The position numbers were made by a program, and so were the translations under genes. Of a stretch of DNA of 64,000 nt, positions 1 to 64,000 are shown one piece after another. The stretch is from Paracidovorax avenae ATCC 19860 (GTDB lineage Bacteria; Pseudomonadota; Gammaproteobacteria; Burkholderiales; Burkholderiaceae_C): assembly GCF_000176855.2 (NCBI RefSeq), contig NC_015138.1, positions 4,154,001 to 4,218,000 of the forward strand, written 5' to 3'. The stretch's first letter is position 1. Each line of letters starts with the position of its first letter. The notes beneath the pieces are model-generated. The model saw only the letters and a program-made list of their open reading frames with translations. It was not told the origin of the DNA and searched no databases.

Positions 1-3000
1 CATAGGCGAGTTGCTCGCCATGCACCGCGATGCCGGGGTTCTCCGCATCGCCGGGCACTGCGTTCTGCAGTCCTTCCACGCCGATCACCCGCACGCCCGG
101 CAGCGCGGGCACCTGCCCGGCCGTCGCCGCATGCGACAGCACCCAGGCTGCGCCGCTGTGCTCCAGCATGTCGCCCAGCCGCCCGGCCGGCAGCTCGGGG
201 TCCAGCGGCAGGTAGGCGCATCCCGCCTTCATCGCCGCCAGCATGCCCACGATCATTTCGGTCGAGCGCTGCATGCAGATGCCCACCAGCGACTGCGGCC
301 GCAACCCCTCGCGCAGCAGGTGGTGCGCGAGGCGGTTGGCCCGCGCGTTCAACGCCCCGTAGCCGATGGCCTCATCGCCGAACAGCAGCGCCGTGGCCTG
401 CGGCTGGCGCTCGGCATGCGCCTCCAGCTGCCGGAAGACGGGCACGGGCGGGCTCTCGCGGTGGCCGTTGCGGCTCCATGCGTCCAGCTGCGCGCGCTCG
501 GCGGGCGCAAGCCACTCCACCGCGCCCGCCGGCTGCTCCGGGCCCTCGGCCATCGCCTGCATCAGGGCCAGGAAATGGCCGGACAGCCGCTCGATGGTGG
601 CAGGCTCGAACAGCTCGCCCGCATACACCCAGGTGAGCGACAGCGCCCCGGTGCCGCGCTCGCGCGCCTCCAGCACCAGTTCGAACTGCGCCTGCGGCCC
701 CTGCAGCGGCTCGGCCCGCACGGCGAGCCCCGGCACCGCCTGCAACAGCCGATCGTCTTCCGCCAGGTGGTTGAGCATGACCTGGAACAGCGGGCTCGCG
801 CCCGCGCTGCGCTCCGGCCGCAGGGCCTCCACCAGCCGGTCGAAAGGCAGCTCCTGGTGGGCCTGGGCCCCAAGCACCATCTCCCGCGCGTCGCGCAGCA
901 CGCCGAGCAGCGTGGCCTGGGGCCCCACCGCGCCCGGCAGCACCAGGGTGTTCACGAAAAGGCCGATCAGCCCGTCCACGCCGGGCACGCCCCGCTGCGC
1001 CACCGCCGCGCCGACGCGCACGCGCGGCTGGCCCGTGTACCGGGACAGCAGCACCTGCAAGGCCGCCAGCAGCACAATGAAGGAGGTCGCGCCCTCGCGC
1101 GCCTGCAGCGCGCGCAGGCCCTGCACCACCGCCGCCGGCACCTCGAAGGCATGGCGGCGTGCGGTGTAGGACGCGCGCGGCGGGCGCGGATGGTCCGGAC
1201 GTACCTCGCAGGGCGTCGCGTGCCAATCGGCCAGCCGCTCCCGCCACCAGGCCCACTGCCGCTCGCCCTCGCCGGCTTCCAGCCGGCCGGCGGTCCAGGC
1301 CGCGTAATCGATGTACTGCAGCTGCGGCATGCCCCGCGCGGCCAGGCCCTGGCGGCGCGCGCCATAGGCCTCCAGCCACTCGGCGGCCCAGAGCTGCATC
1401 GATGCGCCGTCCGAGAGGATGTGGTGCATCACCACGGCGAGCACGTGCGTGCGCGCATCCAGGCGCAGCAGCGCCACCCGCCACGGCGGGCCCTGCAGCA
1501 GGTCGAAGGGCCGGGACTGCAGTGCGTCCAGCCGCTCGCGCACGGCATCGTCGCGCTCCGAGCAGGCGGTGCGGCCCAGGTCCGCCACCTCGAGCGCGAT
1601 GGCCGGCATCTCCTCCACGCGCTGGAACGGCACGCCATCCGGGCCTTCGCCGAACACGGTGCGCAGCGACGCCTGCCGCCGCGCCACGTCCTCCAGCGCG
1701 GCCTGGGCCGCAGCGGCATCGAACTCCCCTTCGATCCACAGCGCCGCGCCCACGTGGTAGGCGGCCTCCGCGGGCGCCAGCTTCCAGAGGAACCACTGGC
1801 GCGCCTGGGCATGCGACAGCGGACGGTTCCCGCCGCGCAGGGCCGGGGGCAGCGGCTCCACGGCGCTCGCGACCGCACCGGCGCCGGCGCTGCCCGCGGG
1901 CGCCACGGCCATGGCCGCGCGCAGGGCCTCCACGCAAGCACCGAGCCGCGGATGGTCGAACAGCACGCGCGGCGCGAACGCCACGCCGAAGCGTTGCGCA
2001 ATGCGCGCCGCCGCCTGGGTGGCCGCGAGCGAATTGCCGCCCAGCACAAAGAAATGCGAGTTGCGGTCCAGCGCCTGCGGCGCCGCGGCGCGCAGCACGT
2101 CCTGCCAGATGCCCGCCACCTCGGATTCGAGCGCATCCAGGGCGCCGCCGCCGGACGCGGCGGCCTCCTGCGGCCCGCCGCGCACGAAGCGCCCCCACTC
2201 GTGGATGGCGTAGGCATCGGCGCTGCGCTCCACCCAGGCCGCGCGGCAGGCGCTGCGCTGCAACTTGCCGCTGGTGGTCTTGGGCAGCGTGCCGGGCTGC
2301 AGCAGCAGCACGACCGACAGCGGCTCGCCCACCGCCTCGCTCACGGCCGCGCTCAGGGCCTCCACCAGCGCCTGCGGCGGCACGAGCTTCTGCATGCCGC
2401 GCGACACCTCCACCGCCGCGCCGATGCCTTCGGCCTGCGCCCCCTGCACCGGGAACACGGCCACGCGGCCCTTGCGCACCGCCTCCACCTCGGCTTCGAT
2501 GGCCCGCTCCACGTCCTGTGGATAGACGTTGTGGCCGCGCAGGATGATCAGGTCCTTGGTGCGCCCGGTCACGACCAATTGCCCCTCATGCAGGAAGCCC
2601 AGGTCGCCCGTGCGCAGCCAGCGCCGGCCGCCATGCTCCACGAAGGTGGCGGCCGTCGCCTCCGGCTGGCCCCAGTAGCCCGCCGCCACGCTGGGCCCGC
2701 TCGCCCAGACCTCCCCCACGCAGCCCGCGTCGGCGGGGGCGAGCGATGCCACGTCCATGATCTGCACGGCATGCCCGCTCGCCGGGCCACCGCAGCCCAC
2801 CAGCAGCGGCCCCGTGCCCGCATCGTCCGGTTCCGCCGCGCCCACGGCCAGCGCCTGCGCGGAAAAGCCCCGCGCCCACAGGCCCTGCCCGGGGCGCACA
2901 CCGGTCACGTACAGCGTCGCCTCGGCCAGGCCGTAGCAGGCATGCACCGCGCCTGCGCGGAAACCCTGGGCCGCGAAGCGTTCGGCGAAGGCCGCCATGG

Positions 3001-3934
3001 TGTCGGCCCGCACGGGCTCCGCCCCGCTGTAGGCCACGCGCCAGTGCGACAGGTCCAGCCCCTGCGCCTGCGCGTCGCTGATGCGCTCCAGGCAGAGGCG
3101 GTACGAGAAGTCGGGCCCGCCGCTGACCGTGCCGCGGTAGCGCGACACCAGCTCCAGCCAGCGCGCGGGCCGCTCCAGGAAATAGCGCGGCGATACCAGC
3201 ACCAGGGATGCCCCGCAATAGAGCGGCTGCAGCAGTCCCCCGATCAGGCCCATGTCGTGGAACAGCGGCGCCCACGAGACGAAGCAGTCCTCGGGCCCCG
3301 TTGCCATGCCTTCCTGGATGGCGCGCTCGTTGGCCATCAGGTTGCCGTGTGTCACCATCACGCCCTTGGGATGCCCCGTGGAGCCGGACGTGTACTGCAG
3401 GAAAGCCAGGTCGTCGTCCGCCGGTTCGTGCGTGCGCCAGGTGCCGGCGAGCGCCAGGTCCACCGCATCGCCCGCGATCACCTCCAGGCCGGGGAAGCCG
3501 GCGCGCACCATCGCCTCCCACTCCGTCGTGGTCAGCACGCAGGCCGCGCCGCAGTCCCGCGCGATGCCCTGCAGCCGCGCCAGGTGCTGGGGCCGCTGCG
3601 ATTCCGGCGGAAACACCGGCACCGCGACGATGCCGCTGTGAAAGCACGCCAGCATGCTGGCGGCATAGTGCTCGTCGTTGTCCTGCAGCACCAGCGCGCG
3701 CTCGCCCGGGGCGAACCGCTGTTGCAGCCGCGCGGCCAGGGCGTGCACGCGGCGCGCGAACTCCGCGTAGGTCAGCGCCACTTCGCGCCGGCCGCCCTGC
3801 GGCTCGTCCACCACCGTCAGCCAGACAGCGTCCGGCCGCTCATCGGCCAGCGTGCGCAGCCGCTCGACGAAATTGCGCGGCGCCGCCGCCTCCGCGCCCA
3901 GGGCGGCGGACAGTGCAAGATCCTTCGCGTTCAT
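1..3934 (-). CDS. NRPS with N-terminal fatty acyl-AMP ligase (partial, C-terminus beyond window)
   Basis: This is the loading and first extension module of a lipopeptide synthetase. The visible 1311 residues read, in order: a fatty acyl-AMP ligase (about residues 20-590, with adenylation motif YTSGSTGHPKG), a carrier domain (LGGNSL, phosphopantetheine Ser near residue 636), a condensation domain (HHILSDG near residue 836) and the start of an amino-acid adenylation domain (from about residue 1155), cut by the window edge. The ATG lies in the ATGA overlap with the stop of the upstream hydroxylase gene, so the two are probably translationally coupled. An acyl-AMP ligase start module means the peptide is N-acylated with a fatty acid. 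With the ECF sigma factor, MbtH, thioesterase and TauD-like enzyme this matches siderophore loci such as variochelin and vacidobactin/acidobactin. The final product is inferred; the rest of the assembly line is not visible. Confidence 0.93.
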   Translation of the reverse strand, partial: MNAKDLALSAALGAEAAAPRNFVERLRTLADERPDAVWLTVVDEPQGGRREVALTYAEFARRVHALAARLQQRFAPGERALVLQDNDEHYAASMLACFHSGIVAVPVFPPESQRPQHLARLQGIARDCGAACVLTTTEWEAMVRAGFPGLEVIAGDAVDLALAGTWRTHEPADDDLAFLQYTSGSTGHPKGVMVTHGNLMANERAIQEGMATGPEDCFVSWAPLFHDMGLIGGLLQPLYCGASLVLVSPRYFLERPARWLELVSRYRGTVSGGPDFSYRLCLERISDAQAQGLDLSHWRVAYSGAEPVRADTMAAFAERFAAQGFRAGAVHACYGLAEATLYVTGVRPGQGLWARGFSAQALAVGAAEPDDAGTGPLLVGCGGPASGHAVQIMDVASLAPADAGCVGEVWASGPSVAAGYWGQPEATAATFVEHGGRRWLRTGDLGFLHEGQLVVTGRTKDLIILRGHNVYPQDVERAIEAEVEAVRKGRVAVFPVQGAQAEGIGAAVEVSRGMQKLVPPQALVEALSAAVSEAVGEPLSVVLLLQPGTLPKTTSGKLQRSACRAAWVERSADAYAIHEWGRFVRGGPQEAAASGGGALDALESEVAGIWQDVLRAAAPQALDRNSHFFVLGGNSLAATQAAARIAQRFGVAFAPRVLFDHPRLGACVEALRAAMAVAPAGSAGAGAVASAVEPLPPALRGGNRPLSHAQARQWFLWKLAPAEAAYHVGAALWIEGEFDAAAAQAALEDVARRQASLRTVFGEGPDGVPFQRVEEMPAIALEVADLGRTACSERDDAVRERLDALQSRPFDLLQGPPWRVALLRLDARTHVLAVVMHHILSDGASMQLWAAEWLEAYGARRQGLAARGMPQLQYIDYAAWTAGRLEAGEGERQWAWWRERLADWHATPCEVRPDHPRPPRASYTARRHAFEVPAAVVQGLRALQAREGATSFIVLLAALQVLLSRYTGQPRVRVGAAVAQRGVPGVDGLIGLFVNTLVLPGAVGPQATLLGVLRDAREMVLGAQAHQELPFDRLVEALRPERSAGASPLFQVMLNHLAEDDRLLQAVPGLAVRAEPLQGPQAQFELVLEARERGTGALSLTWVYAGELFEPATIERLSGHFLALMQAMAEGPEQPAGAVEWLAPAERAQLDAWSRNGHRESPPVPVFRQLEAHAERQPQATALLFGDEAIGYGALNARANRLAHHLLREGLRPQSLVGICMQRSTEMIVGMLAAMKAGCAYLPLDPELPAGRLGDMLEHSGAAWVLSHAATAGQVPALPGVRVIGVEGLQNAVPGDAENPGIAVHGEQLAY

Positions 3935-4923
3935 GCGCCCGCTCCCAGGTTGCCGTGGGGCCGCGCCATGGCCACCACCACCTTGCGCGGCCCCTTGAAA
4001 GGTGCGCGCGCATGGGCCGCCAGCATGTTGTCCAGCATCACCACGTCGCCCTTCTCCCAGGGGAAGGACACGGTCTCGGCGTCCAGCACGGCGCGCACCT
4101 CGTCCATCAGCGCATCGGGCATGGGCGAGCCATCGGCGAAGAAAGTATTGCGTGGCACGTTGTCGATGCCCAGCACCTCCTCCAGCACCTCGCGCTCTTC
4201 CGCGTCGCGCGCGGAGATGTGGAACAGGTGGGCCTGGTTGAACCACACGGTCTCGCCCGTGACGGGGTGGACCTCGATGCCCTGGCACAGCTGCCGCGTG
4301 CGCAGCCCGCCGTCGCCCTTCCACTCCCAGGCGATGCCCGCCTTCGCGCAGAACGCCTCCACCGCGTCGCGGCGGTCCGTGTTGAACACCTTCTGCCAGG
4401 GCACGTCCATCTCGCCGAAATTGCGCACGTACAGCACGCCGGGCTCGAAGAGGCGGCGGATGCGCTCGGGCATGCGGCGGTAAATGGCCCGGCTGTCCGC
4501 GATCGGCGTCTCGCCCCCCTCCGGCGCCGCCGTCACGCAGTGGAACCAGATGCGCATGGGCCACTCGCGGGTGTAGGCCTGCTCGTTGTGCAGGGGAATG
4601 GTCTGGTGCGCGGGATACTCCGTGGAGGTATAGACCCCCGCCCCGGTGGAGGCCTCCACGGCCGAGCGCGGCGTCGAGGCGAACTCGTACTTCAGCAGCG
4701 GATCGCCGAAGGCCGCCGCGAACTGCTGGAAGGTCTCCACGGCCGGCACGTCGAACCCGCGCAGCAGCACCCCGCCCACGGCCGGCAGCGCCTCCTCGAT
4801 GCGCGGACGCAGGCGGCCGAAGGCATCGAGCAGCCCTTCCCCGGGCCGGTTCGGCGTGATCAGCAGCGGCAGTTCGGACCCTTCGGGCGCCTGGCGCCTG
4901 AATTGCATCGGCATTTCATTCAT
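3931..4923 (-). CDS. TauD/TfdA-family Fe(II)/2-oxoglutarate dioxygenase (probable amino-acid beta-hydroxylase)
   Basis: A 330-residue non-haem iron dioxygenase. The metal triad is visible as H112-x-E114 (LHNEQAY) and H304 (AAHARAPF), with R313 placed to bind 2-oxoglutarate. It resembles the SyrP-like enzymes that beta-hydroxylate aspartate or another amino acid on or for an NRPS. Beta-hydroxyaspartate is a common iron ligand in this siderophore class, so the inferred role is making that ligand for the adjacent synthetase. Its stop overlaps the NRPS start (ATGA), and 97 bp separate it from the thioesterase gene upstream. The substrate is not shown by sequence. Confidence 0.9.
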   Translation of the reverse strand: MNEMPMQFRRQAPEGSELPLLITPNRPGEGLLDAFGRLRPRIEEALPAVGGVLLRGFDVPAVETFQQFAAAFGDPLLKYEFASTPRSAVEASTGAGVYTSTEYPAHQTIPLHNEQAYTREWPMRIWFHCVTAAPEGGETPIADSRAIYRRMPERIRRLFEPGVLYVRNFGEMDVPWQKVFNTDRRDAVEAFCAKAGIAWEWKGDGGLRTRQLCQGIEVHPVTGETVWFNQAHLFHISARDAEEREVLEEVLGIDNVPRNTFFADGSPMPDALMDEVRAVLDAETVSFPWEKGDVVMLDNMLAAHARAPFKGPRKVVVAMARPHGNLGAGA

Positions 4924-5020
4924 GTGGAACTCCTCGTGCGCGCAAAGGCGCTGCCAGCCCGCGGCGCCGGAGGCAGCGCGGGAAACCAGAAAAGGAAGCA
5001 GGAAAAAAGGGTGGCCGCGG

Positions 5021-5788
5021 TCAGGCGGTGGCCGCCAGGGGCTGCGCGCCGCGCGTCGCCCCCGGTGCCGTCATGCGCGCGGCCAGGGTCCGCAGGAAGC
5101 GGTCCTCCTCCTCGCGCAGGAAAAAGTGCCCGCCGCCAAACCAGTCCAGGGTCGACGGGCCGCGCGTCTCCCGCGCCCAGGCCTGCAGCTCGGCCGCGGC
5201 GATGCGGTCGGCCCGCCCGCCGAAGATGTGGACGGGGCAGGACAGCGGCGCCGCGCCCTCCAGGCCCTCCGGCCGGCGGAAGCCATGGCACAGGCGGTAG
5301 TCCGCCCGCAGCACGTCGAGCGTGATGCGCAGCAGCTCAGGCTCGGAGAACACCGCCTCCGGCGTGCCGCCCTGCTCGCGCAGATCCGCGATGAGGCGCG
5401 CATCGTCCAGCGGCTCCGCATAGCGCTCGCCACTGCGCAGCGCGGGCGCGGCACAGCCCGACACGGCCAGTGCAGTGGGCACGGCGGCGCCCACGGCTGC
5501 CAAGCGGCAGGCGACGCCATAGGCGAGCAGCGCCCCCATGCTGTGGCCGAAGAGCGCGAACGCGGCGCCACCGGCGGCGCGCAGGCAGCCTTCCGCCAGC
5601 GGGCCGACGAGATCGGCATACGACCGCGCGAACGGCTCGCCCATGCGCGCGCCGCGGCCGGGCAGCTCCACCGGCACCACCCGCAACCCGGGGGGCAGGC
5701 GCCGCTGCCAGCGCAGGTACATCGTCGCGCTCGCGCCCGCGCAGGGCAGGCACAGCAGCACCAGATCCGCGTCGCTCGCCATGGCCAT
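5021..5788 (-). CDS. Type II thioesterase of the NRPS cluster
   Basis: An alpha/beta hydrolase of 255 residues that removes mis-primed or stalled acyl groups from carrier domains. The nucleophile motif GHSMG (Ser83) is clear, a downstream GGRADRI segment carries the likely catalytic Asp, and GGHFF carries the His. Length and motifs match the external thioesterases of NRPS clusters (GrsT/RifR type). Two adjacent ATGs exist (MAMAS); the first, 5 bp after the MbtH stop, is chosen. The gene sits between mbtH and the hydroxylase in one minus-strand operon. Confidence 0.92.
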   Translation of the reverse strand: MAMASDADLVLLCLPCAGASATMYLRWQRRLPPGLRVVPVELPGRGARMGEPFARSYADLVGPLAEGCLRAAGGAAFALFGHSMGALLAYGVACRLAAVGAAVPTALAVSGCAAPALRSGERYAEPLDDARLIADLREQGGTPEAVFSEPELLRITLDVLRADYRLCHGFRRPEGLEGAAPLSCPVHIFGGRADRIAAAELQAWARETRGPSTLDWFGGGHFFLREEEDRFLRTLAARMTAPGATRGAQPLAATA

Positions 5789-5793
5789 CGCCG

Positions 5794-6054
5794 TCAGGCC
5801 GCCGCGGCGGTGGAACCTTCTGCCGCGGCCCCGGCGTCCTGCTGCGCCATCCAGTCGCGCAGCGACTTCGGCCGCATGTCGGTCCAGGCGCCGTCCACGT
5901 AGGCCACCACGGTCTTCTTGTCGCCGCGCACGCCGTCCACGGCCTTCCAGCCCTCGGGCACGGCCTTCCAGTGCGGCCAGATCGAATACTGTTCCTCGTG
6001 GTTGATCAGGACGATGAAGGTTTCGTCCTCGCGGTCGAAGCAGCTCGTAGACAT
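5794..6054 (-). CDS. MbtH-like protein
   Basis: A small (86-residue) MbtH-family chaperone that binds NRPS adenylation domains and supports their folding and activity. The conserved core is visible: N-H-E-E-Q-Y-S-I-W-P near residues 18-27, then VPEGW and a C-terminal WTDMRPKSL segment. The family is about 70 residues; here it carries an extra Ala-rich tail. The start at 6054 is chosen over an upstream in-frame ATG because the family begins there and an AAGGGA ribosome-binding site lies 8 nt upstream. Confidence 0.95.
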   Translation of the reverse strand: MSTSCFDREDETFIVLINHEEQYSIWPHWKAVPEGWKAVDGVRGDKKTVVAYVDGAWTDMRPKSLRDWMAQQDAGAAAEGSTAAAA

Positions 6055-6203
6055 CGGTGCATCCCTTGTGCGGTTGAACATCCAGCCCCGCCGCGCCGCC
6101 CCCTGAAAAATGGGGAGCGCATCCGGGCGGGCCTGCCTTCACAAGACGGTTGGCGGCGCCATCTGTTCATCGCGGCGGGCACCCGGGGCCGCTGCGGCAC
6201 GTT

Positions 6204-6425
6204 TCAGGAATGCCCGTCGCCATCGTCCGTGCGGCGCGGCACCCTGCCGGCCAGCCGCCACAGCTGCGCGGCCTCCTCATGGCGCTGGCGATGCAGGGGG
6301 TCCGCCTGCAGCCACGCGGCCAGTTCGGCGCGCGCGGCCTCGTCGAACGTCTCGCGGTCGAATTCGCGCTGGACCCAGGTCCAGGCCGCGTCCCATACGG
6401 GATCTTCATCGGGGGAAGCAGTCAT
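6204..6425 (-). CDS. Stand-alone FecR N-terminal (DUF4880) domain protein
   Basis: A 73-residue protein matching only the N-terminal cytoplasmic domain of FecR/PupR sigma regulators: a DPVWDAAWTWV start, an acidic FDEAARAELAAWLQAD helix and an HEEAAQLWRLAG helix. There is no membrane segment and no periplasmic signalling domain, so it is not a normal cell-surface regulator. It follows the ECF sigma gene by 111 bp. It may hold or assist the sigma factor in the cytoplasm; that role is inferred. The family assignment is fairly sure, the function open. Confidence 0.75.
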   Translation of the reverse strand: MTASPDEDPVWDAAWTWVQREFDRETFDEAARAELAAWLQADPLHRQRHEEAAQLWRLAGRVPRRTDDGDGHS

Positions 6426-6536
6426 GCGCCGAGCCTAGCGCATCCCGACAGTAGCGCCGCCGCGCGGGCCGCCTGCACCCCGCTGCGGCCGCCCGTCAGG
6501 CCGCCCCGTCAGCCCGCTTTGGGCGCCGGACCAGGG

Positions 6537-7070
6537 TCACTGCCCCGCCATCATGTGGACGCGGCAGCGCGCCACGGCCTTCGCCGCTTCCGCGATCAGG
6601 CCGTTCACCAGCCCCAGCGCGCAGCCCAGGCGTTCGGCGATCTGGCGCTGCGTGAGGCCCTCGATGCGGTAGAGCTCGAACACCATGCGCGTGCGCGGCG
6701 GCAGTTGCGAGAGCACCTCGTCGATCGCATGGATCACCTGCTGTTCGCACATATGGCGGTCGGGGGAGCGGTGGCACGGCACGTCGATAGCCTCCACGTC
6801 CACGTCGAAGGTGCGGTAGCTCGCTTCCACGCGGTGCCTGCGGCAATAGTCCAGCGCCAGGTTGCGCACCACCTGGCAGCAGTAGCCGATGGGCCGCTCC
6901 GCCACGCGCCCGGGACCTTCCGCGAGCTTGAGGTAGGCATCCTGCACCACGTCGTCCGCCAGGTCCTCGGTATTGACGATCTGCCGGGCCACGCGCCAGA
7001 GCTGCGCACGGTGCGCCACGAAAACATCGGCCAGGGAGGGTTCTGACAACGGCATGAAGGACATAGACAT
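6537..7070 (-). CDS. ECF sigma-70 factor (FecI/OrbS type) for siderophore genes
   Basis: A 177-residue ECF sigma factor. Region 2 is visible near the N-terminus (TEDLADDVVQDAYLKL) and region 4 near the C-terminus (LPPRTRMVFELYRIEGLTQR followed by QIAERLG). Such factors transcribe siderophore synthesis and uptake genes under iron starvation, as with PvdS, OrbS and MbaS. The start at 7070 (MSMSF) has a good AGGAAA site; a second ATG 6 bases on is possible. It is the first gene of the minus-strand cluster, and a weak Fur-box-like sequence lies 68 bp upstream. Confidence 0.93.
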   Translation of the reverse strand: MSMSFMPLSEPSLADVFVAHRAQLWRVARQIVNTEDLADDVVQDAYLKLAEGPGRVAERPIGYCCQVVRNLALDYCRRHRVEASYRTFDVDVEAIDVPCHRSPDRHMCEQQVIHAIDEVLSQLPPRTRMVFELYRIEGLTQRQIAERLGCALGLVNGLIAEAAKAVARCRVHMMAGQ

Positions 7071-7137
7071 CGCTTTCCTGGAATGGGCGGCGGTGGTTCC
7101 GACGCGCGGAAAGCGATGATACAAACAAAACAAGTAA

Positions 7138-7152
7138 TGCGAATTATTTGTA
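7138..7152. promoter_or_regulatory. Possible Fur box upstream of the ECF sigma gene
   Basis: TGCGAAT-T-ATTTGTA matches the 7-1-7 Fur consensus TGATAAT-N-ATTATCA at 9 of 14 positions. It lies in an unusually AT-rich pocket of the 266-bp divergent region between the sigma gene and the patatin gene, where iron control of the siderophore sigma factor would be expected. The match is weak and the call rests mainly on position. Confidence 0.35.
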
Positions 7153-7336
7153 TTTATGAAGTTGCGGCAGTGCGGTAAAAATTGTTTCGATCACCGCACG
7201 GTCCGGGCACGGGAAAGACCACCGCCGTGCCCCGCCCGGCCGCAGGTGCGTATATTGGGGAACCCGGCAGTACCGCCGCTGCTCCATCGCGTGGGCCCGC
7301 CGCCCGGGCCTTTCCCTCCATCCGCCAGGCACCCGC

Positions 7337-8560
7337 ATGAGCACCAAGACCAGGACACCCCGCCCGCCCGCCGCTCCTTCCCGCCCCCTGCCGGGCGTCC
7401 GCATGCCCGCGGCCGGCGTGGACATGGAGTCCGCAGACCGGGCCCTCGTCCTCCAGGGCGGCGGCGCGCTGGGCTCCTACCAGGCAGGCGTGTACGAGGC
7501 ATTGTTCGATGCGCATCCGGCCCTCGACTGGGTCGCGGGCGTCTCGATCGGCGCCATCAACGCGGCGCTCATCGCCGGCAACGCGCCGGAGCGCCGCGTC
7601 GCGCGCCTGCAGGAGTTCTGGAACCTCGTGTCCTCGGGCTTCGGGCAGCAGGTGCCGCAGTACCTGGGCGACCGCGCCCTGCTCAACCAGTGGAGCGCCG
7701 CCACCGGGGCGCTGTTCGGCATCCCCGGCTTCTTCCAGCCGCGCCTGGACCCGGCCCTGCTGCTGGGCGCCTCCGCCCCCGTGACCAGCTACTACGACAC
7801 CAGCCCCCTCAAGGGCACGCTGGAGCGGCTGGTGGATTTCGACCGCATCAACCATGGCGAGGTGCGGCTCAGCGTGGGCGCCGTCAACGTGCGTACCGGC
7901 AACTCGGTGTATTTCGACAGCACCGAGCAGGCGATCGGCCCGGAGCACATCATGGCCAGCGGCGCCCTGCCTCCGGGGTTCCCGGCGGTGCACATCGACG
8001 GCGAAGACTACTGGGACGGCGGCGTGGTCTCCAACACCCCGCTGCAGTACGTGCTCGACGTGCATCCGCGCACGCGCCCGCTGGTGGTGCTGCAGGTGGA
8101 CCTGTTCAGCGCCCGCGGCGCCCTGCCGGCCACACTCTCGGAAGTGGCGCAGCGGCAGAAGGACATCATGTACTCCAGCCGCACGCGCATGAACACCGAT
8201 GCGCTGTCGGCCAACGTCAACCTGCAGCAGGCCCTGGCCGACTTGATCGACAAGCTGCCGCCCGCGCTGCAGGGCGACCCGAGCGTGGAAACCCTGCGCG
8301 CGCAGTTCACGCACGCGCCCATCGACATCGTCCACCTGATCTACCGCGGCCGGCCCTACGAGCGCGACTCCAAGGACTACGAGTTCTCGCGCGCCACGGT
8401 GCGCGAACACTGGCAGGCCGGCATGCGCGACATGCAGGCCACGCTCGCGCACCCGGAGTGGCTGCGCAGCGAGGCCCGCAACGGCGTGACCACCTTCGAC
8501 CTGAGCGAGCCCGGCGCCACGCGGGTGCGCCACCCGGTGGGCGAGCCCGGCGGCCTGTAG
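7337..8560 (+). CDS. Patatin-like phospholipase with DUF3734-type C-terminus
   Basis: A 407-residue serine hydrolase of the patatin family. It shows the oxyanion segment QGGGALGSY (residues 40-48), the nucleophile motif GVSIG (Ser70) and the catalytic Asp in DGG (Asp227), the Ser-Asp dyad of the family. The C-terminal third fits the DUF3734 extension found in many proteobacterial patatins. It probably hydrolyses acyl esters. Placement before acetoacetate decarboxylase and 3-hydroxybutyrate dehydrogenase genes suggests work on lipid or polyhydroxybutyrate granules, which is inference. No signal peptide is evident. Confidence 0.9.
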
Positions 8561-8667
8561 GACGCGGCCCCGTCACGCCACCGTTTAAGCCGTTTCTAAG
8601 CGGCCCTGGCAAGACTGGCAGCGAAGATCCCTCCTGCCTTTCCCCCCTTCCATCCGAAAGTGCCCGC

Positions 8668-9417
8668 ATGAAGATCGAAGACGTCCGCCAGCAGGCTTTC
8701 GCCATGCCCCTGACCAGCCCCGCCTTTCCCCCGGGGCCCTACCGCTTCATGCGGCGCGAGTTCATGGTCATCACCTACCGCACCGACCTGGACGCGCTGC
8801 GCGCCGTGGTGCCCGAGCCGCTCGAAGTGACCGAGCCGCTCGTGAAGTACGAATTCATCCGCATGCCCGACTCCACCGGCTTCGGCGACTACACCGAGTC
8901 GGGCCAGGTGATCCCCGTGCAGCTGCGCACCGCGCGTGGCGTGGAACAGGGCGCCTACGTGCATGCGATGTACCTCGACGACCACCCTCCCATCGCGGGT
9001 GGGCGCGAGCTGTGGGGCTTTCCCAAGAAGCTCGCCAACCCGGCCTTCAGCTACGAGACCGACGTGATCGTCGGCACGCTCGACTACGGCCGCGTGCGCG
9101 TGGCCAGCGCCACCATGGGCTTCAAGCACCGGCAGCTGGACCCCGGTCCCGTGCTCGCCGGCATCGCGCAGCCGAACTTCCTGCTCAAGATCATTCCCCA
9201 TGTCGATGGCACGCCGCGCATCTGCGAGCTGGTGCGCTACCACATGGTCGATGTGACCCTGCACGGCGCCTGGACGGCCCCGGCCTCGCTGGAATTGCAT
9301 CCGCATGCGCTGGCGCCCGTGGCCGACCTGCCGGTGCGCAAGGTGGAATCCGCCGTGCACTACATCGCCGACATGACGCTGGCCCTGGGCACCGTGGAGC
9401 ATGACTACCTCGCCTGA
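8668..9417 (+). CDS. adc: Acetoacetate decarboxylase
   Basis: A 249-residue acetoacetate decarboxylase converting acetoacetate to acetone and CO2. The active-site segment ELWGFPKKL holds the adjacent lysines of which the first forms the Schiff base. The family features [10 protein letters not shown] near the N-terminus and the length (about 245) agree. The start chosen is the ATG at MKIEDVR, which matches the family N-terminus; the open frame itself extends much further upstream through the patatin gene. It sits 108 bp after the patatin gene and 60 bp before bdhA. Confidence 0.93.
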
Positions 9418-9477
9418 CCGGTCCGCCACCCCTCCCCGCTTCTTTCCATCCCATTCGTCAACCCCGAGGACAATCCC

Positions 9478-10260
9478 ATGCAACTCAAGGACAAGGTCGC
9501 TTTCATCACCGGCTCGGCCAGCGGCATCGGCAAGGAAATCGCCACCCTCTTCGCGAAGGAAGGCGCGAAGGTCGTCATCGCCGACCTGAACAAGGACGCC
9601 GCCACCGCCACGGCGGACGAGCTCAAGGCCACCGGCGCCCAGGCCCTGGGCGTGGCCGTCGATGTGACGGACGAGGCCCAGGTGGACGCCGCCGTCGAGG
9701 AGGCCGCCAGGGCCTTCGGCGGCATCGACATCCTGGTGAGCAACGCCGGCATCCAGATCGTGCAACCGGTGGAGGAATTCAGCTTCGCCGACTGGAAGAA
9801 GATGCTCGCCATCCACCTGGACGGCGCCTTCCTCACCACGCGCGCCTGCTTGAAGCACATGTACGCCCAGGGCCGCGGCGGCAGCGTGATCTACATGGGC
9901 TCGGTGCACTCCAAGGAAGCCTCCAAGCTCAAGGCCCCCTACGTGACGGCCAAGCACGGCCTGATCGGCCTGTGCAAGACGGTCGCCAAGGAGGGCGCCG
10001 CCAAGGGCGTGCGCGCCAACGTGATCTGCCCCGGCTTCGTGCGCACGCCCCTGGTGGAAAAGCAGATCCCCGAGCAGGCCAGGACCCTGGGCATCACCGA
10101 AGAGGAAGTGGTGAAGAACGTCATGCTCAAGGAAACGGTGGACGGCGAATTCACCACCACCGACGACGTGGCGCGCGCCGCCCTGCTGTTCGCCGCCTTC
10201 CCCACGAATGCGCTCACCGGCCAGTCGCTGGTGGTGAGCCACGGCTGGTTCATGCAGTGA
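9478..10260 (+). CDS. bdhA: D-3-hydroxybutyrate dehydrogenase (SDR family)
   Basis: A 260-residue short-chain dehydrogenase that interconverts 3-hydroxybutyrate and acetoacetate with NAD. The Rossmann motif TGSASGIG, the NAG motif, the Ser region GSVHS and the catalytic Tyr-x-x-x-Lys (YVTAK) are all present. The KxxIPEQAR and [13 protein letters not shown] segments are typical of 3-hydroxybutyrate dehydrogenases rather than general SDRs. A GAGGA ribosome-binding site precedes the ATG. With adc it forms a pathway from 3-hydroxybutyrate through acetoacetate to acetone. Confidence 0.94.
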
Positions 10261-10294
10261 CGGCTGCGGGGCGCGCGGGCGTGCGGCGCGGTGG

Positions 10295-11383
10295 CTAGAA
10301 GGTATGCCGGATGCCGATGTCGGTGCCGCGCCATGCCGCGCTCGCCACGCCCGGCACCCCGCCCCCGCTCAGCGCCGCGCCGCCGGCATTGCCGATGCGC
10401 GAGAACGTCGTGTACACCGCCGTGCGCCTGGAGAGGTTGTAGACGTAGCCGATCGCCAGCTGGGTCGCCTTGCGCTCCACCGCGGCGTTGTCCCCGATGC
10501 GGCTGTACGACACCGGGATGTAGCCCGGCCCCGCCGGAAATTGCGCGCCCACCAGGAAGCCCGATGAGCGGCTGGGCGCGGCCACGCCGTCCTTGCGGTC
10601 CTGGAAGAGCTGCAGCATCGGCCTGGCGACCTTGAAATCGTAGGCCAGGCCCGCGTTGGTCGTGGACACGTCGCCCGAAGCCAGCGACGTCCGGCCGTGG
10701 GCGATGGCGACATTCAGGGGACCGGCCGCGTAGCCCACGCGCAGGCCGGCGTAGTTGCCGTCCTTGCTCGTGCCGTTGGGGGCGCCTGAGCCGTTCTCCC
10801 CCATGGCATACATCAACTGCCCGTAGAAACCGCTCATGGAGGGAAGGAAGTAGCCGACCGAGTTGGAGGCGCGCAGCGCCGTCTGCACCGTGGACACCTT
10901 CGACAGGCTGCCCTGGATGATGTTGGCCGCCGACCCCGCGCCCGCCGTGCCGAAAGGATCGAACAACGTGAGGTTCCAGTAGGTCGGCGTGAAGTCGCGG
11001 CCGAGCCGCATTTCACCCCACCGGGTACTGCTCAGGCTGACGGTGGAGCGGCGGTTGAACGCCAGTCCGGAGGATGCGGCGGCCGTCTGGTTGTTGGCCG
11101 ACGTGACGCCCCCCGTGCCCGTGTCGACATTCAGCCCCATGTCGAGCACGAAGCCCGCGGACAGCCCGCCGCCGAGGTCCTCCACGCCCCGGAATCCGAG
11201 GCGGCTGATCTGGTTGCCACCGCTGCCGTTGAGGCGGTTCACCGAAGCGCCGCCCTGGCTGGCGTGCTGGACGGTCGCATCGATGACCCCGAACACGGTC
11301 AGCGATGATTGCGCGAAGGCCGGCAGGCCCGCAATGGCCGTGGCCGACAGGGCGGCGGCGCTCAGCAAAGTCTTTGCATGCAT
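10295..11383 (-). CDS. Gram-negative porin (OmpC-like, Porin_4 type)
   Basis: A 362-residue trimeric beta-barrel porin of the betaproteobacterial type. It has a signal peptide (MHAKTLLSAAALSATAIAG, cleaved after AFA), a mature start QSSLTVFGVIDATVQ, a RLGFRGVEDLGGGLSA turn typical of the family and a C-terminal Phe. A GAGGA site precedes the start. It follows the Bug binding-protein gene by 25 bp, so it may be the outer-membrane entry route for the substrate of the catabolic cassette upstream. Confidence 0.93.
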   Translation of the reverse strand: MHAKTLLSAAALSATAIAGLPAFAQSSLTVFGVIDATVQHASQGGASVNRLNGSGGNQISRLGFRGVEDLGGGLSAGFVLDMGLNVDTGTGGVTSANNQTAAASSGLAFNRRSTVSLSSTRWGEMRLGRDFTPTYWNLTLFDPFGTAGAGSAANIIQGSLSKVSTVQTALRASNSVGYFLPSMSGFYGQLMYAMGENGSGAPNGTSKDGNYAGLRVGYAAGPLNVAIAHGRTSLASGDVSTTNAGLAYDFKVARPMLQLFQDRKDGVAAPSRSSGFLVGAQFPAGPGYIPVSYSRIGDNAAVERKATQLAIGYVYNLSRRTAVYTTFSRIGNAGGAALSGGGVPGVASAAWRGTDIGIRHTF

Positions 11384-11408
11384 GGGTTGTCCTCGTTACG
11401 GGGTGCTC

Positions 11409-12398
11409 TCACTCCGGCTTGAAGCCGGCGTTGCGCAGCAGCTCGGCGCCCTGCGTCACTTCGTGCGCGATGTACTGCCGGAACTGCTCGGGCGATTCGT
11501 TCACCGGCTCGATGCCCAGGTTGGCGAACGCACCCGAGCGGGCCAGTTCGGACACCGCTGCACTGGCGGCCTTGTTGAGCACCGCGATGCGGTCGGCCGG
11601 CGTGCCGCGGGGCGCCCAGAGGCCGTACCAGGAAGCGTAGGAAAACTGCGGCATGCCGCTTTCGGCGAAGGTCGGCACCTGCGGCAGCAGGGGGCTGCGC
11701 GTCTTCGCGGTGATGGCGATCGGCTTGACGTTGCCCGACTTGGCCATGGGCAGCAGCGACACCATCGAGTCGAGCAGCAGTTGCACCTGGCCGCCCGCCA
11801 CATCGATCAGTGCCGGCTGGGTGCCCTTGTAGGGAACGTAGGTGAAGGACACCTTCCCCTCCTTGGCGAGCAGCAGGGTCGCGAGGTGGCTGGGCGCACC
11901 GAACGCAGGCAGCGCGGCGGTCCAGGCTTCGGGCTTCGCGCCGGCCGACCGGAGCACCTCGGAGAGCTTCTTTTCCGGCTGCTGCGGCGAGATGATCAGC
12001 ATCAGCGGCGCTTCGCCGATGCGCGCCACGGGCGAGAAATCGGCCTGCGGGTCGTAGGGCGGATTCTTCATCACCTGCCGCGTATGCACCTGGGTCGCTG
12101 CGGAAAAGAGCAGCGTGTAGCCATCCGCCGGCGCGGCCTGCACGAAACGGCCTCCCACGGTACCGCTCGCGCCGGCCTTGTTCTCCACGATGACGTTGGT
12201 GCCCAGCTGCTTGCGCATCTGCTCGGCCAGCAGGCGTGCCGCGCTGTCCACCCCGCCGCCCGCCGCGAACGGGACGATGATCCGGACCACGCGGTCGCTC
12301 TCGGGAAAGTGGGCAGCAGCGGCCTGTGCCATCGCACCGGACGCGGCGCATGCCGCCGCGAGAGCCGTGAAGGCCCGCAGCCATTGGCGTTTGTTCAT
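11409..12398 (-). CDS. Bug-family (TctC) periplasmic solute-binding protein
   Basis: A 329-residue tripartite tricarboxylate transporter receptor-type protein. A signal peptide ends at AMA-QA, followed by VRIIVPFAAGGGVDSAARLL and IVENKAGASGTVGG, both standard Bug motifs; YVPYKGTQPALIDVAGGQV is the second. Start at 12398 has an AAGGAG site. No TctA/TctB membrane genes are nearby, as usual for Bug proteins in this group. Its place between the hydantoinase-like genes and a porin suggests it captures the organic acid or ring compound those enzymes degrade. Confidence 0.93.
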   Translation of the reverse strand: MNKRQWLRAFTALAAACAASGAMAQAAAAHFPESDRVVRIIVPFAAGGGVDSAARLLAEQMRKQLGTNVIVENKAGASGTVGGRFVQAAPADGYTLLFSAATQVHTRQVMKNPPYDPQADFSPVARIGEAPLMLIISPQQPEKKLSEVLRSAGAKPEAWTAALPAFGAPSHLATLLLAKEGKVSFTYVPYKGTQPALIDVAGGQVQLLLDSMVSLLPMAKSGNVKPIAITAKTRSPLLPQVPTFAESGMPQFSYASWYGLWAPRGTPADRIAVLNKAASAAVSELARSGAFANLGIEPVNESPEQFRQYIAHEVTQGAELLRNAGFKPE

Positions 12399-12453
12399 GC
12401 TTGTCTCCTTGAAATTTCTTGTGAAGCCGAAAGGAACCGGGTCGGTGCCGCGC

Positions 12454-13521
12454 TCACGAGGGCGGGCGCCGCGCGTGCCTGCGCACGAGGATGTCCAGGG
12501 TGTCCGACAACGCATCGCCGTCCACCCCGCGGGTGATGAAGACCAGGCGCGTGCGGGTGTCGCCCGACGGCCAGGCAGGCAGCCGCTCGGGCGGAGGGAA
12601 CAGGTGCTGCACGCCGTGGACCAGCAGCGGGCGCCGCGGGTCGTCCGTGGTGTGCACCAGCCCCTTGACACGCAGCAGGTCCGCCCCGCGCGAAGCCACG
12701 ACCATGTCGAGCCAGTCCGCGAACGCCTCCAGCGGCAGCGGCACGTCGCGCACCAGCACGAAGGAAGCGATGCCGCCGGCATGGACCGGCTCCGCAGCCC
12801 CGGCCAGGGCCGTGGCGCGCGATGGCGGCGGCCGGTACGCCAGGTCCTGGCCCGCCTCGCGGCCCGCAGGCGCCGGCCGGCGCATCAGCGCCAGCAGCGC
12901 GCCCATCTGCGCGGCAGGCCCCTGCACGACGGACGCATCGGGATTGATACGCTCCAGCGCCCGCAGGATGGCGCCCGTGCCGTTCCCCTCCTGCGGCAGC
13001 AGGTCGGTCTTGGTCAGCACCAGCAGGTCGGCCACGGCCGCCTGCTGCGCGGCTTCCGCGTGCGCGGCCAGGGTGCGCAGGCCCAGCACCGCATCGACCG
13101 TGCAGGCCACGCCGCGCAGCGCGAAGTGGCGCGAGACCGCCGGGTCGCCCATCAACACCCGCAGGATGGGCGCGGGGTCGGCCAGGCCGCTGGTCTCGAT
13201 CAGCACCTGGCGCAAGGGCGGCCCGGGGCGCTGCGCGAGCGCGCACAGTGCCTCCACCAGGTCGCCGCGCACGGCGCAACACAGGCAGCCGTTGGCCAGC
13301 AGCACGGTGTCTTCGGTGGTGTGGGTGATCAGGTCGTGGTCGATGCCGACCTCGCCGAACTCGTTGACGATGACGGCCGTGCCCTCCAGCTCCGGCTGGG
13401 ACAGCAGGCGGTTGAGCAGCGTGGTCTTGCCGCTGCCCAGGAAGCCGGTCAGCACCGTGACGGGAATGCGCTCGCCGCCGGGCTGCTCCGCCGACAGCAA
13501 GGCCGAGAAATGGCCCGCCAT
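12454..13521 (-). CDS. CobW/COG0523-family G3E GTPase (putative metallochaperone)
   Basis: A 355-residue G3E GTPase. It shows the P-loop GFLGSGKTT, the metal-binding CxCC motif in NGCLCC, IETSGLADP as switch region, and TKTD as the guanine-specificity motif; a CobW C-terminal domain follows (LVRDVPLPLEAFADWLDMV). COG0523 proteins deliver metals to partner enzymes. The gene begins 1 bp after a small Cys-containing protein and downstream of hydantoinase A and B genes, so the client is probably that metal-dependent enzyme. Confidence 0.9.
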   Translation of the reverse strand: MAGHFSALLSAEQPGGERIPVTVLTGFLGSGKTTLLNRLLSQPELEGTAVIVNEFGEVGIDHDLITHTTEDTVLLANGCLCCAVRGDLVEALCALAQRPGPPLRQVLIETSGLADPAPILRVLMGDPAVSRHFALRGVACTVDAVLGLRTLAAHAEAAQQAAVADLLVLTKTDLLPQEGNGTGAILRALERINPDASVVQGPAAQMGALLALMRRPAPAGREAGQDLAYRPPPSRATALAGAAEPVHAGGIASFVLVRDVPLPLEAFADWLDMVVASRGADLLRVKGLVHTTDDPRRPLLVHGVQHLFPPPERLPAWPSGDTRTRLVFITRGVDGDALSDTLDILVRRHARRPPS

Positions 13522-13522
13522 G

Positions 13523-13906
13523 TCAGGACTCCGCCTGCGAGCCGTGCAGGCTCGCGAACGAGCGCAGGCTGCGCTCCAGCCGCGCCAGGATCCATTCCGC
13601 GCCGCCGGGCCCGATCGCGCCCTCGCCCAGCCGCTGCAGCAGCAGGCGCACCGGCTCGGGCCGGGACGCGGCCGGCCCCCAGTCCTCGAAGAACGCGGCC
13701 ACCGCCGGCTCGCCCGAGCGCAGGCCGGCGTCCTGCAGGTAGTCGAAGATGTCCAGCTCGAAGTCTTCGAGCCGCAGGCTGATGCCGCCCGTGCCGCAGC
13801 CGCATGCGCCGCCCAGCGCGACGTGGCGCATCGCCAGGTCGCTCCAGAGGCGCAGCAGCGCGTCGGTGCGCTGCGCGATGCAGTCGCTGGCTTCGGCCAC
13901 GGTCAC
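13523..13906 (-). CDS. Small conserved protein of the hydantoinase operon, function unknown
   Basis: A 127-residue soluble protein not recognised as a named family. It contains a short Cys pair segment GGACGCGTGG around residue 35 after MRHVAL, which could bind metal. The start is a GTG whose bases overlap the hyuB stop (GTGA), the usual sign of coupled translation, and the stop lies 1 bp from the CobW start. The context suggests an accessory or maturation factor for the hydantoinase-like enzyme. Confidence 0.65.
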   Translation of the reverse strand: MTVAEASDCIAQRTDALLRLWSDLAMRHVALGGACGCGTGGISLRLEDFELDIFDYLQDAGLRSGEPAVAAFFEDWGPAASRPEPVRLLLQRLGEGAIGPGGAEWILARLERSLRSFASLHGSQAES

Positions 13907-15720
13907 TGGCCGTCCCAGGCGGCGGTTGGGGTGGCGGCGGTGCCGGCGGCCGGGCTGCGCGGCGCGGCGCGCAGGCGCTGCGTGGCTTCCGCGTCGGCGC
14001 GGCCCTGCGCATCGAGCACCACGCGGTACACCTCGCGGGCCACTTCGGCGCTCACATAGCCTTCGCGCACGTCTTCGGCCACCTTGTCGATCTCGCGGTC
14101 CAGCGGGTCGCCGAAGCCCCCGCCGCCGCCCGACAGCATCTTGTAGGCGTCGCCGCGCTCCAGCCGCACGTTGAAGATCTTGGCGTTGGCATGGTCGGTC
14201 TTCCATTCGCCCTTGTGGCGCACGGCCAGGCCGTTGCCCATCGCGTCGCCGCCGCCTTCCAGGCCCCAGGGCTTGCAGTGGACGCGGTCGATGCGGGTGG
14301 TCACGGTGAAGGGCGAGAGCGCCTGCACCACCATCTCCGCGCCCAGCCCGCCGCGGTACCGGCCGGCGCCGGCGGAATCCTTGCGGATCTCGTACTTCTC
14401 GACCAGCACCGGGTACTTGGCTTCCAGTTGCTCGGTGGGGCTGTTGTGGGTGTCGCCGTCGTTGATGCAGACGGTGACGGAAACGCCGTCCTCGCGGCTC
14501 TTGGCGCCCCAGCCGCCGCCCAGCGGGCCGATGCCGACGATGAAGAGGCGCCCGTCCTCCGGCGAGATGCCGTGGATGTTGGGGAACACCAAGTCGGCAT
14601 GGTGGCCGGCGATGGAGCGGTCGGGAATGGCCGGCGCCAGCGCCTTGAAGATGGTGTCGATCACCGTCATCGGGAAGGTCATCCAGACCCGCATCGGGTA
14701 AGGCCGCTCGGCGCTGACCACCGTGCCCATGGGCATCACCACCTTGAGCGGGCGGAAGCTGCCATCGTTGACCGGATAGTCGGTGGGCGTGGTCAGGCAC
14801 TTGTAGGCCACCTGCGCGCAAGCGATGCCGGTGGTGAAGCCCGAGTTGTAGAAGCCGCGCACCTGTTTGGAGACGTCCGACAGGTCCACCGTCATCTCGT
14901 CGCCCTGCACCGTCACCTTGACGCGGATGGGGATGCGCTTGCCGATCTCCAGGCCGTCGTCGTCCATGAAGGATTCGGCCTCGTAGACGCCGTCGGGGAT
15001 GGACAGCGTGTTCTTGCGCGCCACCGCCTCGGACGAATCCATGATCTGGCGGATGGCGCCGTTGACCGCGTCGGCGCCGTAGCGCTGCAGCAGCTCCACG
15101 TAGCGCCGCTCGCCGGTGGTGATGGCGGTGATCTGCGCGCGCAGGTCGCCCAGTGCCCGCTCGGCCAGCCGCACGTTCATGGCGATGATGTCGATCAGGT
15201 CCTGGTTGACCACGCCCTCGCGCTGGTACTTGACGATGGGGATCTGGATGCCTTCGCTGAAGATGTCGGTGGTGACGTTGCCCAGCGTGCCACCCACGTC
15301 CAGCCAGTGCGCCATGCAGCAGGTGAAGCCTTCGAGCCGGCCTTCGTGGAACACCGGCATGGTGAAGGTGAAGTGGTTCAGGTGGCTGCCCGTGGTGTAG
15401 GCGTCGTTGGTGACCAGAATGTCGCCGGGCAGGATGTTCTCGTAGCCGAAGTGGCGGATCTTGGCCTTCACGGTTTCCGACATGCCGCGGATGAACATCG
15501 GCAGGCCCAGGCCGATCGAGACCGTGTCTCCTTCCTTGGTGAAAAGGCCGACGGTGAAATCCAGCGCCTCGTAGATGATGAGGTTGTAGGCCGTGCGGGT
15601 CAGGTTGGTCTTCATCTCCTCCGTCACGGCGTAGAGGCCGTTGCGGATGATCTCGACGGTGACCGGATCGACGGCGGCGCCGGTGCCGGCGGCCGCTGCG
15701 GGGGTGGTGTAGGTGCTCAT
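13903..15720 (-). CDS. hyuB: Hydantoinase/oxoprolinase B-type subunit (HyuB)
   Basis: A 605-residue protein of the N-methylhydantoinase B / acetone and acetophenone carboxylase family. The start DPVTVEIIRNGLYAVTEEMK, the core LPGDILVTNDAYTTGSHLNH, the Gly-rich GGGWGAKSREDG and the Asn segment NSPTEQLEAKYPVL are family hallmarks. It works with the ATP-binding A subunit to open a lactam or imide ring or carboxylate a ketone. Start overlaps the hyuA stop by 4 bases (ATGA). Substrate cannot be told from sequence alone. Confidence 0.92.
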   Translation of the reverse strand: MSTYTTPAAAAGTGAAVDPVTVEIIRNGLYAVTEEMKTNLTRTAYNLIIYEALDFTVGLFTKEGDTVSIGLGLPMFIRGMSETVKAKIRHFGYENILPGDILVTNDAYTTGSHLNHFTFTMPVFHEGRLEGFTCCMAHWLDVGGTLGNVTTDIFSEGIQIPIVKYQREGVVNQDLIDIIAMNVRLAERALGDLRAQITAITTGERRYVELLQRYGADAVNGAIRQIMDSSEAVARKNTLSIPDGVYEAESFMDDDGLEIGKRIPIRVKVTVQGDEMTVDLSDVSKQVRGFYNSGFTTGIACAQVAYKCLTTPTDYPVNDGSFRPLKVVMPMGTVVSAERPYPMRVWMTFPMTVIDTIFKALAPAIPDRSIAGHHADLVFPNIHGISPEDGRLFIVGIGPLGGGWGAKSREDGVSVTVCINDGDTHNSPTEQLEAKYPVLVEKYEIRKDSAGAGRYRGGLGAEMVVQALSPFTVTTRIDRVHCKPWGLEGGGDAMGNGLAVRHKGEWKTDHANAKIFNVRLERGDAYKMLSGGGGGFGDPLDREIDKVAEDVREGYVSAEVAREVYRVVLDAQGRADAEATQRLRAAPRSPAAGTAATPTAAWDGQ

Positions 15721-17813
15721 GTGCGGTCGCTTCCGATGGCGATTTGCAGGTTGCCGAGTTCGTCCACGCGCAGCGCGTCGCCGGGCTGCACGACGGTGGT
15801 GGAGGCGTGCTCCTCGATGAGGGCGGGGCCGGAGATCGAATTGCCGGCGCGCAGCAGGTCGCGCTTGAAGACCGGCGTTTCGGCCCAGCCGCCCGCGCGG
15901 AAGTACACCGGCTTGACGGCGCGCAGCGCGTCCGCCTCGGGCTTGTCGCTGCCTTGCGCCACCTGGTGCTTCGGCGGCTTCTTCATGGTGCCCAGCACCG
16001 TGACGCGCAGGCTCACCAGGTCGGCCGGCTCCTTGGGCGCCGAGGTGCCGTAGCGCACCTTGTGCAGTTCGTCGAACTGGCGCTTGATCGCCGAGCGGTC
16101 GCGGCTTTCGAAGAAGGCCAGCGGCAGGTCCACGGTGACCGCATGCTCCTGGCCCACGTAGCGCATGTCGGCGGCGCGCTCGATCACCACGCCGTCGGCC
16201 TTCACGCCGGACTGCTCCAGCGCGGCGCGGCCCTCGTCTTCCATCTTTCTGTACGCCTCCTCGATCTCGTCGAAGGACACGTCATTGAGCTTGCGGAACA
16301 CCGAGCGCACATAGTCGTAGCGCAGGTCGGAGAACAGCATGCCGTAGGCCGAGAAATAGCCCGGCGCATACGGAATCAGCACCTTGCGGATGCCGATCTC
16401 GCGCGCGATGGCCGAGGCGTGCAGCGGGCCCGCGCCGCCATAGACCACCATGGTGAAGCTGCCGGCGTCCAGGCCGCGCTCGGTGGTCACGGCCTTCACG
16501 GCATGCGACATCTGCGTCACCGCGATGCGCAGGATGCCGTCGGCCGCCTCGGTCGGATCCAGCCCCAGCGGCGTCGCGACGCGCTCGGCCATCTGGCGCT
16601 GGCAGCCCACCAGGTCGAGCTTCAATTCGCCGCCCAGGAAGTTGTCGGCATCGAGCCGGCCCAGCACCAGGTTGGCGTCGGTCACCGTCGGCTCCTGGCC
16701 GCCGCGGCCGTAGGCCACCGGGCCGGGGATGGAGCCCGCGCTCTGCGGGCCCACCCGCAGCGCGTTGCCGGTCTCGACGCGGGCGATGGAGCCGCCGCCG
16801 GTGCCGACCTCGTGGATGTCCATCATCGGGATCTGGATGGGCAGCGCGCGCTCGTAGCCGCCGATCAGGGCCGAGCCGGTCGTGAGCGGCCGGCCCTCGC
16901 TGATCACGCCGGCCTTGGCGGTGGTGCCACCCATGTCGAAGGCGATGGCATCGCCCATGCCCAGTTGCGCGCAGATCGCCTGCGCGCCGATCACGCCGGC
17001 CGCCGGGCCGGACTCCAGCATGCGCACGCAGCCGACGCGGGCATGCTCGATGGGGAACAGGCCACCGGTGGACTGGACCACGTAGAAGTCGCCGCCGAAG
17101 CCCTTGGCCGAGAGGTGCGTTTCCAGCTGGCCCAGGTACTGCGACACGCGCGGGCCCACGTAGGCGTTGGCCACGACGGTGGAGACGCGCTCGAATTCGC
17201 GGTATTCCTGGCTCAGCTCGTGCGACGCGGAGACGAAGGCCTGCGGCAGCTCTTCCTGCAGGATGGCCTTCACGCGCTGCTCATGGGCCGGGTTGCGGTA
17301 GGAATGCAGCAGCAGCACGGCCACGGCCTCGATGCCCTGGCCTTTCAATTCCTTCGCCAGTTCGCGCACCGCCGCCTCGTCCAGCGGCTTGTGCAGGCTG
17401 CCGTCGGCGCGCAGGCGCTCGGCCACCTCGAAGCGCAGCGAGCGCCTGACCAGCGGCTGGTGCTTGTTGAAGAACAGGTTGTAGGCGTCGGGCCGGTTCA
17501 CGCGGCCGATCTCGTAGATGTCGCGGAAACCCTCGGTGATCAGCAGCGCGGTGTTGGCGCCGTTGCGCTCCAGCAGCGTGTTGATGGCGATGGTCGAGCC
17601 GTGCAGGAACAGGTTGCCGTCCTTCAGATCGATGTCCGCGCTGTCCAGCGTGGACTGGATGCCGTTGACCAGGGCGCCATGGGTGGACAGCGCCTTGCCG
17701 AACAGCAGCTGGCCCGTGGCCTCGTCGAACGCCGCCATGTCGGTGAAGGTGCCGCCGATGTCCACGGCGATGCGCAGCTTGCGCGCGTTGGGGGTGGTGG
17801 AATTGCTTGCCAT
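15717..17813 (-). CDS. hyuA: Hydantoinase/oxoprolinase A-type subunit (HyuA)
   Basis: A 698-residue ATP-dependent subunit of the hydantoinase/oxoprolinase family. The ASKHA-type phosphate loop VDIGGTFTD (about residues 18-26), HGSTIAINTLLER, FDMGGTTAKAG and the C-terminal ISGPALIEEHASTTVVQPGD are diagnostic. It pairs with the HyuB protein (ATGA overlap). It sits 15 bp downstream of the FAH-family gene, giving an operon FAH-hyuA-hyuB-small-cobW-bug-porin read leftward. N-methylhydantoinase, acetophenone carboxylase and 5-oxoprolinase are all possible activities. Confidence 0.92.
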   Translation of the reverse strand: MASNSTTPNARKLRIAVDIGGTFTDMAAFDEATGQLLFGKALSTHGALVNGIQSTLDSADIDLKDGNLFLHGSTIAINTLLERNGANTALLITEGFRDIYEIGRVNRPDAYNLFFNKHQPLVRRSLRFEVAERLRADGSLHKPLDEAAVRELAKELKGQGIEAVAVLLLHSYRNPAHEQRVKAILQEELPQAFVSASHELSQEYREFERVSTVVANAYVGPRVSQYLGQLETHLSAKGFGGDFYVVQSTGGLFPIEHARVGCVRMLESGPAAGVIGAQAICAQLGMGDAIAFDMGGTTAKAGVISEGRPLTTGSALIGGYERALPIQIPMMDIHEVGTGGGSIARVETGNALRVGPQSAGSIPGPVAYGRGGQEPTVTDANLVLGRLDADNFLGGELKLDLVGCQRQMAERVATPLGLDPTEAADGILRIAVTQMSHAVKAVTTERGLDAGSFTMVVYGGAGPLHASAIAREIGIRKVLIPYAPGYFSAYGMLFSDLRYDYVRSVFRKLNDVSFDEIEEAYRKMEDEGRAALEQSGVKADGVVIERAADMRYVGQEHAVTVDLPLAFFESRDRSAIKRQFDELHKVRYGTSAPKEPADLVSLRVTVLGTMKKPPKHQVAQGSDKPEADALRAVKPVYFRAGGWAETPVFKRDLLRAGNSISGPALIEEHASTTVVQPGDALRVDELGNLQIAIGSDRT

Positions 17814-17828
17814 CTGCTTGCCCGCGCC

Positions 17829-18680
17829 TCAGGCGTCCGTTCCGATGCGGTTGCGCAGAATGCCCAGGCCGGTGATCTCCACCTCGACCGTGTCGCCGTG
17901 CTTCATGTAGCGCGGCGGCTCGCGGCGGTCACCCACGCCGCCGGGCGTGCCGGTGGCGATCACGTCGCCGGGCGAGAGCGGCGTGAAGCGCGAGACGTAT
18001 TCGACGATGGTCGGGATGTCGAAGATCAGGTCGCCCACGCTGGCGTGCTGCATCACCTCGCCGTTCAGCCGCGTTTCCAGCGTCAGGCGGGCCACGTCGG
18101 GCACCTCGTCGCGGGTCACCAGGCAGGGGCCGAAGGGCGCGGTGCCGGGGAAGTTCTTGCCCGGCGTGAACTGGTGCGTGTGGCGCTGCCAGTCGCGCAC
18201 GCTGATGTCGTTGAAGCAGGCATAGCCGGCGATGTGCTCGAAGGCGTCGGCCTTGGGAATATGGCGCCCGCCCTGGCCGATCACGAAGGCCAGCTCGCCC
18301 TCCCAGTCGAAACGTTCGGAGAAGGATGGACGCAGCACCTCGTCGCCCTGCGCGGCCAGCGAATCGGTAAAGCGCAGGAAGAGCGACGGGTATTCGCTGT
18401 CGGCCCGCCTGGTCTCGGCCACGTGGGTCTTGTAGTTGAGGCCCACGCAGATGATCTTGCCGGGCTGGGGGATGACCGGCAGGGCGCGGGTGTCGGCCGC
18501 GCGGACGGCGCGTGCGCCCGATGCGGTGGCGTCGGCCAGCGCAGGCAGGGCCTGCGCCGCCAGCACGGAACGCAGGTCGGGATGGCGGCGCAGGAAGTCG
18601 TCGCCCGGCAACAGGAAGTCGTCGCCGCGCAGGACCCCGTAGGTGGCTTGGCCGGCGTGTTGGAAGGAGGCTATTTTCAA
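17829..18680 (-). CDS. Fumarylacetoacetate hydrolase-family protein
   Basis: A 283-residue FAH-superfamily enzyme (C-C bond hydrolase, decarboxylase or isomerase of 2-oxo/acylpyruvate acids). GKIICVGLNYKTHVAET, FDWEGELAFVIGQGGR (metal-binding Glu region) and GDVIATGTPGGVG are typical. A TTG start is chosen (LKIASFQ) because it gives the usual family length and sits 8 nt after AGGA; an upstream ATG at 18773 would add 31 residues unlike the family and cross the likely promoter. First gene of the catabolic operon. Confidence 0.85.
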   Translation of the reverse strand: MKIASFQHAGQATYGVLRGDDFLLPGDDFLRRHPDLRSVLAAQALPALADATASGARAVRAADTRALPVIPQPGKIICVGLNYKTHVAETRRADSEYPSLFLRFTDSLAAQGDEVLRPSFSERFDWEGELAFVIGQGGRHIPKADAFEHIAGYACFNDISVRDWQRHTHQFTPGKNFPGTAPFGPCLVTRDEVPDVARLTLETRLNGEVMQHASVGDLIFDIPTIVEYVSRFTPLSPGDVIATGTPGGVGDRREPPRYMKHGDTVEVEITGLGILRNRIGTDA

Positions 18681-18774
18681 GGCGGTGTCCTCGGAAGGCT
18701 GGGAAGAAGGCGCCGCGCGGCCCATCCACGATGGCCGCCCGGCACAGGCCTGTGCAATGTAGGAATTCGCCATC

Positions 18775-18826
18775 TATCTGTGCAGATAAGATTCAGAGCT
18801 TTCAGAATTGCCAAAACGCAGATAAC
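18775..18826. promoter_or_regulatory. Candidate LysR operator between FAH operon and LysR gene
   Basis: A perfect dyad TATCTG-TG-CAGATA (18775-18788) lies 52 bp before the LysR start, and its right half is repeated as GCAGATAA at 18819-18826. A short palindrome plus a second half-site in a divergent promoter region is the usual LysR arrangement (recognition and activation sites). Binding is inferred. Confidence 0.5.
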
Positions 18827-18839
18827 CGGGAAACCCCGC

Positions 18840-19826
18840 ATGAACATCGAGAGCGTTCGCCTGCTCCTGGAAGTCGCCGACAGCGGCAGCATCAACAAGG
18901 TGGCGGCACGGCGCCAGACGGCGCAGTCCCACATCAGCCGGCAGGTGAGCGAATTCGAGAAGCAGCTCGGTACGGCACTGTTCGTGCGGACCGGGCGCGG
19001 CGTGGTGCCGACCGATGCGGGACGCAGCGCGCTTCCCCGGCTGCGGCGCTGGCTGCACGAAACCGAGGCACTGTCGGAAAGCCTGCGTACCGAAGCCGGT
19101 ACGCTGAGCGGCGAAGTCCGCCTGGGCATCATTCCCTCGGCGGCGCACCACCTCATGCCCTGCGTGTTCCAGCGGCTGCGGCAGGAACACCCGGGCATCC
19201 GGCTCAACGTCGTCGAGGCCCAGGGCACCGAACTCAACGCCATGCTCGACAGCGGCTCCGTGGACATGGCCATCGTCTTCCGCTTCCAGCCGCCGCGGGG
19301 CAGCGAGGAAAAAGTCCTGGCCGTGGCCCACACCTTCCTCGTCTCCGCTCCCGGCGACCCCCTCACCGCCCTGCCCGGCATCGATTTCCGCCGCCTCCAG
19401 GGACTGCCGCTGGTGCTGCCCCGGCGGCCCAGCCAGTGGCGCACCGCGCTGGACGAAACCGCCCGCAGCCAGGGCTTCAAACTGGATGCCGTCGTCGAAG
19501 CGGACTCGCTGACGCTGCAGAAGGAGCTGGTGACCTCGACGACAGGGCTCTACACCGTGCTGGGCCCCTACTCCATCGCGCAGGAGCGCGCCAGCGGCCG
19601 GCTGCAGGCCAGCCGGCTGCTGGAGCCCGACCTCTCACGCCTGGTGACGCTGGCCTTCCCGCGCCAGGGCAAGTCGTCACCGGCATCCCGGTGCGTGGCG
19701 GACATGATCACGGATTGGTCCTGCCCGCACACGCCGTGCCACCATCCTTTCGAAGGCGGAGACACCTCCGCGGATCCACCGGACAGCGCGACCGGACGGA
19801 GCGCCCCCGCACCAGCCGCCCGGTAG
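18840..19826 (+). CDS. LysR-family transcriptional regulator
   Basis: A 328-residue LysR regulator. The N-terminal winged helix-turn-helix is clear (VADSGSINKVAARRQTAQSH, then ISRQVSEFEKQLGTALFVR), followed by the periplasmic-binding-like effector domain (GEVRLGIIPSAAHHLMP onward). It is divergent from the FAH-hydantoinase operon and probably controls it. The last 30 or so residues (after DMITDWS) are Pro/His/Ser-rich, unlike the family, and lie entirely within the overlap with the convergent lipoprotein frame, so the true end may have moved by mutation. Confidence 0.9.
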   Translation: MNIESVRLLLEVADSGSINKVAARRQTAQSHISRQVSEFEKQLGTALFVRTGRGVVPTDAGRSALPRLRRWLHETEALSESLRTEAGTLSGEVRLGIIPSAAHHLMPCVFQRLRQEHPGIRLNVVEAQGTELNAMLDSGSVDMAIVFRFQPPRGSEEKVLAVAHTFLVSAPGDPLTALPGIDFRRLQGLPLVLPRRPSQWRTALDETARSQGFKLDAVVEADSLTLQKELVTSTTGLYTVLGPYSIAQERASGRLQASRLLEPDLSRLVTLAFPRQGKSSPASRCVADMITDWSCPHTPCHHPFEGGDTSADPPDSATGRSAPAPAAR

Positions 19827-20242
19827 GCCGTCCAGGGCGCTTTCGTCCAGTTCCGGCCGTCGTCCGACCGGTAGGTGCCGCCGCTCGCGCAGCACCCGCC
19901 AGCCCCCAGGGCCATGCGCCCCAGCGTGGCCGTCACGCCGCCCGCATCGGCGGCCAGCGACTGGCGCTCGCACCGCGTGAAAAAAGGATAGGGCTCGGGC
20001 GCCAGCACCCGCTCCCACGTGCGCCCGCCGCCCACTGCATCACGGACGCGGAACACCTCGCAGTCGTGCACCACCAGGTGCACCGGCTGCCCGGCCAGCA
20101 GGCCCTGGAACACTTCGCCCGGGCCGGCCTCCCGCAGCGCCGCTTCCACCTCGCCCGCAGGCCCGGGAGCCGGCCGCCCGCAACCCGCCAGCAGGCCGGC
20201 GGCCAGCAGGACGCCCATGCTGCGCGGCAGGTCCCACCGCAT
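19568..20242 (-). CDS. Putative lipoprotein, function unknown
   Basis: A 224-residue protein with a lipoprotein signal (MGVLLAAGLLAGC, Cys21 after LLAG). The middle part is hydrophilic with several Cys (VVHDCEV, FTRCERQ, GGCCASGG), otherwise unrecognised. Its start overlaps the MerR stop by one base (TGATG), so it is probably cotranscribed with that regulator. The last 86 residues overlap the 3' end of the convergent LysR gene by 259 bp; the Arg/Ser-rich tail there may not be functional. The N-terminal two thirds are the safer part of the call. Confidence 0.6.
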   Translation of the reverse strand: MRWDLPRSMGVLLAAGLLAGCGRPAPGPAGEVEAALREAGPGEVFQGLLAGQPVHLVVHDCEVFRVRDAVGGGRTWERVLAPEPYPFFTRCERQSLAADAGGVTATLGRMALGAGGCCASGGTYRSDDGRNWTKAPWTAYRAAGAGALRPVALSGGSAEVSPPSKGWWHGVCGQDQSVIMSATHRDAGDDLPWRGKASVTRRERSGSSSRLACSRPLARSCAME

Positions 20243-20595
20243 CACCCGGGCTCCAGCGGGCAGGCGAGCGCGATGCGTCCGGCCAGCACGGCCCGCAACT
20301 CCGTGAGCGCCGCGATGCGCGCATCGATCTCGGACAGCTTGTGCGCCAGCACCGCCGCCAGCGCGGGTGCCGGGTCCGGCGCGTCCCACAGCTGCGGCAG
20401 GCGCTCGCCGATCTCCGCCAGCGTGAAACCGAGTTGCTGCGCGGTGCGGATGTACTGCACCAGCATCACCGCCTCCGGCGGATAGTCCCGGTAGCCGTTG
20501 TCCTGGCGGCGGGCCCGGATGAGCCCCCGCTGCTCGTAGAAGCGCAGTGCCTCCCGGCTGAGGCCCGACAGTTCGGCCAGTTCTCCGATGCGCAT
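20242..20595 (-). CDS. MerR-family transcriptional regulator
   Basis: A 117-residue MerR regulator: the N-terminal wHTH (MRIGELAELSGLSREALRFY, EQRGLIRARRQDNGYRDY) and a coiled-coil dimerisation helix (IRTAQQLGFTLAEIGERL to residue 105). Only one Cys, in the C-terminal tail (ALACPLEPG), so a classical metal site of two or three Cys is not evident; an organic or redox signal is possible. It is divergent from a small membrane protein gene with a MerR-type dyad between them. Confidence 0.88.
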   Translation of the reverse strand: MRIGELAELSGLSREALRFYEQRGLIRARRQDNGYRDYPPEAVMLVQYIRTAQQLGFTLAEIGERLPQLWDAPDPAPALAAVLAHKLSEIDARIAALTELRAVLAGRIALACPLEPG

Positions 20596-20637
20596 GCGTG
20601 CAGCCGCCCCGCAGCGGGTGCGGAATAAAAAAAGTGG

Positions 20638-20662
20638 TTGACCCTGAAGCTTACTTCAGGGT
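20638..20662 (+). promoter_or_regulatory. MerR-type operator/promoter dyad
   Basis: A perfect inverted repeat ACCCTGAAG-CTTA-CTTCAGGGT (20641-20662) overlaps a -35-like TTGACC (20638-20643). A long dyad within the -35/-10 spacer is the signature of MerR-type promoters, in which the regulator untwists an over-long spacer. It lies between the divergent MerR gene and the membrane protein gene starting at 20709. A good -10 is not obvious. Confidence 0.7.
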
Positions 20663-20708
20663 GGAAGCTCGCGCCCTCTTCCACCACCCGCGAATCGCGA
20701 ATGCACCG

Positions 20709-21146
20709 ATGACTCCCTCTTCCTATCTCCGGATCGTGCGCGCCAGCGCCTGGTACGACCTGCTGGTCACCTGGCCCTTCGCCCTGCCCTGGACCTTCGC
20801 CTGGCTGTACGCGCAGTTGGCCGCCCTGGCGCTGCACTGGCAACTGCCCGGCACCGTCCACCCGCTGGACGCCACGCACATGCTGCTGGCCAACCTGCTG
20901 GGCTCGGTCGTGGTCGCGTGGTCCCTGGCGAGGCTGCTGTCGCCCTCCATCCTGCTGGGCCGCCTCGACGCCCTCGCCCGGCTGCTGTTCGCCGCGGCGC
21001 AGATCCATGCCGTGGTGCAGGGCGCCAGCGCGATCGTGCTGGGGTTCACGGTGTTCGAACTGGTCTTCGGCGCGCTGCAATGCCTGCCCGCCACCCGGCA
21101 GGGCCGCGCGGAATCCTCGGGTTTTACAACTGCTTTCCCGCATTGA
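20709..21146 (+). CDS. Small multi-pass membrane protein
   Basis: A 145-residue protein with about four hydrophobic segments (near residues 20-45, 57-78, 84-100 and 103-125). No family recognised. The ATG at MTPSSYL is chosen since upstream codons run through the operator. It is divergent from, and probably controlled by, the MerR regulator. Confidence 0.7.
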   Translation: MTPSSYLRIVRASAWYDLLVTWPFALPWTFAWLYAQLAALALHWQLPGTVHPLDATHMLLANLLGSVVVAWSLARLLSPSILLGRLDALARLLFAAAQIHAVVQGASAIVLGFTVFELVFGALQCLPATRQGRAESSGFTTAFPH

Positions 21147-21225
21147 AGACAATAGCGGTCACACGGCCCGGCGCCAGCCCGGCCCACCCGCTGCCCGTCG
21201 CGCCCCATGGCGCCACCACAGACCC

Positions 21226-21834
21226 ATGACCGAACCCCAAGAACTCCCCTTCCTCTCCCGCCTCTCCCTGGCCATCGGCAGCTTCTTCGCCCTGCTGGGC
21301 GATGGCCGCCTGGCCGCGCGCGTGCAGGCGCTGCGCAGCGGCGCGCCCCTGGCCAGCGAAGTGCCGCCGCCCGCTCCCGCACCTGCGCCCGTGCAGGCAC
21401 CGCCGCCCCCGCCGCCCGCCCCGGTGCCGGCCCCCGCGCCCGTGCGTGCCACGGCCGATGTCGATGCCGCCCTGCAGCTGCTCGCCCTGCTGCAGCGCGA
21501 ATCGCGCTTCGTCGATTTCCTGCAGGAAGACATCGGCGCCTATTCCGATGCCGACGTGGGCGGCGCCGCGCGCCTGCTGCACGGCGGCGCCCGCAAGGTG
21601 CTGCAGGACACCTTCGATCTCGAACCCGTGCGCACCGAAGCCGAAGGCAGCCGCCTGACGCTGCCCGCCGGCTTCGACGCCGCCGCCGTGCGCGTCACCG
21701 GCAACGTGGTCGGCCAGCCACCCTTCACCGGCACGCTGCAGCACAAGGGCTGGCGCGCCACCGCCGTGCGCCTGCCCGCCCTCACCGAAGGGCACGACAC
21801 CCGCGTGATCGCCCCCGCGGAGGTCGAACTGTGA
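21226..21834 (+). CDS. DUF2760 domain protein linked to Hsp70-like genes
   Basis: A 202-residue protein: a short N-terminal segment (FLSRLSLAIGSFFALLGDGR), a long Pro/Ala linker (about residues 45-72), then the DUF2760 domain (ALQLLALLQRESRFVDFLQE onward, ending HDTRVIAPAEVEL). Function unknown. It is commonly found before two Hsp70-like genes, as here; its stop overlaps the GTG start of the first (GTGA), implying one translational unit and perhaps a co-chaperone role. Confidence 0.85.
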   Translation: MTEPQELPFLSRLSLAIGSFFALLGDGRLAARVQALRSGAPLASEVPPPAPAPAPVQAPPPPPPAPVPAPAPVRATADVDAALQLLALLQRESRFVDFLQEDIGAYSDADVGGAARLLHGGARKVLQDTFDLEPVRTEAEGSRLTLPAGFDAAAVRVTGNVVGQPPFTGTLQHKGWRATAVRLPALTEGHDTRVIAPAEVEL

Positions 21835-23651
21835 GCGGCGCGAAATACGCCATCGGCATCGACCTCGGCACCACGCACAGCGCGCTCTCCTGGGTCGATC
21901 TGCACAGCGAAAGCGCGGCGCCCGAGATCCTGCCCGTCGCACAGCAAAGCGGCCCCGGCGCCGTGCAGGACTTCTCCCTGCTGCCCTCCTTCCTCTACGT
22001 GCCGCACGACAGCGAATTCGCGCCCGGCGACCTGGCCCTGCCCTGGAACGCTTCGCCCGGCCGCATCACCGGAGAATGGGCGCGCAGCCACGGCGCGCTC
22101 ACCCCCATCCGCCTCGTCTCCAGCGCCAAGAGCTGGCTCGGCCATGCCGGGGTCGATCGCCGCGCCGGCATCCTGCCGGCCGACGCGCCGCCCGAGGTCG
22201 AACGCATCTCGCCGCTGGCCGCCAGCACCCACTACCTGCAGCACCTGCGCGACGCCTGGAACCACCGCCACCCCGAGGCGCCGTTCGACCAGCAGTCCGT
22301 CACCGTCACCATTCCCGCATCGTTCGACCCGGCCGCACGCGAACTCACGGCCGAGGCCGCCCAGGCCGCCGGCTACCAGGGCATCACGCTGCTGGAGGAA
22401 CCCCAGGCCGCGCTCTACAGCTGGATCGCCGGCAGCGCGGGCGACTGGCGCAAGCAGGTGCAGGTGGGCGACGTGATCCTCGTCGTCGACGTGGGCGGCG
22501 GCACCAGCGACTTCTCGCTCATCGCCGTCACCGAAGACGCCGGCAACCTGCAGCTCAACCGCGTGGCCGTGGGCGAGCACATCCTGCTCGGCGGCGACAA
22601 CATGGACCTGGCCCTGGCCCACGGCGTCGCGCGCGGCCTGGCCGCCGAAGGCAAACAGCTCGACCCCTGGCAGATGCGCGCGCTCACCTACGCCTGCCGC
22701 CTGGCCAAGGAACAACTGCTGAGCGACCCCGGCCTGCAGAGCGTGCCCCTGGTCGTGCCCAGCCGCGGCTCCAGGCTCATAGGCGGCTCCATCCGCACCG
22801 AGCTGCAGCGCGAGCTGCTCTCCACCATCCTGCTCGAAGGCTTCTTCCCGGCCGTCGAGAGCAGCGCCCGGCCCATCACCCGCCCGCGCGCCGGCCTCAC
22901 GCAGATCGGCCTGCCCTACGCGCAGGATGCCGCCGTCACCCGCCACCTCGCCGCGCTGCTGGGCCGCCAGGTCGGCGCCACCGCGCAGCTGCCGGGCTTC
23001 GCCCAGCCCGAGGGCGCCACCTTCCTGCACCCCACCGCCGTGCTGTTCAACGGCGGCGTGTTCAAGTCCGAACTGCTGGCCGATCGGGTGCTCTCCACGC
23101 TCAACGCCTGGCTCGCCGCCGACGGCGCGCCCGCCGCCCGCCTGCTGCAGGGCGCCGACATGGACCACGCCGTCGCGCGCGGCGCCGCCTACTACGGCCA
23201 GGTGCGCCAGGGCCGCGGCATCCGCATCCGCGGCGGCACGGCCCAGGCCTACTACGTCGGCATCGAATCCAGCATGCCCGCCGTGCCCGGCCTGGAGCCG
23301 CCCGTGCAGGCCCTGTGCGTCGCGCCCTTCGGCATGGAGGAAGGCTCCGAGGCGCCGCTGCCGCCGCAGCAACTGGGCCTCGTGGTCGGCGAATCCGTGC
23401 GCTTCCGCTTCTTCGGATCGTCCGTGCGGCGCGACGACCAGCCCGGCACCCTGCTGGATTTCTGGTCGCCCGAAGAACTGCAGGAACTCGCGCAGATCGA
23501 AGCCACGCTGCCCGCCGAAGGCCGCGCCGCGGGCGAGGTCGTGCCCGTGCAGCTGCGCGCGCGCGTGACCGACATCGGCACGCTGGAACTGCTGGCCGAG
23601 GCTTCGGGCGGCGCGCAGTGGAAGGTGGAGTTCGACGTCCGCGACGCGTGA
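21831..23651 (+). CDS. Hsp70/DnaK-like ATPase (first of a pair)
   Basis: A 606-residue Hsp70 relative. The nucleotide-binding domain shows phosphate-1 GIDLGTTHS near the N-terminus, VVDVGGGTSDFSL as phosphate-2, and a later GGVFKSELLADRVL segment. The C-terminal third is shorter than and unlike the DnaK substrate-binding domain, so it is not the housekeeping DnaK. The start is GTG within the overlapping stop of the DUF2760 gene, and the stop overlaps the next Hsp70 start (TGATG). Confidence 0.9.
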   Translation: MSGAKYAIGIDLGTTHSALSWVDLHSESAAPEILPVAQQSGPGAVQDFSLLPSFLYVPHDSEFAPGDLALPWNASPGRITGEWARSHGALTPIRLVSSAKSWLGHAGVDRRAGILPADAPPEVERISPLAASTHYLQHLRDAWNHRHPEAPFDQQSVTVTIPASFDPAARELTAEAAQAAGYQGITLLEEPQAALYSWIAGSAGDWRKQVQVGDVILVVDVGGGTSDFSLIAVTEDAGNLQLNRVAVGEHILLGGDNMDLALAHGVARGLAAEGKQLDPWQMRALTYACRLAKEQLLSDPGLQSVPLVVPSRGSRLIGGSIRTELQRELLSTILLEGFFPAVESSARPITRPRAGLTQIGLPYAQDAAVTRHLAALLGRQVGATAQLPGFAQPEGATFLHPTAVLFNGGVFKSELLADRVLSTLNAWLAADGAPAARLLQGADMDHAVARGAAYYGQVRQGRGIRIRGGTAQAYYVGIESSMPAVPGLEPPVQALCVAPFGMEEGSEAPLPPQQLGLVVGESVRFRFFGSSVRRDDQPGTLLDFWSPEELQELAQIEATLPAEGRAAGEVVPVQLRARVTDIGTLELLAEASGGAQWKVEFDVRDA

Positions 23652-26527
23652 TGGCGCCCGCCTTCCGCATCGGTATCGACCTGGGCACGACCCACACCGT
23701 GCTCGCGTTCGCGCCCCTGGGCTCGGACGACATCCAGGTCTTTTCGATCCCCCAGAGCATCGCGGCCGGCGAGGTCGCGCCGCGGCCCCTGCTGCCCTCG
23801 CTGCGCTTCCATGCGGCCGAAGGCGCGCTCGCGGCGGCCGACCTGCCCCTGCCCTGGCCATCGCAAGAGCCCGCCATCCTCGGCGCCTTCGCGCGCGAAC
23901 TCGGCCAGCAGACGCCCGGCCGGCTCGTGGCCAGCGCCAAGAGCTGGCTGTCGCACCCCGCCGTGGACCGCACCGCCGCCATCCTGCCCTGGGGCGCGCC
24001 CCATGAGGTGCCCAAGGTCTCCCCGCTGGAGGCCAGCGCCAGCTATCTGCGCCACCTGCGCCACGCCTGGGACCACGCCCACCCCGAGGCGCCGCTCGCG
24101 CAGCAGCCCACCGTGCTCACCGTGCCCGCCTCGTTCGACGAAGGCGCGCGCCAGCTCACCCTGCAGGCCGCCGCACTCGCCGGCCTCGGCCCCGTCCACC
24201 TCATCGAAGAACCGCAGGCCGCGTTCTACGACTGGGTCTTCGCCCACCGCGCCGATCTGGCCAATCCACTCGCCCACACGCGCCGCCTGCTCGTGGTCGA
24301 TGTGGGCGGCGGCACCACCGACCTCACGCTGATCGACGTCAGGCTGGACGCCGCCGGCCAGCCGCAGCTCGCGCGCACCGGCGTGGGCGACCACCTCGTG
24401 CTCGGCGGCGACAACATGGACCTCGCGCTCGCGCGCTGGATCGAGCCGCGACTGTCGGGCGGGCCCACGGCCCAACCCGGCCAGCCAGGCCAGCCCGCGC
24501 ATGCCCCGCTTTCGGCCATCCAGCTCGCGCAGCTCACCCAGCGCTGCCGCAGCGCCAAGGAGCGCCTGCTCGCCCCAGACGGCCCCGCGGAGACCACCGT
24601 CACGCTCCAAGGCAGCGGCAGCCGGCTGATCGGCGGCGCGCGCTCCGCCACCCTCACGCGCGCCGACGTGGACCGGCTGCTGGTCGAAGGCTTCTTCCCG
24701 CAGGTCGCGGCGGATGCACAGCCTGTGCGTGCCCGCGGCGCCCTCGTCGAATTCGGCCTGCCCTACGCCCACGACGCCGCCATCACCCGCCACATCGCCG
24801 CTTTCCTGCAGCGCCAGGGCGGCGCCCTGCCCGACACCGTGCTGCTCAACGGCGGCGTGTTCCACGCCCAGGCCCTGCGCGACCGCCTGCTCGCCACCCT
24901 GCGCGGCTGGCAGCCGGCCGGCGCCCCGCCCATCCGCCTGCTGGAGGTCGATGAACCCCGCCTCGACGCCGCCGTCGCGCGCGGCGCCGTCGCCTACGCC
25001 ATGGCCCGCGCCGGCAGCGCGCCCCGCATCCGCAGCAGCGCAGCCCGTGCCTACTACCTTGCGCTGGACGACGGCCAGGGCGTCTGCGTGCTGCCGCACG
25101 GCACGCCCGAGGGCGACACCGTGCGGCTCGCGGACCGGCGCTTCCGCCTGCGTTTGGGCCGGCCCGTGCGCTTCAACCTGGCCACCAGCGCCACCGATCG
25201 CCACCACCGTGCCGGCGACCTCGTCCCCCTGCAGGACGGCGACGAAGGCCTGCAGCGCCTGCCCCCCATCGCCACCGTGCTGCCCAAAACGCAGGCGGGC
25301 GGTGCGACACAGGTCGAGGTACAGCTCGAAGCCCGCATCACCGACGTCGGCACGCTGGAAATGCACTGCGTGGCCGTGAACGCCCCGCGTCCCCAGCGCT
25401 GGCAACTCGAATTCCAGTTGCGCGGCGATGCGGTCACGCAGGATGCGCAGGCCGATGGCGATGCAGGTGCCGACGCAGACCTCCACGCGAATGCCGGCGC
25501 CAAGCTCCCTTCCGCCGCCTCCCACGCCAAGGCCACGGCCACCCACCCGCGCCTGCCCGAAGCCCTCGCCGCCATCGACCGCGTCTATGGCGGCAAGAAG
25601 CAGCAGGGCGTGGATGCGAAAGAGGTCCGCCAGTTGCGCGCCACCCTCGAGCGCCTGCTCGGCGACCGCGCCACCTGGCCCACGCAGCTATTGCGCACCC
25701 TCTTCGGCGCCCTGCTGCAGGGTGCCAAGCGCCGCCGCCGCTCCGCCCAGCACGAACGCACCTGGTTCAACCTCGTCGGCTTCACCCTGCGCCCCGGCTT
25801 CGGCGACCCGCTCGACGGCTGGCGCATGCAGCAGATGTGGGAACTGTTCGGCCCCGGCATCGCCCACAGCGACGACAGCCAGCAATGGTCCGAATGGTGG
25901 ACCCTCTGGCGCCGCATCGCGGGCGGCCTGGACGCAGAACAGCAGCAGATGGTCTATGACGTCATCGCCTACTACCTGCAGCCCGCGGGCGGCACCGACA
26001 TCCCCGCCCCCGAAGGCCCGCGCATGCAGGCGCCCGACGAACTGCTGCGCATGGCGGCCTCGTTCGAACGCATCCAGCCGGCCGACAAGACGCAGTTCGG
26101 CGGCTGGCTGCTGCAGCGGCTGAAACAACAACAGCGACAGCAGCAACCGCAACGCCCCACGGCCGAACTCTGGTGGGCCCTGGGCCGCCTGGGCGCGCGC
26201 CAGCCGCTGTACGCCAGCGTGCACCATGTGCTGCCCCCCGCCACCGTGCAGGGCTGGCTCGCGCAGATCGAGGCCGACATCGCGCCGGACTGGGCGCGCC
26301 ACGAGGCCGCGGCCTTCGCCGTGGCCCAGATCGCGCAGGCCACGGGGGACCGGGCGCGGGATCTGCCGGAGGAGGTTCGCCTGCGGATCGCCGTACAACT
26401 GGAAGCCGCGCAGGCCGCGCCGGGCTGGGTGGCGATGGTGCGGGAGGTGACGGCGCTGGATGAGGCGGACCAGCGGCGGGTGTTTGGGGAGGCGTTGCCG
26501 CCGGGGCTGGTGTTGGTGCGGGGGTGA
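23651..26527 (+). CDS. Hsp70-like ATPase with long DUF3731-type C-terminal domain (second of a pair)
   Basis: A 958-residue protein with an Hsp70 nucleotide-binding domain (RIGIDLGTTHTVLAF at the start, VVDVGGGTTDLTLIDV near residue 216) and, after a low-complexity Ala/Asp linker (about 595-635), a roughly 320-residue helical C-terminus of the DUF3731 type (TWFNLVGFTLRPGFGDPLDG). It is homologous to its upstream neighbour over the first 570 residues, so the pair arose by duplication; the extension is unique to this copy. Substrates are unknown. Confidence 0.9.
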   Translation: MAPAFRIGIDLGTTHTVLAFAPLGSDDIQVFSIPQSIAAGEVAPRPLLPSLRFHAAEGALAAADLPLPWPSQEPAILGAFARELGQQTPGRLVASAKSWLSHPAVDRTAAILPWGAPHEVPKVSPLEASASYLRHLRHAWDHAHPEAPLAQQPTVLTVPASFDEGARQLTLQAAALAGLGPVHLIEEPQAAFYDWVFAHRADLANPLAHTRRLLVVDVGGGTTDLTLIDVRLDAAGQPQLARTGVGDHLVLGGDNMDLALARWIEPRLSGGPTAQPGQPGQPAHAPLSAIQLAQLTQRCRSAKERLLAPDGPAETTVTLQGSGSRLIGGARSATLTRADVDRLLVEGFFPQVAADAQPVRARGALVEFGLPYAHDAAITRHIAAFLQRQGGALPDTVLLNGGVFHAQALRDRLLATLRGWQPAGAPPIRLLEVDEPRLDAAVARGAVAYAMARAGSAPRIRSSAARAYYLALDDGQGVCVLPHGTPEGDTVRLADRRFRLRLGRPVRFNLATSATDRHHRAGDLVPLQDGDEGLQRLPPIATVLPKTQAGGATQVEVQLEARITDVGTLEMHCVAVNAPRPQRWQLEFQLRGDAVTQDAQADGDAGADADLHANAGAKLPSAASHAKATATHPRLPEALAAIDRVYGGKKQQGVDAKEVRQLRATLERLLGDRATWPTQLLRTLFGALLQGAKRRRRSAQHERTWFNLVGFTLRPGFGDPLDGWRMQQMWELFGPGIAHSDDSQQWSEWWTLWRRIAGGLDAEQQQMVYDVIAYYLQPAGGTDIPAPEGPRMQAPDELLRMAASFERIQPADKTQFGGWLLQRLKQQQRQQQPQRPTAELWWALGRLGARQPLYASVHHVLPPATVQGWLAQIEADIAPDWARHEAAAFAVAQIAQATGDRARDLPEEVRLRIAVQLEAAQAAPGWVAMVREVTALDEADQRRVFGEALPPGLVLVRG

Positions 26528-27276
26528 TTTGCAACTGCAGCGGCGCCGCGCAAGTGCATCGCCACCTTGTTTCTCTGGTTGGGTCGAAAAAGCCTCGGCA
26601 CCTTCGCGTTCGGAAAGACAGCTTTTCAGCGGTTGTCGCCCTGCAGTCGCTGGCGCCCGACAGCGGGTTTCGGCGCCAGGAACCGACATCACGAGCGGCA
26701 GCTTTGGAGAATGGTTAAATCTTGGGCAGGAATCGCTAACGATCCGCTTACACCACGTTAGGGCTCAAGAAATGCCAGTGTCCAAGGCTTACGTCTTCGT
26801 TGACGGTGAAAATTTGGTTATGCGTTACCAAGCGATGGTGGCTGAGGGTCGCAAACCGAAGAAAGGGATTGTCCACATCCCCGATACTTTCGTGTGGCAC
26901 GCTGGCATGACCACTTGGTCGTGCATGGACATTCAGCGAGTGAGTTATTACACAAGCGCCACCGGAGACCAGCAGCGCATTTCAGAGATCAGGACGCAGA
27001 TTGCGGGAACTGAGTACCAGTTCAGTCATGACACCGATCCGCACACCCCCGACGCTTCGATGCAGTTGGTGCCGCGAATCTTTCACAAAAGTTCCAAAAG
27101 CCGGAAAACTCGAAATGTCGACATCAACATCGTGATCGACGTTATGCGAGCGGCTCACCTCCCGAGCGCCGAACTGCTCCTGCTACTCAGCGGTGACGGA
27201 GACTATCTACCTCTCATTGAGGAAGCGATGCGCCTAGGAAAGCAAGTCTGGGTTTGCTCGTTCAGTTCGGGGCTAA

Positions 27277-28149
27277 GAGCGGCTAACACGACCTGTTCAT
27301 AGCCCAGCGCGAAGCAGCTATGCTTGGCGCCCTCATGGCAAGAAGACCCGTCAGCAAAGAACTGTGGCGACAGCTGCAGCCGCTCATCCCGGCCTTCGTG
27401 CCCTCGGCCAAAGGCGGGGCGCGCAAGCGCACCGTCAGCGATGAAGCCGCACTCAATGGCATCCTATTCGTGCTGCACACCGGCATCGCCTGGGAGGACC
27501 TGCCGCAGGAACTCGGTTTTGGCAGTGGCATGACGTGCTGGCGGCGGCTGCGCGACTGGAACGCTGCCGGGGTGTGGGAGAAGCTGCACCACGCCATGCT
27601 GGTGCGCCTGCGCGAGCACGACCAGATCGATTGGAGCCGGGCAAGCATCGATGGCTCGTCGGTACCAAGCCCCCGGGGGGCCAGGAAACAGGGCCCAACC
27701 CCACGGACAGAGGCAAACTCGGCTCCAAGCGGCACATCGTCGTAGACGCGCGGGGCATTCCGCTGGTGGTGCTGGTCAGTGGTGCGAATCGGCACGATTC
27801 GATGATGTTCGAGAAATGCATCGATGCTCTGCCAGCCGTCAGGGGACTGCAGGGCAAGCCGCGTCGCAGGCCATCGAAGCTGCACGCCGACAAGGGCTAC
27901 GACTATGAGCGCTGCCGTGTCTTCCTGAGACAGCGGGGCATCGCCAGCCGGATTGCCAGACGAGGCATCGAAAGCAGCGAGCGGCTGGGTCGGCATCGGT
28001 GGGTGGTGGAGAGAACGCACGGATGGTTTGCAGGCTTCGGCAAGCTGCGCATCCGATTCGAGAGGCGGCTGGACATCCACGAAGCGCTATTGAAACTGGC
28101 GGCAGCGATCATCTGCGCGCGCTTCGTGGATCGGTGGTGTTAGCCGCTC
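27277..28149 (+). mobile_element. IS5-family insertion sequence (IS427/IS1031-like), 873 bp
   Basis: The ends are inverted repeats GAGCGGCTAACACGACC (left) and GAGCGGCTAACACCACC (right, read inward), one mismatch in 17. A 3-bp target duplication TAA flanks it (27274-27276 and 28150-28152), the TNA-type target of this IS5 subgroup. It carries one two-frame transposase whose stop lies in the right repeat. It interrupts the NYN gene. Left-end coordinates may be off by one base. Confidence 0.9.
27320..28143 (+). CDS. IS5-family transposase in two overlapping frames
   Basis: The first frame (27320-27745) encodes the N-terminus (VSKELWRQLQPLIPAF, SDEAALNGILFVLHTGIAWE) and the first DDE Asp (ASIDGSSVPSPRG). 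The second frame, -1 relative to the first, continues with TGPNPTDRGKLGSKRHIVVD, the second Asp (VSGANRHDS) and the Glu region (HRWVVERTHGW), ending at 28143. The switch falls near the run CCCCCGGGGGG around 27669-27679, which may be a programmed frameshift site as in related elements, or a recent indel. Confidence 0.85.
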
Positions 28150-28226
28150 TAAATTCTGAGCTCGCAACAAGCGTCGATCTCTACGCGTCGCTCGATGACA
28201 TCTTCTTCATGGCTCCGGGAAAATGA

Positions 28227-28477
28227 GCGAGAGCCCTGATAGGTCGTTCGACGCGGCCATGGCGTGCCGATAAGGTTAAGCCTCGTAGCGAAATGATGCT
28301 GCGTGCCGGACAATTCCGGCGTTGAGTGTCTACTCTTCGGATGCCTACCATCGCATCGCCATTTCCTGTATGGGCCGAGAGCAGTCACTCACCCAATGAC
28401 CCGCGAGCAACCGCTCTCAGCCTGAATCGGCCATAGACACACTCCCCAGCAAAGACTGGATAGAGCTAAACGCCACC
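28227..28477. other. Intergenic stretch, no gene seen
   Basis: About 250 bp of moderate GC between the NYN pseudogene and the convergent clcB-like gene. I see no convincing reading frame, terminator or repeat in it. Confidence 0.5.
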
Positions 28478-29821
28478 TCACCGCTGCCCCTCAATCGGAT
28501 TCCCATACAACGGCCGCCCCCCGAACTGCGTACTCACCGCATACGCCACCGCGCAGGCCAGCATCACCGGCACCGTCATCTGGAACTGGTTCGTCATCTC
28601 CAGCACCATCACGATGGCCATCAGCGGGGCATGGGTCACGGCCGCGAGCACGGCGGCCATGCCGATGATGGCCAGCGCGCGCGGGTCGCCCACCCAGGCG
28701 GCGGGCAGCGCCAGGGCCGCGAGCTGGGCGAGCACACTGCCGGCCGTGGCGCCGACGAATAGCGAGGGCGTGAACACGCCGCCGATGGCGCCGCTGCCCG
28801 AACTCAGGGCCGTCGCCACGATCTTGGTCAGCATCACCACCACGATCCATTGCCACAGGTGCCCGCCCTGCAGCACCGACGACACCACGCTGTAGCCATT
28901 GCCCCAGACCTCGGGCACGCAGGCCGATAGCGCGCCCACCAGCAGCCCGCCCAGGCCCAGGCGCGCCGGCAGGGAGCGCACGCGCCCGAAAGCCCGGCGG
29001 CTGCCCTCCAGCAGGTGCAGCAGCGTCCAGCCCACCGCGCCGAACAGCACGGCCGCCACCAGGGCCAGCCCCAGGCTGGTCGGCTCCACGGCCACCGCCG
29101 GCACGTCGTAGAGCGGCTTGGGGTCCACCAGCAACTGGATGAGCGCGCTGGCGGTGCCCGCGGCGATGAGCACGGGCGCGACCGCATGGCGCGCGAAAAA
29201 GCCGAGCGCCAGTTCCAGCACGAACACCACGCCGGCCACCGGCGCGTGGTAGGCCGATCCGATGCCGGCGGCGATGCCGCACACCATGAGGGCGCTGCGC
29301 TGCTCGGGGGCGATCGGCACCACCCGGGCCAGCCACGCGGCCAGCCAGGCCGCCAGTTGCACCATCGGCCCCTCGCGCCCGATGGAGGCGCCCGTGCCGA
29401 CCGACAGCAGGGCCGATGCCGAACGTACGAGCGTGGTGCGATCGTTGAGGTCCACCCGCCCGGCGCGCGCGGCATCGATGTAGTCCAGGTGCGCATCGCC
29501 ACGCGGGCCGGCCGCCGCCCAGCGGCCACCCCATTCGAGCACCAGGCCCGCCAGCACGCCGCCCACGGTGCACACCACCACGCGGCGCCAGGGCGAGAGG
29601 GAACGCGCGGCTTCCACCAGGCCGCCGGCATGGCCGGTGGCGAGGTGCTCCACCCCCTGCACCAGCGCGCGGAATGCCACGGTGGCCGCCGCCGCCAGTG
29701 CCCCGGCCACCGCGGCCCACATCCACCACCGCAGCGTGCGGGCGACCGGGCCGAGGAGGCGGAAGCGGCGGGAGAGGCGGTGCGGCGCCGCGGGAATCTC
29801 GTTCGGGTCGGGAATGGGCAT
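28478..29821 (-). CDS. ClcB-like voltage-gated chloride channel / CLC antiporter
   Basis: A 447-residue CLC-family membrane protein with about ten hydrophobic helices. The selectivity and gating segments are visible: GASIGREGPMVQ (with the gating Glu), GIAAGIGSAYHAPVAGVVF and GGVFTPSLFVGA. The usual first motif GSGIP is replaced by HLDYIDAARAG, as in ClcB-like proteins. The ATG at MPIPDPNE is preferred over longer in-frame starts because the upstream residues look non-coding. No operon partner. Confidence 0.9.
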   Translation of the reverse strand: MPIPDPNEIPAAPHRLSRRFRLLGPVARTLRWWMWAAVAGALAAAATVAFRALVQGVEHLATGHAGGLVEAARSLSPWRRVVVCTVGGVLAGLVLEWGGRWAAAGPRGDAHLDYIDAARAGRVDLNDRTTLVRSASALLSVGTGASIGREGPMVQLAAWLAAWLARVVPIAPEQRSALMVCGIAAGIGSAYHAPVAGVVFVLELALGFFARHAVAPVLIAAGTASALIQLLVDPKPLYDVPAVAVEPTSLGLALVAAVLFGAVGWTLLHLLEGSRRAFGRVRSLPARLGLGGLLVGALSACVPEVWGNGYSVVSSVLQGGHLWQWIVVVMLTKIVATALSSGSGAIGGVFTPSLFVGATAGSVLAQLAALALPAAWVGDPRALAIIGMAAVLAAVTHAPLMAIVMVLEMTNQFQMTVPVMLACAVAYAVSTQFGGRPLYGNPIEGQR

Positions 29822-30225
29822 GGGGCAGGGAGTGCGCGTGCCGCAGCGATGGATTCGCGGGAGGCTGGCCGCACAGAGCCGGGAATGCCGTGGATCGTAC
29901 GTCGCAGCCCGGATGGCAACAATGCTCTGCGCCAGCCTGCGGGTATGCCTCATGCCCATGCCTCCTGTGCGCCGGCATAGAGCGTCTTATGAGTTTTCTG
30001 TCGCAGCGAACACACGTGAGGCAGCGAGCACCATCAGCAGCGCACGAGGAGGAAATGCGGTCAGTCGAGCGCAGGGCAGCGAAGGCATCGCGCAGACCAA
30101 TAAACAAACCAAGGCGCGCGTACCTCCACCGGAGCCAGCGAGTCGGAAGCAGGACCTGCAGCGGATGCGGAAATTTCTTCGGCGCCGGACATTTTTATAG
30201 GTACGAATAGCATCTGACGCGGATG
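29822..30225. other. Intergenic region between clcB-like gene and the T6SS effector island
   Basis: About 400 bp with no supported gene. GC falls steadily toward the right, marking the edge of the AT-rich immunity-gene block. The clcB promoter should lie at its left end. Confidence 0.45.
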
Positions 30226-30843
30226 TTATCTTTTCTTTTCGAGCAATAGAATTATTTCTTTTGTTTCCTCACTTACCAATCCTGAATATTGGATTTCTCT
30301 TCTTATTCTGGCATTGACAAAATCATTAATGCCTATATTTTTCTGATTGTTTTCGCTAATGTATTTGAAATTCGCATTAGCACCATTTTTCAAGAGAATT
30401 CTGACAACATCTTTTTCACCCAAGAGAATTGCATTGGCGAGCGGAGGTGTTACACCAATACCTCGGTTAGGATTGCATTTTTTTGAAATGCTGTCGATTA
30501 AAAATAGTGAATCTTTAATCTCGATTTCTGACATTTCATTTCTTCGAGCTCCCAGCAACTCAATGGCGCCGGATAAAGCACCATTTCTGCCGCGAGCATA
30601 TTTAAAGAAGAACTTATTTTCATTGATCAACAACGGGGCGTCGCAAGAAGGCCCCAGCAATCTGACTCTTGCCATTGAGATATTCTTATTTAAAAATAAT
30701 TTTTCATAGAGGTTTCTTTCTTTATATGCGCTTGAAGGATGAGTTATGGCAACGATATGATTTCCAAAAGGCTGCATGATGCATAGAAAAAACCATATCA
30801 GGGAGATCGTTATCAACACCAATAACGTTGATCTAATTTTCAT
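30226..30843 (-). CDS. Membrane-anchored protein with one ankyrin-like repeat (candidate immunity/accessory)
   Basis: A 205-residue protein with an N-terminal hydrophobic anchor (about residues 7-26) and a hydrophilic body. An ankyrin-like unit is seen near residues 135-160 (NAILLGEKDVVRILLKNGAN). It is very AT-rich compared with the flanking genome. It is the last of three such genes downstream of the rhs gene, the usual place of immunity genes. No named family recognised. Confidence 0.7.
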   Translation of the reverse strand: MKIRSTLLVLITISLIWFFLCIMQPFGNHIVAITHPSSAYKERNLYEKLFLNKNISMARVRLLGPSCDAPLLINENKFFFKYARGRNGALSGAIELLGARRNEMSEIEIKDSLFLIDSISKKCNPNRGIGVTPPLANAILLGEKDVVRILLKNGANANFKYISENNQKNIGINDFVNARIRREIQYSGLVSEETKEIILLLEKKR

Positions 30844-30922
30844 CTTAGCGCACTACGGAAATTGCACATGAGCGCGAAAGCAAGGGCAGCTTTTACAGAT
30901 GCGCCCGCTCAGCAGCCTCACC

Positions 30923-31345
30923 TTATCTATCCTTATTTTTTCTTCCTTCGTTATATTGCAAAACATAAAAAACAACCGCCTCATCGACAATTGAAGAGAC
31001 CATTATTTTTTCAACTTCAGAAAAGCACGCATGCAAACCGTTTAATTGAGTACACAAAAACCCATCCAAGCCCACTCCATTTTTGAAAGCAAAATTCATT
31101 TTTGCCAAATCATCCTTGCTATCGAATTTCCTTACAACAACCGTCTGCACTTTACCAGTGTAATCCCGACAGTTTACAGAAATCCGCCTTCTGTCATTTT
31201 CGTCGTTGTACGCAGATTTTCCGCAGCGCGCTGGAGGGACAAGTGTCTCAAGATTGGGTATTCCTGATTTTATCCAGACAAAAAAACATGCCAGCGAAAC
31301 AACAACCCCAGAGACTACAAAAAGATAAACAATATTCTTTTTCAA
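30923..31345 (-). CDS. Small membrane-anchored protein of unknown function (candidate immunity)
   Basis: A 140-residue protein: N-terminal hydrophobic segment (YLFVVSGVVVSLACFFVW), then a domain with three or four Cys (ARCGKSAY, VNCRDYTG, FLCTQL, HACFSE). The anchor would place the body in the periplasm. AT-rich, like its neighbours; 30 bp downstream of the next candidate immunity gene. Confidence 0.7.
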   Translation of the reverse strand: MKKNIVYLFVVSGVVVSLACFFVWIKSGIPNLETLVPPARCGKSAYNDENDRRRISVNCRDYTGKVQTVVVRKFDSKDDLAKMNFAFKNGVGLDGFLCTQLNGLHACFSEVEKIMVSSIVDEAVVFYVLQYNEGRKNKDR

Positions 31346-31375
31346 GAATTATTTCCTGGAAGAACAAAGACCCAA

Positions 31376-31834
31376 TCAATCATCTTTCGATCTTATATCC
31401 ACAATATCGTCCAAACAACTTTTCTTCTGACAACTGATTAACACCCTTTTTCCTGGAATATACAACTTTCCATCAAACAATCCAGAATAGTTTTTCTCCT
31501 TAATAGCAGGATTATTATCATCTATTGACCCCACGGCACCCAGCGGCGTGACATACAAAGGTTTAAATGCGGCATCGAGAATTTTCGGGAGAACTGATCC
31601 TTTTTCAATAGGATAGATGTCGATACCATCCTCCATTCCCCCGAATATATTTTTTTTATAAATCGACAAAACTTTAGGACCCGATACAAGATCAACTTTC
31701 TTCCAATCACCCTTGATAACGACACATTGATCAGTCGTGCAAATATTTCTGGTCATTACACCATTTACAGCGAAGTAGATGAAATATCCCACGATAACGC
31801 CGATTAAAACGATACTCAATCTTTTAATCCTCAT
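31376..31834 (-). CDS. Small membrane-anchored protein overlapping rhs (best immunity candidate)
   Basis: A 152-residue protein with an N-terminal anchor (IVLIGVIVGYFIYFAVNGV) and a hydrophilic domain with Cys pairs (ICTTDQC, ISCQKKSC) that may form disulphides in the periplasm. The gene overlaps the 3' end of rhs by 11 bp, the usual position of a cognate immunity gene. The family is unrecognised; the immunity role is inferred from position. Confidence 0.72.
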   Translation of the reverse strand: MRIKRLSIVLIGVIVGYFIYFAVNGVMTRNICTTDQCVVIKGDWKKVDLVSGPKVLSIYKKNIFGGMEDGIDIYPIEKGSVLPKILDAAFKPLYVTPLGAVGSIDDNNPAIKEKNYSGLFDGKLYIPGKRVLISCQKKSCLDDIVDIRSKDD

Positions 31835-34800
31835 CGCATTCCTTCAACGTCGCAACACACCAAGGCCCTCTGCCTGGGCCAGGATCTATTCTACTTTGAT
31901 TTTTCTTACCCTTTTGCTCGCCAAAAATCCCCAGAATAGCATCTTTAGCTATGGATATCAGGCTTCCTTGGCTGGTTCCAACACTTGTATATATCTCACT
32001 CCCATACTCAAACCCTATAGCCATTGCAGTTAACTTGTCTCGTGGATGTTGTTGATTCAAGTATCTGAGCGCCTCATTCTCCCAGTCTGAAAGAGGTTTA
32101 CCGCTCCCCATTTTACCCAGCAACTCCTGATAGGCAATCTGCCGATTTGTTATTTGCCTAATGAGGCATGCTCGTTTACTTCCTGACTCATAGGTGCTTT
32201 TAGCATCGTATACCTCATAACCAACCTCCCCACCCTTGGTTGCCTTATCTTTAAAGTCCAAACCTTTCGGATCGCAATTTATTGCAGGACTACTCCCAGA
32301 ATAATTTGATTTATTTAACCCTCCCTTTAACCCAATCGGATCCTGCGTCACATACTGCCCCAACATCGGGTCATAGTACCGGAACCGGTTGTAGTGCAAT
32401 CCCGTCTCGGCATCGAATTGCTGCCCCTGGAAACGGATGTCCTGGCCGATACCGTGCGGATCGTATTCCTCGCGCACGGCACCCCAGGCGTGGTACGTGG
32501 CAGCCCAGGTGACCAGGCCCGCCTGCGGGCCGTTGGCGTCCACCAGGGCGATGGGGGTGCCCAGGTGATCACACAGGACATGGCGGATGCGCGTCGCGTG
32601 GGCCTGGGCGGCCGACTGCCGTTGCTGATGCACAGAGCGGAGGCCTGCGGAGAGCAGTACGCCGGTTTCTTCGGGCAGGCCTGCCTGCAGGCGGGCCCGC
32701 AGTGCGTCGCCGTGCGGCCCCAGGGCGTCGTTCAGAGTCTGCTCCAGCCATTCACGCTGTGCACGCGGCAATTCCCCGAACAGGGCCGCCGCGTGGGATT
32801 CGCCGCCTTGGTTTTCCAACGCGAACATGGCCTGCACGGGTGTGGGGATGGCCCGGTCCCGCTCCAGCCGCAGCAGCGGCACGAACGAGTCCGGCTCATA
32901 CAGGATGTGCTGCAATCCCTGCGGGCCTTCGACATGCATCAGACGATCACCGTCCCAGCCAGCATAGGTAGTGGCCGCGGAGCCCAATGCGGCTCCATGG
33001 TTGTATCGGCTATCGCCGATGACGGTCCTGGCCAGCCGCCGGCCGAAGGGGTCATAGCGGTAGCAGGCCACCCGTTGCCAGGCGCCACGCGTTCCCTCGC
33101 GCTGCCAGACTTCGCGCAACTGGTGCAGGGCGTCATATCGCAATCGCTGCGCGCGGCCGTCAGCGTGCAGCGCCTGCACCCGGTTGCCGAAGGCGTCATA
33201 GCGGTAGCGGATCGGGGTACCTTGGCCGTCGCTGTCCCGCTCCGGCGTGCTCCACCCGATGCGATTGCCCGGCCAGTGCGTGACCGGGCCCGCACGCTCG
33301 CCGGGTCCGTCGCCCGCGCGCAGCAGGTCGAAGTCGGGGTCTTGCAGATGATCGCGCACCTCGCGGGCCCACGCCTGCCGATCGGCGTGCGGTGCCATCA
33401 CGCCGGCCTCCGGGGGCGCGGGCAGGCGATTGCCTGCGGGGTCGAGCGCCCAGTGCTGCCGGACTTCCTGCGTACCCTGGCCCGCACGGTGCAGCCCGCT
33501 CAGGCGCTGCCAGGCGTCGTAGCCGTAGCGCGTGGCCTCGCCCGGTGTCTGCACGCCCACCAGTTGGCCCAGCGGGTCGTACCAGTAGCGGCGCTGGGCG
33601 AGTGTGGAGAGGGGACCCAGCGCCGGGGCGATGCGGCCCGCGGCGGAAGAGGGACCTGTCTCGGATTCGTTTGCCGGATCAGCAGGAACAACGGGCGCCG
33701 CATGGCGCAGGCCGCGCCAGTCCTGGTGCAGCATCCGGCCCATCGGGTCGAGTTGGCGCGCATGCACGATCGCCGGCAGGTCTGCGTTGTCCTGGCCTTC
33801 CAGCAGGTGCAGCGTGCGCCCCACCTCGCGGTGCAGCGCATCGCGCTCCCAGTCCACCAGCGGCTGACCGTCCAGCAGCAGCCCGTGCACATGGCCCGAG
33901 CCGTAGGCCAGCCACTGCAACGTGCCCAGGCCTTGGGCCTGCGTGGCCGTACGCTGGCCCAGCGGGCCCAGGGTGTGGGTGATCGTGTGCTCGAATTCCA
34001 CGGGCGGCTCGCCACCGGCATGGGGTGCCTGCAACTGTGTGGCCTGCCGGTACAGCGTTTGCGTCTCTCCGCACACGCGCCCGAAGGCATCGCGTGCCAG
34101 CGCCACGCGGGCCTCGGGCTGCAGCCGCTGCGCCTGCAGGGCGGCGGCCAGCGGGGCCTGGGCGGGATCGCCGGGGCGATCCAGCAGGGACAACAGTGCC
34201 TGCGTATTCAGCGCCAGCCAGCGTTCGGCGAGGGGGATGGGTCGGCCTGTGGCAGCCCCTGGACGCGAGGAGTCAGCAGACAGGGCCGTCGGCACAGCCA
34301 TGGGCTCGATCCCGTGGGACAGTTCTGCTTCCCACGTCCGCGCCTGCAGCAGGGCTCCGGCCGCGGTGTGCTCGAAGCGCTGGATCTGCAGTATCGCGTG
34401 AGGTTCGGTATCGGAGGGCTCCGGTGCAGGCAGCCGCACGGCCACGCGCGCCACCAGCCGGCTGCCCAGGTCGTAGTGCAACCGCGTTCGCACCACTGCG
34501 CCCAGTTCCGGCCGCGCTGCCGCGCCCGGGTGGTGGCCCTCGCCATGCCCATCACCCGTGTGCGTGAGCTGGCCCGCCGCGTCGTAGCCATACACCTGGC
34601 TGCGCCCATCGAAACCCACTTCCTGCACCAGCCGGTCGGCCGCGTCGTGCACGAAGCGGGTCACGTCGCCGTTCTCGTTGACAAGTTCCTGCAGCCGCCC
34701 GGCCACGTCGTAGCGCAACTGCACGCCCCGGCCCGCCTGCACCTGCTCTACCACCCGGCCCCAGAGGTCGTGGCGGTAGGCGACCGTCGTGCTGGTGCCC

Positions 34801-36866
34801 GCGGGCTCGCCCGTGCCCTCCAGCACGTCGTGCGTGCCGTACGTGGTTGCCTCCAGCGTGCCGGCGGCCGACCAGCGGTAGCGCACCGCCGTGTTGCCCG
34901 GCTGCTGCACGCCCACCAGCCGCAGGGCGCCATGTTCCAGCACGTGGTGCAGCTGGGTGCGCTGGCCCAGCGCATCCGTGGTCTCCAGCACCTCGCCCCA
35001 GGCGCCGTGGCGCCATGTCTGGCTGCGGCCGGAGCAGTCCGTGTGCCGTGCGAGCTGGCCGCAGGCGTTGTAGGCGTAGAGGCTGCGCCCGCCCTGGGCG
35101 TCGATCATCGCCACGGGCTGGTCGCACCAGGCGAGCGTGTGGGGCGGGAATGTCGTCGCGCCGGTCTCAGCATCCTGCTGGGGTTGTGCGTATTCGAAGC
35201 GTGTGGTGAGGGCCTGCAGTGTTGCCGCCTCGCCCGTTCCTCCTTCCGGCAGCATCGCGACCTCCACTAGACGGCCCCAGTCGTCGTAGCGGTAGTGCGT
35301 GCGCAGGCCTGCCGCGTCCTGGCTCGCCAGCAGCAACCCGTCCTGCGCACTGCCCGCCGCGCCCCAGTGCTGCTGGGTGCTGCGGCCATCCGGGCCCTGC
35401 ACGCCCAGCAGCCGGCCTGCGCCGTCGTAGCGCCACCATGTCGTGCGGCCCAGCGCATCGGTGGCAGAGAGCCGCCGGCCGGCGCTGTCGTATCGGAATC
35501 CTTGTTCGGCCCCGTCCGGGGCCACGAGGCGCACCAGGCGCTTGAGCCCGCCTTCGCCCTCGAAGTGGTAAGTCGTCGTGCGGCCCAGGCTGTCGCGCAC
35601 CACCGCGCTGCTGCACGCCGGGCCCGCTGGACCTTCACCGATGCTGGGAGGCACTTCGCTGTACTCGAAGAAGTACGACAGTCCCTCTTCGTTGTGTTGC
35701 TCGGCCACGCGGGCACCCGGGCGCGCCGCCAGCCCCTGGCGACGGCCCTGCGCGGTCTGGTCCTCGTACACGTAGCGGTGCCGCGGACCCTGGCGCACCT
35801 GGTGCTCCGTCATGCGGTGCAGTGCGTCATAGCCGAAGCGACGCAATACCGTGCCGTCCGCGCCCAGTACCTCGGCCAGGTTGCCTGCGCTGTCGTAGCG
35901 GTAGCCCACGAGCGGTTGAGGGCGCGGGGCGGTGCCGGGCACCACCGCAGGATCGAGCGGGTTGAGCGTGCAGTCCACGCCCACGAGGCGCACGCCGTCG
36001 TCGGGGCTCAGCAGCGCATGGCGTGCATGTCCGCACTCATTCGGCCTGCCGGGTTTGCGGGCTGCAGTGGCATCCGGCGCGATGCGCTCATAGCGCAGTG
36101 CATAGCGGCGCCCGGTGCCATCGGTGATGCCTACGACACGACCCTGCTGTTCGCCTTCCTCGCCCCACTGGTAGCGCTGGCTGCGGCCGAAGCGGTCGAT
36201 CACGGCGTGCAGGACATGGCCCGCGGCTGTTCCCTCGGTCGATGCTCCTGCCGGCAGGAAGACCCAGGCCGGTGCGCCTGCACCGCCCGCCCCCGGCACG
36301 GAGATGACGCAGCCCGGGTCCGCACGCAGCACGGCCGGCACGTGCGACCAGCGTGGCTGCTGCGCCCAGGGCAGCAGTTCGGCCGGGGTGGAGGATGGGG
36401 CCGTGGAGCCAGCCATGCCCCCACCCCGCAACAGCCACAGGTCCTCGCTGCTGCTGTACAGCGCCTGCCCCGGCTGCAGCGCCTCGTCGAACGTGATCGC
36501 CCGCCCCGAGGCATCGAAGAGCACCACCCGGTCCGATTCCAGCCGCAGCCGCAGCTCCAGCGGCAGCTTCCAGCCATACCCCAGCAGCCCGCATGCCGCG
36601 CCGTGCTCTGCGTTCACATAGCTGCTGTACACCCGTTGCCACGCCAGCGGCAGCGGCCCCGGCAGCGCGAAGTCCAGTTCATCGGCCCCTGTCAGCACCT
36701 TTGCGCCCAGCGATGGGTTCACCGGGTTGCCCACCGCCATGCCCCCGGGGCACTCCGAGCACGCCACGCCGCCTGCCGAGCCGATCAGCACCGTCGCCGA
36801 GCCCTGGACGATCGGGCCGCCTTTTTTCGTCAAGTCGCCCTGCCGGGCCGCGGGTTTGCCGCTCAT
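31824..36866 (-). CDS. PAAR-Rhs polymorphic toxin with unrecognised C-terminal tip
   Basis: A 1680-residue type VI effector. The N-terminus is a PAAR-like domain (KPAARQGDLTKKGGPIVQGS), then DUF6531 (GNPVNPSLGAKVLTGADELD), many YD repeats (for example YDSAGRRLSATDALGRTTWW), and the Rhs core ending with YDPMLGQYVTQDPIGL at about residue 1509. The 172 residues after that are the toxin tip; I do not recognise its family. DNA for the core is very GC-rich, while the tip is AT-rich, with the break at about 32340, so the tip was probably swapped in. There is no N-terminal membrane segment, in keeping with the absence of an Eag chaperone gene. Start at 36866 is preceded by AAGGGGAAA. Confidence 0.93.
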   Translation of the reverse strand: MSGKPAARQGDLTKKGGPIVQGSATVLIGSAGGVACSECPGGMAVGNPVNPSLGAKVLTGADELDFALPGPLPLAWQRVYSSYVNAEHGAACGLLGYGWKLPLELRLRLESDRVVLFDASGRAITFDEALQPGQALYSSSEDLWLLRGGGMAGSTAPSSTPAELLPWAQQPRWSHVPAVLRADPGCVISVPGAGGAGAPAWVFLPAGASTEGTAAGHVLHAVIDRFGRSQRYQWGEEGEQQGRVVGITDGTGRRYALRYERIAPDATAARKPGRPNECGHARHALLSPDDGVRLVGVDCTLNPLDPAVVPGTAPRPQPLVGYRYDSAGNLAEVLGADGTVLRRFGYDALHRMTEHQVRQGPRHRYVYEDQTAQGRRQGLAARPGARVAEQHNEEGLSYFFEYSEVPPSIGEGPAGPACSSAVVRDSLGRTTTYHFEGEGGLKRLVRLVAPDGAEQGFRYDSAGRRLSATDALGRTTWWRYDGAGRLLGVQGPDGRSTQQHWGAAGSAQDGLLLASQDAAGLRTHYRYDDWGRLVEVAMLPEGGTGEAATLQALTTRFEYAQPQQDAETGATTFPPHTLAWCDQPVAMIDAQGGRSLYAYNACGQLARHTDCSGRSQTWRHGAWGEVLETTDALGQRTQLHHVLEHGALRLVGVQQPGNTAVRYRWSAAGTLEATTYGTHDVLEGTGEPAGTSTTVAYRHDLWGRVVEQVQAGRGVQLRYDVAGRLQELVNENGDVTRFVHDAADRLVQEVGFDGRSQVYGYDAAGQLTHTGDGHGEGHHPGAAARPELGAVVRTRLHYDLGSRLVARVAVRLPAPEPSDTEPHAILQIQRFEHTAAGALLQARTWEAELSHGIEPMAVPTALSADSSRPGAATGRPIPLAERWLALNTQALLSLLDRPGDPAQAPLAAALQAQRLQPEARVALARDAFGRVCGETQTLYRQATQLQAPHAGGEPPVEFEHTITHTLGPLGQRTATQAQGLGTLQWLAYGSGHVHGLLLDGQPLVDWERDALHREVGRTLHLLEGQDNADLPAIVHARQLDPMGRMLHQDWRGLRHAAPVVPADPANESETGPSSAAGRIAPALGPLSTLAQRRYWYDPLGQLVGVQTPGEATRYGYDAWQRLSGLHRAGQGTQEVRQHWALDPAGNRLPAPPEAGVMAPHADRQAWAREVRDHLQDPDFDLLRAGDGPGERAGPVTHWPGNRIGWSTPERDSDGQGTPIRYRYDAFGNRVQALHADGRAQRLRYDALHQLREVWQREGTRGAWQRVACYRYDPFGRRLARTVIGDSRYNHGAALGSAATTYAGWDGDRLMHVEGPQGLQHILYEPDSFVPLLRLERDRAIPTPVQAMFALENQGGESHAAALFGELPRAQREWLEQTLNDALGPHGDALRARLQAGLPEETGVLLSAGLRSVHQQRQSAAQAHATRIRHVLCDHLGTPIALVDANGPQAGLVTWAATYHAWGAVREEYDPHGIGQDIRFQGQQFDAETGLHYNRFRYYDPMLGQYVTQDPIGLKGGLNKSNYSGSSPAINCDPKGLDFKDKATKGGEVGYEVYDAKSTYESGSKRACLIRQITNRQIAYQELLGKMGSGKPLSDWENEALRYLNQQHPRDKLTAMAIGFEYGSEIYTSVGTSQGSLISIAKDAILGIFGEQKGKKNQSRIDPGPGRGPWCVATLKECDED

Positions 36867-37024
36867 TTTTGTTTCCCCTTGCTTGCTTGTTTGTTCTTCG
36901 TCGTGGCGCCCACAAGGCCAAGGCACTGCGCTCTTTCAAGCAAGCAGTACCTGTGGCTCTCTGTATGGTGGTTGCGATGCCCGCTCCTGCGCACGTGCGC
37001 GCGGAGCACCTCGCATCGGTGCGC

Positions 37025-39295
37025 CTAGCAGTTGAGCTTGTCCAGCGAGGACAGCACTTCGATGAGCGCAGGCGTGAGCCGCACGGTGCTCGATCCGCAG
37101 CGCAGCGTGATCTCGTCGCCCGCTTCCAGCGTGATGGTCTTGGCCTTCACCGTGAGCGCGCCCGACACCTCCAGGCTGTCCGCGCCGCTCACGCTCGCCT
37201 TGCGGTCCGAACCCACGCTGACCGAATCGCTGCCGACGACCGTGCGGGTCCAGTTCGCGCCCACGATGTCGTTGCGCACGCCGCCGATGTTGACGCTGTA
37301 GGCCAGCCCCACGTTCACCATCTTGGCCAGGCCCACGTTCTGCATGGCCGTCATCCCGATGGTCTCGGTCTTCATCGTGCCCACCCGGATGTTCCAGCTG
37401 GTGCCGATGCGGTCTTTTTCGCTTTGCCCGACGGTCTTGCTGCGGTGGTTGCCGATGCGGATGTCTTCGTTGGCGCCCACGGTCTCGTCGCGGTTGTCGC
37501 CGATGGAGATCGTCTCGTTGTGGTCCACCCGCTCCTTGCGGTTGGAGTGGATGGTGATGGTCTCGTCGCCATCGACCTCCTCGGTGCGCCAGCCATGCAC
37601 CGTGATCTTCTCGTTGCGGTCCACCGTCTCCGTACGGTCCCGGTGGATGGTGTTCGTCTCGTCCCGGTCGATGGTCTTGCGCCGGTCCTGCCCCACCCAG
37701 TGGTCCTCGTCGTTCTCCACCTCGATGAGCTGGTCCTTCTGCGCGTGCAGCCACACCTGCTCCGCGCCCTTCTTGTCCTCGAAGCGGATCGCGTTCGCAT
37801 CGCCCGCGCCGTTCTTCATCCCGTCGCCGAACGCCCCGCCCTTGCTCGACTTGGTCTTGATGCCCGACTGCGTGGCATTGCCCGGCAAGGCCCAGGGCGG
37901 CATGTTCGCGGCGTTGTAGACGCTGCCCGTGACGATGGGATAGTCCGGGTCGCCATTAAGGAAATCGACGATCACTTCCTGCCCGATGCGCGGGATGGAG
38001 ATCGCGCCGAATCCCGAGCCTGCCCAGCTCGTCGCCACTCGCATCCAGCAGCTGGAGTTCTCGTCCATCGCCCCCAGCCGGTCCCAGTGGAACTGCACCT
38101 TGATGCGGCCGTATTCGTCCGTCCAGATTTCTTCCCCGGCCGGGCCGACCACGACGGCCGTCTGCGGGCCGGTGGTACGCGGCTTGGGGGTTTTTCTGGC
38201 GGGGGTGTACGGCAGGCTCGTGGGCTGGGCCGTGAGGCTGAACTTCTGGAACGACCCCTGCTCTTCGTTGTGCTTGAGCGATTCCCCTGGCTTCGCACTG
38301 TTGAACGAGGAACTGCGCGGGTTCTCGTGCAGGTGGTAGGTGACGCCGGTGATGAGGTATTGGCGGTTCTGGTCGCCCCGCGGGTAGTTCTCCAGCGTGA
38401 AGGTGTAGCCCGTCGCGAGGCTCCGGTGGCGGGATTCGCCCCGGACGGTGCTGTGGCCCGTCAGGCCTTCCTGCAGCCGCACGCGGGCGTACTGCTCGCC
38501 GTCGCCGTGCTGCACGTAGCCGCCCGGCCATTCGTAGATCTCGTACGCATCGTGCGCATGCCCCGGGGGCTGCTGGCGCATGTTGGAAAGATCCGACCTC
38601 GGCTTCTTGAAATCGTAGTCGTCGTTGTAGTACCGGCCCGGCTTGATCTCCTCGCCCAGCGTCCAGGCGTGGATGTTCTCGCGGTCCGCCACGGCCGACT
38701 TCTCGGGCGGGTAGAACGGGATCACGGCCGCGCCCGGCAAGGGCTCGTGGCCGGCCACGATGTCGTCGGCGATCACCAGGGTGTGCTGGCCGCTCGCGTG
38801 CTGGAAGTAGTAGTACGCCCCTTCATGCTCGAGCAGCCGCGAGACGAAGTCGAAATCGCTCTCGCCGTACTGCACGCAGTAGTCCCAGGCGCGGTAGGCG
38901 CGCGTGAGCTTGAGCTGCATCGGGTAGCCGTAGCGGCCCAGCACCTCCTGGACGATCTGCGGGACGGTCTTGAACTGGAAGATGCGGAAATCCTGCCGCC
39001 GCGTGGCCACCCAGAGCCAGGGCTGCAGGCGCAGGTGGTACGAATAGAGCCGGTGGTCCTGGCCCTGCATGCCGAAGCGCGTGACCAGGCCATCCAGGTA
39101 CCGCTTGCCACCGCCTTCGGTCTCGATCTCCACCGTCGCCGTCTTGCCCAGCAGCGCCTTGGGATCGATGTCGCGCCCCTCCGAGAGCAGGTCGATGTCG
39201 AAGGAGAAAAGCTGGCTCAGCTCCTCGCTGCCCCGCAGCTGCCGGAACTGCAGCTGCTCTCCCAGGGGCGTCTGGATGGTGACGCGGCGTGTCAT
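37025..39295 (-). CDS. vgrG: VgrG spike protein of the type VI secretion system
   Basis: A 756-residue TssI/VgrG. The gp27-like N-terminus begins MTRRVTIQTPLGEQLQFRQL; the OB-fold segment is ENSSCWMRVATSWAGSGFGA and IPRIGQEVIVDFLNGDPDYP; then a repeat-rich beta-helix needle (about residues 540-700, with recurring V-D-R-N-E-T/I units) of the DUF2345 type. It carries the neighbouring PAAR-Rhs effector, whose gene starts 158 bp downstream. No other tss gene is in the window, so this is an orphan vgrG-effector island served by a T6SS elsewhere. Confidence 0.95.
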   Translation of the reverse strand: MTRRVTIQTPLGEQLQFRQLRGSEELSQLFSFDIDLLSEGRDIDPKALLGKTATVEIETEGGGKRYLDGLVTRFGMQGQDHRLYSYHLRLQPWLWVATRRQDFRIFQFKTVPQIVQEVLGRYGYPMQLKLTRAYRAWDYCVQYGESDFDFVSRLLEHEGAYYYFQHASGQHTLVIADDIVAGHEPLPGAAVIPFYPPEKSAVADRENIHAWTLGEEIKPGRYYNDDYDFKKPRSDLSNMRQQPPGHAHDAYEIYEWPGGYVQHGDGEQYARVRLQEGLTGHSTVRGESRHRSLATGYTFTLENYPRGDQNRQYLITGVTYHLHENPRSSSFNSAKPGESLKHNEEQGSFQKFSLTAQPTSLPYTPARKTPKPRTTGPQTAVVVGPAGEEIWTDEYGRIKVQFHWDRLGAMDENSSCWMRVATSWAGSGFGAISIPRIGQEVIVDFLNGDPDYPIVTGSVYNAANMPPWALPGNATQSGIKTKSSKGGAFGDGMKNGAGDANAIRFEDKKGAEQVWLHAQKDQLIEVENDEDHWVGQDRRKTIDRDETNTIHRDRTETVDRNEKITVHGWRTEEVDGDETITIHSNRKERVDHNETISIGDNRDETVGANEDIRIGNHRSKTVGQSEKDRIGTSWNIRVGTMKTETIGMTAMQNVGLAKMVNVGLAYSVNIGGVRNDIVGANWTRTVVGSDSVSVGSDRKASVSGADSLEVSGALTVKAKTITLEAGDEITLRCGSSTVRLTPALIEVLSSLDKLNC

Positions 39296-39642
39296 TGTTA
39301 TGGCTGCAGCCCCTCGGTTGCTGCAGAGTCAAGTTGAAACGGCCGCGATGATAGAAGGCGTAACGATGAGTTGGAAAGGCTTCCGACGCAGGCAATTTGT
39401 TTGCAAATGTTCATTCACGCACAGGGCTATTGGAAGCGCCAAGTCGCATCAACAAAATTTATCAAAACCATTAATCTTTATCAAAATACCAATCTGCCGC
39501 CTATGCGCCCTCGGAACGCAACACCTGCGTATCACACGCTCCATCACGGCCCGACGACAATGCGGCATGCAGGCAGCGAGCCATGGAACGATACGCCGCG
39601 TCTGTCCGATAGAAGCGCAAAGATTCCCTGCCCAGACCATCG
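39296..39642. other. AT-rich divergent promoter region between vgrG and the M16 peptidase gene
   Basis: 347 bp without a supported gene. The central part (about 39395-39500) is strikingly AT-rich, as expected for promoters in this genome. I see no dyad or terminator worth naming. Confidence 0.45.
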
Positions 39643-41022
39643 ATGGCCCATCCCCCCTCTCCCACTTCCCTCCTCCACACCCTCCCCAACGGCGTCCGCC
39701 TCCTCGCCCTCCCCATGCCCCACGTGCAGAGTGCCAGCGTCGGCGTGTTCCTGCGCGTGGGCTCGCGCGACGAGACGCCGGACACCAACGGCATCAGCCA
39801 CGTGCTGGAGCACATGGCCTTCAAGGGCACGGCCACGCGCTCGGTGCAGGCGATCAACCTCGATGCGGAGCGGCTGGGCGCGGACGTGAATGCCTACACG
39901 GGCAAGGACAGCACGGGCTACTTCATGACCGGGCTGGGCCAGCATGCGCTGCAGCTGCTCGGCATGACGGCGGACATCGTGCTGCACAGCACCTTCCCCG
40001 AGGCCGAGCTGCAGCGCGAGCTGGAGGTGATCCGGCAGGAGGCGATCGAGTACGACGAGGACCCGGAGGACAGCTCCAGCGACCTGCTGGACCGTGCACT
40101 GTGGGGCGACGATCCCATGGGCATGCCGGTGATCGGCACGGTGGAGAACATCGAGGGCTTCACGCGCGACGACCTGGTTCGCCATGTGCAGCGGCACTAC
40201 GTGGCCGGCAAGACCATCGTCGCGGCTGCGGGGAATTTCGACGTCGATGCATGGATGCGGCGAGCGGAGGAATTGTTCTCTGCCATGCCCGCGTCTTTGT
40301 CCGCATCGGGGGCACAGGCCGCCGATGGCGCCGGGGTGCAGCCGCCCACGCCCGCCCCGCACGTCGGTCAGGCCGTGGCGCGGCGCTTCACGCAGGTGTC
40401 GCAGGTGTTCCTGAACATCGCCTATCCGCTGCCCGGTCCTTTTGGGCCGGAATGGCAGGGTGCCGGCACGGTGCAGGCCATGCTGCCCCCACGCTGGCGC
40501 CTGGCCGCAGCGCTGGCCGCCAACCTGTTCGGCGGCGGCATGTCCTCGCCGCTGGTGGACACGGTGCGCGAGCGGCTGGGCCTGGCCTACAACGCCGACG
40601 CCACGATCGACAGTGGCGACGCGTGGCTCAACTTCTTGGTGCATGCGGTGACCACGCCGGACAAGGTCGAAGAGTTGGTGCGTGCCACGGGCGAATTGCT
40701 GCATGCGCAGGCAGCCGCCATCGATCCGGTGCACCTGGAGCGCGCGAAGAACCAGCTCACGGTCTCGCGCGTGCGCGCCAGCGAGCGGCCCTTCGCGACG
40801 ATGGAGCGGGCCGTGGAGGAGGTGTTCGCGCACGGCACCGTGACGCCGCTGGCCGACACGATCGCGCTGATCGGCGACATCCGCGCAGACGAAGTGCAGC
40901 AGGTGTTCGCGCACATGCTCGCCCATCCGCCGGCGCTGTCGATCACCGGCAAGGGCGTGAACGCGAAGTCCGCGCGGCTGCTGGCGGCATCGCTGGCAGC
41001 GAGGGGCCGCCAGGCCGCCTGA
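39643..41022 (+). CDS. M16-family zinc metallopeptidase
   Basis: A 459-residue pitrilysin-family peptidase. The inverted zinc motif HVLEH (His53, Glu56, His57) is present, with the distal Glu region ELEVIRQEAIEYDEDP. The C-terminal M16 half has GGGMSSPLVDTVRERLGLAY. Length fits the processing-peptidase-like single-chain type found throughout betaproteobacteria. No signal peptide, so likely cytoplasmic. Stands alone on the plus strand. Confidence 0.93.
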   Translation: MAHPPSPTSLLHTLPNGVRLLALPMPHVQSASVGVFLRVGSRDETPDTNGISHVLEHMAFKGTATRSVQAINLDAERLGADVNAYTGKDSTGYFMTGLGQHALQLLGMTADIVLHSTFPEAELQRELEVIRQEAIEYDEDPEDSSSDLLDRALWGDDPMGMPVIGTVENIEGFTRDDLVRHVQRHYVAGKTIVAAAGNFDVDAWMRRAEELFSAMPASLSASGAQAADGAGVQPPTPAPHVGQAVARRFTQVSQVFLNIAYPLPGPFGPEWQGAGTVQAMLPPRWRLAAALAANLFGGGMSSPLVDTVRERLGLAYNADATIDSGDAWLNFLVHAVTTPDKVEELVRATGELLHAQAAAIDPVHLERAKNQLTVSRVRASERPFATMERAVEEVFAHGTVTPLADTIALIGDIRADEVQQVFAHMLAHPPALSITGKGVNAKSARLLAASLAARGRQAA

Positions 41023-41140
41023 CCGCCCCGGCGAAAGCCCCCACGGCAGGCGGCGCCGTCCATCCCCCGGTTCGCTCCCCTGCCGTGCCTTCCGTCGCAT
41101 CGCACTGGCGCCACCGCGCGTTTTCCGCCAGATTGGCGGC

Positions 41141-42100
41141 ATGGAGCTCCTGTACACGATCCTGAAGTTCGCGGTACTGACCGTGCTGGTCGCCTCCGCC
41201 GCGGAGGCCGCCGTGCTGTCGCTGCGCGCGGCGGGGCCCCGGTACGACTGGCGTGCGAGCGGGGTGTCGCTCATCGACTTCCTGGTGCGGGAGTACCCCC
41301 TGCGCTGGCTGCTGCCGCTCGCGTTCTGGAGCCAGGCGATGGACTGGCTCTACCAGCACCGGCTCTGGACGCTGCCCATGGACCACTGGACCGGCTGGGC
41401 CGCCTGCTTCATCGCCCAGGAGTTCTGCTACTACTGGTACCACCGCGCCGCGCACCGCGTGCGCTGGTTCTGGTGCACCCACGCGATCCACCATTCGCCG
41501 AACGACCTGAACCTGTCGGCCGCCTACCGCTTCGGCTGGACGGGCAAGCTCACCGGCACGCTGCTGTTCTTCATGGCCGCGCCCCTGCTCGGCATGCCGC
41601 CGAAGGTGATCCTGGTCATGCTGTCGCTGAACCTGCTCTACCAGTTCTGGATCCACGCGACCTGGATCCCCCGGCTGGGCCCGCTCGAATGGATCCTGAA
41701 CACGCCCTCGGCGCACCGCGTGCACCATGCGTCCAATCTCGAATACCTGGACGGCAACTACGGAGGCGTGCTGATCGTCTTCGACCGGCTGTTCGGCACC
41801 TACATCGCCGAGCGCCCCGACCTGCCGTGCCGCTACGGCCTCGTCCGGCCGGTCACGGGCTACAACCTGCTGAAGATCGAGTTCGACCAGTGGCGCAGCC
41901 TGTGGCGCGACCTGCGCGGCGCGCGCTCGGTGCCCGAGGCGCTGGGCTACCTGTTCCAGCCCCCGGGCTGGCGCCCCTGCGGCGCAGGGGAAACCACCGA
42001 GGACCTGCGCCGTGCCGCGCTCAATGCACCGGCCGGCCCAGCCGCCGGCTCGCCCGGGAAATCGCGTAGTTCACCAGGCAGTACAGCGCCGCCACGATGA
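41141..42100 (+). CDS. Fatty acid hydroxylase / sterol desaturase-family membrane protein
   Basis: A 319-residue integral membrane di-iron oxygenase. The three His clusters are visible: HRAAH (HxxxH), HAIHH and HRVHH (HxxHH), separated by hydrophobic helices. It probably hydroxylates or desaturates a lipid chain; the substrate is unknown. The last 26 codons overlap the 3' end of the convergent ABC permease gene by 80 bp. Confidence 0.9.
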   Translation: MELLYTILKFAVLTVLVASAAEAAVLSLRAAGPRYDWRASGVSLIDFLVREYPLRWLLPLAFWSQAMDWLYQHRLWTLPMDHWTGWAACFIAQEFCYYWYHRAAHRVRWFWCTHAIHHSPNDLNLSAAYRFGWTGKLTGTLLFFMAAPLLGMPPKVILVMLSLNLLYQFWIHATWIPRLGPLEWILNTPSAHRVHHASNLEYLDGNYGGVLIVFDRLFGTYIAERPDLPCRYGLVRPVTGYNLLKIEFDQWRSLWRDLRGARSVPEALGYLFQPPGWRPCGAGETTEDLRRAALNAPAGPAAGSPGKSRSSPGSTAPPR

Positions 42101-42821
42101 GATACACCGGCACCAGCGAGTGGTAGTTGGCGATGAGCACCCGCGCGTTCTGCATCAGCTCGCCATAGGTGACGACATAGCCGAAGGTCGTGTCCTTCAC
42201 CACGATCACCAGTTGCGCGACCAGGGCCGGCACGATGTAGCGCAGCGCCTGCGGAAACACGATGGCAAAGAACACCTGGGTCTCTTTCATGCCCAGGCTG
42301 CGCGCGGCATCGGCCTGGCCGCGCGGCACGGCGAGCACGCCCGAGCGATAGACCTCGGCCACCACGGCGGCCGTGCTGAGTCCGATGGGCAGGGTCAGCA
42401 TCCAGTAGGTGCCGAGCTTGATGCCGGCCGACGGCAGCACCAGGAAGCACACGTAGATGAGCAGCAGCGTCGGCGTGCCCCGCAGGAACTCGATGGCCGC
42501 GACGGCCGGCCAGCGCACGAGCCGGTACCGCGCCAGGCGCCCCGCCAGCAGCACCAGCCCGAGGGAGAGCGCGATCACCGCGGCCATCGCCGCCGAGGCC
42601 AGCGTGCCGAGCAGGCCCTTGGCCAGGAAGGCCCAGGTCGTCGGCCAGGCGAAGAATTTCCAGTAGCGGGCATCGAGCTGCCCGGCGGCATGGAAGCGGA
42701 ACGCGATGCCGGCCGCGAGCAGCAGCAGCAGGCCCACCGCGACCGCGCTCGCCACCCGGGTGACGGTGCGGGTGCGGGGGTTCGGCGCGCCGAACAGGAT
42801 GTCTTCGAGGGACCGGTTCAT
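42021..42821 (-). CDS. Polar amino acid-type ABC transporter permease (second)
   Basis: A 266-residue HisM/GlnP-type permease with about five hydrophobic helices and the EAA-like loop (GQADAARSLGMKETQVFFAI, then VFPQALRYIVPAL). ATG at 42821 overlaps the stop of the first permease (ATGA). Pairs with the upstream permease to form the heteromeric channel. No ATPase gene follows. Confidence 0.92.
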   Translation of the reverse strand: MNRSLEDILFGAPNPRTRTVTRVASAVAVGLLLLLAAGIAFRFHAAGQLDARYWKFFAWPTTWAFLAKGLLGTLASAAMAAVIALSLGLVLLAGRLARYRLVRWPAVAAIEFLRGTPTLLLIYVCFLVLPSAGIKLGTYWMLTLPIGLSTAAVVAEVYRSGVLAVPRGQADAARSLGMKETQVFFAIVFPQALRYIVPALVAQLVIVVKDTTFGYVVTYGELMQNARVLIANYHSLVPVYLIVAALYCLVNYAISRASRRLGRPVH

Positions 42822-43480
42822 CGCAGGATCCGCAGCTTCCTGTCCAGCGCCGCGCCCGCCCACGCGATGAGCAGGCCGGTGGCCACGTACATCGCGGCCG
42901 CGACGGCGAAGGCAGCCATGCCGGCCGCGGAGTCGGTCGCGATCTTGGAGACGAGCGTGGTGAGTTCCCGGCCCGGGAACGGCACCTGCGACGCGAGCGA
43001 GGTGGACAGCATCAGCGCGATGAGCAGCGAGGTCATCGGCTGCACCACCGAACGCAGCGCCTGCGGCAGCACCACCGACCAGATGATGCGCGCGGGCCGC
43101 ATGCCTAAGCTGAGCGCGGCCTCGACCTGGCCGCCGGGGATGGTATTGATGCCCGAGCGCACGTAGTCGGCCGTGAATGCGGAGCAGACCAGCACCAGGG
43201 TCAGCACCACGCTGGGCTCGTAGTCGATCACGAATTCGAGATCGGGCAGCGCGAACACGATGAAGATCAGCAGCGCCACGCTGGGGATGTTGCGGAAGGT
43301 CTCGACGTAGAGGGTGAGCACCCAGCGCAGCGGCGGCAGCGGAAAGAGCCGCAGCATCGCCACCCCCATGCCCAGCAGCACGCCCGGCACGAACGACAGC
43401 GCGGTGAGCTTCCAGGTCAGCAAAAGGGCCTGCCAGAAGGCAGGCCCTTGGTCGGCCAGGAGCCTGGTTACCTCGCCCAT
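42818..43480 (-). CDS. Polar amino acid-type ABC transporter permease (first)
   Basis: A 220-residue permease of the same family, with VETFRNIPSVALLIFIVFAL near residue 60 and the EAA loop (GQVEAALSLGMRPARIIWSV). It starts 4 bp after the binding-protein stop and is coupled to the second permease by ATGA. Confidence 0.92.
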   Translation of the reverse strand: MGEVTRLLADQGPAFWQALLLTWKLTALSFVPGVLLGMGVAMLRLFPLPPLRWVLTLYVETFRNIPSVALLIFIVFALPDLEFVIDYEPSVVLTLVLVCSAFTADYVRSGINTIPGGQVEAALSLGMRPARIIWSVVLPQALRSVVQPMTSLLIALMLSTSLASQVPFPGRELTTLVSKIATDSAAGMAAFAVAAAMYVATGLLIAWAGAALDRKLRILR

Positions 43481-43484
43481 CGGT

Positions 43485-44393
43485 TCAGGGCAGCGCAGGC
43501 GGCGTGGGGACGGCCGTGCTGCCCGTGCGCTGGCCGATGGCGATCGTCCAGAGCTTGGCCCAGGTGCCGTCGGCCTCGATCTTCTTCAGGAACGCGTTCA
43601 CGAAGGCCACGCCGTCCGAGCCCTTGGGCAGGCCGATGCCGTACGGGTCCTGCGCGCCGAACGGGGCGCCCGCGAGCTTCGCGTCGCCGGTGCCCAGGCT
43701 CAGGGTGTTGAGCAGCAGCGTGTAGTCGGTCACGTAGGCGGCCACGCGGCCCTGGCGCAGCGAATCCAGCGCCTCCTGGTGCGTCTGGAACTCCTGCACG
43801 GTGCTCTTGGGCGCGAACTGCGCGAGGATGGCCGGCCCCGTGGAGCCCGCCTGCGTGGCGACCTTCTTGCCGCCCAGGTCGTTGTAGGACTGGATGGCCT
43901 GGTTGTTCGCCTTCACCAGCACCCCGGCCTGCGAGGTGTAGTACGGGCCCGCGAACGAGATCTTCTCGGCGCGGGCGGGGGTGATGGAATAGGTCGCGAT
44001 GACCGTGTCCACCTGGCCGTTGACGAGCACCTGCTCGCGCGTGGACGAGGTCACCTGCGTGAACTGGACCTTGGAGGCGTCGCCCAGGATGTAGCGCGTG
44101 AGGAGCTGGGCGATGCCGGCGTCGAAACCGCGCATCCTGCCGTCCTTCTCGTTCAGCAGCGAGAACAGGTTCGAGGTCTGGGTGCCGCCCAGGCGCAGCG
44201 TGCCGGCCTGCTTGATCTTGCTGGCCCAGGGGCTCGCGGCGATGGTTTCGGCGCTGGCGACGGGGCCCTGCGCCACCAGCGCGTCGAACGCCGCGGCATC
44301 GATGGGCGTGCCCTGGGCGGATGCCGCGCCGCCGCCGGCGATCGCCAGCGCCGCGACGGAGGATTTCAGGAGGGATTTGATCGACATCGGCAT
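43485..44393 (-). CDS. Periplasmic polar amino acid-type ABC binding protein
   Basis: A 302-residue family 3 solute-binding protein (GluB/HisJ type). Signal peptide SVAALAIAGGGAASAQG, then AGTLRLGGTQTSNLF, MRGFDAGIAQLL and DTVIATYSITPARAEKISFA, the usual ligand-site segment. The first of two close ATGs is chosen since it follows GAGAGGA at good spacing. It lies 93 bp after the nitrilase-family gene, so it may be transcribed with it. Confidence 0.92.
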   Translation of the reverse strand: MPMSIKSLLKSSVAALAIAGGGAASAQGTPIDAAAFDALVAQGPVASAETIAASPWASKIKQAGTLRLGGTQTSNLFSLLNEKDGRMRGFDAGIAQLLTRYILGDASKVQFTQVTSSTREQVLVNGQVDTVIATYSITPARAEKISFAGPYYTSQAGVLVKANNQAIQSYNDLGGKKVATQAGSTGPAILAQFAPKSTVQEFQTHQEALDSLRQGRVAAYVTDYTLLLNTLSLGTGDAKLAGAPFGAQDPYGIGLPKGSDGVAFVNAFLKKIEADGTWAKLWTIAIGQRTGSTAVPTPPALP

Positions 44394-44486
44394 GCGGTCC
44401 TCTCGGATGGTGGGTTGCTTCAGTCAATGTATAGCACGCGGGACGTGCCCCCGCCCGGCTGGCGTCGGCGAACCGCTCGCTGGCGG

Positions 44487-46214
44487 CTATCCGCCGGTAG
44501 CGATGAGCGGCTTGTAATGGTGCGGCAGGCGCATCAGCACCAGGTCCTTGCGGCGGACGACGCTGGTGGGGTAGCGGCTGCCCTCGGCAGCGCGGGTGTC
44601 GGTGGCCAGGCTGGCGATGCCTTCCTCCTCCCACACCAGCTTTTCCTGCCGCGGAAACTCGAAGCTGTCCGGGCCGAAGACGCCGCTGCGCCCTCCCTCG
44701 GGCGTATTGGCGAATGCCAGATAGACGTTGTTCTCGCCGGCGCGTGCCCGGTAGAGGTGCCAGTGCAGCGGATCGCTGCCCGTGGGGATCGGGTAGTTCT
44801 GCCGCACGGCGGAGCCCGCATGCGCACCGGTGAATCGCTCGCTCTGCGCCGCGGGGCAGGCGATGATGTCGCACCCCTCGAGCGCCAGCACGCGGCCCGC
44901 CTCCGGAAAGCTGGCGTCGTGGCCGATGAGCAGGCCCAGGCGGCCCAGCGGCGTGTCGTGCACCGCCCAGCGCTCGCCGGGCGTGGCCCAGGCGCGGTCC
45001 TGCTGCGCCAGGTGCAGCTGGCGATAGATGCCGATGCGCCCTTCGGGCCCGGCCAGCACCGCGCTGTTGTAGAGGCTGTCGCCATCGCGTTCGGCAAAGC
45101 CCACCACCAGGTAGAGGCCGAGCCGCATCGCGATGTGCACGACCGCATCCACCGCGTCGCCGCCCGCCGGCACGGCGCTCCGGACGGGGTCGTGCAGCCC
45201 CGTGAGGGCCCGCTCGGGGAACACGACCAGTTCCGCCCCGTCGCGCCGCCGGGCCTCATCGGCCCAGTGCGCGATGGCGGCCAGGTTGTCGCCGGCCTCC
45301 GGCTGCGGCGCGAACTGGGCCACCGAGACCACCGACCGCCGGCCCGGCGGCAGCGGGCGGTGCCCATAGAGGCGGAAGAAATCCGACGGGTTCCACAGGA
45401 AGGTGTTGGTCATCAGCGCGGGGTAGTGCTCCGGCCGGCGCTGCGCCATCACCGGCTCGCCCAGGAACTCGCGGGCGCGGCTGCGGGCCGGGTCGATCTG
45501 CGCATAGCAGATGCCGTCGCCGTCATCGACCACGGCCAGGATCTCGCCGTCGGGCGCGATCACGCAGCTGCCGCCGCTGAACTGCACGGTGCGCTCCAGT
45601 CCCCAGCGATTGGCCTCGACCAGGTAGCAGCCGTTCTCGGCTGCGCGGGTGATCCAGTAGGGCGCCGGCGTGCGCTCGGCCAGCCAGTTGCTGATGTGGC
45701 AGATCACGTCGGCGCCGCCCAGCGCTTCCAGCCGCGCGGTCTCGATGAAATGGATGTCCATGCAGACCAGCAGGGCGATGCGGCCCAGCGGCGTCTCGAA
45801 CACCGCGTGGCCCAGGTCGCCGGGCGCTGCCCATTTCGGCTCGGAGATGTACGAGTGGCTCTTGCGGTGCACGCCGACCACGCCGCCGGGGCCGATCAGC
45901 ACCGCGCTGTTGTAGTAGAGGTTGGTGGACGGATCCACCTCGGGCATGCCGACGACGATGTGGCAATCGCGCGCGCTTGCCAGCGCGGCGAAGCGTTCCG
46001 TCGTGGGGCCGGGGATCGGCTCGACCACCGGCGCGACCTCGTCGCGGTCGTGCCAGCAGTAGCCGGTGGTGCCCATCTCGGGCGTGACGACCAGGCGCGC
46101 GCCGGCCGCGGCGGCTTCGTCCACCAGGGCGAGCAGGGCCTGCACATTGCGTTCCTTGGCATTCAGGACCGGTTCGAACTGGACGGCGGCAGCGGTAAAG
46201 GGTGAAGGGACCAT
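44487..46214 (-). CDS. Tandem nitrilase-superfamily carbon-nitrogen hydrolase, second domain degenerate
   Basis: A 575-residue protein with two nitrilase-fold domains; the family norm is one of 270-300 residues. Domain 1 (about 1-280) has the full triad: Glu46 (TPEMG), Lys118 (HRKSH), Cys151 (LLVCMDIHF). Domain 2 (about 293-575) keeps the Glu (Glu334, FPERA) but has Gln399 where Lys is expected (YRQLH) and Gly431 where Cys is expected (LLIGHDASF), so it should be inactive and may be structural or regulatory. Being downstream of an Urt-type importer under AmiR-type control, it probably hydrolyses an imported amide, nitrile or carbamoyl compound. Confidence 0.9.
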   Translation of the reverse strand: MVPSPFTAAAVQFEPVLNAKERNVQALLALVDEAAAAGARLVVTPEMGTTGYCWHDRDEVAPVVEPIPGPTTERFAALASARDCHIVVGMPEVDPSTNLYYNSAVLIGPGGVVGVHRKSHSYISEPKWAAPGDLGHAVFETPLGRIALLVCMDIHFIETARLEALGGADVICHISNWLAERTPAPYWITRAAENGCYLVEANRWGLERTVQFSGGSCVIAPDGEILAVVDDGDGICYAQIDPARSRAREFLGEPVMAQRRPEHYPALMTNTFLWNPSDFFRLYGHRPLPPGRRSVVSVAQFAPQPEAGDNLAAIAHWADEARRRDGAELVVFPERALTGLHDPVRSAVPAGGDAVDAVVHIAMRLGLYLVVGFAERDGDSLYNSAVLAGPEGRIGIYRQLHLAQQDRAWATPGERWAVHDTPLGRLGLLIGHDASFPEAGRVLALEGCDIIACPAAQSERFTGAHAGSAVRQNYPIPTGSDPLHWHLYRARAGENNVYLAFANTPEGGRSGVFGPDSFEFPRQEKLVWEEEGIASLATDTRAAEGSRYPTSVVRRKDLVLMRLPHHYKPLIATGG

Positions 46215-46271
46215 GAAGGGCTCCTGTGGATGAACAACGGAGAAAAAGAGGGAGGGAGGCCTGGAGCCGGC

Positions 46272-46964
46272 TCAGATGGTCATGTAGCGATCGACCACCG
46301 CATCGGTCAGGCCGGCGATGGGGCCGGCGACCGCGATCGCGCCCTTCTCCAGCATGGCGAAGCTGCTGGCCACGCGGCGGGCGAAGCCGATGTTCTGTTC
46401 CACCAGCACCATGGTCATGCCCAGCTCGGCATTCAGGCGCACGATGGCGGCTTCGATCTCCTGCACGACCGAGGGCTGGATGCCTTCGTTGGGCTCGTCC
46501 AGCAGCATCACCTTGGGCGCAGCGGCCAGCGCCCGGGCGATCGCCAGCTGCTGCTGCTGGCCGCCGGACAGCACGCCGCCGGGACGGTCGAGGTTCGCGG
46601 CCAGGTAGGGAAACAGCTCCAGCGCCAGCGGCGGCACCTCGCGCGGCCCCTGGCGGGCGAAGGCACCCATCAGGATGTTCTGCCGCACTGTGAAATCGGG
46701 AATGATCTCGCGGCCCTGCGGCACATAGGCGATGCCGGCACGTGCACGCAGGTGCGTGGGCTGCGCGGCGATGTCGGCGCCGTCCAGCAGGATGGCACCC
46801 GTGCTGTGCACCAGGCTGCCGACCAGGGTGCGCAGCAGCGTGGTCTTGCCCATGCCGTTGCGCCCGAGCACGGCCGTGACCTGGCCGGCCGGCACCCGCA
46901 GGTCGATACCGTGCAGCGCATGGCTGCGCCCGTAGTAGCTGTGGACGTTCTTCAGTTCTAGCAT
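46272..46964 (-). CDS. Urt/Liv-type ABC transporter ATPase (UrtE-like)
   Basis: A 230-residue LivF/UrtE ATPase. Walker A is GRNGMGKTT, signature LSGGQQQQLAIARAL, Walker B VMLLDEPNEGI; NEGIQP after Walker B is typical of UrtE. The start overlaps the stop of the UrtD-like gene by 7 bases. Powers import together with its partner. Confidence 0.93.
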   Translation of the reverse strand: MLELKNVHSYYGRSHALHGIDLRVPAGQVTAVLGRNGMGKTTLLRTLVGSLVHSTGAILLDGADIAAQPTHLRARAGIAYVPQGREIIPDFTVRQNILMGAFARQGPREVPPLALELFPYLAANLDRPGGVLSGGQQQQLAIARALAAAPKVMLLDEPNEGIQPSVVQEIEAAIVRLNAELGMTMVLVEQNIGFARRVASSFAMLEKGAIAVAGPIAGLTDAVVDRYMTI

Positions 46965-47716
46965 GGTGTGCTGATCCCGTGTGAGCCCAGGTACGCCTCG
47001 CGCACCCGGGGATCGCGTTCGATGGCCTCCACGTCGCCCTCGGCCAGCACCTTGCCCAGGTGCAGCACGGTGATGCGCTCGGCGATCTCGCGCACGAAGG
47101 CCATGTCGTGCTCCACCACCAGGATGGTGTGGCGGCCGCGCAGGGCCTTGAGGATCTGCGAGGTGCGCAGCGTCTCGGCCTGCGTCATGCCTGCCGTGGG
47201 CTCGTCGAGCAGCAGCACCTGCGGCTTCTGCGCGATCAGGAGGCCCAGCTCCAGCCACTGCGTCTGCCCGTGGCTCAGGAACGCGGCCTGCAGGTGCTGC
47301 TCGGCCTCCAGGCCGGTCAGCGCCAGGATCTCGTCGATCTGCGTCTCCGCTGCACTGCCGAAGCGCAAGCGCAGGTTGCGCAGGATCGAGCGCTCGCGGC
47401 AGCTGGCCACGCGCAGGTTGTCGCGCACGCTCAGCTCCCGGAACACGCTGGGGATCTGGAACTTGCGGCCGATGCCGGCACGCGCCACCCGGTACTCGGG
47501 CCAGTGCGTGATGTCGCGGCCATACAGCTGGATGCGGCCCTGGGTGCTGGCCGTCTTGCCGGAGACGAGGTCCATCAACGTCGTCTTGCCGGCACCATTG
47601 GCGCCCAGCAGGACACGCAGCTCGCCTTCCTGCACGGTGAGCGATACGCCGTCCACGGCCTTGAAGCCGCCGAAGCGCACGCCGATGTCGTCCAATTGCA
47701 GTGCGACGGGCGTCAT
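46958..47716 (-). CDS. Urt/Liv-type ABC transporter ATPase (UrtD-like)
   Basis: A 252-residue LivG/UrtD ATPase with Walker A GANGAGKTT, LSHGQTQWLELGLLI as signature (the LSHGQxQWLE form is UrtD-specific) and Walker B VLLLDEPTAGM. IGRKFQIPSVFRELSV is the Q-loop area. Start overlaps the permease stop by 4 bases. Confidence 0.94.
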   Translation of the reverse strand: MTPVALQLDDIGVRFGGFKAVDGVSLTVQEGELRVLLGANGAGKTTLMDLVSGKTASTQGRIQLYGRDITHWPEYRVARAGIGRKFQIPSVFRELSVRDNLRVASCRERSILRNLRLRFGSAAETQIDEILALTGLEAEQHLQAAFLSHGQTQWLELGLLIAQKPQVLLLDEPTAGMTQAETLRTSQILKALRGRHTILVVEHDMAFVREIAERITVLHLGKVLAEGDVEAIERDPRVREAYLGSHGISTPC

Positions 47717-48885
47717 GCGGCCTCCCGGGCGGGAAGGACGGGCGCGGCCTCTGCGGGCTGCACAGCCTGCGGGACTTTCCCGGCGTGCGAGGCAGGCCTG
47801 CGCCGGCGTGCCAGCAGGTCGTGCCCCCAGCCCGCGATGCCCTTGGGCAAATACAGCACCACCAGCACGAAGACCAGGCCCACGACCACTTTCCAGGCCT
47901 CCACCAGGGCCGGCGTCTCGCTCGCCGTGGCCTCCAGCAGGTTGATCAGGATGGCGCCCAGGCAGGCCCCCAGCAGGGACGACCGGCCGCCCACCGCGGC
48001 CCACACCACCATGCTGATGGAGAACGCCAGGTCCATGAAGCTGGGCGAGGCGAACTCGGCCACCACCACGTAGAGCATGCCGGCCACGGCGGCGATGCCG
48101 GCCGACAGCGTGAAGAAGAAGGTCTGGTAGTGCGCCACGTCGAAGCCCAGGTAGCGGGCGCGCAGCGGGTCTTCGCCAGCGGCCTTCAGGATCAGGCCTG
48201 CGCGCGTGGCCACCAGCAGCCGGGTGCCCACCAGCACCACCGCCAGGGTGCCGGCGACGAGGTAATAGGCCGGCAGGCCGAACGGATCGAACTCCAGCCC
48301 GCCGATGCGCAGCCAGGCCAGGTCGGTCAGGCCGTTGAAGCCATTGGTGAGCGGCTGCGCATCGACCAGCAGCAGGCGCACCAGCAGCACCACCGCGAGC
48401 GTGATGATCGAGACGAAGACACCGGCGATCCGCTTGCGGAACACCACCGCGCCCAGCACGAAGGCGACCGCCATCGGCAGCAGCAGCCCCATCGCCAGGC
48501 CGAAGCCCTGGTGCTGGAACGGCTGCCACAGGAACGCGCCGCGGTTGATGCAGCACAGATCGACGATGGCGCCCGGCTCGGCGTTGGACAGCATGAAGTC
48601 CGGCACCGGGCCGTGCGCCCCCGGCTGCTGGCTGGCGGGGCTGGCGAGCTTGAGGGCCATGGCGAGCATGTACGCGCCCAGCCCGAAGAACAGCCCCTGC
48701 CCCAGGTTCAGGATGCCGGCATAGCCCCAGCCCAGGGCGATGGCCACGCCCAGCATGCCGTACACCAGGTACTTGGCGATGCGGTTGAGCCAGAAGGGAT
48801 CGAGCACCAGCGGAGCCAGGGCCACGAGCAGGAGGAAGGCGCCGTAGGCGGCGAAGGTCGCGCGCCGGTCGAAGGAGGCAGTCAT
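47713..48885 (-). CDS. Urt/Liv-type ABC permease (UrtC-like)
   Basis: A 390-residue inner-membrane permease with 8-10 helices; GYAGILNLGQGLFFGLGAYM and DPLRARYLGFDVAHYQTFFF are the UrtC/LivM signatures. The hydrophilic C-terminal tail (about 30 residues, Arg/Ala-rich) is cytoplasmic. Three bases separate it from the UrtB-like gene. Confidence 0.93.
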   Translation of the reverse strand: MTASFDRRATFAAYGAFLLLVALAPLVLDPFWLNRIAKYLVYGMLGVAIALGWGYAGILNLGQGLFFGLGAYMLAMALKLASPASQQPGAHGPVPDFMLSNAEPGAIVDLCCINRGAFLWQPFQHQGFGLAMGLLLPMAVAFVLGAVVFRKRIAGVFVSIITLAVVLLVRLLLVDAQPLTNGFNGLTDLAWLRIGGLEFDPFGLPAYYLVAGTLAVVLVGTRLLVATRAGLILKAAGEDPLRARYLGFDVAHYQTFFFTLSAGIAAVAGMLYVVVAEFASPSFMDLAFSISMVVWAAVGGRSSLLGACLGAILINLLEATASETPALVEAWKVVVGLVFVLVVLYLPKGIAGWGHDLLARRRRPASHAGKVPQAVQPAEAAPVLPAREAA

Positions 48886-48888
48886 GGT

Positions 48889-49782
48889 TCAGCGCCCTTT
48901 GAAAGAGAAAAGCCCCTGCGGCCGCACGACGATGAGCAGGATCACCAGGCCGAAGACCACGGCCCGTCCCACGATGTCGTTGGACAGCGTGGCGATCACG
49001 CCGTTGACCTCGCCCAGCACGACCGCGGTCACCACCGCGCCCAGCAGGCTGCCCAGGCCGCCCGCCACCACGACGAGGAAGCCGTCCACCACCAGGGTCG
49101 TGCCCATGTCGGGCGATACGGTCTTGAAGCCCGCCACCAGCACGCCCGCGACGCCCGCCAGGCCCGCGCCGAAGGCGAAGGTCCAGGCGTTGACGCGCTG
49201 CACGTCGATGCCGCACGCCGCGGCCATGCGCGGGTTGCGGATGATCGCGCGCACCTGCATGCCGACGGTGGTGCGGTAGAGGAGGAACCAGGTGCCGAGC
49301 GTGAGCACGGCGGTGCTCGCCACGATGAACGCGCGGTAGGCATTGATGGCCACCCCGCCGACCTGCACGACACCCTGCAGCATCTCCGGCACGGGCAGGT
49401 TCTGCAGCCCGGGCCCCAGGCCCTGCACGTGGATGCCAAAGAAGCTCAGCCCGCCCTCGAGCCGTACCGCCTGCTGCACCAGGATCGCCACGCCCCAGGT
49501 CGCCAGCAGCGTATCGGCCAGGCGTCCATAGAGCTTGCGGACCACGCAGCGCTCGATCAGCAGGCCGAGCAGCGCGGCGCTGGCGAAGGCCAGCGGAATC
49601 GAGGCGATCAGCCCCCATCCCAGCCAGATCTGCGCCAGTACCGCGGTGTAGGCGCCCACCATGATCATTTCGCCGTGGGCCATGTTGATCACGCCCATGG
49701 CGCCGTAGGTGATGACCAGCCCCAGCGCCACCAGCAGCAATATCGCGCCCACGCTCAGGCCGATGAAGAAGACATCCAGCAT
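48889..49782 (-). CDS. Urt/Liv-type ABC permease (UrtB-like)
   Basis: A 297-residue LivH/UrtB permease: LGLVITYGAMGVINMAHGEM is the family hallmark, with RMAAACGIDVQRVNAWTFAF later. The start at MLDVFF fits the family; the ribosome-binding site (GGGAA) is modest. 71 bp downstream of the binding-protein gene. Confidence 0.93.
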   Translation of the reverse strand: MLDVFFIGLSVGAILLLVALGLVITYGAMGVINMAHGEMIMVGAYTAVLAQIWLGWGLIASIPLAFASAALLGLLIERCVVRKLYGRLADTLLATWGVAILVQQAVRLEGGLSFFGIHVQGLGPGLQNLPVPEMLQGVVQVGGVAINAYRAFIVASTAVLTLGTWFLLYRTTVGMQVRAIIRNPRMAAACGIDVQRVNAWTFAFGAGLAGVAGVLVAGFKTVSPDMGTTLVVDGFLVVVAGGLGSLLGAVVTAVVLGEVNGVIATLSNDIVGRAVVFGLVILLIVVRPQGLFSFKGR

Positions 49783-49853
49783 ATGGTTCCCATGGAAGGA
49801 AGGCAGGCAGGCGCCGCCGCGCCGGGTGGCGCGGCCGCATGGCGCCCGGGAGC

Positions 49854-51101
49854 TCAGGACTTGACGTTCACCGCACCCTTGGTGGTGCACATCAGGTTCG
49901 TGTCGGTCTCGCCATAGGCGAAGTACGGCAGCGGCCGCACGGGCTTCGGCGCGGCATCCACCACCTTGCTCTGCCCGTCGGCCTGCCACTGGCCGATGCG
50001 CGGCGTGACCCAGGCATGCAGGCTCTCCGGATCGATCAGCACCTTGCCGCCCGGCGCGTCGTACGACTGGCCGCCGATGTGCGCGCGGATCGCGTCGGCC
50101 GTCGCGGACTTGCCGGCCTCCACCGCCTGCTTCCACAGGAACACCTGGAAGTACGCTGCCTCCAGCGAGTGGTAGGTGACGGCCTTCGGGTCGTTGACGA
50201 ACTTGCGGTAGCGCTCCACGAAGGACTTGTTGGCCGGCGTGTCGATCGACATGAAATACGGCACCGACGTATAGCTGCCGGCGGCGTATTCGGCGCCCAT
50301 CGCGGCGATCTCGATCTCGCCGGTCACGGTGGCGCAGATCGGCACGGCGGCCTGCGACATGCCCTGGTTCTTGTATTCGCGGTAGAAGGCGATGATCGAG
50401 TCGCCCACCACGTTGGACAGCACGGCGTCGGCCCCCGACTCCTTGATCTTGCGCACCATGCTGGCCCACTCGGAGTGGCCGAGCTCCAGGTACTCGTCGC
50501 CCACCCACTGCGCGCCCGCCTGCTCGATCAGCTTCTTGCTGACCTTGGCCATCTCGCGGGGATAGACGTAGTTGGAGCCGACGATGAAGATCTTCTTCTT
50601 GCCCAGCTTGTTGACCATCCACGGGATGTAGTTGCCCAGCTGCTGGTTGGCCACGGCACCGCTGTACACCACGTTCTTGGAGCACTCGAAACCTTCGTAG
50701 TGCGTCTGGTAGAACAGCATCGCATTGCGGCGCTCGAACACCGGCAGCACCGCCTTGCGGCTGGCGGAGGTGTGGCAGCCGAACACCGTCGATATGCGGT
50801 CGCGCACCACCAGCTTGGACGCCTTCTCGTTGAAGATCTTCGGGTCGGAAGCGCCGTCTTCCACCACCACCTCGACCTGGCGGCCCATCACGCCGCCCGC
50901 GGCGTTGATCTCGGCCACGGCCATCAGCACGCCATTGGCCAGCATCTTCTCCACGATGGAGAGGCCTCCGGTCTGGGAATACAGGGCACCGACCTTGATG
51001 GTCTCGGCAGCGTGGGCGGAGCGCATCCACGCAGGTGTCGCGAGGGCGGCCGCGGTGGCGGCGGAAGAAGCGAGGAGACGACGGCGTGTCGTGTTCGGCA
51101 T
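49854..51101 (-). CDS. Urea/amide-type ABC periplasmic binding protein (UrtA-like), Tat signal
   Basis: A 415-residue type I periplasmic binding protein of the UrtA/FmdD branch. The N-terminus has a twin-arginine motif (TTRRRLLASS) and ends near AHAAETIKVG. KVGALYSQTGGLSIVEKML, VGSNYVYPREM and GDSIIAFYREYKNQG match urea/short-chain amide binding proteins and are shared with AmiC. It is the first gene of the importer operon and is preceded by a terminator-type attenuator. Start at 51101 has AAGGA. Confidence 0.93.
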   Translation of the reverse strand: MPNTTRRRLLASSAATAAALATPAWMRSAHAAETIKVGALYSQTGGLSIVEKMLANGVLMAVAEINAAGGVMGRQVEVVVEDGASDPKIFNEKASKLVVRDRISTVFGCHTSASRKAVLPVFERRNAMLFYQTHYEGFECSKNVVYSGAVANQQLGNYIPWMVNKLGKKKIFIVGSNYVYPREMAKVSKKLIEQAGAQWVGDEYLELGHSEWASMVRKIKESGADAVLSNVVGDSIIAFYREYKNQGMSQAAVPICATVTGEIEIAAMGAEYAAGSYTSVPYFMSIDTPANKSFVERYRKFVNDPKAVTYHSLEAAYFQVFLWKQAVEAGKSATADAIRAHIGGQSYDAPGGKVLIDPESLHAWVTPRIGQWQADGQSKVVDAAPKPVRPLPYFAYGETDTNLMCTTKGAVNVKS

Positions 51102-51202
51102 GGCGGATCCTTGTTGACAGGGCGGCGCAGGCATGGAGCGCACCGCCGGATTGATGAACCGGGACGAAGCAGAACCAGCCGACAGCACTGTCGGGCGCAG
51201 GC

Positions 51203-51242
51203 AAAAAAAAACCTCCAGGCGCGGGATGACCGCTCCGGGAGG
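51203..51242 (-). terminator. Leader attenuator (intrinsic terminator) before the UrtA-like gene
   Basis: On the minus strand an 8-bp stem with one mismatch (CCTCCCGG ... CCTGGAGG), capped by an inner GCGG/CCGC stem, is followed by nine T. It sits between amiR and the UrtA-like gene, 100 bp before the start. Its 5' arm overlaps the hexaloop hairpin at 51240-51253, so the two folds exclude one another. Confidence 0.8.
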
Positions 51243-51253
51243 CTTCATTGCCT
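51240..51253 (-). promoter_or_regulatory. Putative ANTAR target hairpin in the UrtA-like leader
   Basis: RNA AGGC-AAUGAA-GCCU: a 4-bp stem with a hexaloop having A at position 1 and G at position 4, the consensus recognised by ANTAR proteins. Its 3' arm overlaps the terminator 5' arm. A strong second hairpin (GGCAAGCG-GUCAA-CGCUUGCC) lies just upstream and could be the partner stem, although its loop is not a hexaloop. Confidence 0.6.
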
Positions 51254-51371
51254 GGGCCTGGCAAGCGTTGACCGCTTGCCGGACCAACCGCGTCATGGCC
51301 TGTGAACAGGGGATGCCGCAGTCACCACACCGTCAACTCAAATTGCGATGCGGTGCCGTATTTATATCGGC

Positions 51372-51971
51372 TCATGCGGAAGATTTCAATAGAGATTCCA
51401 TGTGGATGATCGAATTCGCGATGTCGTCCATCGGCACCCGCTTGGCCATGGCCTGCTCCCGGATCGTCTGGTAGGCCGCCGCTTCATCCAGTTGCCGGGT
51501 CACCATCAGGATGGTCTTGGCGCGGCTGATGGTCTGGTCGCTCAGGATCTTGCGGCGCAGCTTGCGGTTTTCCTTGGCCAGCGCCTGGCGCTCGGTCCAG
51601 AGGCTGCGCGCGGTCACCAGCGTGGCCAGCAGGCCCAGCGGCTTGATCGGCTTCTGCACCACCGCCAGGGCCCCGCTTTCCAGCACCATCTGCAGCGTGC
51701 CGGGATCCTCGTAGTTGACGATGGCGATCACCGTCGGCCGCGGCTGCGGCAGGGCCTTGAGGAATGCCGTCGTGGCCGCCCGCTCCTCGCCGTCGATCAG
51801 CAGGAACAGCACGTCGGTGTTGTTGGCAGGGGCGGTGGGCATCGGCCAGACCGAACTGACCAGGCAGCCGATGCGCCGCATGTGGCCGATCAGGGCCGCG
51901 CCTTCCTCGTCGGGCGGATGCACGACCACCACCTTCAGCTCGAGCAGTTCGCGCAACTTGGCAACAGACAT
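51372..51971 (-). CDS. amiR: AmiR-type ANTAR transcription antiterminator
   Basis: A 199-residue protein: an N-terminal receiver-like domain without clear phosphorylation site (VVVVHPPDEEGAALIGHM), a coiled coil (LWTERQALAKENRKLRRKIL) and a C-terminal ANTAR RNA-binding domain (about 135-190; TISRAKTILMVTRQLDEAAA, MAKRVPMDDIANSII). In Pseudomonas AmiR is held by AmiC and, when released by amides, binds leader RNA to prevent termination. It follows amiC by 14 bp. Targets here are probably the two attenuated leaders beside it. Confidence 0.93.
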   Translation of the reverse strand: MSVAKLRELLELKVVVVHPPDEEGAALIGHMRRIGCLVSSVWPMPTAPANNTDVLFLLIDGEERAATTAFLKALPQPRPTVIAIVNYEDPGTLQMVLESGALAVVQKPIKPLGLLATLVTARSLWTERQALAKENRKLRRKILSDQTISRAKTILMVTRQLDEAAAYQTIREQAMAKRVPMDDIANSIIHMESLLKSSA

Positions 51972-51985
51972 CCTGCCTCCTGCTG

Positions 51986-53131
51986 TCAGGCCAGTCTCCG
52001 CTCAAGCGGATCGAGCCGGTTGTCAATCATGTAGGGGTCGGGCTTGACCTGCAAGCCGGGGTCGTCCACCACCTGGAACAGTCCTTGGGCATCGACGCGC
52101 GCCACGCGCGGCCAGAGGTAGGTATGGTGGTTGTCGCCATCGATGCGGACCGCGCCCTGCGGTGCGTCGAATGCGTGCTGGTGCAGGTGGGGCAGCAGCT
52201 GGTTCATGCGGTCGCCGCCCGAACGGGCCAGCGACTGCGCATACAGGTACACCTGGAAGTACGCCGCCTCCGTGCATGCCGTGATCGGCATGTCTGCCCC
52301 GTAGCGCGCGCGGTAGGCCTCCACGAAGCGCAGGTTGGCCTCCGACTGCAGGGTCGAGAAGTACGGCGCCGCGGTGATGCAGCCCTCGGCCACGCCGGGC
52401 GCCATCTGCGCCACCTCGGCCTCCTGGGTCGACTGGCTGGCGATAGGGTGGATGCGCGTGTCGAAGCCGGCATCCCGGTAGGCCTCGTAGAAGCGGGCGA
52501 TGCCGTCGCCCACTACGGTGGAATAGACCACGTCGGGCCGGGCGGCCTGGATGCGCCGCAGCACCTTCCCCATGTCGATGTCCGCCACCCGCAGCGGAAC
52601 GTACATCTCGTCGAGCACCTTGCCGCCCGACTGCCTGAAGAGGTCCGCGATGATGCGGTTGGACTCATAGGGATAGACATAGTCGGAACCCACCAGGAAC
52701 ACCCGCTTGCCATAGTGGCGCGCGAGGTACCGCACCAGCTGTACCGAGTTCTGGTTGGGCGCGGCGCCGGTATAGACGCAGTGCGGCGAGTACTCGAAGC
52801 CTTCGTAGAGCGTCGGGTAGAACAGCAGCGCGCGGTGCGCCTCCACCACCGGCAGCATCGCCTTGCGGGTGCTGGACATGTACCCGCCGAAGATCACGGT
52901 CACGCCGTCCACGTCGCACAGGCGCTCGGCCAGCTCGCGGTAGCGCCGCGGCTGCGAGCCCGGGTCGTGGACGATGGGCTCGATGCTGCGCCCCAGCACC
53001 CCGCCCGCCGCATTGATCTGGTCGATCGCCAGCAGCGTGGCCGCCCGCTGCGTCCGCTCGACCGCGGCGGTGACGCCCGTGGTGGAGAAAAGCACCCCCA
53101 CCCGCCAGTGGGCCGATTGTCCTTTTGGCAT
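51986..53131 (-). CDS. amiC: AmiC-type cytoplasmic amide/urea sensor, negative regulator of AmiR
   Basis: A 381-residue periplasmic-binding fold protein without a signal peptide (MPKGQSAHWRVGVLFSTTG), as in AmiC, which acts in the cytoplasm. ALLFYPTLYEGFEYSPHCVY, GSDYVYPYESNRII and AYFQVYLYAQSLA match AmiC and are shared with the UrtA-like protein. It should bind the inducer and release AmiR. The start at 53131 is set by a GGAGGG site 8 nt upstream, itself directly after the T-run of a terminator. Confidence 0.93.
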   Translation of the reverse strand: MPKGQSAHWRVGVLFSTTGVTAAVERTQRAATLLAIDQINAAGGVLGRSIEPIVHDPGSQPRRYRELAERLCDVDGVTVIFGGYMSSTRKAMLPVVEAHRALLFYPTLYEGFEYSPHCVYTGAAPNQNSVQLVRYLARHYGKRVFLVGSDYVYPYESNRIIADLFRQSGGKVLDEMYVPLRVADIDMGKVLRRIQAARPDVVYSTVVGDGIARFYEAYRDAGFDTRIHPIASQSTQEAEVAQMAPGVAEGCITAAPYFSTLQSEANLRFVEAYRARYGADMPITACTEAAYFQVYLYAQSLARSGGDRMNQLLPHLHQHAFDAPQGAVRIDGDNHHTYLWPRVARVDAQGLFQVVDDPGLQVKPDPYMIDNRLDPLERRLA

Positions 53132-53145
53132 ACGCCCTGCCCTCC

Positions 53146-53185
53146 AAAAAAAAAGCTCCCACCGACCTGGAAGATCGGTGGGAGC
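53146..53185 (-). terminator. Leader attenuator (intrinsic terminator) before amiC
   Basis: On the minus strand a perfect 11-bp stem (GCTCCCACCGA / TCGGTGGGAGC) with a 9-nt loop is followed by nine T. The ribosome-binding site of amiC follows at once (53145-53140), so it can only act as a regulated attenuator of amiC-amiR. Confidence 0.9.
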
Positions 53186-53196
53186 TTCACTGCTCC
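53181..53196 (-). promoter_or_regulatory. Putative ANTAR target hairpin in the amiC leader
   Basis: RNA GGAGC-AGUGAA-GCUCC: a 5-bp stem and a hexaloop with A1 and G4. The 3' arm GCUCC is also the first five bases of the terminator stem, so AmiR binding here would block termination. A GC-rich hairpin (UGCGCCGG / CCGGCGCA) lies 10 nt upstream and may be the second stem of the target. Confidence 0.7.
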
Positions 53197-53509
53197 ATTG
53201 TTCGGGTGCGCCGGATGGAAGGCCGGCGCATTGCATGCACTCTACCAGCATGGCGCCGCCGGATGAACTCCCTGCGGCCAGTCAGACGTCCGGCGTCCTA
53301 CGCAACCTCGGGAAGTCCGATGACATATTTTCCAAAAAACAACAAATAGAAATCGCAAAAATATCTTTTTCAGTGGCAAAAATGCATCAAGAAGTACAAT
53401 TTGTTTGCAGTTGATTCATTCTTTTCTGCTGAAAATAAAAGAATAATCATAAATACGATTATTCACCCCATTTTCGGGAGATTCAGGATTTCCTGGCTCG
53501 CAGACCATC
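53197..53509. other. Divergent promoter region between amiC and the outer membrane protein gene
   Basis: The left 80 bp is the transcribed leader of amiC. From 53320 to 53465 the DNA is very AT-rich, the likely promoter zone for both directions. No firm -35/-10 or sigma-54 element is identified. Confidence 0.5.
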
Positions 53510-54865
53510 TTGATCACCAGAACAACCACTTTCCCTCCGGCGGAGCGGCCGAAGACAGCGCCGCGTCCCGGAGCACGTTCTGTACGCAGAATCTCCTTTG
53601 CCACACTGGCGCTCACCCTGGGCCAGGGCATGCCCCTCCAGGCCCAGGAGGCCACGGAAAACAATATCTCCCTCAGCGGCTTCGGCACCGTGGGCGTGGT
53701 CCACAAAAGCGGTGCCCCGCATTGGGGTCTGATCCGCAGCACCGCGCAGAAAGGCGCTGCGGCAGACTTCAGCGCCACGACGGATTCCAGGCTCGGCGCG
53801 CAAATCGACTGGAGCCACAGCAGCGGCTGGGAGGCCGCCGCGCAGGGCGTCCTGTTGCCCAGGGCCAAGGGTGCGTTCTCCGGCGAAGCGATCGAACAGG
53901 CCTATGTCGGCTACCGGCCTTGGGCGAATACCCGCCTCCGCATGGGCCGGGTCAGCCCGGACGTGTTCCTGTATTCCGACAGCCGCAATGTCGGCTATGC
54001 ATTCACCTGGGCGCGCCCGCCCGCCGATTTCTATGCCTTCGCGCCGGTCGTGGCCATCGATGGCCTGGACGTGGAGCAGCGATGGGATACGGGCGGTTCG
54101 TCGTGGCGCCTGCGTGCCACCACCGGCACGATAAGTACCAATACCACCGACGGCGGCCGGTCCCACCGGCCGGCGAAAGCGGATGGCATCCTGGCGCTCG
54201 GGCTGTCGCGGGAAGCGGGCGGGCTGCTGCTGAAACTCAGCTACATGCACGCCCGGGTGGACCTGGACCAGGGCCCGGAATACGAGGCGCTGCGCCAGGG
54301 CATCGACAGCCTCCGGCAGTCCCCCCTGCCCGGAGTGCGGCAAGCGGTCACACCGCTCGGCGACAGGCTCTGGGCCGGCGGCGCAACCAGCTACCTGGCG
54401 CTCGCAGCCCAATATGACAGTGGCCCCTGGACCTTCGTGGCGGAAGGCAGCCGGCTGAACATTCCCGGGAGCACGCTGGATGCCTACCGGGCCTACGCCA
54501 GCGCCGCCTGGCGCAGGGACACGGTTACCTATTACGCCCTCGCCAGCCGGGTGAAGCCGCAGGAGGCGGCCCTGGCCACTCCCGACGTGGCCTCTTCGCT
54601 GGCGCCCGTGGCGGGCCCCGCGGCGGCCCGGCAGGCCCAGATGCTGGCAGGTTACGCCACCTACGCGGCCAACCAGTTCCGCTTCGACCAGAGCACGTTC
54701 GGCGTGGGTCTTCGATGGGATTTCGCATCGAATGCCGCGCTCAAGTTCCAGGTCGACCGGTTCCACGTCCGGCAGAACGGCGCGGCAGGCTGGCGCAACC
54801 ACGACGGGCAGGCCGCCAAAGGCACCCTGGTCTCCCTGCTGGTCGATTTCGTATGGGGCCAGTGA
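53510..54865 (+). CDS. Putative outer membrane beta-barrel (porin-like) protein
   Basis: A 451-residue protein with a signal peptide (RRISFATLALTLGQGMPLQA, then QEATENNISLSG) and alternating beta-strand pattern to the C-terminus (LKFQVDRFHV, LVSLLVDFVWGQ). GFGTVGVV at the mature N-terminus is porin-like. The only available in-frame start is a TTG with no clear ribosome-binding site, so the start is uncertain. Its stop overlaps the next gene (TGATG), linking it to a binding protein and a c-di-GMP protein. Confidence 0.75.
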   Translation: MITRTTTFPPAERPKTAPRPGARSVRRISFATLALTLGQGMPLQAQEATENNISLSGFGTVGVVHKSGAPHWGLIRSTAQKGAAADFSATTDSRLGAQIDWSHSSGWEAAAQGVLLPRAKGAFSGEAIEQAYVGYRPWANTRLRMGRVSPDVFLYSDSRNVGYAFTWARPPADFYAFAPVVAIDGLDVEQRWDTGGSSWRLRATTGTISTNTTDGGRSHRPAKADGILALGLSREAGGLLLKLSYMHARVDLDQGPEYEALRQGIDSLRQSPLPGVRQAVTPLGDRLWAGGATSYLALAAQYDSGPWTFVAEGSRLNIPGSTLDAYRAYASAAWRRDTVTYYALASRVKPQEAALATPDVASSLAPVAGPAAARQAQMLAGYATYAANQFRFDQSTFGVGLRWDFASNAALKFQVDRFHVRQNGAAGWRNHDGQAAKGTLVSLLVDFVWGQ

Positions 54866-55311
54866 TGCCACGCGCACTCCCGAACCTCCCGCGCATGCTG
54901 GCCGCCATCGCGCTGGCGGTCCATGCGCTGCATTTCACCGTGGCTTCCGCCCCCATCTACGTGGTGGTGTCCGCGCAGAGTCCGCTGCAGTCCGTGAACC
55001 AGAACGAGCTGGTGGCCATCTATACCGGCAGGACCCGCGCCTTCCCCGACGGCAGCGCTGCCACCCCGCTCGACCAGAAACGCGACGGTCCGGCGCGCGC
55101 CGAGTTCTACCAACTGCTGACCGGCATGGACATCGCCCGCATCAACAGCTACTGGGCCCGCCTGCATTTCACCGGCCAGGTGCGGCCGCCGCAGACCGCC
55201 GAGGACGACACGGCCATGCTGCAGCGCCTGCGCAATGATCCCTCGGCCATCGGCTACATCACCCGTCCCCCGCAGGACAGCTCGGTGCGGGTGGTGATGC
55301 ACCTTCCGTGA
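54865..55311 (+). CDS. Small periplasmic PstS-like substrate-binding protein
   Basis: A 148-residue protein with a signal peptide (MLAAIALAVHALHFTVASA) followed by YVVVSAQSPLQSVNQNELVA, IYTGRTRAFPDGS and IGYITRPPQDSSVRVV. These match the short phosphate ABC-like binding proteins (about 140 residues) that lack transporter genes. It may feed a signal to the membrane GGDEF-EAL protein encoded 36 bp downstream; that is inferred. Confidence 0.75.
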   Translation: MPRALPNLPRMLAAIALAVHALHFTVASAPIYVVVSAQSPLQSVNQNELVAIYTGRTRAFPDGSAATPLDQKRDGPARAEFYQLLTGMDIARINSYWARLHFTGQVRPPQTAEDDTAMLQRLRNDPSAIGYITRPPQDSSVRVVMHLP

Positions 55312-55347
55312 TGCTGCACGTGCCTTCCCACCACCGCCCCGCTCCCC

Positions 55348-58300
55348 ATGCGCAGTAAAAGCCTCCATCGCCGCTTCCAGTGGGCGGTCGTGAGCGTCGC
55401 GGGCGTGATGGCGATCCTCGTGGCCATCGTCCTGTACCTCAGCGCCAAGTCGCACTACCTGGAAAACTCCGAAGCCTCCGCGCGCGCCATCGCCGCGGCC
55501 GTGCAGCAGACGGTGGCGGTCGGGGTGTATGCGCGGGACGAGGTCTTGCTCAAGGAACTGCTGGACGGCCTGGCCCACCACCCTGCGGTCGCCCGCGTGG
55601 GCGTCCGCGATGCCGCCGGCGTCACGATGGCGGCGAAGGCCAACCCGGATGCCGGCCTGGATGCCACCGACGGAAATGCCCCGGCGAAGCCCACCTTCCA
55701 GTCGCCCCTGGTGTCGCCCTTCAGGCTCGAAGGGCACATCGGCGATCTGCAGGTCTGGCTGAACTACCAGCGGATGAACGCCGAGGCAGGCTGGCAGGCG
55801 GCCCAGCTGGTCGTGGCGATCACCGTGCTGCTGGCCGGCGTGCTCGGCGTATTCAGCATGCTGGCCCGGCGCATGCTGTCCCAGCCCATGCACCGGCTGG
55901 CGGCGGAGCTGGCCATGATCATGCCCGGCACGGCGCGCCGCATATCGATCAACCCGCGCCATGCCGTCGATGAAGTGGGCATCGTCACCACCGCGGTCAA
56001 CCGCCTGCTGGAACTGCAGCAGGACGCACTCGAGCGAGAACGCGGCATGCGCGAGGAAATCTCCGCGCTGGAGGCACGCTACCGGGGCATCTTCGACTCG
56101 ACCAGCGCGGGCATTTTCATCCTCTCGCCGGCGGGGCAGCTGCTGCACGCCAACCCGGCGTTCGAGCGGTTGCTCCACCTGCAGGCCGGCCAGGAGATCA
56201 ACGCCCATGCCGGGGACTTCATCCCGACCTTCTTCGTCCGCTCGGCCCAGTTGCTGCAGCTGATCGAACGCGCCCGCACCTCCCTGGAGCCGGAAGCCGA
56301 AGACCTCGAACTGATCCGCCCGGACGGCACGAAGGTATGGGTCCACTGCATGGTGTCGTGCATGGAAAGCGCCGGTGCCCCGGAGCAGTACGTCGAGGGC
56401 GTGCTCTACGACATCACCCGGCGCAAGAACCAGGAGAGCGCCGCGCGCTACCGCGCGGAGCACGATGCGCTGACGGGGCTCAAGAGCCGCTCCTACATCG
56501 AAGCCCTGCTCGGACAGCACATCCATGCCATCCACCCGGGCCATGACCCGGGCGACGTCACGCTGATGTTCATCGATCTCGACGGGTTCAAGTCCGTCAA
56601 CGACCGCTGGGGGCACGCCGCCGGGGACGCGGTGCTGGTCGAGGCCGCCCAGCGGCTGCGCATGCTCTTCCAGCGCAACTGCGACGTCATCGGCCGGCTG
56701 GGAGGCGACGAACTCGTGGTGATCATCGCGGGCGTGGACGCACTCCACCCCAGCGTGTCGGACCTGGCGCAGCAGCTGATCGACAGCTTCAAGGCGCCGT
56801 TCGTGCTGCCCAACGGGGAATCGGCCCGGGTCGGCGCGAGCGTCGGCGTGGCCAGCTACCCGGCACACGCCACCAGCGTCAAGACGCTGATCCATGCCGC
56901 CGATGCGGCGATGTATGCCGTCAAGCAGGCAGGCAAAGGCGGGATCGCCATCGCCGAAACCGGCATCACCAGCCAGGACGAAGACGCCGCAGCATCCCGG
57001 AAAGAGGCCGGCCTTCCGGCCGCCGTGGCACCACAGCAGCGGGATGCCCTGACCGGCCTGGTGGATCGCCGGCACCTGCTCGAGCAATTGGCATCGGAGC
57101 GGGGCCCGATGGCAGGCGGCGAGGGACCGACGGGCGTCATCTGCCTGGACATCGACCAGTTCAAGCTGCTCAACGTGGCCCATGGCACCCAGGTCGGCGA
57201 CGAAGTGCTCTGCGAAACCGCACGGCGGCTGAAACGCGTCCTGCGGCGTGGAGACACGCTGGCACGCACCGGAAGCGACGAATTCGTCGTGTTGCTGCGC
57301 ACGGAAGGCCGCATCGACCACGACGTCCGCCACCTGGTGGAAGGTGTCGCCGCCAAGCTGCTCCACAGCCTGGCCGCGCCGTTCAACGCGGGCCAGGGCT
57401 CCCTGAGCATCCGCGCGAGCGCGGGCATCAGCCTGATCCATGCCCATACGGCCAGCGGCCTCGACGCCCTGCGCGAAGCGCAACTCGCCCTGCGCCGGTC
57501 CAAGACGCAGGGCGGCAACCATCCCGTTTTCTTCGAGGAGAACATGCTGGCGGGCTTCCACGAACGCCTGGCGCTGGAGCAGGATCTGCATGCGGCCATC
57601 GGCTCGGAGCAACTGTTCCTGCAGATCCAGCCCCAGCACGATGCCCGCAACCAGCTGACGGGGGGCGAGGCGCTGCTGCGGTGGCGGCATCCCGAGCGCG
57701 GCATGGTGCCGCCGGACCAGTTCATCGCCCTGGCGGAGGCCTCCGGCCTCATCATCGAGCTGGGCACCTGGGTGCTGAAGACCGGCTGCAGGATCCTCGC
57801 CGACCTCCACCGGGAAGATCCCTCGCTGACCCTGGCCATCAACATCAGTCCGGCGCAGTTCAAGCATCCGGGCTTCGTCGATGAGGTCCGCCACGCATTG
57901 GCGGCGACCGGTGCCTGCGCGTCCGGACTGATCCTGGAGATCACGGAAGGCCTGCTGATCACCGATGTGAACCATGCGGCGGAACGCCTCGCGGAACTGG
58001 TCGAACTGGGAGTGCGGTTCTCGATCGACGATTTCGGCACGGGCTTCTCGAGCCTCGCCTACCTGCGGCAGCTGCCGCTCTACGAGATCAAGATCGACCG
58101 CAGCTTCATCAACGGCCTGCCCGGCGACACGGCCAGCGTCGGCATCGTCTGCTCGATCCTGTCGATGGGCTCCCACCTCGGGCTGCACGTGGTGGCCGAA
58201 GGCGTCGAGACGCAGGAGCAATCCGACTTCCTGCAGGCCAACCGCTGCCCGTCCCAGCAGGGCTGGCTGCATGGCCGGCCGATGCCGGAGGAAACGTTCC

Positions 58301-58386
58301 TGGAGAGCGTGCGGGCCCGGAAGATGGCGGGGAGGCCGCCGGAGGCAGCCGTCCCGCTGATTGCCGCGCCACAGCTTGCAGGGTAG
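55348..58386 (+). CDS. Membrane CHASE-HAMP-PAS-GGDEF-GGDEF-EAL c-di-GMP protein
   Basis: A 1012-residue sensor. An N-terminal helix (about 13-32) and a second (about 152-175) enclose a periplasmic domain of about 120 residues (CHASE8-like); then HAMP, PAS (about 240-360), GGDEF 1 (motif GGDEL at 452, inhibitory RNCD five residues before), GGDEF 2 (GSDEF at 642, RRGD five before) and EAL (EALLRW at 774, with DDFGTGFSSL and EGVET). The EAL set looks intact, so phosphodiesterase activity is likely; both cyclase motifs deviate from GGDEF, so synthesis is doubtful. Third gene of the set with the porin-like and binding proteins. Confidence 0.9.
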   Translation: MRSKSLHRRFQWAVVSVAGVMAILVAIVLYLSAKSHYLENSEASARAIAAAVQQTVAVGVYARDEVLLKELLDGLAHHPAVARVGVRDAAGVTMAAKANPDAGLDATDGNAPAKPTFQSPLVSPFRLEGHIGDLQVWLNYQRMNAEAGWQAAQLVVAITVLLAGVLGVFSMLARRMLSQPMHRLAAELAMIMPGTARRISINPRHAVDEVGIVTTAVNRLLELQQDALERERGMREEISALEARYRGIFDSTSAGIFILSPAGQLLHANPAFERLLHLQAGQEINAHAGDFIPTFFVRSAQLLQLIERARTSLEPEAEDLELIRPDGTKVWVHCMVSCMESAGAPEQYVEGVLYDITRRKNQESAARYRAEHDALTGLKSRSYIEALLGQHIHAIHPGHDPGDVTLMFIDLDGFKSVNDRWGHAAGDAVLVEAAQRLRMLFQRNCDVIGRLGGDELVVIIAGVDALHPSVSDLAQQLIDSFKAPFVLPNGESARVGASVGVASYPAHATSVKTLIHAADAAMYAVKQAGKGGIAIAETGITSQDEDAAASRKEAGLPAAVAPQQRDALTGLVDRRHLLEQLASERGPMAGGEGPTGVICLDIDQFKLLNVAHGTQVGDEVLCETARRLKRVLRRGDTLARTGSDEFVVLLRTEGRIDHDVRHLVEGVAAKLLHSLAAPFNAGQGSLSIRASAGISLIHAHTASGLDALREAQLALRRSKTQGGNHPVFFEENMLAGFHERLALEQDLHAAIGSEQLFLQIQPQHDARNQLTGGEALLRWRHPERGMVPPDQFIALAEASGLIIELGTWVLKTGCRILADLHREDPSLTLAINISPAQFKHPGFVDEVRHALAATGACASGLILEITEGLLITDVNHAAERLAELVELGVRFSIDDFGTGFSSLAYLRQLPLYEIKIDRSFINGLPGDTASVGIVCSILSMGSHLGLHVVAEGVETQEQSDFLQANRCPSQQGWLHGRPMPEETFLESVRARKMAGRPPEAAVPLIAAPQLAG

Positions 58387-58423
58387 CCATCGGCTGGCCC
58401 GAAGTCGCGCAGCGGTGACCCGT

Positions 58424-58616
58424 CCTGATCTAGGTTGACACCTGGATCACTGAACAGACCGGCATTGGCCGACCAGAGACGCCCGGTGCACAGCATCGGG
58501 CGTTTGCATTTTCAACGACAGATGAGGCCGTTGGTTGTTGTAGATGGGAACTGACTGGCTCACCATGCGCCGGGCCTGCGCCAGGTCGGCAGGTCTGTGC
58601 AGCAGGAACGCGCCTT
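58424..58616 (-). mobile_element. Remnant of an IS3-type element: transposase C-terminus and end
   Basis: The minus strand encodes the last 56 residues of an IS3-family transposase (ARRMVSQSVPIYNNQRPHLS, KMQTPDAVHRAS) ending at 58447, then a typical element end (TGATCCAGGTGTCAACCTAG). The rest of the element is missing; the piece is cut at 58616 by the next IS. Confidence 0.75.
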
Positions 58617-58647
58617 TGGGCTTCCCCCAGTTTCCCAGACGCTTTGC

Positions 58648-59516
58648 CTAGCCCTTCAAGCACTGTCGTTCCTCGAATTGAACCGGGCTGAGATAGTTCA
58701 ATTTTGAGTGCTTCCTGAGCGGGTTGTAGAACCGCTCGATGTAATCGAACACGTCGGCTCTGGCCTGCTGCCTGGTACGGTAGATCGTTCGAGCGCAGCG
58801 CTCGGTTTTCAGCATCGAGAAGAAGCTTTCCATTGCCGCGTTGTCCCAGCATTCACCACGCCGACTCATGCTGCAGGTGATGTTCTGGCTCTTGAGCAAC
58901 CGCTGGAACTCGTCGCTGGTGTATTAGCTGCCTTGATCGGAGTGATGCATCAGCGCAGCGGGCTTGCCACGGCGCCACAGGGCCATAAGCAACGCATCGC
59001 TCACCATCCTGGCCTGCATGCTATCGCTCATCGACCAGCCAACGATTCGCCTTGAATACAAGTCCATCACGGCAGCGGCGTAGAGCCAGCCCTCGGCCGT
59101 CCAGATGTAGGTGAAGTCGGCGACCCATTTCCGGTTGGGCTCCAGCGCCTCGAATTCACGCTGCAGATGGCTGGGCGCGATGTGGCTCTCCAGCCTGCTC
59201 GCGCCATCTCCGGGAAGCCGGCGGCGCTTTCGCCTGGCCTGCAGATCGGCCAGCCTCATCAGGCGTGCCACGCGATGGATGCCGCATGTCTCTCGGCAGC
59301 CCTCAAGTCGTGCCATACCCGCGGGCTGCCGTAGGTGCGATCGCTGAGTTCGAAGCTCTCTCGAATGCTGCGCGTGAGCCTCGCATCGGTCTGGCTGCGC
59401 TCGCTGGCAGGCCTGCCGAACCACTCATAGAACCCGCTGGCAGACACGTTCATTGCCCGGCACATGGCTCGCGTCGGCCACACATCACGATGGCGAGCGA
59501 TGAAGGCATACTTCAC
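58648..59516 (-). pseudogene. IS3-family transposase OrfB, inactivated
   Basis: The DDE integrase reads from a GTG at 59516 (VKYAFIARHRDVWPTRAMCR) to about 59300, then shifts frame near RTYGSPRVWHDLRA and continues (HRVARLMRLADLQARRKRRR; WVADFTYIWTAEGWLYAAAV with the first Asp; LMHHSDQGS). A TAA stop at 58924-58926 replaces the expected Gln of DQGSQYTSDEF; the frame then runs on with WDNAAMESFFSMLKTE (catalytic Glu) to 58648. One frameshift and one nonsense codon mean it cannot transpose by itself. Confidence 0.85.
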
Positions 59517-59808
59517 TGCGGGACCCTTGCAAAGTAGCCGAGCGTTTTTTTAGGATGTCGCGCTCCGTGCTGACCCGGCGCAACTCTCGTTGCAGCCGCT
59601 CTACCTCCGATGCCGATTCGCTGCGCAAAGGTCTATTGGCCCGCATATCCATAACACCCCCTAGCTCCTGGCTGATCCACCGCCGCAGCACGCTCTGGTC
59701 AATACCGAAGTCCCTCGCAATGTATGTGACCATCGCCCCAGGCTGCTTGGCAAGATTCACTGCCTCTCGCTTGAACTCGTCCGTAAACGCTCTTCTCGTC
59801 CTTGGCAT
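59485..59808 (-). CDS. IS3-family transposase OrfA
   Basis: A 107-codon frame: helix-turn-helix (RRAFTDEFKREAVNLAKQPG, IARDFGIDQSVLRRWI) and a leucine-zipper-like segment ending ERDILKK. After the run of seven A (around 59545-59555) this frame gives an unlikely tail; the -1 frame reads TLGYFARVPQ and stops, which looks like the native OrfA end. So a one-base change in the A run or programmed slippage is involved. Confidence 0.75.
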   Translation of the reverse strand: MPRTRRAFTDEFKREAVNLAKQPGAMVTYIARDFGIDQSVLRRWISQELGGVMDMRANRPLRSESASEVERLQRELRRVSTERDILKKRSATLQGSRSEVCLHRSPS

Positions 59809-59894
59809 GTTTGCCCCATCACCACATCATGTCATTTGATGTGTCCGGGAAACTGGGGGAAGCCCAGCCCGGCACTACGGACGGAGATGAGGTC

Positions 59895-62800
59895 TCATGC
59901 GAGGCTTCTCCGAAAAACGTCGAATCGGACGGCTTCAAGGAGCGCTGAGGCATCTGGCAGCTGCTTGGCAGTTTCCTCAAACAAAAGCAGCTCGTTGCGG
60001 GTTCCCTCCGCACTAATGATGCCGCCAACGATCTGAATGGCGCGCTCCTGATGGTTTGTTCTCAGCCACTGCATCAATTCTTTGACCAACGCGCCTCGCC
60101 CCATCCCTCGGCGTACCGAATTTTCAAGCCAGCGGTGGAGACTGACTATCACCCCGGGCTCAGGCTTAAGCGTCTTATCCAAGGCGGAAAGATCAACAGG
60201 ATCACCCGTCAGGAAGGAAGAGCGATTGGGCATTGCTCCCAAGCGTGGCTCGAGATGTTGGCGCCTGAAGTCGGCCCAGCCATTCTTCTCGCACGTGGCC
60301 GAGAGGATGACGATGTCCCCGTCAGACAGATGCTGCATGACTGGGACCAAGTTGCGAAGCTGGTCCACAGTCTCCAGGGGCCGCCGTCCGTTTGAGGTCA
60401 TGGTCGCCGTCACAGCGAGGTACTTGAGCAGCGTGCCAGGGTTAGGTGCTCCAGCGATGGCTTCCTGCACCAACGCAGCCGCCGCGGGTCCGACCGTAAG
60501 AAGGGCCACCTGAACCATCTCGGGGATGGTCTTTAACCTTGCCCACCTGGCGCTTAGCATCGCCACACGTCGTGCTGGATCGACGAAGATCATCGCAGAT
60601 GCGACTTCGTGGCCAAGGTCTGCTCCTTCGCCATCCGGCTTCGCTGCCAGTTGGTCTAGTGCGGACTCAAGTGCTTCGGTCATCAGGCTCGACCAGATAT
60701 GAAGTCCGGCGCTGATCCAGCGGTCGGGATCTTCCTTGATCTTGAGCAGCAAATGTGGCGTGATCGAGTAGTCCCGCCGCCGAGCCCTGGCCCGAAGGGC
60801 CCGTTCAAAGAGGAGACTGCCCTCGGGGATGCTCCTCAAGGCCGGCAGGTCGGTAGGTGCGGCGGACCGATCCCAGAACGAGAACGCCTGCCTCCGGACG
60901 TTTTCGGCCTCATGTTCGGCAAGGGCGATATTCAAAAGCCGATCCTTCGAGGCAGAAGACATCTGTCTGGCAGGGCTGCTCGAACGCCCTTGCCAGTCCG
61001 ACAGCAGGTGGTCAATAAAAATATCCGAGGCCCGGGAGGCCGCGTAGCGCGCGACGTGCTCCACGGCTTGGGGGTGGTCGACCGTTCGCAGCATGTAGGT
61101 GATAGGCCAGGCCAGTCTCGCAGATGTCGTAGCTCTAGCAATGAAATGGCTCACCGCGTCATAGGGTGGGTAATGCCTGAACTCCCACGACACCCCCTCC
61201 GACGCCACACGATTGATCGGCTGGCCTATGGTTGAGTCCGGGTCGTCGGGGATGGTCTCCCACGCGTCAAGGATGGGGTCGAGAGTTGCCGCAGCCTCGT
61301 CTCCGCAACAACGTGCAGCCGCAAACAGGTAGGACCGAAGGTCCCGTTCATTCTCAGTGTCCCGCTCCCAGCACGCACGTATGGCTGGTGCCAGCTTCGC
61401 GGCTCCAACATATCCGGCAAGCCTCAACGCACCCGTCCTTACGCCGTGGTGCCGGAACTGGTCGAGGTCAAGACGCTGCAGGTTCTCGCCGATGGCGTCG
61501 ACCAGACTATCGCCGTACGTCCTAGTGACCAGGGACAGCAAGCTGTGCTTGCCGGCAACGGTCATGCCAAGGTCGAAACGTGAAAGAAACGCGAACCCGG
61601 ATCGGAGATCACCGTTTCGAAACGCGGCAACCCACAGAGGGTCCCACCAAAGGGAATCATCTCGGGGAAACTGCTCGGCCAAGCGCAAAACGTGGAGCGA
61701 AGTGGTCTCCGCGAGGACAGACGCCACTGCGTACCTTCGACTGGCCTGCAATTTATCTGCCGTCTCGGGTCGAAGCAGCCAGCCCTCGAGCGCTTGCGCG
61801 GCCACGTCGGCGTACGGACTATCTTGTTCCGAAGCGAGCTTCAACGCATGAGCGGCCACTACCGGGCTGGCGACGGTCAGCGTGAGCAATGCCTGTTCAG
61901 GTAGATTCACCTGCACCGCCGCTCCTGCGACCAGCTCGGCGAAGAATGGATCAGCCACATACTCCGGCGGCTGGCCTCCTAGGACTTCAGCCACAGCCCC
62001 GCTCGCCAGCGCGTGCATGACACGGTCATGCCTGAACGCGATCACCTCACCCTTCTCGGAGCAAGACAGCCGGATGACGCTCCCTTCGCGGAAGACGCAT
62101 CGCAGCGTGTGGATAACCTCTTTTTCCTGGATCCAGGTCCTGATCTCATCCCAATTGGGGGACAGATTTCGCCGCTCCAGCCCGTGTCGCAGCAGGCGAT
62201 GCACGGCATCAACGGTTTCGGTGGGTGTCACCTGAGACTCGATGGACACGACACGAAGGCGCTCATCGACGTAGGACCGAATGACGCCTGTAGCCATAGC
62301 CTCGGACTGGAGGTCATGCAGACCGATTAGAAGGGGATCGCATCCCAACCTTGAAGCAACGGTTGCCGCACCGCCTTCGTCCATCGGTACGCCTAGCGCC
62401 GTCGCGCGGGTCATGATGGCTCGGACGGCCTCCGACTGGCTGTACCTGTCGATCCGGAGGACCTCCACGACTTTGAATGCCGATTTCTGGTCTTCAATCG
62501 CATCGATATGTCGAGGCCAGATCGGGCAGACTACGCGCCATCCTCGGCCGCCGGAGCCTGCGCCAGATGACGCAGTGACCCACGCGAGGATCTTGTTTAA
62601 GAGCCGACCTGGGCTCGGCGAGCGATTAACGTCTTCGAGCAGGACAAACATGGGCGCATCGACCGTGCACAATGACACCGCCTTCGCGCCGGCAGCCGGT
62701 TCGAGGCCAGGCTCCTGACGACGAAGCTCCCTGTCGAGCGCCTCTTCAAACGTGGGCGCCGCGTCGAGATACTCCGCCGGAACAACGATTGCCGGCAATC

Positions 62801-63557
62801 CACCCTCGATGCGTGAACTCAGGACCGCTGCGCACGCCGTGGATTTCCCCATCCCGGAGTCTCCGACGACAAGGCTGTCGGCGCGGCCGAGAACGAAGTT
62901 GTCGCGGTGGATGGCATCCTCCACCAATGCATGCGGGATATGATCTCGAAAGCTACGCCGCCCCATATCCAGCAGAAGCTCAAGTGACAAAAGTTCAACC
63001 GGTGCGCCAAGCTGAGACCTTCGAATGAGCTGGCCCTTCGGGTCAGTGTCGAGGAAGTGTGCGATTCGGGAGACAGACCAGACGTCCAGGTCGACCTTCG
63101 CAGCTCCCGCCATCGTCTTGGCCGCGACCAGCAGCTCAAGGGATACCTCGAGGTTGGTCGTGAGGGCAAAGGTCACTTCTAGGCCGGGCGTGGCCTTGCG
63201 CAACTCCTCGATTTCCTCGATGCCTTTGACAAGGTCACCCGCTGACTTCGTCGGCTTTCCGCCAGGCTTCCTTACCTTCACGGTTGATGGATTGTGAAGC
63301 CACTTTCCTGTCAGGTCATGCTGTTCCGTGGTATGCGCTGCACAGACTAGCCGCGGCTGGCCATTCGGCTGATTCAACCATCCGATGTTGTCGAAGGGTG
63401 CCTTCACGGTCTTGCCGCCTGGCTGAACTCCAGGATGGGAGATGCTCCGGTAAAGGGAAGGATCGCTCTCCCGCAGAACGGCAGCCGCGATGCGTTCGAA
63501 CGCGGCGGCATCCGTCATCGCCGCGAGACGCCTGACGGTCTCAGTGCTTGAGGTCAT
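59895..63557 (-). CDS. Large P-loop (STAND-like) NTPase, probable defence protein
   Basis: A 1220-residue protein, GC lower than the core genome. N-terminus (about 15-145): a domain with SISHPGVQPGGKTVKAPFDN and LVCAAHTTEQHDLTGKWL, reminiscent of restriction-endonuclease-like folds though without a clear PD-ExK set. Next a P-loop NTPase: Walker A VVGDSGMGKST (about 230-240), Walker B VLLEDVN (about 305-311), and an arginine-rich helical lid. The C-terminal 650 residues are helical and repeat-like. Effector-NTPase-repeat architecture resembles Avs/STAND antiphage proteins; no family is firmly recognised. Start at MTSSTETVRRL chosen over an upstream ATG by N-terminal composition. It borders IS debris. 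Confidence 0.75.
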   Translation of the reverse strand: MTSSTETVRRLAAMTDAAAFERIAAAVLRESDPSLYRSISHPGVQPGGKTVKAPFDNIGWLNQPNGQPRLVCAAHTTEQHDLTGKWLHNPSTVKVRKPGGKPTKSAGDLVKGIEEIEELRKATPGLEVTFALTTNLEVSLELLVAAKTMAGAAKVDLDVWSVSRIAHFLDTDPKGQLIRRSQLGAPVELLSLELLLDMGRRSFRDHIPHALVEDAIHRDNFVLGRADSLVVGDSGMGKSTACAAVLSSRIEGGLPAIVVPAEYLDAAPTFEEALDRELRRQEPGLEPAAGAKAVSLCTVDAPMFVLLEDVNRSPSPGRLLNKILAWVTASSGAGSGGRGWRVVCPIWPRHIDAIEDQKSAFKVVEVLRIDRYSQSEAVRAIMTRATALGVPMDEGGAATVASRLGCDPLLIGLHDLQSEAMATGVIRSYVDERLRVVSIESQVTPTETVDAVHRLLRHGLERRNLSPNWDEIRTWIQEKEVIHTLRCVFREGSVIRLSCSEKGEVIAFRHDRVMHALASGAVAEVLGGQPPEYVADPFFAELVAGAAVQVNLPEQALLTLTVASPVVAAHALKLASEQDSPYADVAAQALEGWLLRPETADKLQASRRYAVASVLAETTSLHVLRLAEQFPRDDSLWWDPLWVAAFRNGDLRSGFAFLSRFDLGMTVAGKHSLLSLVTRTYGDSLVDAIGENLQRLDLDQFRHHGVRTGALRLAGYVGAAKLAPAIRACWERDTENERDLRSYLFAAARCCGDEAAATLDPILDAWETIPDDPDSTIGQPINRVASEGVSWEFRHYPPYDAVSHFIARATTSARLAWPITYMLRTVDHPQAVEHVARYAASRASDIFIDHLLSDWQGRSSSPARQMSSASKDRLLNIALAEHEAENVRRQAFSFWDRSAAPTDLPALRSIPEGSLLFERALRARARRRDYSITPHLLLKIKEDPDRWISAGLHIWSSLMTEALESALDQLAAKPDGEGADLGHEVASAMIFVDPARRVAMLSARWARLKTIPEMVQVALLTVGPAAAALVQEAIAGAPNPGTLLKYLAVTATMTSNGRRPLETVDQLRNLVPVMQHLSDGDIVILSATCEKNGWADFRRQHLEPRLGAMPNRSSFLTGDPVDLSALDKTLKPEPGVIVSLHRWLENSVRRGMGRGALVKELMQWLRTNHQERAIQIVGGIISAEGTRNELLLFEETAKQLPDASALLEAVRFDVFRRSLA

Positions 63558-64000
63558 TCGGTCCCAGGTCCCTTCGTGCTGTCGCCTTGTACTCTTGTTA
63601 GGGCTAGGGGCTTCGGCTTCAGTGACTCCGACCGAGCTGCCCCATGTCGTTAGATTACCAGTGACAGTCTCTGCTAAGTACATCCGTGTAGGAACTCCTG
63701 AGCCACAGGATGAGGCGACCACCATGACCTACCCCCACATGCACCGAATGTATAGCGGCGCGGTGCGTGGCCCTTGACCGCGTCTTCTAGTGTTGAGACG
63801 CCGCCAAGCAGTCGCTGGTGAACTTCAGTAATCAGACTGAAGCCGCCACGTTGGAGATGGGTTCTGCAGCGATTGCGGCCCGTGGTGCGCCGCTCGATGA
63901 ACGCCCGGTATTGAATTGCCCAGCAGACGGTCGCGCCGCGCGCAGCCTTTTTAGACTGTGCGGTTCATTGAGCGCAGGCATAGTGCCCTCCAATAAAACG
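63558..64000. other. Right-edge non-coding region
   Basis: 443 bp with no supported gene. The left part should hold the promoter of the NTPase gene. I see no repeat or RNA gene here; a gene may begin beyond the edge. Confidence 0.4.

Follow-up and report, generated by a model that had tools for sequence, protein, structure and literature searches.

Beyond the terminator that precedes urtA in Paracidovorax avenae ATCC 19860 stands a third hairpin with an A1/G4 hexaloop (P3; 51194–51179), which was overlooked in the initial annotation of this DNA. The window analyzed here is a stretch of 64,000 nt (NC_015138.1, positions 4,154,001–4,218,000; coordinates below count from its first letter). It holds two leaders on the same strand, one before amiC-amiR (leader 1) and one before urtABCDE and a tandem nitrilase gene (leader 2), each with a hairpin P1, a hexaloop hairpin P2, and an intrinsic terminator (Table 1). 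We consider it quite probable that the whole is explained by one AmiC–AmiR sensor acting on two attenuators in a positive-feedback circuit, with P3 as a further AmiR site. The observations behind this reading are the architecture, its conservation, covariation in P1 and the terminators, the loop signature, and the spacing.

Table 1. Features of the amiC-amiR-urtABCDE locus in window coordinates
Feature	Position	Strand	Basis
Extended −10 promoter element of amiC, TGG-TAGAGT	53239..53247	-	By-eye pattern TGnTAnAGT upstream of P1
Leader 1 P1 hairpin, TGCGCCGG-CCTTCCAT-CCGGCGCA	53207..53230	-	No hexaloop
Leader 1 P2 antiterminator hairpin, GGAGC-AGUGAA-GCUCC, A1/G4 hexaloop	53181..53196	-	Sequence and alignment
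Leader 1 intrinsic terminator, T9	53146..53185	-	Terminator scan; fold
amiC-like amide sensor/AmiR inhibitor, 381 aa	51986..53131	-	Pfam PF13433; 1PEA AmiC
AmiR, ANTAR antiterminator, 199 aa	51372..51971	-	PF21332 AmiR_N and PF03861 ANTAR; 1QO0 chain D
Sigma-70 type promoter of urtA leader, TTGAAA-17-TATAAA	51361..51389	-	By eye; overlaps amiR end
Leader 2 P1 hairpin, GGCAAGCG-GTCAA-CGCTTGCC	51260..51280	-	No hexaloop
Leader 2 P2 antiterminator hairpin, AGGC-AAUGAA-GCCU, A1/G4 hexaloop	51240..51253	-	Sequence and alignment
Leader 2 intrinsic terminator, T9; also at amiC-amiR end	51203..51242	-	Fold; covariation; model R1
P3 post-terminator hairpin, CCGAC-AGUGCU-GUCGG, A1/G4 hexaloop	51179..51194	-	Conservation, pairing
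urtA-like substrate-binding protein	49854..51101	-	TIGR03407, 405 bits, under cut-off 492.75
urtB permease	48889..49782	-	TIGR03409, 319.8 bits, above cut-off
urtC permease	47713..48885	-	TIGR03408, 344.4 bits, above cut-off
urtD ATPase	46958..47716	-	TIGR03411, 331.2 bits, above cut-off
urtE ATPase	46272..46964	-	TIGR03410, 294.5 bits, above cut-off
Tandem nitrilase-fold protein, 575 aa	44487..46214	-	PF00795 in two stretches; alignment

A conserved hexaloop hairpin past the urtA terminator

P3 was found in all 21 core loci; these are not independent, and 15 are left once rows judged to be near-duplicates are dropped. Four loci outside the core have P3 too: L022 and L078, which duplicate L003 and L012, and L023 and L024, provisionally assigned by likeness to the species of L004 and L007. 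Across the core loci the P3 loop is constant at A1 and G4 and variable at positions 2, 3, 5, and 6. A C–G pair closes the hexaloop, matching the closing pair of the NasR SELEX hexaloops. The stem is paired in 70 of 70 cells (14 sequences) and covaries minimally (one of five pairs; 73 of 500 shuffles equal this). A P3-type hexaloop arises by chance at a rate of 0.5% (30 nt shuffled).

The P2 and P3 loops are 59–62 nt apart in the 21 core loci, a steadiness that may in part mirror the similar terminator lengths (36–39 nt). P3 lies 82–381 nt from urtA (151–381 nt in Rhizobiales), which rules it out as a start-codon element. In 11 AmiR-linked leaders from more distant loci, the stretch past the terminator had no P3-like hairpin. 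A rule that P3 accompanies a long post-terminator leader was abandoned on account of L082, a long leader without P3. A conserved P3-like hairpin does occasionally arise by chance; at L095, a weak match of the RNA model R1 (see below) in another genome, an ordinary terminator is followed after 12 nt by an A1/G4 hairpin.

Two attenuators around amiC-amiR

The order amiC-amiR-urtABCDE is shared by 17 of 18 fetched loci (L003–L019). A terminator leader stands upstream of urtA in all 17, and the amiC-leader terminator is retained in nine; L079–L081 are known only as amiC-amiR-urtA stretches. The initial annotation had placed the two terminators at 53146–53185 and 51203–51242, and both positions hold to the base. 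In leader 1 the GCUCCC arm starts at 53185 and the T9 run ends at 53146 (predicted −30.3 kcal/mol including flank); in leader 2 the arm starts at 51242 and the T9 run covers 51211–51203 (predicted −23.7 kcal/mol). As claimed, the 5' arm of each terminator doubles as the 3' arm of a hexaloop hairpin, P2, with the loop AGUGAA in leader 1 and AAUGAA in leader 2, each closed by a C–G pair. P2-type hairpins with a stem of at least 4 bp arise by chance at rates of 0.5% (leader 1) and 1.0% (leader 2) when the 5' flank is shuffled.

Conservation of the hexaloops in related species, on which the earlier proposal was made to depend, was borne out in the Comamonadaceae/Tistrella group, where all 10 aligned rows (window included) for each leader retain the A1 and G4 of P2, and broke down in the Rhizobiales leader 2, where the P2 loop begins with U instead of A. 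The Rhizobiales amiC leader keeps an A1/G4 hexaloop, and no U-run terminator is visible there by eye. The P2 stem is near-invariant in leader 1, giving no covariation in the alignment; in leader 2 it measures 4 bp in the window, against a usual 3 bp among relatives. Both sides have changed in five of the 13 terminator pairs of leader 1, five of the 12 of leader 2, and six of the 10 P1 pairs of leader 2 (nine distinct rows). The covariation score was matched by none of 500 shuffles in either leader alignment; the pair-type count of leader 1 was not above shuffles (234 of 500 equal or exceed it).

The upstream partner hairpins lack hexaloops, as had been noted: The P1 loops of the window are CCUUCCAU (leader 1, where the P1 region has a predicted fold of −15.4 kcal/mol) and GUCAA (leader 2), neither of them an A1/G4 hexaloop. 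Linkers between P1 and P2 are short, at 10 nt (53206–53197) in leader 1 and 6 nt (51259–51254, counting the inner P1 stem only) in leader 2. Thus, of the two-hexaloop-hairpin definition of ANTAR sites that had been suggested for a search, the window leaders conform in P2 and depart in P1. In Comamonadaceae, P1 lacks an A1/G4 hexaloop and its stem covaries; the Rhizobiales leader 2 has a canonical A1/G4 hexaloop in P1 (e.g., AAUGUG, AGCGUC).

The TGnTAnAGT pattern before P1 was read by eye across Comamonadaceae amiC leaders, and the promoter tool gave no match at this element in the window. The by-eye promoter of the urtA leader was likewise not among the matches of the window promoter scan; TTGAC-type promoters were found at the corresponding place in five of six scanned relatives (L011, L012, L013, L017, and L019; not L005).

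AmiC, AmiR, and the second ANTAR protein

The gene between the leaders does encode an ANTAR protein, as annotated, with AmiR_N (128.2 bits) and ANTAR (53.1 bits) domains both above cut-off and a match to 1QO0 chain D (E 2.4e-26). The closest solved relative of the AmiC-like protein is Pseudomonas aeruginosa AmiC (1PEA, E 1.4e-108). In EutV, 11 residues are named as RNA contacts, four of them touching G4. Window AmiR keeps six (Lys149, Glu160, Tyr164, Arg168, Met172, and Arg175), including three of the four at G4; EutV R142, K143, K147, N173, and R177 are D, Q, R, A, and P. AmiR relatives at 32%–44% identity (L025–L033, L035–L047, and L049), as well as L068 and L072, were covered by the hexaloop pattern scan only.

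A genome search found two ANTAR genes, amiR and one NasT-like. The NasT-like protein has its own canonical leader (L093; loops AACGGC and AAAGGC) before a nitrate importer. This division, together with the retained EutV contacts and the likeness of AmiC to its P. aeruginosa counterpart, favors the earlier suggestion that a single AmiR serves both leaders. On sequence grounds, the action of AmiR at both leaders appears well supported.

The importer and its partner enzyme

UrtB, UrtC, UrtD, and UrtE all score above their equivalog cut-offs; UrtA falls below its family cut-off (Table 1), as do four relatives (403–416 bits). At the Glu-Lys-Cys triad positions of the tandem nitrilase alignment, the first nitrilase-fold copy retains all three residues; in the second, Gly replaces the Cys and Gln the Lys.

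The pairing of importer and nitrilase under this switch had been called unusual, and it proved not to be unique. A nitrilase gene lies beside the importer in Tistrella (L011) too, and one follows amiR in seven loci outside this class but within the phylum, five of which show a urtA-like match behind the nitrilase in the 3.5 kb covered; the 2012 survey of ANTAR RNAs (PMC3369931) had already mentioned urea transporters. Other orthologous loci have amidase or urease genes in place of the tandem nitrilase. This suggests that AmiC–AmiR is a transferable control unit, coupled variously to a tandem nitrilase, an amidase, or a urease, and “amidase regulator” is too narrow a label for its range. Within the open-licence literature matching the terms searched (for PMC3369931, its text), we found neither a post-terminator ANTAR hexaloop nor an AmiR-controlled urease.

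Program and genome-wide scans

Two matches (E 0.77 and 2.1) came from an Rfam scan of 44000–58000, both far under the gathering score; the first overlaps leader 1. Promoter and terminator scans of the same region gave counts not above shuffles. The simple terminator scan detected leader 1 and missed leader 2 (five sites versus a shuffled mean of 4.8); because terminator-like sites are no commoner than in shuffles, the evidential weight falls on conservation.

Model R1, of which the window sequence is a part, ranked leader 2 first in its own genome (74.2 bits). The amiC leader, which is outside the model, came second of 23 matches (24.7 bits, E 0.038); this rank alone proves little, because the third match, a plain terminator, scores 24.4 bits. 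Matches 3 to 8 (L085–L090) have no hexaloop over the terminator; a 4-bp A1/G4 hairpin ∼45 nt past the U-run of L090 was taken as chance. Across 250 family genomes R1 gave eight matches, strong only in the window genome and G175. Of the six weak ones, four have a T-run in the stretch inspected, none of these with a hexaloop over the terminator and one (L095) with an A1/G4 hairpin past it; L096 and L100 have no T-run there.

A proposed circuit and its alternatives

With no inducer, AmiC would hold AmiR, and RNA started at the amiC promoter, or at the promoter overlapping the amiR end, would mostly stop at the two intrinsic terminators. An inducer, probably a short-chain amide or a compound resembling urea, would free AmiR. 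Freed AmiR would bind the P2 A1/G4 hexaloop of each leader and sequester the 5' arm of the terminator, letting polymerase read on from leader 1 to amiC-amiR and from leader 2 to urtABCDE plus the nitrilase gene. We infer binding and regulation in P. avenae, the ligand, and the role of P3; in relatives, release of AmiR by AmiC upon amide binding and the reading of A1/G4 hexaloops by ANTAR domains are published. P3 is untranscribed when polymerase sits at the U-run and so is of no help in its own polymerase's decision. Most likely it would be a second AmiR site on the read-through RNA, where it may keep AmiR on the antiterminated transcript, either to shield the untranslated leader against attack by Rho or RNases or as a sink limiting free AmiR. 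The minimal ANTAR site is a single hexaloop according to the 2022 EutV structure paper, which leaves the role of single hexaloops open. P3 is a conserved, well-placed candidate for an ANTAR binding function besides antitermination at the urtA terminator.

A more specific version, which we put forward tentatively as possible, makes the urtA leader a two-checkpoint ANTAR switch, with P2 acting at the terminator and P3 on the escaped RNA. P3, as a conserved ANTAR site past the terminator, would then either license that RNA against a second stop (Rho, RNase decay, or another terminator) or provide negative feedback by drawing AmiR away; the canonical P1/P2 pair would be replaced by P2/P3 in Comamonadaceae and by P1/P3 in Rhizobiales. 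Alternatively, P3 could be a piece, or what remains, of another attenuator set in tandem before urtA, with no AmiR-site role of its own; we consider this unlikely. The more distant locus L048 does have, in its amiR–urtA interval, two tandem attenuators that both carry A1/G4 hexaloops, and 10 of the 21 core loci have runs of T5 or longer in the gap from P3 to urtA; in the other 11, window included, there is no T5 run. Terminator-like sites follow P3 on the urtA strand in two of seven scanned sequences (L017 and L012, the latter with a T7 run at one site), by a scan that misses most leader 2 terminators. The constancy of A1 and G4 in every core locus amid variable loop positions, and the narrow P2–P3 spacing, also speak against a relic.

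Were the leader 2 terminator merely to end amiC-amiR, with urtABCDE served by another promoter, the importer would escape AmiR control; we hold this to be rather improbable. AT-rich, promoter-like stretches can be read by eye in the Rhizobiales gap between P3 and urtA, yet scans of six relatives found no urtA-strand promoter there, and a promoter directly upstream of the attenuator is readable in the window and recurs in most of these relatives. Hexaloops over the terminator would, moreover, have no reason for conservation. That P3 is a DNA operator for a DNA-binding regulator is more doubtful still: The window P3, CCGACAGTGCTGTCGG, is a nearly perfect DNA palindrome, but its middle pair is G–U in six of 14 aligned sequences, which pairs in RNA and breaks DNA symmetry, and some loops (AAGGCC and AGTGCC, for example) lack palindromic symmetry. 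Least credible of all is control of both leaders by the NasT-like protein; although an ANTAR protein of the same genome, it has loops in its own leader that differ from AGUGAA, AAUGAA, and AGUGCU, and the amiC and urtA leaders adjoin amiR in 17 of 18 loci.

Comparison with known systems

Among the closest parallels to the circuit favored here is the P. aeruginosa AmiC–AmiR system, which likewise joins an AmiC-type sensor and an AmiR-type ANTAR protein to a hexaloop hairpin overlapping a terminator in the amiE leader, as described in the text of PMC3369931. Unlike that amidase leader, the window has two attenuators around amiC-amiR, a Urt-type importer and tandem nitrilase as target, a P1 without a hexaloop, and an extra hexaloop past the terminator. 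Enterococcus faecalis EutV sites share an A1/G4 hexaloop in P2 that is exclusive with the terminator (PMC3369931 and PMC8934654). They carry hexaloops in P1 and P2 before the terminator, whereas the second canonical hexaloop of the window urtA leader comes after it. As a counterpoint, the eutP reporter needed both hexaloops in the account of PMC3369931, and the window P1 is not one. P1–P2 linkers in eut genes are 5–12 nt, and EutX RNA is reported to have an extra single hexaloop with G4.

NasT/NasR nitrate leaders, including L093, follow the same RNA logic before an ABC importer, with a canonical dual hexaloop and loop sequences other than those of the window leaders; in L093 the next gene starts close after the U-run, leaving no room for P3. 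The ANTAR-target RNAs that the 2012 survey (PMC3369931) places ahead of urea transporter genes likewise stand before nitrogen importers.

Paired attenuators and their conservation

The minus strand carries, in order, a promoter, leader 1, amiC, amiR, a second promoter, leader 2, a urtA-like gene, urtB, urtC, urtD, urtE, a tandem nitrilase gene and an importer (see table). The initial annotation had proposed paired ANTAR attenuators through which one AmiR controls both operons. Sequence reading and folding placed both terminators, and the hexaloop of the hairpin (P2) ahead of each, exactly where that proposal had them. Such a P2 hairpin arose by chance in 0.5% (leader 1) and 1.0% (leader 2) of trials in which the 5' flank was shuffled (200,000 each). 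As read from the sequence, the amiR gene runs at its end into the urtA promoter, and leader 2 would thus double as the 3' terminus of the amiC-amiR mRNA. AmiR has the same sequence as its Paracidovorax oryzae counterpart; of the 11 residues that contact RNA in EutV, it keeps six. Elsewhere in the window, an ORF resembling by eye an IS3-type transposase fragment adjoins a diguanylate cyclase/phosphodiesterase-like ORF.

Features of the locus and its surroundings, in window positions
Feature	Position	Strand	Remark
amiC	53131-51986	minus	sensor; nearest solved relative AmiC of P. aeruginosa
amiR	51971-51372	minus	AmiR_N and ANTAR domains
P3 hairpin	51194-51179		after leader 2 terminator
Pre-urtA hairpin	51147-51121		just before urtA
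urtA-like	51101-49854	minus	
Tandem nitrilase	46214-44487	minus	575 residues
Amino-acid type ABC importer	beyond tandem nitrilase	minus	
Diguanylate cyclase/phosphodiesterase-like ORF	55348-58386		
IS3-type transposase-like ORF	58924-59424		fragment, by eye

A contig scan of genomes yielded 18 loci. The order amiC-amiR-urtABCDE is retained in 17 (L003-L019); the remaining one (L020) is a distant ANTAR match. AmiR matches at E 1e-20 or better occur in 23 of 399 genomes of the window's family and are mostly distant. The hexaloops proved conserved in relatives: among Comamonadaceae and Tistrella, window included, P2 has A and G at loop positions 1 and 4 (A1/G4) in 10/10 rows per leader, with the consensus GAGC-AG(U/G)G(A/C)A-GCUC in leader 1 and GGC-AA(U/G)G(A/G)(A/U)-GCC in leader 2. 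In this group, both-sided changes affect 5/13 terminator pairs of leader 1, whose P2 stem varies too little for a covariation test. Leader 2 shows them in 5/12 terminator pairs and in 6/10 pairs of the first hairpin, P1; the P1 stem is therefore genuine in this group. The loop it carries differs: a 7-nt CAUGUGU in Variovorax and Pseudorhodoferax, GUCAA in the window, GGGGAU in Tistrella.

In Rhizobiales (L012-L019), leader 2 P1 is canonical (AAUGUG, AGCGUC, AAGGGG, AAGGUC, AAUGCG, AGCGCG), and the P2 loop has U at position 1 with G4 kept (e.g., UAUGUA, UGGGUA, UAGGAA). Upstream of their amiC genes a 6-bp A1/G4 hairpin is retained (e.g., GGAAAC-AGUGGC-GUUUCC), after which no U-run terminator was seen by eye; AmiR may use a different mechanism at these leaders.

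The window genome encodes two ANTAR proteins. The other one has a canonical two-hexaloop leader (L093:8147-8231; AACGGC and AAAGGC, T6 terminator) before a nitrate importer; this internal control indicates that the absent P1 hexaloop at amiR is not general to the genome. We scanned the 5.48-Mb genome with an RNA model of the urtA terminator plus P3 (14 sequences, window included). Among 23 matches, the top score was that of leader 2 (74.2 bits). The amiC leader came next with 24.7 bits, a rank that gives weak support since a plain terminator followed at 24.4 bits. What distinguishes the amiC leader is its hexaloop; in the six matches ranked after it (L085-L090), no hexaloop overlaps the terminator arm.

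A third hexaloop after the leader 2 terminator

Immediately 3' of the leader 2 U-run lies P3, CCGAC-AGUGCU-GUCGG in the window. P3 was found in all 21 core loci, which comprise the window, L003-L019 and L079-L081 (about 15 of them distinct). A strict pattern matched 20; in L009 the outer pair is U-A. In the loop, A1 and G4 are invariant, position 2 is G/A, position 3 U/G/C, and positions 5 and 6 C/U. The stem is paired in 70/70 cells of 14 aligned sequences, whose central pair is G-C in eight and G-U in six; the latter fits an RNA, not a DNA palindrome. Covariation is weak (one pair; equalled in 73/500 shuffles). In the core loci, P2 and P3 loops lie 59-62 nt apart (sd 1.0), and P3 lies 82-381 nt from the start of the urtA match. 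The steady spacing may be partly due to the terminators, as the P2-to-U-run distance varies by only 3 nt.

None of 11 more distant AmiR-linked leaders (L034, L069, L048, L070, L071, L073-L077, L082; L034 and L069 sequence-identical) had an A1/G4 hairpin of at least 4 pairs within ~100 nt after the terminator. One of these, L048, from a distant genome of the same class, has two tandem ANTAR attenuators between amiR and urtA (L048:2340-2650) and a canonical dual-hexaloop leader before amiC. By eye, L070, L071, L074, L076 and L077 show an extra hairpin, GAGC-AGGUUU-GCUC or GAGC-AGGAUU-GCUC, before P1 and P2.

Most likely, a ligand would free AmiR from AmiC, and AmiR would then stabilise P2 of both leaders, giving positive feedback on amiC-amiR through leader 1 and induction of importer and hydrolase through leader 2. 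A polymerase standing at the U-run has not yet made P3, whose action, if any, must therefore come later. It could protect from a second stop, affect RNA stability or titrate AmiR. T runs of at least five lie between P3 and urtA in 10/21 core loci (none in the window), and in L012 this stretch contains a terminator-like site ending in T7, making a second stop possible in some relatives. The pre-urtA hairpin also occurs, with changing sequence, in L004-L008 and L010, where an ATG at it opens a 7-codon frame (e.g., MVRCVTS, MQCCPTS) whose end lies over the ribosome-binding site.

Enzymes behind the importer

In the window, UrtB, UrtC, UrtD and UrtE exceed urea-transporter cut-offs. UrtA falls below its cut-off of 492.75 bits in the window and in four relatives (403-416 bits), two of which lie beside urease genes, so the score does not distinguish amide from urea. 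In the window, P. oryzae (L003) and Tistrella (L011), urtE is followed by a tandem nitrilase gene. Across the nine downstream regions inspected, we found an amidase-signature enzyme in L005, L008, L009 and L010, urease genes within 5 kb in L012, L013 and L019, the tandem nitrilase in L011 and no hydrolase in L004. In L082 the attenuator precedes ureE and ureF. A nitrilase gene downstream of the attenuator occurs in seven loci of other classes of the phylum; the family to which L078 belongs contributes four of these. The second nitrilase copy has Gly for the catalytic Cys (window and L011) and, in the window, Gln for the Lys that L011 keeps; judged by these residues, the protein resembles a fusion of an active with an inactive domain.

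Comparison with known systems

ANTAR hexaloops and the AmiC-AmiR pair are already known. So are ANTAR RNAs before urea transporters (PMC3369931) and amiC-amiR beside an ABC importer (PMC13209695). Three features appear to be new, each lacking a precedent in the open-licence literature searched: the conserved post-terminator hexaloop, the shifting of canonical hexaloops between P1, P2 and P3, and the placement of AmiR attenuators ahead of urease genes. The closing pair of P3, C-G, is the same as that preferred in NasR SELEX.
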